NCBI RefSeq assembly: GCF_004959935.1 | Contig: NZ_SMYN01000002.1 | Span: 363,919 to 401,109, forward strand | DNA: 37,191 nucleotides | Source of the DNA: Falsirhodobacter xinxiangensis | GTDB lineage: Bacteria > Pseudomonadota > Alphaproteobacteria > Rhodobacterales > Rhodobacteraceae | Direction of reading: 5' to 3' | The notes under the pieces: model-generated | What the model was told of the DNA's origin: nothing | What the model saw: the letters and a program-made list of their open reading frames with translations, nothing else | Database searches by the model: none | Translations under genes and position numbers: made by a program | Shown here: positions 1 to 37,191 of the stretch, piece by piece | How the letters are laid out: each line of letters starts with the position of its first letter | Numbering within the stretch: the first letter of the stretch is position 1

Positions 1-3935
<3,935 letters not shown>

Positions 3936-3967
3936 TCAGACCCGCAGGAAAAACAACCTTCGCGAGA

Positions 3968-3996
3968 AGAATGTTTGCACCCTAGGGTTGCGTCAA
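3968..3996 (-). promoter_or_regulatory. Candidate promoter of the RTX gene with embedded palindrome
   Basis: On the minus strand TTGACG (3991-3996) is followed after 17 nt by CATTCT (3968-3973), about 60 nt before the RTX start codon. The spacer holds the 10-bp palindrome ACCCTAGGGT (3979-3988), a possible operator. The whole 170-bp gap between the RTX start and the argE stop is visibly more AT-rich than its surroundings. The -10 match is weak. Confidence 0.4.
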
Positions 3997-4078
3997 GGAG
4001 AGTTTAACTTCTCGTTAGGATTTACGTTGGCAATGTGGCGACCCGGTCATCGACCGTTTTGAACCATTCAAACGCTGC

Positions 4079-5260
4079 CTATTTTTCAGGCACGTCACCG
4101 TGATCGGACCGGAGGCGGGCGACCAGATCGCGCATGAAGGCGGCACCGGATTCGAACTGAGCCACCTCGATGAACTCATCCGCCTGATGCGCTTGGGCGA
4201 TGTCGCCGGGACCGCAGACGACGGTGGAAAAGCCGGCTTCCTGAAACTGCCCCGCCTCGGTGCCGTAGCTGACGACGCCGCTGGCATTGTCGCCTGTGAT
4301 CGCTCGGACGAGCCTTTCCGCAGCGCCGTCCTGCTCGGGTTGCAGCGGCGGAACAACGAAGCTCCGGTCAAGGGTGATCGCCGCGTCGGGGTGGATGGCC
4401 TGGGCCTCGGCCTCAAGACGGGCGGCTTCGGCACGCAGGCGGCTCAGCCAATCTTGCGAACTCTCGCCCGGAACGACACGGAATCCGAAGCCGAAACGGC
4501 AATCGCGGGCGGTGATGTTCTCCGCCGTGCCGCCGGTGATGGTGCCGACATGCAGCGTCGTCCAATGGGGCGTGAACAGTCCCGACAATTCGGTCGCGGG
4601 CTGGCGGGCGTTCTGCGCATTCACGCGGTTGGCCCAGTCGATCAGCTTGGCCCCCAGCATGATCGCGTTCACGCCGGTATGCAGCATGGACGAATGCACC
4701 TCGTGCCCGCGCACATGGACTTTGAAGCCGGTGCTGCCCTTGTGGCCGTTCACCAGCCGCATGCGCGACGGCTCTCCGACGATCACGGCAGATGCACGGG
4801 GAAGGCTGCGGACGATTTCGGCGATCATGTCGGGGGCGGCGATGCAGCCAAGTTCCTCGTCATGCGACAGTGCCAGTTGCAGCGGGCGCTTCACACCCTG
4901 CTTCTGCGCCTCGGCCATTGCCCAAAGGGACAGCGCGACGAAACCCTTCATGTCCGCGCAGCCGCGCCCATAAAGCTTCCCGTCCCGCTCGGTCACGACC
5001 CAAGGGTCCGAGGTCCAGTCCTGCCCCTCGACCGGGACCACATCGCTGTGGCCGGACAGGATCACGCCACCCTCCGCTTCGGGCCCGACATGGGCGAACA
5101 GGCTGGCCTTGGTGCGCGCCTCGTTCCAGACGCGGTGGGCGGGAATGCCGTGGCTGTCCAGATACTCCTCGACCCAATCGATCAGCGGCAGGTTGCTGTC
5201 GCGGCTGACCGTCGGGAACGACACCAGCTTTTCAAGGATCTCGCGGGGGGAAAGCTGCAT
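4079..5260 (-). CDS. argE: Acetylornithine deacetylase (M20 family peptidase)
   Basis: This 393-residue protein is a co-catalytic zinc amidohydrolase of the M20/ArgE-DapE family. ArgE hydrolyses N-acetyl-L-ornithine to ornithine and acetate in arginine synthesis, in the cytoplasm. Visible motifs are SGHSDVVPV (His71 and Asp73), GRGCADMKG (bridging Asp103), HDEELG (Glu135/136 general base and ligand), GEPSR (Glu163) and AHQADEFIE (His358). The dimerisation lid domain covers roughly residues 175-290. Length is typical of ArgE, and the GEPSRMRLVNGHKG stretch resembles ArgE more than DapE. It sits alone between the RTX gene and pntB, reading in the same direction as both. Related M20 deacylases with other N-acyl substrates cannot be excluded. 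Confidence 0.85.
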   Translation of the reverse strand: MQLSPREILEKLVSFPTVSRDSNLPLIDWVEEYLDSHGIPAHRVWNEARTKASLFAHVGPEAEGGVILSGHSDVVPVEGQDWTSDPWVVTERDGKLYGRGCADMKGFVALSLWAMAEAQKQGVKRPLQLALSHDEELGCIAAPDMIAEIVRSLPRASAVIVGEPSRMRLVNGHKGSTGFKVHVRGHEVHSSMLHTGVNAIMLGAKLIDWANRVNAQNARQPATELSGLFTPHWTTLHVGTITGGTAENITARDCRFGFGFRVVPGESSQDWLSRLRAEAARLEAEAQAIHPDAAITLDRSFVVPPLQPEQDGAAERLVRAITGDNASGVVSYGTEAGQFQEAGFSTVVCGPGDIAQAHQADEFIEVAQFESGAAFMRDLVARLRSDHGDVPEK

Positions 5261-5320
5261 GGGACCGGCCTTTCTGATCTGTCCCCTATCACTAGGGGGT
5301 CAGCGGGCCGAGTGTAAAGC

Positions 5321-5344
5321 AAAACGCCCCGGAAATCCGGGGCG
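5321..5344 (-). terminator. Rho-independent terminator after pntB
   Basis: On the minus strand, 7 nt beyond the pntB stop, an 8-bp perfect stem (CGCCCCGG / CCGGGGCG, 5325-5332 and 5337-5344) with a 4-nt loop runs into TTTT. It separates the pntAB operon from argE. Confidence 0.85.
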
Positions 5345-5350
5345 CTTCGT

Positions 5351-6805
5351 TCAGTCGATCATCGGCAGCAGGCCGTCTATGGACTTCTTGGCGTCGCCAT
5401 AGAACATCCGCGTATTGTCCTTGTAGAACAGCGGGTTCTCGATCCCGGAATAGCCGGTGCCCTGCCCGCGTTTGGACACGAACACCTGCTTGGCCTTCCA
5501 GACCTCCAGCACCGGCATCCCCGCGATGGGGCTGTTGGGATCTTCCTGCGCCGCCGGGTTCACGATGTCGTTCGACCCGATGACGATGGCCACGTCGGTC
5601 GAGGGGAAGTCCTCGTTGATCTCGTCCATTTCCAGCACGATGTCATAGGGGACCTTCGCCTCGGCCAGCAGCACGTTCATGTGGCCCGGCAGACGGCCAG
5701 CGACCGGGTGGATCGCGAAACGCACCGTCTTGCCCTTGGCGCGCAGCTTGCGGGTCAGTTCCGACACCGACTGCTGCGCCTGCGCAACGGCCATGCCATA
5801 GCCCGGCACGATGATGACGCTGTCGGCATCGTTCAGCGCCGCCGCCACGCCGTCGGCGTCGATGGCGATCTGCTCGCCCTCGATCTCCATCGCGGGGCCG
5901 GTGGTGCCGCCGAAGCCGCCCAGGATCACGCTGATGAAGCTGCGGTTCATCGCCTTGCACATGATATAGCTCAGGATCGCACCCGACGAACCCACCAGCG
6001 CACCCGTCACGATCAGCAGATCGTTCCCCAGCGTGAAGCCGATGGCCGAGGCCGCCCAGCCGGAATAGCTGTTCAGCATCGACACCACGACCGGCATGTC
6101 CGCCCCGCCGATCCCCATGATCAGGTGATAGCCGATGAAGAACGCCAGCAGCGTCATCAGCAGCAGCGTCCATATGCCAGCGCCGTTGAAATAGGCGATC
6201 AGCAGCAGGATCGACAGGATCGCCGCACCGGCGTTCAGCAGATGACCGCCCGGCAGTTTCTTCGCCTTGCCATCGACCTTTCCGGCCAGCTTGCCGAAGG
6301 CGACGACCGAGCCGGTGAAGGTGACCGCGCCGATGAAGACGCCAAGGAACACTTCGACCTTCAGGATCGCGATTTCCACCGGCGTCTTGTGCGCCAGAAC
6401 GGCGGCGAAGCCCTGCAGGTTCGCCAGCGCCTCGGCAGCCTCGGCCGTGGTGGCGGCGCGCAGGCGTTCGATCCGGCCCAGTTCAAGTTCCGCGTTGAAG
6501 CCGATGAACACCGCCGCCAGACCGACGAAGCTGTGCAGCGCGGCGACAAGCTGCGGCATTTCCGTCATCTGCACCCGGCTGGCGACATACCAGCCCAGCA
6601 CCGAGCCGCCCGCGATCATCAGCAGGACGATGAACCAGTTCCCCACATCGGGGCCGAAAACGGTGGCGATGACCGCCAGCGCCATCCCGGTGATGCCATA
6701 CCAGACGGCACGTTTCGCGCTTTCCTGCCCCGAAAGGCCACCAAGGCTCAGGATGAAAAGGACGGCTGCGGCGATATAGGCCGCGGCAACGATTCCGATC
6801 GTCAT
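5351..6805 (-). CDS. pntB: NAD(P) transhydrogenase subunit beta
   Basis: PntB is the membrane and NADP(H)-binding part of the proton-translocating transhydrogenase, which reduces NADP+ with NADH at the expense of the proton gradient. The 484-residue length is normal. The N-terminal two thirds contain about eight or nine hydrophobic helices (from residue 5 to ~270). The C-terminal domain III carries the NADP-binding signature [15 protein letters not shown] and the later [12 protein letters not shown] and [10 protein letters not shown] motifs. It follows pntA with a 16-nt gap containing a GGGAG-type ribosome site. NADPH supply suits an organism that assimilates C1 compounds, but pntAB is also a general housekeeping pair. 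Confidence 0.96.
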
Positions 6806-6821
6806 ATCCGCTCCCTCTCCC

Positions 6822-8387
6822 TTACGATTTCTGGAACATGGCGAGCATCCGCCGCGTGACGAGGAAGCCCCCCACGATGTTGATGGTCGCGATCAGCACC
6901 GAGATCGAGGCGAGGATCACGACGATCCAATGGCCCGACCCGACCTGAAGCAGCGCCCCAAGGATCACGATGCCCGAAATGGCGTTCGTGACCGCCATCA
7001 GCGGCGTGTGCAGCGAATGCGAGACGTTCCAGATCACCTGGAACCCGACGAAGCAGGCCAGCGCGAAGACGATGAAATGCGCCATGAAGCTGGCGGGCGC
7101 GAAATACCCGATGACCAGCATGACGAGCGTGCCGATCGCCAGAAGCCCGACCTGGCTGGTCGTCTGCTTCTTGAAGGCGGCGATCTCGTTCGCACGCTTC
7201 TCCTCGACGGTCAGCTCCTTGACCTTTTCCTTCGGCTTCTGCGCGGCAATGGCGGCGACCTTGGGCGGCGGCGGCGGGAAGGTGATCGCCCCCTGATGCG
7301 CGACGGTCGCTCCGCGGATCACGTCGTCTTCCATGTTGTGGTCGATCACGCCGTCTTTCTTTGGCGTAAGATCGGTCAGCATGTGACGGATATTGTTGGA
7401 ATAAAGCGTCGAGGACTGCGTCGCCATCCGGCTGGGGAAGTCGGTATAGCCGACGATGGTCACGCCGTTCGGGCTGACGACCTTTTCATCCGGCACGGTC
7501 AGATCGCAGTTGCCGCCACGTTCCGCTGCAAGGTCGATCACGACCGAGCCGGGCTTCATCATCGACACCATGTCGGCCAGCCACAGCTTGGGTGCCGGAC
7601 GGCCCGGGATCAGCGCGGTGGTGATGACGATGTCCATCTCGGGCGCAAGCTCGCGGAATTTCTTCAGCTGCGCTTCGCGGAACTCGGGCGAGGACGGGGC
7701 CGCATAGCCGCCCGTGGTTGCGCCGTCGGTCTGCGCCTCGGCAAAGTCGAGATAAACGAATTCTGCGCCCATCGACTCGATCTGCTCGGCCACTTCGGGG
7801 CGCACGTCGAATGCATAGGTGATCGCGCCAAGCGAGGTCGAGGTGCCGATGGCCGCAAGACCCGCCACGCCCGCACCCACGACCAGAACCTTGGCCGGGG
7901 GAACCTTGCCCGCCGCCGTCACCTGCCCGGTGAAGAAGCGGCCGAAGTTGTTCCCGGCCTCGATCACCGCACGATAACCGGCGATGTTCGCCATGGACGA
8001 CAGCGCGTCCATCTTCTGCGCACGGGAAATCCGCGGCACCATGTCCATCGCCACCACGGTCGCGCCGCGCGCCTTGACCTGCTCCAGCAGCGCCTCGTTC
8101 TGGGCCGGCCAGAAGAACGAGATCAGCGTCTGCCCCTCGCGCAGCCGCTCGGCCTCGGACGGCTCCGGACCGCGGACCTTCACGACCACGTCGGCGACGG
8201 CGTAAACGTCGTCCACGACCTCGACCCCTGCGCCGCGATAGGCGTCGTCGGTGAACCCGGCCTTTGCGCCGGCCCCCGCTTCGACAAGGCAGCTATGCCC
8301 CAGCTTCTGCAACTGAAGGGCACTGTCGGGTGTCATCGCAACCCGAGCCTCGCCCGCGAAAATTTCTTTCGCTGCTCCGATCTTCAA
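6822..8387 (-). CDS. pntA: NAD(P) transhydrogenase subunit alpha, TTG start
   Basis: PntA holds the NAD(H)-binding domain I (residues ~1-370, with [14 protein letters not shown] as the nucleotide-binding loop) and C-terminal membrane helices (~420-515), fused in one chain of 521 residues as in E. coli. In some alphaproteobacteria the alpha part is split into two genes. The chosen start is TTG at 8385-8387, giving (M)KIGAAKEIF, the usual PntA N-terminus, with GGGGAG 6 nt upstream. An alternative TTG eight codons earlier (8411) lacks a good ribosome site. There is no ATG near the expected N-terminus. It is transcribed with pntB and diverges from kynU. Confidence 0.95.
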
Positions 8388-8534
8388 GTGAGGCTCCCCT
8401 GTCTGGATCAACTTTGCGTGCTTTTAAACACTGCGGGGTTTTCCGGTGCAAGCGCCATGCGCGTCCGGCAAGGCTTGCACCCGGCTGTTAGCGCGAGCAA
8501 AATTGTCCCACCCATGCCCGCGACAGGAGCGCCG
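8388..8534. promoter_or_regulatory. Divergent pntA/kynU control region
   Basis: These 147 bp between two divergently read genes must hold both promoters. A short AT-rich tract, CTTTTAAACACTG, around 8421-8433 is the only visibly promoter-like part. No convincing -35/-10 pair or operator was identified. Confidence 0.35.
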
Positions 8535-9728
8535 ATGCCAACCGATTTCCGCCGGACCAAGCAAATGTTCGACCTGCCCGAAGGGATCGTCTACCTCGAC
8601 GGGAACTCGCTTGGGCCGCTCCCCCGTGCAGCATCGGCGCGGATTTCCCAAGCGGTGACGGCCGAATGGGGCGAAATGCTGATCGGCGGGTGGAACAAGG
8701 CGGGCTGGATGGAGCAGCCGGCGCGGCTTGGCGACCGGATCGGGCGCATCATCGGGGCGGAACCGGGCTGCACCGTTCTGGGCGATACGCTGTCGATCAA
8801 GGTCTGGCAGGCGCTTGCGTCAAGCCTTTCGCTGCGCCCCGACAGGCGCATCATCCTTTCGGATGAGGGCAACTTCCCATCCGACCTTTATATGGCCGAA
8901 GGGCTCGCGCAGATGCTGGGCGGCGATTATCGGCTGGTGACGGTCCCGCCCGAGCGTGTGGCGGATGCGATCGACGAAAGCGTCGCAGTGCTGATGCTGA
9001 CCGAAGTGGACTACCGCACCGGACGGCGGCACGACATGGCCGATCTGACCCGCCGCGCACACGAGTCCGGGGCGCTGGCGATCTGGGATCTGGCGCATTC
9101 GGCGGGCGCGATGCCGGTGGACGTGGCGGCGGGCGGCGCGGATTTCGCCTGCGGCTGCACCTATAAATACCTTAACGGCGGTCCGGGTGCGCCGGGGTTC
9201 ATCTATGTCGCACCGCGCCATGCAGATGCGATCCCCGCGCTGTCGGGCTGGCTGGGCCACGACGCCCCCTTTGCCTTCGAACGCACCTATCGCCCCGGCG
9301 CGGGCGTACAGCGGATGCGGGTCGGCACGCCCCCGGTGATCCAGATGGCCGCGCTCGAATCCGCACTGGACGTGTGGGACGACGTCGATCTGGCTGACAT
9401 CCGCGCGGCGTCACTGGCGCTGTCGGACCGTTTCATCGCGGGAATCGAAGCCGCCTGCCCCGACCTGACGCTGGCGACCCCCCGCGATCACGCGCAACGC
9501 GGCAGCCAGGTCAGCTTCCGCCACGCCGAGGGATACGCGATCATGCAGGCGCTGATCGCGCGGGGTCTGATCGGGGATTTTCGCGCCCCCGACATCCTGC
9601 GCTTCGGCCTCACCCCACTTTACATCGGCATCGAAGATGTGGACCGCGCAATCGCGATTTTGACCGAGGTGATGCAGGGCGGCCTCTGGGACCGCCCCGA
9701 ATACAAGGTCCGTTCCGCCGTGACCTAG
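8535..9728 (+). CDS. kynU: Kynureninase
   Basis: This 397-residue PLP-dependent fold-type I enzyme cleaves kynurenine to anthranilate and alanine (and hydroxykynurenine to hydroxyanthranilate) in tryptophan breakdown. The N-terminus IVYLDGNSLGPLP is the kynureninase signature. The PLP lysine is Lys211 in CTYKYLNGGPGAPGF, with WDLAHSAGAMP before it supplying the cofactor-binding aspartate. ATG 8535 is chosen because AGGAG lies 5 nt upstream; ATG 8514 in frame would add seven residues. No kynA or kynB is adjacent. Its stop codon overlaps that of the opposing GST gene within a shared CTAG. Confidence 0.94.
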   Translation: MPTDFRRTKQMFDLPEGIVYLDGNSLGPLPRAASARISQAVTAEWGEMLIGGWNKAGWMEQPARLGDRIGRIIGAEPGCTVLGDTLSIKVWQALASSLSLRPDRRIILSDEGNFPSDLYMAEGLAQMLGGDYRLVTVPPERVADAIDESVAVLMLTEVDYRTGRRHDMADLTRRAHESGALAIWDLAHSAGAMPVDVAAGGADFACGCTYKYLNGGPGAPGFIYVAPRHADAIPALSGWLGHDAPFAFERTYRPGAGVQRMRVGTPPVIQMAALESALDVWDDVDLADIRAASLALSDRFIAGIEAACPDLTLATPRDHAQRGSQVSFRHAEGYAIMQALIARGLIGDFRAPDILRFGLTPLYIGIEDVDRAIAILTEVMQGGLWDRPEYKVRSAVT

Positions 9729-10645
9729 CGGTGGCACCAATCCAGATCAGGCCCCGCCGGAACGATCCCGTTCGGGTTCAACGCCTTCAGCGAGTAATAC
9801 CCGCGCTTGATATGGTCGATGCTGACCGTCTCCCGCACTCCGGGCGCCGCCAGCATCGCCCTCAGGAACGCCGTCAGGCGCGGATAATCCGCCAGCCGTT
9901 TCAGGTTGGTCTTGAACAGCCCGTGATAGGCGGCATCGAAGCGAACCAGCGTCACGAACAGGCGAATGTCGGATTCCGTCAACGTCTCGCCAAAGATGAA
10001 CGGGCCGAGGATCTCCTCCTCAAGCCGGTCCAGCGTCATGAAGACATCCGACACGGCCTCCTCATACGCCTCCTGCGACTGAGCAAAGCCCGCGCGATAG
10101 ACGCCGTTGTTCAGCGAGTTGTAGAAGCTCTCGCTCATCGCGTCGATCTCGTCCCGCAGCGGTTCGGGATAAAGATCCGGCCCCGAGGCCAGACCGCCGA
10201 AGTCGTTCATCATCCGCAGAATGTCGGCGCTTTCGTTGTTCACGATGGTCTGGCGCTTCTTGTCCCACAGAACCGGCACCGTCGCCCGCCCGGTAAAGAC
10301 TGGATCGGCGGCGGTATAGACCTGATGCATGGCGGTAAAGCCGTTCACCTCATCTTCCGTCGCGTCCGGGTATCCGCCGAAGGTCCAGCCCTGATCCGTC
10401 ATCACGGGCGAGACGACGCTGACCGAAACCACATCCTCCAGCCCCTTGAGCTTCCGCGCGATCAACGTCCGCGACGCCCATGGGCAGATCAACGCGACAT
10501 AGAGGTGATAGCGGCCCGGTTCCGCCTCGAACCCCTCATCGCCCACGAAGTTGCGGAACGAAGACGTCGGGCGCACGAAGCCGCCCTTTGCGTCGGTCTT
10601 GCTGACCGGGGTCCAGTTCGCGGACCATTTTCCATCCACCAGCAT
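9725..10645 (-). CDS. Glutathionyl-hydroquinone reductase-like glutathione S-transferase
   Basis: The 306-residue protein resembles the Xi-class GST / YqjG family, which uses glutathione to reduce glutathionyl-hydroquinones. The N-terminal thioredoxin-like domain carries the CPWA motif with catalytic Cys54 in ALICPWASRTLIA. The stretch ATVPVLWDKKRQTIVNNES is the family's glutathione-binding region, and the C-terminal helical domain includes FIFGETLTESDIRLFVTLVRFD. Length fits this class and is longer than ordinary GSTs. It begins one base after the stop of the upstream VOC gene, so the two are almost certainly co-transcribed, suggesting joint detoxification of aromatic or quinone compounds. 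The exact substrate is unknown. Confidence 0.87.
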   Translation of the reverse strand: MLVDGKWSANWTPVSKTDAKGGFVRPTSSFRNFVGDEGFEAEPGRYHLYVALICPWASRTLIARKLKGLEDVVSVSVVSPVMTDQGWTFGGYPDATEDEVNGFTAMHQVYTAADPVFTGRATVPVLWDKKRQTIVNNESADILRMMNDFGGLASGPDLYPEPLRDEIDAMSESFYNSLNNGVYRAGFAQSQEAYEEAVSDVFMTLDRLEEEILGPFIFGETLTESDIRLFVTLVRFDAAYHGLFKTNLKRLADYPRLTAFLRAMLAAPGVRETVSIDHIKRGYYSLKALNPNGIVPAGPDLDWCHR

Positions 10646-10646
10646 C

Positions 10647-11435
10647 TCACGCCTCCCTTGCGCGCAGGGCGAAGCGTGTGCCCCATGGGTCGTCCAGCGT
10701 CACAGGCGAAAGGCCCGGCGCGCCCAGAAATTCCACTTCAGCCAGCCCGGTCGATGGATAGGATCGCGCCCCCGCCCCGCGGCTGTTCCAGACATTGGCC
10801 GCAAGGTGGTGGTGATACCCGCCCCAGCTGAAGAACGTCGCGCCCGGATAACGGTGGGTGATGTCGGCCCCAAGGCCCGTGATGAACCCTTCCACCTCGG
10901 GGATTGCGCCCACCTGAAGGTGGACATGGCCGACGACCGTCCCCTCGGGCGCGCCCTGCCAGCCGCCGCCCCCCGCCGCCGCCAGCTCGTTCAGGTCCAG
11001 CGCATAGCTGCCCATCCGCACGGTGTCGCCGTCCCAGTGCCAATCCTCGCGCGGGCGGTCCCAATAGGTCTCGATCCCGTTCCCCTCGGGATCGGACAGA
11101 TACAGCGCCTCGCTCACGTCATGGTCGGATGCACCCTGAAGCGGCACCCGTGCGCCTGCGGCATGGTGCAGCCAACGGCCAAGATCGGCGCGGCGCGGCA
11201 GAAGGAACGCGGTGTGGAACAGCCCTGCCTCGCGCGGGCCTCGGCGGCGGGCGGAAGGGTCGGCCCGCAGTTCCAGCAGCGGCCTGCCCCCCGAGCCCAA
11301 AACCGAAGCCGTCGCGTCAACCGACAAGGGCTCCAGCCCGATCATGTCGCGGTAGAAGGCCGTCATGCGGCCGATGTCGTTCACGGTCAGGGCCACACGG
11401 CCGATCTGCACGGGGGCGTCGCTGGTCGAAGTCAT
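10647..11435 (-). CDS. VOC family protein (glyoxalase/extradiol dioxygenase-like)
   Basis: This 262-residue protein has two vicinal-oxygen-chelate modules. The first begins QIGRVALTVNDIGRMTAFYRD with YLSDPEGNGIETYWDRP as its metal-ligand end. The second begins VVGHVHLQVGAIPEVEGF and includes FFSWGGYHHHLAANVW. His and Glu residues of this kind bind Fe2+, Mn2+ or Zn2+ in the catechol 2,3-dioxygenase (CatE) branch. Two adjacent ATGs exist (11438 and 11435); the second has better spacing from GAAGGAG. It pairs with the downstream GST gene. The reaction (ring cleavage, glutathione-linked or otherwise) cannot be told from sequence alone. Confidence 0.85.
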   Translation of the reverse strand: MTSTSDAPVQIGRVALTVNDIGRMTAFYRDMIGLEPLSVDATASVLGSGGRPLLELRADPSARRRGPREAGLFHTAFLLPRRADLGRWLHHAAGARVPLQGASDHDVSEALYLSDPEGNGIETYWDRPREDWHWDGDTVRMGSYALDLNELAAAGGGGWQGAPEGTVVGHVHLQVGAIPEVEGFITGLGADITHRYPGATFFSWGGYHHHLAANVWNSRGAGARSYPSTGLAEVEFLGAPGLSPVTLDDPWGTRFALRAREA

Positions 11436-11591
11436 CATCCACTCCTTCACTGGCCGCCAAGATATGCGGCCCAGCTCCCGCAAGACAGGCCAGCCGCCGC
11501 ACAGCCGATGTGCGGGATTTCGCAACGCCCACGCGAAAGTCATTTCCCCCCGCGCCAAGCTGCGTCATTCTGGACAGAAAAAGGCAAGGAC
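11436..11591. promoter_or_regulatory. Divergent control region between the VOC and transglycosylase genes
   Basis: This 156-bp gap between divergent genes is presumed to hold both promoters. No clear hexamer pair or repeat was recognised. Confidence 0.3.
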
Positions 11592-12170
11592 ATGAGCAGG
11601 ATCATACCGACGGCACTTATTCTTCTGGCGCTGGCCGGATGCGCGAGCAATTCGCGCCCGCCAAGCAATGCCGAAAACGCCTGCGCCATCTTGCAGGAAC
11701 GACCCGATTTCGCCCGCGCCGTCCACGCGTCCGAGGCGAAGTGGGGCGTGCCCGCGCATGTGCAGCTGGCGACCATGTATCAGGAATCGAGCTTTCGCGG
11801 CGATGCGCGACCCCCGCGGCGCTGGTTCCTGGGCTTCATCCCGCGTGGGCGGGCCAGCACCGCCTATGGCTACGGTCAGGCGCTGGATGGCACGTGGGAG
11901 GAGTATCAACAGAAGGAAGGCGGCTGGGCCGCACGGCGCGACAACATCCACCACGCGGCGGATTTCATGGGCTGGAGCATGAACGAGACGTCACGCTCGC
12001 TCGGGATTTCCAAATACGATGCGGCGAACCAGTATCTGGCCTATCACGAAGGGCGGACGGGGTATCGGCAAGGCCGCTATCTTCAAAAGCCGTGGCTGAT
12101 GGGGGTTGCGGCGCGGGTGGACACGCGGTCGCAGAAATACGCGAACCAGCTTCGGTCCTGCAGGTGGTAA
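11592..12170 (+). CDS. Transglycosylase SLT-like lipoprotein
   Basis: The 192-residue protein starts with a lipoprotein signal peptide (IIPTALILLALAGC, lipobox LAGC, Cys at residue 17), so it should be anchored in the periplasm. The core contains VQLATMYQESSFRGDA, the catalytic-glutamate motif of the soluble lytic transglycosylase/goose-lysozyme fold. TAYGYGQALDGTWEEYQ and YLAYHEGRTGYRQGRY correspond to the later SLT motifs. It probably cleaves or remodels peptidoglycan. ATG 11592 is preceded by AAGGCAAGGA. It converges on ndk. Confidence 0.82.
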   Translation: MSRIIPTALILLALAGCASNSRPPSNAENACAILQERPDFARAVHASEAKWGVPAHVQLATMYQESSFRGDARPPRRWFLGFIPRGRASTAYGYGQALDGTWEEYQQKEGGWAARRDNIHHAADFMGWSMNETSRSLGISKYDAANQYLAYHEGRTGYRQGRYLQKPWLMGVAARVDTRSQKYANQLRSCRW

Positions 12171-12191
12171 GGGCGCCCCGAAAGGGCGCCC
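12171..12191. terminator. GC hairpin between the convergent transglycosylase and ndk genes
   Basis: GGGCGCCC (12171-12178) is repeated as its own inverse at 12184-12191 around CGAAA, immediately after the plus-strand stop and 7 nt past the ndk stop. It probably serves both genes. Neither strand has a proper run of T after the stem, so it is not a canonical terminator. Confidence 0.55.
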
Positions 12192-12198
12192 CCCAAAA

Positions 12199-12621
12199 TC
12201 AGCCGACCAGTTCGAGGCCGGAGAAGAAGAACGCGATTTCTTCCGCAGCCGTTTCCGGCGCATCCGAACCGTGGACCGAGTTTTCGCCGACCGAAAGCGC
12301 GAATTCCTTGCGGATGGTGCCCGCATCGGCGTTTGCCGGGTTGGTCGCGCCCATCACTTCGCGGTTCTTGGCAATGGCGCCTTCGCCTTCCAGCACCTGC
12401 ACGACGACCGGCTCGGACGCCATGAATTCGACCAGTTCGCCATAGAACGGACGCTCGGCATGGACGGCATAGAATTTGCCAGCCTGTGCGGTGGACAGGT
12501 GCAGGCGCTTTTGCGCGACGATGCGCAGGCCGGCTTCCTCGAACTTGGCATTGATCTTGCCGGTCAGGTTGCGGCGGGTCGCGTCGGGCTTGATGATCGA
12601 CAGGGTGCGTTCGATGGCCAT
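12199..12621 (-). CDS. ndk: Nucleoside diphosphate kinase
   Basis: Ndk transfers the gamma phosphate from ATP to other nucleoside diphosphates to balance NTP and dNTP pools. All family features are present in 140 residues: [15 protein letters not shown] at the N-terminus, [14 protein letters not shown], and the active-site NSVHGSD with phospho-accepting His117. ATG 12619-12621 gives the standard MAIERTLSI start. It stands alone between convergent and co-directional neighbours. Confidence 0.97.
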
Positions 12622-12685
12622 GTTTTGCCTCTTTGGGTGGGACGGTAATATGCGCCGACCTGCTAACATGGGCCGGTTGCCATGA

Positions 12686-13396
12686 CTAGCCCTCGCGCCC
12701 GTAGAAGTCCGATCCGGGATCGTTCAGCACCATCTCGCGCAGACGCTGCCACAGGTATTCGCGCATCCCCGGCCCCGGGCGCACTTCTTCCGCGATGCGG
12801 CCCGGACGGGGGGACATCAACACGATCCGGTCGGCCAGCGCCAAGGCCTCGTCCACGCCATGCGTCACGAACACCACCGTCGCGGGACGCGCGGCGATCA
12901 GGCGGCGAAGCTCGCCCTGCATCAACTCCCGCGTCTGCGCGTCCAGACTGGCGAACGGCTCGTCCATCAGCAGGATCGGCGCTTCGGCGGCCAGCGCGCG
13001 GGCCAGCGCGACCCGCTGGCGCATCCCGCCCGACAACGCCGCCGGAAAGGCATCCGCGAACCGCGACAGGCCCACCATTTCCAGATACCGGCCCACATCC
13101 GCGCCGGGCCGCGCGAATTCGACATTCTGCCGCGCCGTCTTCCACGGGATCAGGCGATAGTTCTGGAACACCATCGCCGTATCGCGCCCCGGCTCTGGGC
13201 GGTGCCCATCCACCAGCACCCGCCCCGCATTCGGTTCAAGCAGCCCCGCGATCATCCGCAACAGCGTGGTCTTGCCGCAACCCGATGGGCCAAGCAGCAC
13301 CACGAATTCGCCATGCCGCACCGTCAGGTTCAGCCCGTCCAGCGCGGCCACCGCGCCGAAGGCGTGGCCAAGCCCCTCGATGCGGATATGCGTCAT
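12686..13396 (-). CDS. ABC transporter ATP-binding protein, nitrate/sulfonate/taurine type
   Basis: This 236-residue ATPase energises the import system encoded directly upstream. It has Walker [10 protein letters not shown] (~residues 37-45), the Q-loop at [11 protein letters not shown], signature [15 protein letters not shown], Walker [13 protein letters not shown] and switch His in [11 protein letters not shown]. The MVFQ..LIPW spacing and overall size match the SsuB/TauB/NrtD group. Its start overlaps the end of the binding-protein gene by 4 bp (ATGA), and the order permease, binding protein, ATPase reads as one minus-strand operon. The substrate is not evident. Confidence 0.92.
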
Positions 13397-14364
13397 CGGG
13401 AAAGTCGGTCCATCCCCTCGGCGACGCCCAGCTTGGCCAGCACCGCATCCAGCGGGCCGTAATCGATCCACGCGGCGGGTTCGGGCATGGTCAGGCCCGC
13501 AAACTCCTCGCCGTCCTGCATCCATTCGGCGGTATAGGCCAGCTCGGTCGCCTGAAGCCCGCCATTCACCGACCAGCTTTCGACGAAAGCCGCGGCCAGT
13601 GCGTCCAACTGATCCTGCGGCACGTCCGGGCGCGCCTTGCGCATCGCGGCCACCCAGACCTCGCGATCCGCCGCGAAATCGCGTGACGCGAGGACGAGCG
13701 CCTCGATCACGGCCTGCACCTCGTCCCGGCGTTCGGTCAGAACCGAAGCGGGCACCACGTTCACCTTCGACACCACCGGGGCAGCGGCGTAATAGGCGCC
13801 TTGGTCCACCAGGACCTCCAGCCCCTGCGGATCGGGAAGCGATTGCCAGATGCCGATGGACATGGTGGTCGCGTCGATCTCGCCCGCCAGGAGCGCCTGT
13901 GCGCGGCCCGCTGGCTGGCCCAGCGCCACGATCTCCAGCGCCGCCGTGTCGATGCCCTGCGATTGCAGCACCTTCATCGACAGCGAATGATCCAGACTGC
14001 CGATCCGCCCCACCCCGAAGCGTTTGAACCCCGGCTTGCCCGCAATCAGAAAGGGCAGCGCCTTGTTGGGCGAGACGACCGCCCGCAGATCCGCCTGCCC
14101 GCGCGCGACCAGCGACAGCACGGCGTCGGTGCCGACATTGGCCATATCCCCTTCGCCCGCCTGAAGCGCTGCAAGGGCCATCGGGGTCTGTTGCACGCGA
14201 ACCAGTTCCACATCGACCCCTGCGCGGACGAAGTACCCCTCCTGCAAGGCCAGATCCATGACCGAGTTCGGAACCAGCGGCGTTTCCAGATCGGTCACGA
14301 TCAGCCGGAACGGCTCGGCCCATGCGGGCAGCGCCAGAACCGCGAATGCCAGTGCGAGTTTCAT
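13393..14364 (-). CDS. ABC transporter substrate-binding protein, NMT1/SsuA-like
   Basis: The 323-residue protein has a signal peptide (MKLALAFAVLALPAWA, cleaved before EPFRL) and the SsuA/TauA/NMT1 layout: an N-terminal lobe with LQEGYFVRAGVDVELVRV, then GEGDMANVGTDAVLSLVARG. It should deliver an organic ion to the partner permease. ATG 14362-14364 lies 4 bp inside the permease gene's end, as expected for translational coupling. The ligand could be a sulfonate, nitrile-, pyrimidine- or nitrate-like compound; nothing nearby decides this. Confidence 0.88.
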   Translation of the reverse strand: MKLALAFAVLALPAWAEPFRLIVTDLETPLVPNSVMDLALQEGYFVRAGVDVELVRVQQTPMALAALQAGEGDMANVGTDAVLSLVARGQADLRAVVSPNKALPFLIAGKPGFKRFGVGRIGSLDHSLSMKVLQSQGIDTAALEIVALGQPAGRAQALLAGEIDATTMSIGIWQSLPDPQGLEVLVDQGAYYAAAPVVSKVNVVPASVLTERRDEVQAVIEALVLASRDFAADREVWVAAMRKARPDVPQDQLDALAAAFVESWSVNGGLQATELAYTAEWMQDGEEFAGLTMPEPAAWIDYGPLDAVLAKLGVAEGMDRLSR

Positions 14365-15089
14365 CTCTCTCCCCTCCAGCGCGACAGGTGCGCCTCCACC
14401 GCGCGCATCGCCTCGGTCACGATCACGCCGATGATCGCCAACATCAAGACGATGACGAAATATTCCGCCATCCGAAAGGTGTTTCCATAGATGGCCAGAA
14501 GCCCGCCCAGACCCCGCACCGCCGTATAAAGCTCGGCCACCACGGTATTGATCAGCCCGATGGTCGCGCCCAGCCGCAGCCCCGTCGCCAGAAACGGCAT
14601 CGCGCCGGGCAGCACCACATGGCGCCAGATGCGCCGCCGCCCCGCGCCGGTCGATCGCGCCATCTCGATCAGGTCGGCATCCGCCGCCAGAACCCCGGCA
14701 TAGGTGTTCAGCACCACCGGCATCACCGCGCCCAGAAAGACGATGAAGGTCTTCGCCTCGAACCCCAATCCAAGGATCACGATGATCAGCGGAATGAACG
14801 CCACGCGCGGGGTGGCGGCCAGCGCGAAGACGAACACGTCCACCACCCGACCGAACAGCCGGAAGCTGCCCATCGCCAGCCCAAGCGGAATGCCCACCAA
14901 CGCCGCCGCCATGCCCGAGACATAGATCGAAAGGCTGTCGCCCACCGCGCGCCACAGCCGCCCCTCGGCCAGAAGCGCGACGCCCGCCCGCCAGACCTGC
15001 CCCGGCGTCGGCAGCAGCCCGCCCGGTGCCCACCACTCCCACAGCAGGATCAGACCTGCCAGCAGCCCAAATCGCATTCCCCAAATCAT
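14361..15089 (-). CDS. ABC transporter permease, SsuC/TauC-like
   Basis: This is a 242-residue integral membrane protein with about six helices. The EAA loop near the C-terminal third (DLIEMARSTGAGRRRIWRHVVLPGAMP) couples to the ATPase. It belongs to the BPD_transp_1 superfamily and, with the two following genes, forms a complete importer. The start could be ATG 15087-15089 or the in-frame ATG 15075-15077 four codons later; neither has a strong ribosome site. It diverges from moxR. Confidence 0.91.
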   Translation of the reverse strand: MIWGMRFGLLAGLILLWEWWAPGGLLPTPGQVWRAGVALLAEGRLWRAVGDSLSIYVSGMAAALVGIPLGLAMGSFRLFGRVVDVFVFALAATPRVAFIPLIIVILGLGFEAKTFIVFLGAVMPVVLNTYAGVLAADADLIEMARSTGAGRRRIWRHVVLPGAMPFLATGLRLGATIGLINTVVAELYTAVRGLGGLLAIYGNTFRMAEYFVIVLMLAIIGVIVTEAMRAVEAHLSRWRGER

Positions 15090-15215
15090 GCGCCCGATTC
15101 CCGCATGTCCGCCCCCGCGCGGCAAGTCGACTTTTGGATGAGGGATCATCCTTATTGGTGACGCGAAAAACACCGCGCCCTCTGCCAGTCTTCGGCCATC
15201 GGGGCGGAGGAAGGC
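15090..15215. promoter_or_regulatory. Divergent control region, ABC importer / moxR operon
   Basis: This 126-bp region between divergent operons contains an interrupted palindrome GGATGA-GGGA-TCATCC (15136-15151), a candidate regulator site. A good ribosome site (GGAGGAAGG) precedes moxR. No sure -35/-10 pair was found. Confidence 0.4.
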
Positions 15216-16178
15216 ATGGACATGCGTCACGCGCCGCTGGCCGCCATCGGGCGGCTGGCAGACGGCATCGCCGAAGGATTGATCGCGCACGAGGTGTTGG
15301 TGGAACGGCTGATGGTCGCGCTGCTGGCAAGTGGCCATGTCCTGATCGAAGGGCCGCCCGGCATCGCCAAGACCCGCGCGGTGAAGCGGCTGGCGGACGG
15401 GCTGGATGGCAGTTTCGCACGGGTGCAGTGCACGCCCGACCTGATGCCCTCGGACCTGACAGGCACGCAGGTGTTCCGGCAGGACGCGGGCAGCTTCGAT
15501 TTCGTCTCGGGTCCGCTGTTCCATTCGCTGGTGCTGGTGGACGAGATCAACCGCGCCCCGCCCAAGGTGCAATCGGCCCTGCTGGAGGCGATGGCCGAGG
15601 CGCAGGTCACCGCGGGAGGGATCACCCGGCCGCTGCCCGATCCGTTCATGGTCGTCGCCACGCAGAACTCCATCGAACACGAAGGCACCTTCCCGCTGCC
15701 CGAAGCGCAGCTTGACCGCTTTCTTCTGCACGTGGACCTTGCGCTGCCGGATGCGGATGCCGAACGCGCGATCCTCGATCTGGCCGAGGCGGAGGCGCGG
15801 CATGTCCCGGACCCCCTGCCGCGTCTGGCGCATGACGATCTGTTCGCCGCGCGCGAGGCTGCGGCAGCGGTCCGGCTGGCCCCGGCGCTGAAAGATTTCA
15901 TCGTGCGGCTGGTGATCGGCACCCGCCAGACCCAAGGCACCCCGCTCGAGGGGCTGATCGACCATGCCGTCTCGCCGCGCGGCACGCTGGCGCTGGCGGC
16001 ATCGGCGCGGGCGCGGGCGTTCCTGCACGGGCGCGACCATGCCCTGCCCGAAGATGTCGAGGCGCTGGCCCCCGATGCGCTGTCGCACCGGCTGGTCCCA
16101 AGCTGGCGCGCAACGTCCGAAGGCATCCCGGCGCGGGCCATCGTCGCCCGCCTGCTGGATACCGTGCGGCCCTGGTGA
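15216..16178 (+). CDS. moxR: MoxR-family AAA+ ATPase
   Basis: This 320-residue MoxR ATPase is thought to act with VWA proteins as a chaperone, in methylotrophs helping to assemble methanol dehydrogenase with its metal. Walker A GPPGIAKT is at 46-53, Walker B LVLVDEIN at ~105-112, with sensor MVVATQNSIEHEGTFPLPEAQLDRF following, and the C-terminal helical lid at ~210-315. It is the first gene of a seven-gene operon in which nearly every junction overlaps. The DUF58 start (TGATG) overlaps its stop. In Methylobacterium and Paracoccus the equivalent gene is mxaR/moxR; a general Bat-type stress role is the alternative. Confidence 0.93.
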   Translation: MDMRHAPLAAIGRLADGIAEGLIAHEVLVERLMVALLASGHVLIEGPPGIAKTRAVKRLADGLDGSFARVQCTPDLMPSDLTGTQVFRQDAGSFDFVSGPLFHSLVLVDEINRAPPKVQSALLEAMAEAQVTAGGITRPLPDPFMVVATQNSIEHEGTFPLPEAQLDRFLLHVDLALPDADAERAILDLAEAEARHVPDPLPRLAHDDLFAAREAAAAVRLAPALKDFIVRLVIGTRQTQGTPLEGLIDHAVSPRGTLALAASARARAFLHGRDHALPEDVEALAPDALSHRLVPSWRATSEGIPARAIVARLLDTVRPW

Positions 16179-16969
16179 TGGACCCGACGGTGGTCACCGC
16201 GGATGCGCTGATGGCGCTGCGGCACGCCCCGCCCCGCCTGCCCGTGACCGCCGATCGCCCCGGCACCACTGCGACCCGCCCGCGCGGCCAAGGGCACGAA
16301 ATCCGCGAGATCCGCCCCTTTGCGACCGGCGACGATCCGCGCCATATCGACGCCGCCGCCACCGCCCGCACCGGCATTCCCCAGATCCGCAGCTTTCACG
16401 AGGATCGCGACCGCGCGCTGATCCTGATCGCGGATTTCCGCAGGCCGATGCTATGGGGCACACAAACCTTCCGCTCGGTCCTTGCCGCGCGGGCACTGGC
16501 GGTCGCGGGGTGGCAGGCCGAGGCGGCAGGCGGCGCGGTCGGGGTTGCGGCGATCACCGACGGCGGCCTGTTCATCGAACGCCCGATGCCGCGCGTTCGG
16601 GGGATGGCGCGTGTGGCGGGTTGTCTTGAACGCGCGCATGCCGCCGCACTGGCCGATGCACGGGCGGCGACGGACCTGACGCCGCTGCTGCTGCGCGCGG
16701 CCCGGACGGCTCCGCGCGGCGCGGGGATCGTGCTTGCATCGTCGCTCGACCAGCCCGGCGATGGGCTGGAGGCGGCGCTGGGCGCGATCCTGCGGCGCGG
16801 CCCCCTGCGCATGATCCGTGCCGCCGACCCGTTCGAAGATGCACCCCCCGCGGTCGCGCTCCCTTATTGCGCGGGCGGCGTGGTCCGGCGCGGCAGTTTC
16901 AAAGCCATCCCCGCGCATCGGGCAGCGTTTGCCGCCCGGCTGCGCGACCTTGGGGTGGATGAAGAATGA
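16178..16969 (+). CDS. DUF58 domain protein, MxaS-like
   Basis: The 263-residue protein has the DUF58 core: EIREIRPFATGDDPRHIDAAATARTGIPQIRSFHEDRDR, the motif that follows MoxR genes in almost all MoxR operons. After it comes a von Willebrand A-like fold (ALILIADFRRPM, GVAAITDGGLF). MxaS is required for active methanol dehydrogenase in Methylobacterium, though its chemistry is unknown. ATG 16178 overlaps the moxR stop as TGATG; an adjacent GTG at 16175 is a possible alternative. It has no membrane segment, so it is probably cytoplasmic. Confidence 0.88.
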   Translation: MDPTVVTADALMALRHAPPRLPVTADRPGTTATRPRGQGHEIREIRPFATGDDPRHIDAAATARTGIPQIRSFHEDRDRALILIADFRRPMLWGTQTFRSVLAARALAVAGWQAEAAGGAVGVAAITDGGLFIERPMPRVRGMARVAGCLERAHAAALADARAATDLTPLLLRAARTAPRGAGIVLASSLDQPGDGLEAALGAILRRGPLRMIRAADPFEDAPPAVALPYCAGGVVRRGSFKAIPAHRAAFAARLRDLGVDEE

Positions 16970-17298
16970 CGCTTCTGTCGCAGCTTCACCCTCCGCGCCT
17001 GCCCGCCGATTTCGCCGCCCTGCACTGGCCCGAGGTCGCGGCGGCGCTGGCGCTTGGCGCCCTGCTTGCCCTCATCGTCCATGCAGCGATCCGTCCCGCG
17101 CTGGTGCGCCGCCCGAAGCCGCGTCTGGACGATCTGCTGGCCGCAATGGACCCGCTTCCCCCCGATTCGCGGCTGATCGAGGAGTTGCGCCTGCTGCGGC
17201 GGCTGGGTGGCACCGCCCCCGATGGCCTCTATGCCGGACCGCCGCCCGACCTTCGCCCGCTGATCCGGGCGGCGTGGAAAGGGCGCGGTGATGTTTGA
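16966..17298 (+). CDS. Small one-helix membrane protein of MoxR operons (DUF4381-like)
   Basis: This 110-residue protein has a single hydrophobic segment (AAALALGALLALIVHAAI, ~residues 28-45) followed by a charged cytoplasmic tail with LIEELRLLRRLGG. It occupies the slot of the small DUF4381-type protein between DUF58 and the first VWA protein in Bat/Mox operons. Start and stop both overlap neighbours: ATGA with the DUF58 gene, and 8 bp with the next gene. It may anchor or bridge the VWA proteins. Assignment rests on position, size and topology. Confidence 0.75.
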   Translation: MTLLSQLHPPRLPADFAALHWPEVAAALALGALLALIVHAAIRPALVRRPKPRLDDLLAAMDPLPPDSRLIEELRLLRRLGGTAPDGLYAGPPPDLRPLIRAAWKGRGDV

Positions 17299-18223
17299 CC
17301 TTGCCCATCCGCTGGCCCTGCTGCTTCTGCCGCTTCCGCTGGTGATGCGGCTGCTGCCCCGCGCGGCCATCGGCGGCGCGTTGGAGGTCCCGCCCACCAT
17401 TGCCGCCGCCGCCCGCCCCGCCACGGCCCATCGGCGCCTGCCCCTGCTGGCGGCGCTGTGCTGGGCGGCGCTGGTCCTTGCGCTTGCCGGGCCGGAACGG
17501 CTGGTCCCGACGCGCGACACCTCGGCCACTGGGCGCGACATCATCCTTGCGCTGGACATGTCCGGCAGCATGCTGACCGAGGATTTCAGCCTCGACGGGC
17601 AGCAGATCTCGCGTCTGGACGCGGTGAAGCGGGTGGCCAAAGGCTTCGTTCTGGCGCGGGGCGGCGATCGGATAGGGCTGGTGCTGTTCGCCGACCGCGC
17701 CTATGTCGCCGCCCCGCCGACCTTCGATCTGACCGCCGTGGGCCGCGCCATCGACGAGGCATCCATCGGCATCACGGGCCGATCGACCGCCATCGCGGAC
17801 GGGCTCGGCCTTGCGCTGAAACGGCTGTCGTCGGATGCGGCACAGACGCGGATCATCGTGCTGCTGTCGGACGGGCGCGATACGTCGAACCGCGTCGATG
17901 CCACGCAGGTTGCCGCCTTGGCGGTGAAACATGGCGTCCGCGTCCATACCATCGCCCTTGGCCCCGAAGATCTGGAAACCCGCCCGGCCGCGCGCGATGC
18001 AGTCGATACCGCGAGCCTGCGCGCCATCGCGGACCGCGCAGGTGGGCGGGCGTGGCGCGTGCGTCAGATGTCCGACCTTGCCGCAATGAGCGAGGAACTG
18101 GACCGGCTGGAGCCGAACCCCGGATCGCGCCCGCCGGTGATCGTGCCGCAACCGCTTTGGATATGGCCCGCGATGCTGGCCTTTGGCGCTGCGGCGGTGC
18201 TTGGCATTCGGGGGGCGGAATGA
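17291..18223 (+). CDS. mxaC: VWA domain protein, MxaC/BatA-like
   Basis: The 310-residue protein has two N-terminal membrane segments (residues ~4-24 and ~48-68), a periplasmic von Willebrand A domain and a C-terminal anchor helix (~285-305). The metal-ion-dependent adhesion site is intact: DMSGSM (DxSxS), the threonine in TGRST, and LLSDGRDTSN (the Asp). This is the layout of MxaC, needed for calcium insertion into methanol dehydrogenase, and of BatA. ATG 17291 is chosen over GTG 17288 beside it. It overlaps the preceding gene by 8 bp and the next by 4 bp. Confidence 0.87.
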   Translation: MFDLAHPLALLLLPLPLVMRLLPRAAIGGALEVPPTIAAAARPATAHRRLPLLAALCWAALVLALAGPERLVPTRDTSATGRDIILALDMSGSMLTEDFSLDGQQISRLDAVKRVAKGFVLARGGDRIGLVLFADRAYVAAPPTFDLTAVGRAIDEASIGITGRSTAIADGLGLALKRLSSDAAQTRIIVLLSDGRDTSNRVDATQVAALAVKHGVRVHTIALGPEDLETRPAARDAVDTASLRAIADRAGGRAWRVRQMSDLAAMSEELDRLEPNPGSRPPVIVPQPLWIWPAMLAFGAAAVLGIRGAE

Positions 18224-19113
18224 TCCTTCTGCGCCCATGGTGGCTGGCCGCGGTGATCCCCATTCTGCTGCTGGGCTGGATGGCGATGCGTCGGACACGG
18301 GCGGGCGGGTGGGAGGGGATCGTGAACCCTGCCGTGATGGCGCGAATGCGGGCGCTGGGCATGGTGTCGGGGGCGACCTCGCGCTGGCCATCGGTGTTGC
18401 CCTTTCTGGCGGCGGCCATCGCGGCGGTGGCATTGTCCGGCCCCGCGCGGATGATCGCCGCCGGGGCGCTGATCCGGCAGGACCCGCTCATCCTGCTGAT
18501 CGACATGTCGCCCTCGGTCGCGGGCGGTGCGCGTCTGGCCGACGCGCAGGCGGCGGCAGCGCAGGCGCTTGGGCTTGCAGGCCGCCCGGTGGGGGCCGCG
18601 CTTTACGCAGCGCAGGCCTATGTCGCCAGCGCGCCGACATCCGACGCCGCCTCGCTTCAGGGGCTGATTGCGGTGCTGGGGCCGGACACCATGCCGCTGG
18701 CGGGCAGCAGGCCGGACATCGCCATCGGATCGCTGGACGAGTTGTTCGGCACGCTGGACGGGGCCGACATCCTGCTGATCTCGGACGGGGGCAGCGCAGG
18801 GCCGAGGGCCGAAGAACAGGCCGCGCGGCTGGCGGATTCCGGTGCGCGGCTTTGGGCGCTGTCGCTGGACGGGCCGGGTCCGGACGGTGCGCCCGCCGCC
18901 GATCCCGCGGCGCTGGAGGCCATTGCCCGCGCTGGCGGCGGCACCGCCCTTCCGGCGCGCGAGGCGGGGGCCATGATGCAGCGGATCGAGACCGCCCGCA
19001 CCGCCCGCCTTGCCACCAGCGACGAAGCCCGCCGCGTGTTCCGCGACCTTGGCCCATTCCTGATCCCCTTCGCCATGGTCGCGATTCTGCCCCTGTTCCG
19101 GAGGCGCGGATGA
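18220..19113 (+). CDS. mxaL: VWA domain protein, MxaL/BatB-like
   Basis: This 297-residue second VWA protein starts with a membrane helix (LLRPWWLAAVIPILLLGWMAM), has a second at ~57-77, the VWA fold with MIDAS motif DMSPSV and ILLISDGGSAG, and a final helix before an RRRG tail. In mxa clusters the equivalent, MxaL, works with MxaC, K and A in metal loading of methanol dehydrogenase. ATG 18220 overlaps the mxaC-like stop as ATGA. The gene order here (C, L, K) differs from the C, K, L order recalled for Methylobacterium and Paracoccus. Confidence 0.84.
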   Translation: MILLRPWWLAAVIPILLLGWMAMRRTRAGGWEGIVNPAVMARMRALGMVSGATSRWPSVLPFLAAAIAAVALSGPARMIAAGALIRQDPLILLIDMSPSVAGGARLADAQAAAAQALGLAGRPVGAALYAAQAYVASAPTSDAASLQGLIAVLGPDTMPLAGSRPDIAIGSLDELFGTLDGADILLISDGGSAGPRAEEQAARLADSGARLWALSLDGPGPDGAPAADPAALEAIARAGGGTALPAREAGAMMQRIETARTARLATSDEARRVFRDLGPFLIPFAMVAILPLFRRRG

Positions 19114-19703
19114 GGCGGGCCGTGATCCTTGTCGCCGCCCTTGGCGTGCTGGTGCTGGCGGGACCTGCCGCCTTGGGCAAGCTGGCGCTGATGGCGGGGC
19201 TGCCATCGCTCGCCGCGCGGCTGATCGACGATCCCGCCGCGCAAGGCGTCGCGCTGTATCGCGCCGGGGATTACGCCAAGGCCGACCGCGCCTTTGCCGA
19301 TGCGGGGCGCAGTTCAACCTATAACCGCGGGCTGTCGCTGGCGATGACCGGGGACTATGCCCTGTCCCGCGCTTATTTCGAAGCGGTGCTGTTCGCCAAC
19401 CCTGCCGACGGTCAGGCCCGCGACAACCGCGCCGTGGTCGATGCGCTGGCCCCGCGCACCATCGGCGAGGGAAACGAGTCGGGCCGCATCGCCACCACGG
19501 TCGCCCCCACGGATGGCCCGCCCGTCGAACTCTTTTCCGCCGAAAGCCGCCCGCTGGACCAAGGCACGCGCGTGGCCGACGATGCGTGGCTTGCATCCCT
19601 GCCCGACGATCCCGCCGAATTCCTGCGCCTACGCCTCGCGGACGAAAAGACCCGCCGCGACTCGCTGGGCCTCGGCGGGGCCGAGGAGGCGATCCCATGG
19701 TGA
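19110..19703 (+). CDS. mxaK: MxaK/BatC-like membrane-anchored protein with TPR-like segment
   Basis: The 197-residue protein has an N-terminal hydrophobic anchor (AVILVAALGVLVLAGPAALG). A TPR-like pair of helices follows (ALYRAGDYAKADRAFADAG and YNRGLSLAMTGDYALSRAYFEAVL), then an extended acidic-polar tail. MxaK is one of the accessory proteins required for active calcium methanol dehydrogenase, and BatC proteins have the same design. It overlaps the VWA gene by 4 bp and the BatD-like gene by 7 bp, so translation is coupled. Identification is by position plus fold features; sequence conservation in this family is low. Confidence 0.72.
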   Translation: MRRAVILVAALGVLVLAGPAALGKLALMAGLPSLAARLIDDPAAQGVALYRAGDYAKADRAFADAGRSSTYNRGLSLAMTGDYALSRAYFEAVLFANPADGQARDNRAVVDALAPRTIGEGNESGRIATTVAPTDGPPVELFSAESRPLDQGTRVADDAWLASLPDDPAEFLRLRLADEKTRRDSLGLGGAEEAIPW

Positions 19704-20836
19704 TCCTGCTGCTGCTTTTGCTGGCCTTCCCCGCCATTGCCGAGGACCGGCTGGAGATCATCGCCCATCCCACATCCCCCCGCATCGTCGAGGGAGAGAT
19801 GATCCCCGTCACCATTCGCGGCACCTATGACCGCAAGGTGGCGCTGGAGCGGCTTCTGGTCCTGCCCTCCGACCGGTTCGACTGGGTGCAGTTGGAAAAG
19901 GACGACTGGCGCGAGGAACGCATCGACGGGCGGCTGCGCATCGTGTTCGAACGCAAGCTGTCGCTGTTTCCCCGCCATACCGGCATCGCCGCATTCGGCC
20001 CGGTGGAACACGAGATGACCGTGATCGGCCAAGGCAGCCAGCGCGAGGACATCACCGTCATGTCCCATCCGCTGGAGCTGACCATCGCGCCGATGCCGCT
20101 GGACCCGCCGTTTCATCCCGTGAACCCCTGGCGTTTCGCCGCGCGGGAATTGACGCTGACGGATGAACTTTCGACCCGCCCCGACCGGCTGGAGGATGGT
20201 CAGACCGTCACCCGCCGCGTCACCCTGCGCGCCGTCGGTGCCCTGCCCGAGATGCTGCCGCCCCGCCCCGTCGTGTCGGAGAACTGGCTCATCACCTTCG
20301 CCGCCCCGGTGGAGCGCAGTCTGGAGCTGACGCCCGACGGCCCGGTCGCCACCGCCATCTGGACATGGCAGTTCCGCCCCGAAACCGGAGAGCCGGGCGT
20401 GCTTGCCCCCGTCGTCATCCCCTTCTTCGACACCAAGGCCCGCAAGGTGTCTTCAGTGACGATCCCGCCCTTGTCCATTGGCTACGCCAGCTTTCGCAGC
20501 GCCGAGGCGGTGTCGGGCGCAACGAGCGGCTGGGCCTCGGTCCTGGCGCTGGTCGGCGGTTTCGGGGTCGGGCTTTTCGCGCTGACGCGGGGCGAGCGGC
20601 GGGCGGGGTCGATCCTGCGCATCCTTGCCGCGCGCTGGTCGCCGATGCCCGCGCTGCGTCTGCGCCGGGCCGCGCGCCGTCACGACATGCTGGCCCTGCG
20701 CCGCGCCGCCGAGGATTGGCTGGATGCCCACCCCGAACGGAGGGACGCCGCAACCCCCGCATTGGCCGAACTGGACGAGACGATCTATGCCGGGCGCCCG
20801 CTGCGCCACGGGTTCCGCAAACGGCTCCGGGGCTAG
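19697..20836 (+). CDS. BatD-like exported membrane protein (MxaA position)
   Basis: The 379-residue protein has a signal peptide (VILLLLLLAFPAIAEDR) and BatD-like beta-sandwich domains containing RIVEGEMIPVTIRGTYDRKVALE and LTDELSTRPDRLEDGQTVTRRVTLRAVG. A membrane helix sits near residue ~280-300 (VLALVGGFGVGLFALT), followed by a basic cytoplasmic tail. Bat operons end with such a protein. In mxa clusters MxaA may be the counterpart, but that equivalence is inferred. It closes the moxR operon, and its TAG stop is shared head to head, within CTAG, with the opposing gene's stop. Confidence 0.75.
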   Translation: MVILLLLLLAFPAIAEDRLEIIAHPTSPRIVEGEMIPVTIRGTYDRKVALERLLVLPSDRFDWVQLEKDDWREERIDGRLRIVFERKLSLFPRHTGIAAFGPVEHEMTVIGQGSQREDITVMSHPLELTIAPMPLDPPFHPVNPWRFAARELTLTDELSTRPDRLEDGQTVTRRVTLRAVGALPEMLPPRPVVSENWLITFAAPVERSLELTPDGPVATAIWTWQFRPETGEPGVLAPVVIPFFDTKARKVSSVTIPPLSIGYASFRSAEAVSGATSGWASVLALVGGFGVGLFALTRGERRAGSILRILAARWSPMPALRLRRAARRHDMLALRRAAEDWLDAHPERRDAATPALAELDETIYAGRPLRHGFRKRLRG

Positions 20837-21159
20837 AAACAGAGGATCTCGGCCTCGGCCTGCGCGCGGCGAAGCTGGGCCGCGATCTCGGTCGTCGTCG
20901 CGGTGCCACGGAAGATGGCCGAGCGTTCGCCCGAGGTCTGGCGCATCCGCAGCACCGTCTCGGCCGAGACGTAATCGTCATAAGGCAGGATCGAGGCGAT
21001 CACATCCACCGAACAGGAACAGCGGTCCAGCGCGTCGCGCGTCTGCCCGTTCACCGCCATGCAGCCGAACACATATTCCGCCCGCGCGTTGGTGGGATAA
21101 TCGCTGACCTGCGCCATGGCGGGGCCCGCCAGCAGCCAAAGGATCATCCAGCGCATCAT
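20833..21159 (-). CDS. Small exported cysteine-containing protein, function unknown
   Basis: The 108-residue protein carries a signal peptide (MILWLLAGPAMAQ) and four cysteines (Cys33, a Cys47-x-Cys49 pair, and Cys107 near the end) that could form disulfides in the periplasm. It has no CxxCH, so it is not a c-type cytochrome. It is the last gene of the regulatory operon, overlapping the preceding gene as ATGA with GGAGGG upstream. Family not recognised. The position beside methanol-oxidation regulators suggests a periplasmic accessory role, which is inference. Confidence 0.78.
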   Translation of the reverse strand: MMRWMILWLLAGPAMAQVSDYPTNARAEYVFGCMAVNGQTRDALDRCSCSVDVIASILPYDDYVSAETVLRMRQTSGERSAIFRGTATTTEIAAQLRRAQAEAEILCF

Positions 21160-21665
21160 TCGCCCTCCACCAAGGTCAGGCTTTCATGATAGCCGCCTGT
21201 CCCCGCAGCGGTATCCGCCGAAAGTTGCAGGACCTCCGCGCCCTCGGTTTGGAAGGTCAGCGTCAATCCGGCGAACTGGCCCATCTGCGCACGGTTCGGA
21301 TCGCCCGAGAACGGCATCACGGGCGCATCCAACGGTGCCTGTGCCAGCGCGTCGCGGATGCGGTTGCGAATGTAGAACGGGCTGCCGCCGGTCGCCTCGG
21401 CCATGTGTCGGACGGTGGATTCCAGAAAGAACATGACCGCTGGATGCGCGGAGTCCGGTGCGAATGCGCCGACCTCCCTGCCGTCGAGTATCAGGGTCAG
21501 GCGCGGCCCCGGTCGGAGCAGCAGCGTCTCGCTCTCGTCCCCCAGCTTGCGGTCATAGGTCAGCGGTGCATCAAGCCCCGACAGGGCGCCGGGGGCGAGG
21601 ATCACGTCGGACAATTCGCCCGCCGAAAGGGGCGTCGCGATCAGAAGTGCGAACAGGACCCTCAT
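21156..21665 (-). CDS. Exported protein of unknown function in the regulatory operon
   Basis: The 169-residue protein begins with a short signal peptide (MRVLFALLIATPLSAGE). The mature part looks mainly beta-stranded (LTLILDGREVGAF, LTLTFQTEGAEVLQLSAD) with the segment STVRHMAEATGGSPFYIRNRIRDAL in the middle. ATG 21663-21665 overlaps the OmpR-type regulator's stop; the longer open frame upstream lies antisense-free but within the regulator gene and is not used. It could be a periplasmic input or effector of the two-component system. Family not recognised. Confidence 0.75.
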   Translation of the reverse strand: MRVLFALLIATPLSAGELSDVILAPGALSGLDAPLTYDRKLGDESETLLLRPGPRLTLILDGREVGAFAPDSAHPAVMFFLESTVRHMAEATGGSPFYIRNRIRDALAQAPLDAPVMPFSGDPNRAQMGQFAGLTLTFQTEGAEVLQLSADTAAGTGGYHESLTLVEGE

Positions 21666-22339
21666 ACATCCTCGCGCGTCAGAACGAAGCCACGCCCGCG
21701 CAAGGTGCGCAGGGCCAGCCCGCAGGTGGACAAAGGCGGCAGCTTGCGCCGCAGATAACCGAGATAGACATCGACGACGTTCTCGGTCGATCCGCCATGC
21801 GGTGCCCAAAGCCGGTCGAAGATCTCGCCCCGCGTCAGGACGCGTCCGGGGTTCCGCATCAGAAAGGCCAGCAATTCCCCTTCGCGTTCGGTCAGCACGA
21901 TGCGCCGCTCGCCCAGAACGCTGCGGCTGGCGGGATCGAAACGCAGGCCGCCCAGCCGCAGCACCTCCTCGCGCGGGGCGGCGCGCTTCAACTGCACCCG
22001 CAGCCGCGCAACCAGTTCGGCCATCTGGAAGGGCTTCACGATGTAATCGCCCGCGCCGGCATCCAGCCCTTCGGTGCGATCCTCGACCCGGTTGAGCGCC
22101 GACAGGACGATGGCGGGCATGTCATGGCCGCGCAGGCGCATTTCTTCCAGAAGGCGTGTGCCGCGATCGTCGTCCAGCATCATGTCCACGATGGCGGCGT
22201 CGAAGGTTCCCTGGGCCAGCCGGGCCAATGCCTCGTCCACGCCCGGCTCCCACACGGTCATGTATCCTTCGGCGCCAAGGCCGCGCTGAAGCAGCGATGC
22301 GATGTCGGGGTCATCCTCGACGATCAGGATGCGGGTCAT
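21662..22339 (-). CDS. OmpR-family response regulator
   Basis: The 225-residue regulator has an N-terminal receiver (acidic pair EDD at 8-10, phospho-acceptor Asp52 in AAIVDMMLDDD, Lys102 in IVKPFQ). A winged-helix DNA-binding domain follows from ~residue 125 (LRFDPASRSVLGERRIVLTEREGELLAFLMRNPGRVLTR, then ENVVDVYLGYLRRKL). Its start overlaps the stop of the membrane kinase gene, so the two form a cognate pair. In methylotrophs the MxbD-MxbM type pair controlling mxa genes has this build, but membership of that specific family is inference. Confidence 0.93.
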   Translation of the reverse strand: MTRILIVEDDPDIASLLQRGLGAEGYMTVWEPGVDEALARLAQGTFDAAIVDMMLDDDRGTRLLEEMRLRGHDMPAIVLSALNRVEDRTEGLDAGAGDYIVKPFQMAELVARLRVQLKRAAPREEVLRLGGLRFDPASRSVLGERRIVLTEREGELLAFLMRNPGRVLTRGEIFDRLWAPHGGSTENVVDVYLGYLRRKLPPLSTCGLALRTLRGRGFVLTREDV

Positions 22340-23724
22340 GCGGCCTCCTCGGCCCGGTGGGCCAGCGGCAGGGTTATGGTCAGGCGCAACCCGATCCCCG
22401 GGCTGTCCAAGGCAAGGGTGCCGCCATGCGCTTCGATCACCCAGCGGGCAAGCGCGAGGCCGACGCCGAAGCCGCGCCCGCCGCCCTTGGCGAACCGTTC
22501 GGTCATGGCGCTGCCCGGCGGCAGGCCGGGGCCGTCGTCGGTGAAGGTGACGGTGCCATCTGCGGCTTCGATGCGCAGGTTCGATCGTGGCGCGTGGCGG
22601 GCGGTGTTCTCCATGATCCCGGCAAAGACCTGCCGCAGCCAATCGGCATCGCCCCGCACCATCGCGGGCGCGATCCGCGTCTGGACCACGACGCCTGCGC
22701 GGCGCAGGACCGGGGCAAGGTCGGCCTCGGCCGCGGCGATGACGGCTGGCAGATCGACGGCGGCGCTTTCAAGATCAAGCTGGCCGCTGTCGGACCGGGC
22801 GATGCGCAGCAGATCCTCGATCCGGCGATACAGGCGCTGCGCCCGCGCCTGTATGGTGGCAAAGCTGCCGCCAAGCTCCGCCTCGCCCATGATGACGGTC
22901 AGGGGGGTGCGCAATTCATGGCTGACATCAGCGAAGAAACGGCGGCGGCGGGCATCGACGGCGGACAGGCGGGCGTTTGCCTCCCGCAGTTCCTCGGTCC
23001 GGGCGGCGATTGTCGCCTCCAGCCGCCGCTGGCCCCGGTCCAGTCGGTTAGTCCGGCGGCGGATGCGCGCCAGTGCCAGCGAGAGTTCGTCATGCGCCGT
23101 GTCGGGGCCGACGCCCGCCAGACGCAGCCGCCGGATCAGCGGGCGCAGCAGCAGCAGATGCAGCAGCGCCAGAACCAGCGGTGCCGCCACGGCAATGCCG
23201 ATGGCCAGAGCGCGCAGACGCTGGCGCAGATGACCCATCGCCTCCATCGCCGCTTCCCTGCGTCTTGCGTCCTGCTGGATCTGGCCCGCGATCACGGCGG
23301 GCACCTGCGCGGCATAGAAGCCGATGGCCGCCGTCGCCTCGGGCGAGGGAAGCGGATGGCGCGACAGGCTGGATTGAAGCTGGGCGAAATGGCCGCGCAG
23401 GCTGGCGACGACCATGCGCTGCCCTGCGCGATCGCGGGCGGCGGGCGCTGCGGCGATATCCTCGGCCACCAGCGCATCCAGAAGGTCCAGCGTGGCGGTG
23501 ACGGCGACATCCCCGATCATCTCGCGAGCGCCAAGACGGCCCATGACCCATTCGTTCACCCGCGCCGACAGGCTGGAATAGCTTTCGATCCGGTGCTGCG
23601 CGGCCATCGCCTCGGCCGCCAGACGTTCGGTGCGTTGCAGGCCCACGACCGCGACCACCGCCGCCGCAACGGCCAGCGCGGCCAGTGCCGCCGCCCCCAG
23701 AGAAAGACGCGCGCGCAGGTTCAT
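22336..23724 (-). CDS. Membrane sensor histidine kinase
   Basis: The 462-residue kinase has two membrane helices (residues ~7-30 and ~173-193) enclosing a ~140-residue, mostly helical periplasmic sensor. A coiled coil at ~205-255 leads to the H-box FADVSHELRTPLTVIMGEA (His269). The ATPase domain has N-box IMENTARHAP, FTDDGPGLPP and GFGVGLALARWVIEAHGG. It phosphorylates the overlapping OmpR-type regulator. The ligand is unknown; the neighbourhood suggests methanol, formaldehyde, lanthanide or redox state. It overlaps the next gene upstream by 4 bp. Confidence 0.92.
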   Translation of the reverse strand: MNLRARLSLGAAALAALAVAAAVVAVVGLQRTERLAAEAMAAQHRIESYSSLSARVNEWVMGRLGAREMIGDVAVTATLDLLDALVAEDIAAAPAARDRAGQRMVVASLRGHFAQLQSSLSRHPLPSPEATAAIGFYAAQVPAVIAGQIQQDARRREAAMEAMGHLRQRLRALAIGIAVAAPLVLALLHLLLLRPLIRRLRLAGVGPDTAHDELSLALARIRRRTNRLDRGQRRLEATIAARTEELREANARLSAVDARRRRFFADVSHELRTPLTVIMGEAELGGSFATIQARAQRLYRRIEDLLRIARSDSGQLDLESAAVDLPAVIAAAEADLAPVLRRAGVVVQTRIAPAMVRGDADWLRQVFAGIMENTARHAPRSNLRIEAADGTVTFTDDGPGLPPGSAMTERFAKGGGRGFGVGLALARWVIEAHGGTLALDSPGIGLRLTITLPLAHRAEEAA

Positions 23725-25025
23725 CGCACCCCCCGCAGCAGCCCGTTGACCGCCTCGCGCAGTGCCGTCTCGGCCACCGGCTTTTCCAGCACCGCCGCGC
23801 CCAGATGGCCGGATGCCTTGCGGATCGCATCCGCGCATTCGCCGCTGACGATCAGCGCCGGAACCGCCGACCCCAATGCAGCCCGGACCGAGGCGATGGC
23901 ATGAACGCCCGTGTCTCCGTGCTCCAGCCGATAGTCGGTCAGGATGACGTCGGGGCGGAACCCCCGTTCCAGATGGCGCAGCGCCGCGACCGTGCCTTGG
24001 GCATGCGCCACCGACATCCCCCAGCTTTCCAGCAGGAAGACGAAGGCCTGCCGCATGTTCGGATCGTTCTCCACCACCAAGGCCGAGGATTGCGCGAAGA
24101 TGCCCGGCATCTGACGCCCCGGCGCGGGCCGCGCGTCCACAAGGCACACCCCGCCGACCAGCGGCAGGCGCACGCGGAACAACGATCCGCGTCCGGGATG
24201 GCTGCGCACCTCCAGCCGGTGGTCAAGCTGGGCGCAGGCGCGGTTGACGATGGACAGACCAAGCCCCATCCCCGGCACGTCGGACCGCGACAGACGCTCG
24301 AACTCGTTGAAGATGCGGCGCTGATCGGCGGGGGCGATGCCGGGGCCGGTGTCATGCACCTCCAGCCAGATCGCGTCGCCGTCGCGGCGCGCACCGACCA
24401 GCACGCGCCCGCTTTCGGTATATTTCAGCGCGTTCGAGATCAGGTTCTGCGCGATCCGCCGCAGATAGACCGGGTCCGACGTCACCACCGCCGAGGATGG
24501 CACGAAGCGCAGATCCAGCCCCGCCGTCAGCCCCTGCATGTCAATCGACAGCCGCTGGAACAGACGCCAAAGCGAAACGGGCGCGGGGTTCACATCCAGC
24601 TTGCGCGAATCCAGCCGGGCGATTTCCAGAAGCGCGCGGATCAGTTCCTCGGCGCTTTCGAAATTGGCGTTGATGCGTGCGACGAGGTCGCGTTGCCCCG
24701 CATCCTGCGCCACCTCGCCCAGATGCGACAGGAACAATTTGGCCGCCGACAGGGGTTGCAGCAGATCGTGGCTGGCAGCGCGCAGAAAGCGTGACTTCGC
24801 GCGGTTCGCCTCCTCGGCGGCGGCGCGGGCGGTGGCGAGTTCGGCGTTGATGGCCGACAGTTCCGCCAGCGCGCGTTCCAGATCGCGGTTGCGGGCCAGC
24901 ACCTCCTTTTCCAGAAGCGCGGCGGTGCGGGCCAAGGACCATGTGGAACTGCGTTCCGCGTCCAGCTGGTCGATCCTGCGGATCAGGGCGGCGTTGATGC
25001 GGCGCAGTTTCATCGTGTCGGTCAT
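23721..25025 (-). CDS. Cytoplasmic hybrid histidine kinase with C-terminal receiver
   Basis: The 434-residue protein has no membrane segment. A long N-terminal coiled coil (residues ~5-75) precedes the H-box AASHDLLQPLSAAKLFLS (His86), which is of the HDLLQPL subtype. The ATPase domain has NLISNALKYTESG, DTGPGIAP and GMGLGLSIV. The C-terminal receiver (~313-434) contains VVENDP and phospho-site Asp364 in ILTDYRLEHG. It follows the FIST gene with a 4-bp overlap and precedes the membrane kinase. NahK/ErcS'-type kinases in pseudomonad ethanol-oxidation regulation have a similar build; the likely role here is control of quinoprotein genes through the NarL-type regulator. Confidence 0.92.
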   Translation of the reverse strand: MTDTMKLRRINAALIRRIDQLDAERSSTWSLARTAALLEKEVLARNRDLERALAELSAINAELATARAAAEEANRAKSRFLRAASHDLLQPLSAAKLFLSHLGEVAQDAGQRDLVARINANFESAEELIRALLEIARLDSRKLDVNPAPVSLWRLFQRLSIDMQGLTAGLDLRFVPSSAVVTSDPVYLRRIAQNLISNALKYTESGRVLVGARRDGDAIWLEVHDTGPGIAPADQRRIFNEFERLSRSDVPGMGLGLSIVNRACAQLDHRLEVRSHPGRGSLFRVRLPLVGGVCLVDARPAPGRQMPGIFAQSSALVVENDPNMRQAFVFLLESWGMSVAHAQGTVAALRHLERGFRPDVILTDYRLEHGDTGVHAIASVRAALGSAVPALIVSGECADAIRKASGHLGAAVLEKPVAETALREAVNGLLRGVR

Positions 25026-26131
25026 GCGCGCACCTCGGGTGGAAGGAAGGCAAGGCCGACGAAGGTGTGGTTCACATGGATGCCGCGATGCTGTTCGCCA
25101 TAGGTGTTGAACCCGGCCACGTTGTAATCGTGATAGAGCCTCGCAACGATCCCCTGCTGCCCTGCCCGCTCCAGCGCGATGCGGCGCAGGATGCAGTCGA
25201 AGCCGAGGATCAGCGTCGCCCCGGCCAGCCGCGACAGCCGCTCCTCCAGCCCGCAGGTCAGATCTTCGGCGCGGCCTATGGTCATCACCTCGCCCGTCGC
25301 GACCGAGGACATGAGCCGTAGCCCGCCGCCCTCGGTCACTTCGGATATGGCACGCACGAATTGCTGCCCACCGATCCGCACCAAAAGCGGAAATTCGGCG
25401 AAATGCGCGGGGCCGAGGTCCGCTCGCACCGCACCGATCAGCCGGGCATATTCGTCGGCGGCGGGTTCGGCGTCGATCTCGAGGATCAGCCGTTCCTCGG
25501 GGCGGGCATCGGTGATGACAAGCCGGGTGGGCGTGGGGCTGATATGATCGAAGATCACCTCCTCGATCCGGAAATCCGTCTCCATGAGGCAGAAGACCGC
25601 GCCATCCACCGCGCGCCCGTCCAGCGCCAGATGCGTGCGGCCAAAGCGCAGGCCGTCCCCCGCCGATCCGCCCAGAACCAGCAGCCCCGGAAGCGTCGCG
25701 TCGATCATCGCGCTGACCAATTCCTCGCGCTGGCTCAGCCCGTCGATCAGAAGGATGCCGAAGCGCGACCGCCCCGGCACCCTGCGCAACCCGTCGGAGG
25801 CCGAACGCAGCGCCCCCATCCATTGCAGCGCCCCTGCATCGTGAAGGCCCCGCAGCGGCACCGCGCAGACGCTGAAATGCGCCGCCGGCAGCCCGATCGC
25901 GACAACCCCGTCGCTGTCATAGCTGCCGAAAGCGAACCCGCCCGCGGACGAACATCCCATGATCCGCGCATCGGCAAACCGCTCTCGCAGATCCAGCGAC
26001 AGCGGCGCCAGCTCCTCGCCATCCGAGGCGAACAGCATCACGGCGGCAAGCGGCAGGCCGTCGAAGGCCGCAGCGATCTCCTCGGCCATTGCCGCTACGG
26101 GGCCGCAGGTCCTGATGACTCGCGGGTTCAT
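25022..26131 (-). CDS. FIST domain signal protein
   Basis: The 369-residue soluble protein carries FIST_N (with MGCSSAGGFAFGSYDSDGVVAIGL and LVLGGSAGDGLRFGRTHLALDG) and FIST_C (VRIGGQQFVRAISEV, and the final FNTYGEQHRGIHVNHTFVGLAFLP). FIST modules are predicted intracellular sensors that bind small ligands, perhaps amino acids, and pass signals to kinases. It lies 2 nt after the NarL-type regulator's stop and overlaps the hybrid kinase, so it is probably the sensory input of that kinase. No enzymatic motif was seen. Confidence 0.9.
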   Translation of the reverse strand: MNPRVIRTCGPVAAMAEEIAAAFDGLPLAAVMLFASDGEELAPLSLDLRERFADARIMGCSSAGGFAFGSYDSDGVVAIGLPAAHFSVCAVPLRGLHDAGALQWMGALRSASDGLRRVPGRSRFGILLIDGLSQREELVSAMIDATLPGLLVLGGSAGDGLRFGRTHLALDGRAVDGAVFCLMETDFRIEEVIFDHISPTPTRLVITDARPEERLILEIDAEPAADEYARLIGAVRADLGPAHFAEFPLLVRIGGQQFVRAISEVTEGGGLRLMSSVATGEVMTIGRAEDLTCGLEERLSRLAGATLILGFDCILRRIALERAGQQGIVARLYHDYNVAGFNTYGEQHRGIHVNHTFVGLAFLPPEVRA

Positions 26132-26133
26132 GA

Positions 26134-26838
26134 TCAGCGGACGAAAAGCCGCGCCCTGTTTGCCAGCAGCGCCACCTGCGTGCGATTGCTGACATTGATC
26201 TTGGACATGATCGCCGCGATATGGGTCTTCACGGTCGCCTCGGCGATGGACAGCTCGTACGAGATCAGCTTGTTGGGACGCCCCTGGCAGATCAGGCGCA
26301 GAATGTTCATCTGCTGCGGCGTCAGCGTCGCGAAATCGCGGGCCAGCGCGGCGACGGCGGCATCCTCGCCCTGATCGTCGGGGTCATAGGCATCCGGCGT
26401 GACGATCCCGCCCGCCCACATCGTCTCGAACGCTTCGATCATCCGGCTGCGTGCGAGGGTTTTGAGGACGTAGCCACGCACCCCCGCCGCCAAGAGCGCG
26501 GCAACGGTGCGGCTTTCAAATTCGGCCGAGATGACGGTGATCGGCGCATCCCCGACCTGCATCTTCAGCGCAAGAACCCCTTCGACCCCCGCCACATCCG
26601 GCAGGTTCAGGTCGAGCACGATGGCATCCGGCACGCCATCGGCGCGGATGCTGGCCTGCGCGGCGGCAAGGCTGGCCGCCGTCCGCACCCGGCGCAGGCC
26701 GAAGGCATGGGACAGCGTGACGGTCAGCGCATCGCACATCAGCGGATGGTCGTCGACGATAAGGATATCGCAGACCGACTGGCTGTTCGCACCGCGCGCG
26801 ACATCGCTTCCGGAATCCCGGATCGGTAACTGTTGCAT
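26134..26838 (-). CDS. NarL/LuxR-type response regulator
   Basis: The 234-residue regulator has a receiver (acidic IVDDHP at 27-32, phospho-Asp76 in AIVLDLNLPD, conserved Lys in GYVLKTLARS). A C-terminal helix-turn-helix of the LuxR class includes LTPQQMNILRLICQGRPNKLISYELSIAEATVKTHIAAIMSKI. The family includes FlhR of Paracoccus, MxcE-like regulators and AgmR/PedR/ErdR of pseudomonads, which switch on PQQ alcohol dehydrogenases. It is first in an operon that continues into FIST and hybrid kinase genes. A ~20-residue N-terminal extension before the receiver is slightly unusual; the next in-frame ATG would cut into the receiver, so ATG 26838 is kept. Confidence 0.92.
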   Translation of the reverse strand: MQQLPIRDSGSDVARGANSQSVCDILIVDDHPLMCDALTVTLSHAFGLRRVRTAASLAAAQASIRADGVPDAIVLDLNLPDVAGVEGVLALKMQVGDAPITVISAEFESRTVAALLAAGVRGYVLKTLARSRMIEAFETMWAGGIVTPDAYDPDDQGEDAAVAALARDFATLTPQQMNILRLICQGRPNKLISYELSIAEATVKTHIAAIMSKINVSNRTQVALLANRARLFVR

Positions 26839-26959
26839 GGATTTCCTCCCCTGCCGGCCGGGCCTCCACTCCCTTCCGACAAGAAAAAGTCTAGGACGCT
26901 CGCGCAGGGTTGAGAACTGTTTTCTTGCACCTCATCAGAAAATAATAAGGACGGGCGCG
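26839..26959 (-). promoter_or_regulatory. Presumed promoter region of the regulatory operon
   Basis: The 121-bp gap between the exported-protein gene and the NarL-type regulator includes an AT-rich part around 26880-26951 (AATAATAAGG). No terminator hairpin for the upstream operon was seen, so read-through from the transport operon into the regulatory operon is possible. Confidence 0.35.
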
Positions 26960-27529
26960 TCAGTCGATACGGGCCGCGACCGCGCGACCGATGGCAAAGG
27001 CGCGCTGTTCAAGGATGACGGGCGTCTCGCACACATAGGTCAGCGACTGCTGCCGGTCGAGGAAGATGCGGGTGGACCAGTCGATCTCGGCCTCGGCGGC
27101 GTCGATGGCGTCGAAATCGGGCGGATCGGCGGCGCTCAGGCGGTCGAACTCGATGCGCTTTTGCTTGATGGTCGCGTCCAGCGCGGTCTGCTTGTTGGCA
27201 TAACGCGTGATGCCCGACATGACGCGGTCGCGGGCAAGGTTGATGTGATCGAAGGTCGCAAGATACAGCGCGGTCAGATCGCCGGGGTAATCGGCGATCA
27301 ACGCCTCGACCTCGGGCATGGGGGTGCGGCGCAGGGCGATGCGGGAAGCGACGGCCTGCACCTCGGGGGTTTTCGCCAGCGCGGTCGTGGCCTCGTCCGG
27401 CAACGGTCCCGCCCAGACCTGCGCCAGCGACAGATGTGGCACGCGGCGCTGGATGCAGGGCCAGTCGCCGCCCTCGGGGGCTGCCAGCGCGGGGGTGGCA
27501 ATCAGCATGGCGATCAGGATCTTGAACAT
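26960..27529 (-). CDS. Exported helical protein, last gene of lut/ped-type transport operon
   Basis: The 189-residue protein has a signal peptide (FKILIAMLIATPALAAPEGG) and a mature part that looks helical, with two cysteines (WPCIQRR near the new N-terminus and YVCETP near the end) that could pair. It follows the permease gene after 9 nt. In the Methylobacterium lut cluster, as I recall it, lutG encodes an exported protein in this position, so this may be the LutG counterpart; that rests on synteny. Function unknown, probably periplasmic. Confidence 0.78.
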   Translation of the reverse strand: MFKILIAMLIATPALAAPEGGDWPCIQRRVPHLSLAQVWAGPLPDEATTALAKTPEVQAVASRIALRRTPMPEVEALIADYPGDLTALYLATFDHINLARDRVMSGITRYANKQTALDATIKQKRIEFDRLSAADPPDFDAIDAAEAEIDWSTRIFLDRQQSLTYVCETPVILEQRAFAIGRAVAARID

Positions 27530-27538
27530 CGGTTCCTC

Positions 27539-28324
27539 CTATCTGCGGCGCCAAAGCCCTTTTTCGGGGTTATACATGAACACGGTCGCACCGAAGAAGA
27601 TCGCGGTGCAGACCAGCACGACCGCCAGCGCCACCGGCTCCAGCTTCAGGTAAAGCGCGAAGCGGATCAACTCCACCGCATGGCTGAAGGGGTTGAAGGC
27701 GCAGATGTCGTGCAGAAGCGGGCTGGCATCGCGCATCCGCCACAGCGGGTAAAGCGCGGTCGAGGCGAAGAACATCGGAAAGATCACAAAGTTCATCACC
27801 CCCGCGAAATTCTCCAGCTGCCGGATGGTGGACGAGATCAGAAGGCCCAGCGAGCCAAGCATGACCCCCGACAGCATCAGCGCGGGCAGAACGGCCAGAT
27901 ACCCCACCGCGGGTGGGCGCACATCCCAGAACCACGCGACGGCCAGAAAGGCATAGACCTGTATGACGGACACCAGCACCCCCGCGACCAGCTTGGACCC
28001 CAGAAGAAACCAGCGCGGGAACGGGCTGACCAGCAGCGTCCGCATCGCCCCCGTTTCCCGGTCATAGACCATCGAAAGCGAGGATTGCATGCCGTTGAAC
28101 AACTGGATCATCCCGCACAGGCCGGGGACGATATAGACCTCATACAGCACATAGGTCTGATAGGGCGGCGTGATCGACAGGCCCAGCACGGCGCGAAACC
28201 CGGCGGCGAAGATGAACAGCCAGACCAGCGGGCGGACCAACGCGGCAAAGAATCGCTCGCGCTGATGGGTGAAGCGCAGAAGCTCGCGGCTGGCGATGCC
28301 GAGGAAGACGGTCAGCCAGCGCAT
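27539..28324 (-). CDS. ABC-2 type permease of the PQQ-associated (PedC/LutF-like) transporter
   Basis: The 261-residue membrane protein has about six helices and the ABC-2 architecture: amphipathic start FLGIASRELLRFTHQRERFFAALVRPLVWLFIF, then FNGMQSSLSMVYDRETGAMRTLLVSPFPRWF. It forms the channel for the overlapping ATPase. ABC-2 permeases of this subgroup recur beside PQQ alcohol dehydrogenases; PedC in Pseudomonas putida and LutF in Methylobacterium have been tied to lanthanide uptake. It overlaps the ATPase gene by 13 bp. Confidence 0.88.
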   Translation of the reverse strand: MRWLTVFLGIASRELLRFTHQRERFFAALVRPLVWLFIFAAGFRAVLGLSITPPYQTYVLYEVYIVPGLCGMIQLFNGMQSSLSMVYDRETGAMRTLLVSPFPRWFLLGSKLVAGVLVSVIQVYAFLAVAWFWDVRPPAVGYLAVLPALMLSGVMLGSLGLLISSTIRQLENFAGVMNFVIFPMFFASTALYPLWRMRDASPLLHDICAFNPFSHAVELIRFALYLKLEPVALAVVLVCTAIFFGATVFMYNPEKGLWRRR

Positions 28325-29004
28325 GTCATCTCCAGAAACTCGGTCGTCAGGTCGGTGCCGGCGGGACGATGCGCCAGAACGCGGCCCTTGTGCAGGATCA
28401 CCACCGGATCGTCCGGCGCGATTTCATCGAACACATGCGTCGCCCACAGGGCCGAGACGCCCTGCGCCCCCAGCCCGCGCACGATGGACAGCACATCGCG
28501 GCGCGAGGCGGCGTCGAGGCCCGCCGCCGCCTCGTCCAGCAGCAGAAGGGTGGGTTCGTGGATCAAGGCGCGCGCGATTTCGGCCCGGCGTTGCTGGCCG
28601 CCCGAAAGCGTGCGGGCCTTTGCGTGGAGCCGGTCCGACAGGCCGACCATCGCCAACACCTGATCGATCCGCGCATCGGGGCGCGCCAGACCGTGCAGCG
28701 CGGCGTGATATCGCAGATTCTGGCGCAGGGTCAGGTCCAGATCCAGCGCGCGGCTTTGAAACACGACACCAAGGCGGGCCAGCGCCTGCCGCGGCTGGCG
28801 GCGAATGTCGAAACCCGCCACCTCGATCCGCCCCGAGGTGCTGTCGTAAAGGCGGGTGATCAGGGAAAACAGCGTCGTCTTCCCTGCCCCGTTCACGCCC
28901 AGAAGCGCGGTGAAAGACCCCTTTGGCACGTCGAAGCTGACATCCTCCAGCGCGGGGATGCGCCCGAAGCGGTGGCTGACATTTTCGACGCGAAGGGCAC
29001 TCAC
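28312..29004 (-). CDS. ABC ATPase of the PQQ-associated (PedB/LutE-like) transporter
   Basis: The 230-residue ATPase shows Walker A GVNGAGKTT, Q-loop VVFQSRALD, signature LSGGQQRRAEIARALIHEP, Walker B LLLLDEAAAG and switch His in WATHVFDEI. The start is taken as GTG 29002-29004 (VSALRVENVSHRFG), overlapping the stop of the small exported-protein gene as GTGA. A longer frame to 29133 exists but reads through that upstream gene without a family match. The ribosome site is close to the GTG, so the start is the least certain part. It works with the ABC-2 permease. Confidence 0.88.
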   Translation of the reverse strand: MSALRVENVSHRFGRIPALEDVSFDVPKGSFTALLGVNGAGKTTLFSLITRLYDSTSGRIEVAGFDIRRQPRQALARLGVVFQSRALDLDLTLRQNLRYHAALHGLARPDARIDQVLAMVGLSDRLHAKARTLSGGQQRRAEIARALIHEPTLLLLDEAAAGLDAASRRDVLSIVRGLGAQGVSALWATHVFDEIAPDDPVVILHKGRVLAHRPAGTDLTTEFLEMTCAG

Positions 29005-29237
29005 TCCTTGCGGCGCTCCACTTCCTTGTATTCGGCGTCCATCTTGACGTCGTATTGGCCGTCGGCGCAGATCACGTCGTCCAGATCGAAGATGCCATCC
29101 TCGATTTCGATGTTGGCGCTGTCCACTTCGCATTGGACTTCGGCCAGCGCCGCGTCGATGGCGGCGATCTGTTCGGGTGTCGCGTCCTGCGCGAAGGCGG
29201 GGGTTGCAAGAAAGATCAGCGGGATCAGGCGTTTCAT
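29001..29237 (-). CDS. Small exported PepSY-like protein
   Basis: The 78-residue protein has a signal peptide (LIPLIFLATPAFAQDA) and a ~60-residue mature part with many acidic residues: IDAALAEVQCEVDSANIEIEDG, then FDLDDVICADGQYDVKMDAEY. This beta-strand-rich, acidic pattern resembles short PepSY domains. Two cysteines could form a disulfide. It lies in the position I recall for lutD in the Methylobacterium lut cluster. The cluster of Asp and Glu residues makes metal binding plausible, which is inference. Confidence 0.8.
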   Translation of the reverse strand: MKRLIPLIFLATPAFAQDATPEQIAAIDAALAEVQCEVDSANIEIEDGIFDLDDVICADGQYDVKMDAEYKEVERRKE

Positions 29238-29240
29238 GGG

Positions 29241-29669
29241 TTATCCGATCGTGAAGGTTGCGCGTTGCGATTCCCCCGACGATCCGGGGATCGACAGGGT
29301 GTAGGTGCCGGGGGTGATGGCGATGAAGGAAATCTCCGCCTCGCCCGCCGCGTCGAATTCCAGCGAATGCACGCCCATCGGGCGGATCTCGATGTTGTTG
29401 ATGACGATCTCGTTGATCCAGATGGCGCGGAAGAAGTCGCCGCCCGACAGCGCGAGTTCGGCGGACCCATCAGCAACGATCTTCATGCGGTAATAGGCGC
29501 CCGATTTCAGCGCATAGGGTGTCTCGGCCACCGGCTTGCCGGACCCGAGCGTCAGGGGGGCCAGTTCCACCCGGTTCGCCTTGCCCATCAGCCCCGCGAA
29601 GCCATAGTCGAACTGCTGTGCCGATGCGGGCAGCGCCGCCAGCAGAAGTGCCGCGATGATGCGTTTCAT
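29241..29669 (-). CDS. Exported beta-rich protein of the transport operon, function unknown
   Basis: The 142-residue protein has a signal peptide (MKRIIAALLLAALPASAQ) and a beta-sandwich-like mature part: YRMKIVADGSAELALSGGDFF, INEIVINNIEIRPMGVHSLEF, then ISFIAITPGTYTLSIPG. The pattern is cupredoxin-like, but the usual copper Cys is absent. It sits 12 nt after the propeller gene and 3 nt before the PepSY-like gene. By position it would correspond to lutC as I recall the lut order. No enzymatic motif was recognised. Confidence 0.78.
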   Translation of the reverse strand: MKRIIAALLLAALPASAQQFDYGFAGLMGKANRVELAPLTLGSGKPVAETPYALKSGAYYRMKIVADGSAELALSGGDFFRAIWINEIVINNIEIRPMGVHSLEFDAAGEAEISFIAITPGTYTLSIPGSSGESQRATFTIG

Positions 29670-29681
29670 GCTTTCCCCCCT

Positions 29682-30632
29682 TTATTGGATTGCGACCACG
29701 CCCCAGGGCTGTTCGCCCACGGGCACGGATTTGACGACCTCGTTCGTCGCCACGTCGATGATCGAGATGTCGTTGGAATTGCCGTTGGTGGTGTAAAGGA
29801 ACTTGCTGTCGGGCGAGAAGCCAAGCTGCCAGACGCGCTGGCCGACCAGCAGATATTCCTCGACCTCCCACGTCTCGCCATTCACCACCGCCACGCGGTT
29901 CGACGGGCCGAGCGCGACATAGATCTTGCTGTCATCCGGCGTCAGGCGCACGCCCACCGGCTGAAGCGCCTCGGGCAGAACGCCCGGCACGTCAAAGGTG
30001 ATCTTGTGAACGATCTCATTTTTCGCGGTGTCGATGACGGATACTGTCCCGCCGATCTCGGCCGAGACATAGAGATGGCTGCCGTCGCTGTCGTATTGAG
30101 CAAAGCGCGGGCGGCTGTCCACCAGCACGTTCGCGACGATCTCATAGGTCGCGGTGTCGATCATGTGGGCCATGTTCGTGGTTTCGGATGTGTTCACCAC
30201 GATGGAGCCGTCGGGGTGGACGCCCATGCCTTCGGGCTCCACCCCGACCGGAACCTCGGCCAGCACCTGCCGCGTGTTCACATCGACGACGGTGACGATG
30301 TTGTCATCCTCGTTCGCGATATACAGCGGGTTCCCCGAGGGGTGCAGCACGAACAGTTCCGGATCGGGGCCGGACGGCAGGCTCGGCAGTTCCTCATAGC
30401 TCGCGGTGTCATAGACTTTGACAAGGTTGTCGTCCGACGCGCAGACATAGAGGAACTTCCCGTCTGGCGAGGCGGTGATCCCGCGCGGGCGCTGCATTCC
30501 TTCGATGGTGTGCAGGATTTCGTGGGTCGCACCGTCAAGGACGGTGATCGTGTTGCCCTTTTCATTGCTGACAAATATCTTTTCGGCATGGGCCGGTGCG
30601 GCTGCGAAGGCCAATATCGCAAGCAGTCTCAT
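29682..30632 (-). CDS. Exported YVTN beta-propeller protein associated with PQQ catabolism
   Basis: The 316-residue protein has a signal peptide (MRLLAILAFAAAPAHAEK) and about seven YVTN-type blades, with repeats such as KIFVSNEKGNTITVLD, FLYVCASDDNLVKVYD, PLYIANEDDNIVTVVD and LYVSAEIGGTVSVID. Members of this family accompany PQQ dehydrogenases and the same ABC transporter throughout proteobacteria (PedA2- and LutB-like). ATG 30630-30632 overlaps the end of the binding-protein gene by 4 bp; the longer upstream frame is antisense-free but lies inside that gene. Probably a periplasmic binding or assembly factor; ligand unknown. Confidence 0.88.
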   Translation of the reverse strand: MRLLAILAFAAAPAHAEKIFVSNEKGNTITVLDGATHEILHTIEGMQRPRGITASPDGKFLYVCASDDNLVKVYDTASYEELPSLPSGPDPELFVLHPSGNPLYIANEDDNIVTVVDVNTRQVLAEVPVGVEPEGMGVHPDGSIVVNTSETTNMAHMIDTATYEIVANVLVDSRPRFAQYDSDGSHLYVSAEIGGTVSVIDTAKNEIVHKITFDVPGVLPEALQPVGVRLTPDDSKIYVALGPSNRVAVVNGETWEVEEYLLVGQRVWQLGFSPDSKFLYTTNGNSNDISIIDVATNEVVKSVPVGEQPWGVVAIQ

Positions 30633-31795
30633 CTTCCCTCCATGTTGCATTCCGTCTCGGGGCGGTCGATTCCCAGCGTGTCCATCTGCGAAGTCTGGTG
30701 CAGGTATTCGGGTTGTGGCGAGACCGAGGCGACGACATTCCCCGAGGCCAGCAGGATCGGCTGGCGAAGCTGCCCGTCCCAATCGCGGAAGGACAGCGCC
30801 TGCCCCTTGAAGGCGGCAAGCTGGAAAGCATCGCCGCGGATGTAATCCTCGATCACCTGCGGGTCGGTGGAATTGGTGCGGGTCGCCGCCTCGCCCAAGG
30901 ACCGCAGGGCCATCCAGACCTGAAAATCCTGATCGCGGGCGGGACGCAGGGCCTGCTTCTCGAACCGCGACTGCCATTGCATCGCGCCCCATGCCTCGTG
31001 CGCGGGGTGCCAGTTCACGGGCGTCAGGCCCGCCGATCCGGCGACGGGACGCGCGTCCCAGGTGTGGAACGGCAGCCAGTCGGCAAAGACGCCGGCATGG
31101 TCGGCGGCGATCACGATGTCATGGGCAGCGGCCCGCTGCGTGAAGGCGGGCATCTGCGCCTGCACCTGCACATGGCCGCTGTCGGTTCGGCGCGCGCCGC
31201 CGGTATCCTCGAAAGTCCGCGTTTCGGTTATCTTTGCCCCGAACTTGGTGGCCGCGCGGCGATAGGCATCTGCCAGCGCGGTATCCTCGGGGTGGCTGCC
31301 TTCGATCAGGAACCATTCGTCCCAGCGTTTCCACATCAGGAACTGCGCCAGCGCGTCGGTCAGCATCGCATCGCTGGGCGCGGTGTGCAGCAGGTTCGCG
31401 CGGCAATCGACCCCGCGCAGCCGATCGCTGGTATCGGCGGCGTTGAAGACCAGCCCGCCCATATCGGCAAGCCGCACGGTGGTGTCCGCATCGGCCAGCG
31501 TCACAATGAAACGGATGCCGCCGTCCAGCAGGCGCTGCATCTCGGCCTCGGCCGTTTCTAGCGTGGCGCGGACCTCCAGCGTGGTGAAGGTCTGCCCCAT
31601 GAAGCCGCCCGTGGTGGCATTGTCGGCGGTGCCAAGCGTGCCGCCCGCAAAGCCCAGATCGTCGGGCATCAGATCCAGCCGCGAGATCGGCAGCGGACCC
31701 GGCTTGTCCACGCGGATCACTGCCGCCACGATCTCTTGCGCCAAGGCTGGCTGTCCAAACGCCACGAGCGCGGCGAATGCCACTGTCTTCCGCAT
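30629..31795 (-). CDS. Periplasmic binding protein of the PQQ-associated ABC system (PedA1/LutA-like)
   Basis: The 388-residue protein has a signal peptide (MRKTVAFAALVAFGQPALAQE) and a type I periplasmic-binding fold in two lobes, for example GGIRFIVTLADADTTVRLADMG, then WFLIEGSHPEDTALADAYRRAATKFGAKI. Proteins of this family lead the PQQ-associated ABC operon; LutA of Methylobacterium is the periplasmic component of a lanthanide uptake system. It is first in a seven-gene operon and is divergent from the mxaD-like gene. ATG 31793-31795 is chosen because it gives a normal signal peptide; the frame extends 7 codons further upstream. The mature protein is rich in Asp and Glu, consistent with cation handling. 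Confidence 0.86.
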   Translation of the reverse strand: MRKTVAFAALVAFGQPALAQEIVAAVIRVDKPGPLPISRLDLMPDDLGFAGGTLGTADNATTGGFMGQTFTTLEVRATLETAEAEMQRLLDGGIRFIVTLADADTTVRLADMGGLVFNAADTSDRLRGVDCRANLLHTAPSDAMLTDALAQFLMWKRWDEWFLIEGSHPEDTALADAYRRAATKFGAKITETRTFEDTGGARRTDSGHVQVQAQMPAFTQRAAAHDIVIAADHAGVFADWLPFHTWDARPVAGSAGLTPVNWHPAHEAWGAMQWQSRFEKQALRPARDQDFQVWMALRSLGEAATRTNSTDPQVIEDYIRGDAFQLAAFKGQALSFRDWDGQLRQPILLASGNVVASVSPQPEYLHQTSQMDTLGIDRPETECNMEGR

Positions 31796-31957
31796 GACGG
31801 CTCCTCCCCTGTCCATTCAGACATGCGCGGGGGGCGCGGCAAAACCTATTTTCATATTAAGAAACGAATAAGCCAATGATTTCATTGCGCATCATACTTT
31901 CGTCGGATTGCCGAAGCCCCCCTGCGCCGTAACCATCCACAAAAAGCGGAGGATGGA
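31796..31957. promoter_or_regulatory. Divergent control region of the transport and mxaD-like operons
   Basis: This 162-bp region is AT-rich around 31843-31912 and holds a 14-bp inverted repeat CAATGA-TT-TCATTG (31874-31887) near its middle, a good operator candidate for a NarL- or OmpR-type regulator controlling both sides. The mxaD-like gene has a GGAGG ribosome site 5 nt before its ATG. Confidence 0.55.
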
Positions 31958-32479
31958 ATGCGCCTGTTCACACTGGCCCTGGCGGCCACGACCCTGATTG
32001 CCGGAATGGCCGAGGCGCATGGCCCCTCGCGCCAGAAAACCACGCAGGACGTGGTGCTGAACGCCACACCGGACGAGGTCTGGCAGGCGGTGGGCGATTT
32101 CGGCGACCTGTCATGGATGCCGGGCGTCGCCTCGGTCGATGCGCCGCAGGGGAACGAGAAGGACGGCACCCGCACCGTCACGCTGGACAGCGGCACGGTG
32201 CTGACCGAGGAGTTGACGAAATACGATCCCGAAAAGCGCACCATGTCCTTCCGGATGACCAAGGACGATATCGAGGCGATCCCGGTCACGAATTTCTCGA
32301 CCGTGCTGACGGTGAAGGATGACGGCGGCAAGGCTCTGGTGGAAATGCGCGGCGGCTTCTATCGCGGGTTTCCGAACAACGACCCGCCGCCCGATCTGAA
32401 CGACGACGCGGCGGTTGCGGCGGTGAATGCGCATTACCGCGCGGCGCTGGACGGGCTTGCGGAACGCTTCGGCCAGTGA
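31958..32479 (+). CDS. mxaD: MxaD-like periplasmic SRPBCC protein
   Basis: The 173-residue protein has a signal peptide (RLFTLALAATTLIAGMAEAH) and an SRPBCC/START-like fold: TTQDVVLNATPDEVWQAVGDFGDLSWMPGV, then GTRTVTLDSGTVLTEELTKYDPEKRTMSFRM. MxaD in Methylobacterium and Paracoccus stimulates electron transfer between methanol dehydrogenase and its cytochrome cL. Here the only dehydrogenase in view is XoxF, so it may serve the lanthanide enzyme. Its stop overlaps the start of the second propeller gene as TGATG. Confidence 0.85.
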   Translation: MRLFTLALAATTLIAGMAEAHGPSRQKTTQDVVLNATPDEVWQAVGDFGDLSWMPGVASVDAPQGNEKDGTRTVTLDSGTVLTEELTKYDPEKRTMSFRMTKDDIEAIPVTNFSTVLTVKDDGGKALVEMRGGFYRGFPNNDPPPDLNDDAAVAAVNAHYRAALDGLAERFGQ

Positions 32480-33318
32480 TGGATCTGGCGGCCATCACCT
32501 CGCAGAATGCAGGGGTGGTGACGATCGTCACGGATGGCGCGGTGACGGCGTCCGTCCCGGTTCCGGGCAAACCCGCCGCCGTGGCCGTCGATCCGGTGCG
32601 CGGCATCATCCATGTCGTCGCGGTGGAGACGAAGCTGCTGCACCGCATCGCCCCCGACGGGCGCGAGATCGCCCGCATCCCCCTGCCCGGCGCCCCTTTC
32701 GGCGTGGCGGTGGACCCGACGAACGGGCATTCGCTGGTATCGGATTGGGAAGGCAGCGGGATCGTCGAAGTGGGCGATGCGGTGCTGCGCGAGATCGCCA
32801 CCGGGGCCGCGCCCTCCGGCATCGCGGTAGCGGACGGGTTGATCGTGACCGCCGACCGGGATGCGGACCAACTGACGCTGATCGGTGACCAGACGCGGCA
32901 CGTCGCTGTCGGCCATCACCCGTTCGGCGTCACGATCCATGACGGGCACGCCTTTGCCGCAAATGTGCTGTCGGAGACGGTGTCGGTCGTCGATCTGGAC
33001 AGCGCGACGCTGGTCGCAACCATCCCCGTGGGCGAGCGGCCCTATGCCATCGCCTTCGCAGCCGGACGCGGGTTCGTGACCAACCAATACGAAGAAAGCG
33101 TCACGGTCTTCGATGCAGCCTCTTGGCAGGTGATCGGCACCATCGAGGTTGGCGAATATCCCGAAGGGATCGCGCCCTACGGCGACCGCCTTCTGGTCGC
33201 CAACTGGTTCTCGGACACCCTTTCGGTGATCGACCCGATGGCGATGCAAGTGACCGAAACGCTGGACATGCCCGCAGGCCCCCGCGCCTTCGGCAGCTTC
33301 ACCGCCACCCTGCCCTAG
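32479..33318 (+). CDS. YVTN-type beta-propeller protein without a signal peptide
   Basis: This 279-residue propeller has YVTN-like blades such as HSLVSDWEGSGIVEVGD, AFAANVLSETVSVVDLDSATLV, GFVTNQYEESVTVFDAAS and LLVANWFSDTLSVID. Unlike the propeller in the divergent operon, it starts MDLAAITSQNAGVVTIV and shows no signal peptide, although its neighbours are periplasmic. ATG 32479 overlaps the mxaD-like stop; GTG 32476 beside it is possible and does not add a signal. Its TAG shares a CTAG with the xoxJ stop. Function unknown, probably binding or assembly in quinoprotein metabolism. Confidence 0.83.
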   Translation: MDLAAITSQNAGVVTIVTDGAVTASVPVPGKPAAVAVDPVRGIIHVVAVETKLLHRIAPDGREIARIPLPGAPFGVAVDPTNGHSLVSDWEGSGIVEVGDAVLREIATGAAPSGIAVADGLIVTADRDADQLTLIGDQTRHVAVGHHPFGVTIHDGHAFAANVLSETVSVVDLDSATLVATIPVGERPYAIAFAAGRGFVTNQYEESVTVFDAASWQVIGTIEVGEYPEGIAPYGDRLLVANWFSDTLSVIDPMAMQVTETLDMPAGPRAFGSFTATLP

Positions 33319-34115
33319 CTTTTCAGCGCCGTACCGAAATCGTCCAGGATCGGGACCCCGGCATCCTTCAGAATCTGGTCGATTTCCCCCTGATTGCGGC
33401 GGATGACCGAGTTCAACTCGTGTTTCCAGTTCAACTCGCCCGCGCGCACACCCATGGTGATGCGATAGAACAGCTTCGGCGTCGCGGTTTCGTGGATCAG
33501 CGGCACGGCGATCATATCCTCGCGCGCGCGGGCCAGCGGGCCACCGATTGGACCCCACAGGATCGCGGCGTCGATCGTGCCCGCCTCCAGATCCGCCAGC
33601 ATGTCGCCCGCGGGGTTTTCCACCCGCCGGTCCACCACCAGATCGTATCCCTTGGCCAGCCCGATCAGGCCCAGTCGCGCCAGATGCGTCGCGGGCGGCG
33701 TGCCGGCGATGACGCCCACATGCTTGCCTTGAAGGCGCGGATCGGTCAGGCGGTCCACCCCTTCCAGATCGCTGCCGCGTTTCACGATCAGAACATGGGT
33801 CGAGGTGTAATAGTGGTTGGTGTTCAGAACCAACTCATGCCCTTGGGCGAAACCGATGATGACATCGCATTTCGCCGCCTGAAGCGTCTGGCGCACGAAG
33901 CCCGACACCATCGGAAACCAAGTATAGGTCAGCGGAACGTCCATCTTTTCCGCCATCAACTCCGCGATCTTGTTCTCGAAACCCGATCCGTCCTCGTGCG
34001 ACATCGGGGCGTTGGCGGGGTCGGCGCAGACGCGAAAGGCGGTGCGGTCCACGAGGTCGGCGACCTGCGCGTTCGCAGGCAGGGCCATAGCTGCGGCAAG
34101 CACCGCCCAGCGCAT
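33315..34115 (-). CDS. xoxJ: XoxJ/MxaJ-like periplasmic solute-binding protein
   Basis: The 266-residue protein has a signal peptide (MRWAVLAAAMALPANAQ) and the two-lobe periplasmic-binding fold seen in MxaJ and XoxJ: FRVCADPANAPMSHEDGSGFENKIAELMAEKM, then ADLEAGTIDAAILWGPIGG. XoxJ is proposed to bind apo-XoxF and help PQQ or lanthanide loading and activation. It begins 3 nt after the xoxG stop and always travels with xoxF and xoxG. No ABC permease partner is encoded next to it, as expected for a chaperone and not a transporter. Confidence 0.92.
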   Translation of the reverse strand: MRWAVLAAAMALPANAQVADLVDRTAFRVCADPANAPMSHEDGSGFENKIAELMAEKMDVPLTYTWFPMVSGFVRQTLQAAKCDVIIGFAQGHELVLNTNHYYTSTHVLIVKRGSDLEGVDRLTDPRLQGKHVGVIAGTPPATHLARLGLIGLAKGYDLVVDRRVENPAGDMLADLEAGTIDAAILWGPIGGPLARAREDMIAVPLIHETATPKLFYRITMGVRAGELNWKHELNSVIRRNQGEIDQILKDAGVPILDDFGTALKS

Positions 34116-34118
34116 CCC

Positions 34119-34631
34119 TCAGCCCCCCATGCAGGCGGTTTCCGCCTCGGTGAAGGCATCGGACTTCTCTGCCCGTTTGGCCGGACGCCCGCGCGGAACC
34201 TCGTCCGTGCCGCGCGCCAGGAGATAGGTATAGATGTCGTCCAGATAGCACATGACGTTGGGGTTGGTGCCAAAAGCGGGCATCACCGAATTCTCCGACG
34301 CGCCGACCTTCTGCCGCCCGCTGGCGACGACCCCTTGGAAGTCGTAGTAATCCATATGCAGCGCCGAAGTCTTCAGTGCGGGCGCATAGGTCGAACCCTC
34401 GCCATCCGGGCCGTGGCAGACATGGCATTCCGCGTGATAGCGGCGGTAACCCGAAAAGGTCGGCCAATCGACGGTGCCATCCTCGGCGATCTCGGGCACG
34501 GGTGTGCCTTCGGCGTTGAAGCTGCGGATGCCGTCATTGGAATCCACCGCCATATCCTTCTGCTGCGCGGCGGCACCCCCGGCCCAAAGCGCGATCAGCG
34601 CGGCGGCAAGGGCCATGCGTGGCTTCGTCAT
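34119..34631 (-). CDS. xoxG: XoxG-like cytochrome c (cytochrome cL type)
   Basis: The 170-residue protein has a signal peptide (ALAAALIALWAGGAAAQ) and one haem c site, ECHVCHGPDGEGST (~residues 75-79 for CHVCH). The distal methionine is in SVMPAFGTNPN. It accepts electrons from XoxF and passes them to the terminal cytochromes. ATG 34629-34631 is chosen with GGGAGGAG upstream; the frame goes five codons further. The order xoxF, xoxG, xoxJ is conserved in methylotrophs. A terminator lies between xoxF and xoxG, so cytochrome expression may be lower than xoxF. Confidence 0.92.
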   Translation of the reverse strand: MTKPRMALAAALIALWAGGAAAQQKDMAVDSNDGIRSFNAEGTPVPEIAEDGTVDWPTFSGYRRYHAECHVCHGPDGEGSTYAPALKTSALHMDYYDFQGVVASGRQKVGASENSVMPAFGTNPNVMCYLDDIYTYLLARGTDEVPRGRPAKRAEKSDAFTEAETACMGG

Positions 34632-34710
34632 ACGCTCTCCTCCCAAAGAGTCTTTCAGGGAAGGTTAGTGCGGGGGCCGGCACGTGTCCCTCAACCTTTA
34701 GTCGGGCATG

Positions 34711-34738
34711 AAAAAAGGGCCGCCCCGAAAGGCGGCCC
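34711..34738 (-). terminator. Rho-independent terminator after xoxF
   Basis: On the minus strand, GGGCCGCC (34717-34724) pairs with GGCGGCCC (34731-34738) in an 8-bp stem around a 6-nt loop, followed by TTTTTT. It lies 21 nt beyond the xoxF stop and separates xoxF from xoxGJ. Confidence 0.9.
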
Positions 34739-34759
34739 CAGCCCGACCGATGTGCAGGA

Positions 34760-36556
34760 TCAGTCGGGTATCGCAAACACCGTCAGCGAGCCGCCCAGCG
34801 CCGTGTAATCGGAAAGCGCGGCATAGCCCCCCACTGCGCCCAGACCGTCATTGGCATTGGTCAGACCCGCCGCAAGGCCGATGCCCGCCCAGCCGCCGGT
34901 GCCCGACAGCACGGCCACATACTGCTTGCCGCCATGTTCATAGGTCATCACGTTGCCGATGATACCGGACGGGGTCTTGAACTTGTAAAGCTCCTCGCCG
35001 GTCGTTGCATCGACAGCCTTCAGATACCCTTCCAGCGTTCCATAGAAGACCACGTCGCCCGCCGTCGCCAGCGCGCCCGACCAGACCGAGAACTGCTCGG
35101 GCAGCGACCACTTGATCTCTCCGGTCACGGCGTCCCAAGCGATGAAGTTGCCCATGCCGCCATGGCTGTCGGGTGCCGGATACATCGACAGCGTCGCCCC
35201 GACATAGGGCTGGCCGGCGCTGTAGCTGACGCGGAACGGCTCGTAATCCATGCAGACGTGGTTCGTCGGCACATAGTTCAGCTGCGTCTTCGGCGAATAG
35301 GCCGAGGGCTGCTGGTCCTTGGTGCCAAGCGCCGCCGGGCAGATGCCGGTGGAGTTGACGTCCTCGCCGTTCTGCTCGGTCGAGTATTCGGCGACCACCT
35401 GCGGGCGGCCATACTGGTCGCTCTCGGGGTCCATGTTGACCTCGGTCGCCCAGTTCACGGCCGGATCGTATTTTTCGGCCACCAGCAACTCGCCCGTCTC
35501 GCGGTCCATGGTATAGGCGAAGCCGTTGCGGTCGAAGTTCACCAGCAGCTTGCGCATGGTGCCGTCGATCTCGCGGTCGATCAGAACGTTCTCGTTCACG
35601 CCGTCGAAGTCCCATTCGTCATGGGGGGTCTTCTGGTAGAACCATTTGGCCATCCCGTCATCGGGATCGCGGGCCATGATGGTCATCGACCACTTGTTGT
35701 CGCCCGGACGCTGGCTGGGGTTCCATGTCGAAGGGTTGCCGGTGCCGTAATAGACGAGGTCCAGTTCCGGATCATAGGTGAACCAGCCCCAGGTGGTGCC
35801 GCCGCCGATCTGCCACTGGTCCCCCTCCCAGCTGTCGATCGAGGAATTGGCCCCGATCGGCTTGCCCAGAACCATCGTGTTCTCGGGATCGACCAGCATC
35901 TCCTCGTCCGGGCCGGTGGAATAGGCGCGCCAGGCCTGAGTGCCGTCCGCGATGTTATAGGCGGTGACATGCCCCCGCACGCCGTATTCCCCGCCCGAGA
36001 TGCCGACCAGCACCTTGTCCTTGATCGGGATGACGGTTGCGGTGTTCGTCTCGCCCTTGGCCGGATCGCCGTTCACGACGCTCCATTTCACGTCACCGGT
36101 GGTGGCGTCCAGCGCGACCAGCGTCGTGTCGGCCTGGTGCAGGAAGATGGTGTTGTCGGCAAAGGCCAGCCCGCGATAGACCGTATCGCAGCACATCACG
36201 CCGATCACGTCGGCATTCTGTTCCGGCGTGTATTTCCACAGGATCTTGCCGTCGTTGTTCAGATCCAGCGCATAGACGATGTTCGGGAACGGCGTGTGGA
36301 CATACATCACGTCGCCGATGACCAGCGGCGCACCTTCATGCCCGCGCAGCACCCCGGTCGAGAAGGTCCATGCGACCTGCAGATCGCCCACGTTATCTTT
36401 GGTGATCTGGTCCAGTTCCGAATAACGGTTGCCGGTATAGTTGCCCAACTGCGATCCGAACTGCTTGGGGTCCTGTTGGATCGCCTGCAGCGAGTCGTTT
36501 GCATGGGCCGCCGAGGCAAGTAGCGCCGCGGTCAGCCCGAGCGTGAGTCTCCTCAT
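34760..36556 (-). CDS. xoxF: Lanthanide-dependent PQQ methanol dehydrogenase XoxF
   Basis: XoxF oxidises methanol (often on to formaldehyde or formate) in the periplasm using PQQ and a lanthanide, passing electrons to XoxG. The 598 residues include a signal peptide (~1-19) and an eight-bladed propeller. The vicinal disulfide is Cys122-Cys123 in [10 protein letters not shown]. Metal ligands are visible: Glu190 in SGGEYG, Asn274 in [10 protein letters not shown], catalytic Asp316 in [11 protein letters not shown], and the extra Asp318 (Asp-x-Asp). In Ca-dependent MxaF the residue two past the catalytic Asp is Ala; here it is Asp, the mark of lanthanide enzymes. GGGAGG is the ribosome site. Its own promoter region lies upstream. 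Confidence 0.97.
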
Positions 36557-36623
36557 GGTCTTCCTCCCTGAAAAACCTGCAAAAGCTGCCGGGCCTGTTC
36601 CTCCCCGAACGGGGCCCTGCGGC

Positions 36624-36679
36624 TCTTATTCTGATCTTATTTGGCGGCGGTGTTCGCTTTGCGTCAATTCAAACACCGC
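36624..36679 (-). promoter_or_regulatory. Candidate xoxF promoter with inverted repeat
   Basis: Upstream of xoxF on the minus strand TTGACG (36662-36667) could be the -35, with AT-rich CAAATA (36638-36643) 18 nt further as a weak -10. A perfect 8-bp inverted repeat, GCGGTGTT / AACACCGC, has arms at 36672-36679 and 36647-36654 and straddles the -35. A direct repeat AATAAGA-TCAG-AATAAGA (11-bp period, 36624-36641) follows. This is a plausible operator for the NarL- or OmpR-type regulator nearby. Confidence 0.5.
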
Positions 36680-36707
36680 TCGTTCCGCCCAAAGTATGAC
36701 CTGAATG

Positions 36708-36732
36708 AAAAACGCCGCCCCGAGGGGCGGCG
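36708..36732 (-). terminator. Rho-independent terminator after the class I cytochrome c gene
   Basis: A perfect 9-bp inverted repeat (CGCCGCCCC / GGGGCGGCG, 36713-36721 and 36724-36732) is followed on the minus strand by TTTTT. It begins 11 nt past the cytochrome stop, so xoxF is probably transcribed from its own promoter. Confidence 0.9.
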
Positions 36733-36743
36733 CGGATCGCGGC

Positions 36744-37124
36744 CTATTGTGACTGCGCCTGTAAATAGGCCAGCAGGTTCACGCGCTCCTGCTCCTGCTT
36801 CAACCCGGCGAAGGTCATCTTGGTGCCGGGGATCACGCCCTTGGGATTTTCCACGAATTTGAGGATTTCCTCCGGCGTCCAGACATGGCCTTCCTCGCCA
36901 GCCTTCTTCATCGCTTCGGAATAGCTGAACCCCTCCAGCGTGCCGGTCGTGCGACCGACGATGTCGTGCAGGTTCGGCCCAGCGCGCGAGGGCGCATCGG
37001 CGTCGACGGCATGGCAGGCCATGCATTTGCGAAAGACCTTCTGCCCGGCTTCGGCGTCGCCTTCCTGCGCTGCGGCAAGCGCGGGAAGACAGGCAAGGAT
37101 GATGGCTAAGGTGCGGGACCGCAT
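36744..37124 (-). CDS. Class I cytochrome c (c2/c550-like)
   Basis: The 126-residue precursor has a signal peptide (LAIILACLPALAAAQ). The haem site is FRKCMACHAVD, the sixth-ligand methionine is in IPGTKMTFAGL, and the C-terminal helix is QERVNLLAYLQAQ. Size and motifs fit soluble cytochrome c2/c550, the usual shuttle between cytochrome cL-type proteins and the aa3 oxidase in Paracoccus-like bacteria. It lies directly upstream of xoxF and reads the same way, with a terminator between. Its ribosome site is AAAGGAG. Confidence 0.94.
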   Translation of the reverse strand: MRSRTLAIILACLPALAAAQEGDAEAGQKVFRKCMACHAVDADAPSRAGPNLHDIVGRTTGTLEGFSYSEAMKKAGEEGHVWTPEEILKFVENPKGVIPGTKMTFAGLKQEQERVNLLAYLQAQSQ

Positions 37125-37151
37125 GGTTTCTCCTTTGGCTTCTTCGGCTTA

Positions 37152-37157
37152 GTATAT
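37152..37157 (-). promoter_or_regulatory. Candidate -10 element of the cytochrome c gene
   Basis: On the minus strand TATACT lies 28 nt before the start codon of the cytochrome c gene, in an AT-rich TATATACTAA context. No good -35 is seen at the expected distance (TGAAAG is the nearest), so it may need an activator. Confidence 0.35.
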
Positions 37158-37191
37158 AACGACGCTTCGGATGCTTTCACCCTTGTGCATC

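Follow-up and report, generated by a model that had tools for sequence, protein, structure and literature searches.

A probable Rhodobacterales variant of the lut operon with a candidate lanthanide-binding mini-PepSY protein in the landiscernin position

Introduction

Few natural lanthanide-binding proteins are known, among them LanM, landiscernin (LanD), which has an all-helical fold, and LanPepSY (LanP). The closest described relatives of the locus presented here are the Methylorubrum/Methylobacterium lut cluster (META1p1778-1787) and PedA1A2BC of Pseudomonas putida KT2440. In M. extorquens (PMC7391723), loss of lutE or lutF abolishes growth on methanol with La, mutants in lutA, lutB or lutG still grow under these conditions but at a strongly reduced rate, and La accumulates in the periplasm of ABC mutants; lutD was without a hit in the screen. 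PedA1A2BC, a binding protein, propeller, ATPase and permease encoded near PQQ dehydrogenases, is required by P. putida at nanomolar lanthanide, and uptake of a carbon substrate by it has been argued against (PMC6839425). Some PepSY proteins, too, bind f-elements: LanP of Methylobacillus flagellatus, a small periplasmic protein of lanthanide methylotrophy (19 kDa, two PepSY domains), and UipA of Microbacterium (PDB 7ath), a transmembrane-anchored metal binder with tandem PepSY domains, associated with uranium tolerance.

Here we describe a related operon in Falsirhodobacter xinxiangensis. The window is the whole stretch of DNA analysed, 37,191 nt of contig NZ_SMYN01000002.1 (assembly GCF_004959935.1, positions 363,919 to 401,109).

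Results

An operon of the lut type beside xoxF

Seven open reading frames on the minus strand, spanning 31795 to 26960, form a real operon (Table 1). A first-pass annotation, made from the sequence alone, had them overlapping or lying within 12 nt of each other, and the gaps do run from −13 to +12 nt (A-B −4, B-C 12, C-D 3, D-E −4, E-F −13, F-G 9). It also read the order as lutABCDEFG, which holds for A, B, C, E, F and G and fails for gene 4, which is not LutD.

Table 1. Genes of the operon and its surroundings in the window.
Feature	Coordinates	Strand	Evidence
LutA-type periplasmic binding protein, 388 aa	30629..31795	(-)	TIGR03863 455.6 bits, cut-off 413.6; 44% to Methylobacterium L129
LutB/PedA2-type exported YVTN beta-propeller, 316 aa	29682..30632	(-)	TIGR03866 504.3 bits, cut-off 287.3; 60% to Methylobacterium L129
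LutC exported protein, 142 aa	29241..29669	(-)	47% over 77 aa to Methylobacterium L129; predicted cupredoxin-like fold
Slot-4 mini-PepSY protein, 78 aa	29001..29237	(-)	Occupies LutD/landiscernin slot; AF2 model and lut-linked group
LutE/PedB-type ABC ATPase, 230 aa, GTG start	28312..29004	(-)	TIGR03864 304.3 bits, cut-off 302.25
LutF/PedC-type ABC-2 permease, 261 aa	27539..28324	(-)	TIGR03861 398.9 bits, cut-off 241.35; 68% to Methylobacterium L129
LutG exported protein, 189 aa	26960..27529	(-)	38% over 206 aligned columns to Methylobacterium L129, E 1e-32
XoxF methanol dehydrogenase	34760..36556	(-)	TIGR03075 745 bits; best PDB match XoxF 6oc5
XoxG-type cytochrome c	34119..34646	(-)	TIGR03874 236.7 bits, cut-off 161.75
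XoxJ-type periplasmic protein	33315..34115	(-)	TIGR03871 283 bits, cut-off 212.15
SRPBCC/MxaD-like exported protein	31958..32479	(+), divergent from lutA	PF10604 97.6 bits; 49% to L129, same position there
Second YVTN propeller protein	32476..33318	(+)	PF21783 41.4 bits; 41% to L129
LuxR-type response regulator, ErdR-like, downstream of lutG	26134..26838	(-)	Best NCBIfam model ErdR 127.9 bits, below cut-off 390
NosP-like sensor protein	25022..26131	(-)	NF041558 273.7 bits, below cut-off 450
NahK/ErcS-like hybrid histidine kinase	23721..25025	(-)	NF041832 312.5 bits, below cut-off 400

LutA, LutB, LutE and LutF all exceed the curated cut-offs of the four NCBIfam PQQ-associated ABC models, LutE by two bits only, and the proposed assignment of this ABC core to the Lut/PedA1A2BC family is thereby supported. 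LutC and LutG are homologous by BLASTP to their Methylobacterium counterparts at L129 (E 1e-18 for LutC); LutC has no Pfam or NCBIfam family at E 0.001 and none was found for LutG, whose profile matches 75 of 81 loci, the window included. In our AF2 model of LutC (pLDDT 86.6), which Foldseek matches to copper nitrite reductase (E 4.5e-6), the protein is predicted to have a cupredoxin-like fold that lacks the usual copper ligands; Glu 54, 77 and 87 of the aligned fragment are invariant. The reading of the core as a lanthanide importer is well supported by homology, and ordinary, although ABC-2 permeases are often exporters.

The genes for XoxF, its cytochrome and XoxJ lie just upstream of lut, with the divergent MxaD-like/YVTN pair in between. 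The lanthanide-type Asp-x-Asp previously ascribed to this XoxF is present, in a WDFDG motif that aligns with XoxF 6oc5 and whose second Asp we take to be the mark of the lanthanide type. XoxF is the only methanol/ethanol-family PQQ dehydrogenase above cut-off in the genome (99.6% complete), which also encodes PqqE. The nearest relatives found are Paracoccus, Haematobacter, Falsigemmobacter and similar, in agreement with the Rhodobacterales-type origin suggested earlier.

The likeness to Methylobacterium lut thus comprises the order A-B-C-x-E-F-G, the six homologous proteins and, upstream of lutA, the divergent pair, which is present at five of six Methylobacterium loci (L129, L138, L141, L147 and L148) and was not seen at L122. 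In contrast to Methylobacterium, the window has mini-PepSY in place of LutD/landiscernin in slot 4, no lutH or lanM following the operon, an adjacent xoxFGJ, and regulators after lutG. In P. putida KT2440, genes of the NosP-like, hybrid kinase and LuxR types (PP_2663-2665) likewise lie close by; the published description of Ped, however, has four genes, without LutC, mini-PepSY or LutG, and the dehydrogenase in the window is a XoxF. By homology, the operon very probably serves lanthanide import for the adjoining methanol-oxidising enzyme, with cargo and direction of transport assigned by analogy to other organisms.

The slot-4 protein is predicted to be a single PepSY-type domain

The fourth protein had been described as small, acidic and PepSY-like. 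It is acidic (mature pI 4.05) and PepSY-type by model, but it has no Pfam match: none is listed for the window protein up to E 5, PepSY_2 (PF13670) included. The Falsigemmobacter orthologue scores 19.5 bits to PF13670, below the cut-off of 24.3, and public records label relatives "PepSY domain-containing". The 78-aa precursor comprises a signal peptide, judged by eye, and an acidic mature part of about 61 aa with two Cys, which are probably disulfide-bonded. An AF2 model from four sequences (pLDDT 93.6) has a helix (4-16) followed by four strands; helix and then antiparallel beta strands is what we take to be the PepSY layout, and the model suggests an alpha-beta protein of one domain. Every Foldseek match is weak (best E 0.58). 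UipA 7ath ranks ninth (E 1.8, TM 0.62 over the query), and the mini-PepSY profile, searched against PDB sequences, found one match only, at chance level (E 9.5). Its one domain, roughly 61 mature residues and two Cys set mini-PepSY apart from LanP, and UipA differs in its membrane anchor and tandem domains.

LanD (PDB 9c8w) resembles mini-PepSY in being small and exported and in having its gene between lutC and lutE, and we take it as LutD from its operon position and PDB match. Since Methylobacterium slot 4 encodes landiscernin, and the window protein is PepSY-type by model with no BLAST match in the Methylobacterium loci, slot 4 here is not LutD. No homology to LanD is detectable: a LanD profile that recovers six of six Methylobacterium loci, four of which were used to build it, has no match in the F. 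xinxiangensis genome. The same profile weakly matches the Falsigemmobacter mini-PepSY (E 2e-3), which we take as putative signal-peptide similarity.

Among 29 aligned lut-linked members, positions 44, 51, 53, 54, 63 and 78 are acidic in all, and so are Cys 36 and Cys 57 invariant, each Cys being found in only 4 of 11 unlinked relatives. The six acidic positions, however, are also acidic in 8 to 10 of those 11.

Mini-PepSY is linked to lut in a minority of genomes

Mini-PepSY was matched in 29 of 295 family genomes. Of the 24 strong matches, 22 have a lutA no more than about 7 kb away and two immediately follow a lutC; landiscernin gave one partial match in the same 295 genomes. Named bearers include Haematobacter, Ruegeria, Sagittula, Mameliella, Paracoccus alcaliphilus and Sinorhizobium fredii, the Rhizobiaceae side of this distribution resting on plasmid records and locus L146. 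Several observations weigh against the reading proposed below. Only a minority of the family genomes with lutA carry a strong mini-PepSY match (24 of 87), and the remaining 63 genomes with LutA above cut-off lack a strong match. Among 40 class genomes with LutF above cut-off, it occurs in the window's own genome only; a class-wide search of 289 genomes gave four weak matches besides the window, counted as unlinked because their genomes have no LutF above cut-off. Some relatives are not near lut: they lie next to copC/D on plasmids of S. medicae/meliloti, or occur in Sphingomonas. Slot 4 is empty in most Paracoccus loci, and in 12 of 13 measured ones LutC is present with no room for a slot-4 gene. 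Together with the absence of lutD from the M. extorquens hits (PMC7391723), this makes slot 4 look dispensable. Among the titles and starts of abstracts listed in a literature search, mostly outside subscription journals, no paper dealt with mini-PepSY in lut operons.

Proposed function and alternatives

We consider it likely, from gene content and homology, that the locus is a Rhodobacterales variant of the lut operon that feeds the neighbouring XoxF, with mini-PepSY replacing landiscernin as periplasmic lanthanide binder. LutA would capture lanthanide, perhaps in chelated form, in the periplasm, from where LutEF would move it into the cytoplasm, with LutB, LutC and LutG as periplasmic accessories. 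Mini-PepSY, an exported alpha-beta protein whose set of carboxylates is fixed, would bind lanthanide together with LutC and either hand it to LutA or keep it available for XoxF; metal binding by this protein is something that we infer only.

Two metal-free roles for mini-PepSY have to be weighed, each of them unlikely in our judgement. The protein might be a signalling partner, adjusting two-component control of lut/xox by binding to a kinase's sensor domain. Two-component genes do come after lutG, in the window and in several relatives, and the kinase at 22336-23724, which by eye opens with a hydrophobic stretch, may possess a periplasmic sensor. There is precedent (PMC12714742): the kinase DbfS is under direct regulation by DbfQ, a small periplasmic PepSY protein, and genes for PepSY proteins are found near two-component genes more than 60-fold above chance. 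However, the conserved neighbour of mini-PepSY is not a kinase: in 28 of 34 loci, all chosen because they carry the mini-PepSY gene, the gene immediately upstream is lutC. The nearest kinase in the window, the NahK-like one, has no membrane segment by eye. The pairing with lutC would suit instead a structural chaperone or inhibitor of LutC or LutA, the classic PepSY role, as would the genome (G077/L190) in which a lutC-mini-PepSY pair lies about 105 kb from lutA; yet Methylobacterium fills slot 4 with a lanthanide-binding protein, and most measured Paracoccus loci keep LutC with no room for a partner there.

Least probable, and improbable in our judgement, is that the cargo is something else than lanthanide, such as a different metal, PQQ or a compound related to alcohols, or that the system is an exporter. 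In NCBIfam the ABC family bears only the title of a PQQ-dependent alcohol dehydrogenase system, several roseobacters carry a second ABC set inserted in the operon, and Sinorhizobium mini-PepSY relatives adjoin copper and iron genes; but the operon is linked to a XoxF-type dehydrogenase, lut and PedA1A2BC genetics point to lanthanide, and for PedA1A2BC a carbon substrate has been argued against (PMC6839425).

Most of the operon is of a known kind, and any novelty lies in gene 4, which may encode a new rare-earth-binding protein. We put forward tentatively, as a proposal that could well prove wrong, that this gene defines a new family of mini-proteins that bind lanthanide: PepSY proteins with a single domain, disulfide-linked and about 61 residues long, that replaced landiscernin in the lut operons of many Rhodobacterales and of Sinorhizobium fredii and that pair with LutC, a cupredoxin-like protein that would have lost its copper ligands and kept invariant glutamates. 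If so, an unrelated protein has come to occupy the operon slot of the periplasmic lanthanide carrier, and this tiny, probably disulfide-bonded protein would offer a handy scaffold for separating rare earths. Mini-PepSY as a partner also makes the role of LutC testable.

Outer-membrane receptor and lanmodulin

The first-pass annotation had noted that the window holds neither a TonB receptor nor lanmodulin. Nine proteins of the genome matched in a TonB plug search, and the window's contig (C12) encodes none of them. No LutH orthologue was recognised in the genome, in a search run without a positive control. When two LutH sequences were compared with eight of the nine receptors, the best reached 26% over 509 columns, a similarity at family level only; the two LutH share 39% over 883 columns with each other. 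A diverged TonB receptor could serve instead. The lanmodulin search, whose single query was an EF-hand protein encoded close to lutH in L147 and assigned to LanM from that position, recognised no LanM orthologue; it gave one genome match, at noise level, on contig C2 (E 0.11). The EF loops of this match lack Pro at position 2, which is a criterion for LanM, and an EF-hand protein on C2 (G000:C2:63699), considered as LanM, was set aside on its loop positions. The gene for this protein sits, as judged by eye, ahead of a sigma-factor-like open reading frame.

The lut operon and its fourth gene

All seven lut genes are present, as the first-pass annotation had described; they lie on the minus strand, and the gaps between successive genes (−4, 12, 3, −4, −13 and 9 nt) are those of a typical single transcript. 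The same annotation had proposed a lutABCDEFG-like order, and this fails at slot 4, the position between lutC and lutE. We take landiscernin (LanD) to be LutD, from its operon position and the match of the Methylobacterium slot-4 protein to PDB 9c8w (E 1.1e-18); lutD (META1_p1781) is reported to encode a Ln binder (PMC9260416). Unlike the other lut proteins, the slot-4 protein of the window found no match in L129, the Methylobacterium locus used for comparison. A LanD profile built from four Methylobacterium members matched all six loci titled Methylobacterium, two of them outside the build, but found nothing in the F. xinxiangensis genome and only one partial match (E 5.3e-4) in 295 genomes of the family.

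Features of the window discussed in the text
Feature	Position	Strand	Description
lut operon	31795-26960	−	seven genes, lutA to lutG
LutC	29241-29669	−	predicted cupredoxin-like, three invariant Glu
Slot-4 gene	29237-29001	−	mini-PepSY
Regulator block behind lutG	21662-26838	−	ErdR-like regulator, NosP-like, NahK/ErcS-like hybrid kinase, then second kinase and OmpR-type regulator
Cytochrome c-550-like gene	36744-37124	−	upstream of xoxF

In place of LutD, slot 4 encodes a protein of 78 residues, mini-PepSY, with a signal peptide judged by eye and a mature part of 61 residues (19 D/E, 5 K/R, pI 4.05). The window protein did not match PF13670 (PepSY_2) and its Falsigemmobacter orthologue scored 19.5 bits, under the 24.3 cut-off; public records label several relatives PepSY domain-containing. 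An AlphaFold2 model from four sequences has one helix and four strands (mean pLDDT 93.6). Foldseek returned weak matches only (best E 0.58, none at 0.001), with UipA (7ath) ninth (TM 0.62 over the query, E 1.8).

We aligned 29 lut-linked members with 11 unlinked relatives, a small set that includes a G222 fragment, one probable chance match and a Sinorhizobium medicae copy with lut-type sequence. Cys36 and Cys57 occur in 29/29 lut-linked members and each in 4/11 unlinked ones, and an acid at position 39 in 26/29 and 1/11. Acids at 44, 51, 53, 54, 63 and 78 are present in 29/29 and are mostly kept in the unlinked set (8 to 10 of 11); part of the acidic pattern therefore belongs to wider PepSY_2 relatives, and the Cys pair and Asp39 distinguish the lut-linked group.

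The slot-4 exchange seems to be the new part of this system, with no earlier description among the literature matches listed. The nearest precedent for a PepSY protein that binds lanthanide is LanPepSY, which has two PepSY domains and, among methane oxidisers, is reported mainly from Gammaproteobacteria (PMC12482762); a review credits it with up to four Ln sites (PMC11845868). By analogy with DbfQ, mini-PepSY may have a signalling role instead. Putative lanthanide binding by mini-PepSY is the decisive point for the slot-4 reading.

Linkage of mini-PepSY to lut genes

A four-sequence profile matched mini-PepSY in 29 of the 295 family genomes. Strong matches, at E 1.2e-13 or below, number 24 with the window counted. 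For 22 of them a LutA is no more than about 7 kb away, three of these (G131, G041, G008) placed by coordinates alone; the other two (G077, G250) stand directly behind lutC in the fetched regions. Five more genomes gave weak matches, with E between 7.6e-10 and 7.5e-4, on contigs or in genomes without LutA, and a sixth weak row, at a G222 contig end, is identical to the linked G222 copy except in its first letter.

We then surveyed neighbours in 34 mini-PepSY-bearing loci (20 fetched regions, ten of 16 plasmid records, L072, L128, L146 and the window). The closest lut gene on the upstream side is lutC in 28 of them, with a spacing of −4 to 131 nt. Loci L197, L202 and L146 have mini-PepSY inside or at the edge of a lut cluster, though in a place other than behind lutC, and in L183 (S. 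medicae), L223 (Sphingomonas) and L224 (S. meliloti) a relative occurs with no lut cluster seen. Lut-adjacent bearers include Paracoccus alcaliphilus, Haematobacter massiliensis, Ruegeria sp. AD91A, Sagittula stellata, Mameliella alba, Sinorhizobium fredii CCBAU 83666, Falsigemmobacter intermedius and Rhodobacteraceae SC52, the last with no LutA found within the stretch.

Mini-PepSY is a minority trait among LutA-bearing genomes of the family (strong in 24/87 with LutA over cut-off). In the class search (289 genomes), only the window's own of 40 genomes with LutF over cut-off has a strong match, and four others with a weak match all lack LutF over cut-off. Slot 4 is empty in most Paracoccus loci: the lutC-lutE gap is at most 98 nt in 12 of 13 measured loci (L079 was not measurable), and the 259 nt gap of L082 holds no mini-PepSY match.

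In L190 (G077:C4:172376) lutC and mini-PepSY form a pair that resembles a single unit, with lutA some 105 kb away on the same contig. The roseobacter loci L184, L220 and L222 and, judged by distance only, L195-L201, L204 and L218 have an additional ABC set, made up of a binding protein, a permease and an ATPase, between mini-PepSY and lutE. On the Sinorhizobium plasmids (L183, L224), the relative lies beside copC/D, YcnI and a larger PepSY protein, without a lut cluster, and in L224 also near an iron ABC system.

Core transporter and probable cargo

The ABC core had been likened to PedA1A2BC of Pseudomonas putida, and HMM searches with the PQQ-associated ABC families bore this out: LutA (TIGR03863, 455.6 bits), LutB (TIGR03866, 504.3 bits), LutE (TIGR03864, 304.3 bits, by two bits only) and LutF (TIGR03861, 398.9 bits) all exceed curated cut-offs. 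For LutC, the slot-4 protein and LutG, neither Pfam nor NCBIfam gave a family at E 0.001. Identity to L129 is 44% for LutA, 60% for LutB, 58% for LutE, 68% for LutF, 38% for LutG and 47% over 77 aa for LutC; the upstream MxaD-like and second YVTN proteins share 49% and 41%. A permease-alignment scan of genome contigs supplied further loci, biased to close relatives because only the best 80 of at least 578 confirmed stretches were kept. Among these 81 loci, window included, LutG was picked up by iterated profiles in 75 loci and LutC in 43. LutA exceeds its cut-off in 87/295 family genomes and 2/7 genomes of the genus (own genome counted in both). The importer is common in this group, yet patchy, and the core is a further member of an already known type.

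Upstream on the lutA side are xoxF, a methanol-related cytochrome gene and xoxJ, separated from lutA by the divergent MxaD-like and YVTN pair. The best match of XoxF is the solved XoxF 6oc5 (1027.6 bits), and it keeps WDFDG, whose second Asp we take to mark lanthanide use. It is the sole methanol/ethanol-family PQQ dehydrogenase over cut-off in this genome (3.97 Mb, 99.6% complete), a further 811-residue frame scoring 151 bits against a cut-off of 480; pqqE is present. A cytochrome c-550-like gene near xoxF also occurs in L128, L182, L188, L189, L196, L200 and L204. In Methylobacterium extorquens AM1, one study reports no growth of lutE and lutF mutants on methanol with La, strong slowing of lutA, lutB and lutG mutants, mild slowing of the lutC mutant, and La build-up in the periplasm of ABC mutants (PMC7391723). 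By homology, the operon of F. xinxiangensis would likewise import lanthanide.

LutC, the outer membrane and regulators

Modelled from 35 sequences (pLDDT 86.6), LutC has a cupredoxin-like fold; it gave 244 matches in the PDB with E no higher than 0.001, copper nitrite reductases on top. No conserved Cys/His/Met copper set was apparent by eye in the 35-row alignment, and Glu 54, 77 and 87 are invariant in 35/35 rows. We read LutC as a cupredoxin that has probably given up its copper, and tentatively suggest that the glutamates have a role with metal.

The absence of a TonB receptor from the window, noted earlier, holds for the whole contig, C12, of which the window spans 363919-401109; the contig carries none of the nine TonB plug domains of the genome. 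A genome search with L129 LutH, run with no positive control, gave no match, and the best of eight fetched TonB receptors shares 26% with LutH over 509 columns, against 39% over 883 between two LutH. A study of S. meliloti 2011 likewise found no obvious LutH (PMC12628762). An exported protein with four EF-hand loops (G000:C2:63699, L151), ahead of a sigma-factor-like ORF by eye, was considered as a lanmodulin (LanM) and set aside on its loop sequence. Lanthanide would enter the periplasm through an outer-membrane route, be held there by LutC and/or mini-PepSY, then be loaded onto LutA and cross via LutF, with LutE supplying power.

The regulator genes behind lutG resemble the PP_2663-PedS1-AgmR genes (PP_2663-2665) near pedC of Pseudomonas putida, but their family-model scores stay under the curated cut-offs. 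The ErdR-like, NosP-like and NahK/ErcS-like trio recurs near lut genes in L086, L104, L114, L128, L186, L188, L189 and L191.
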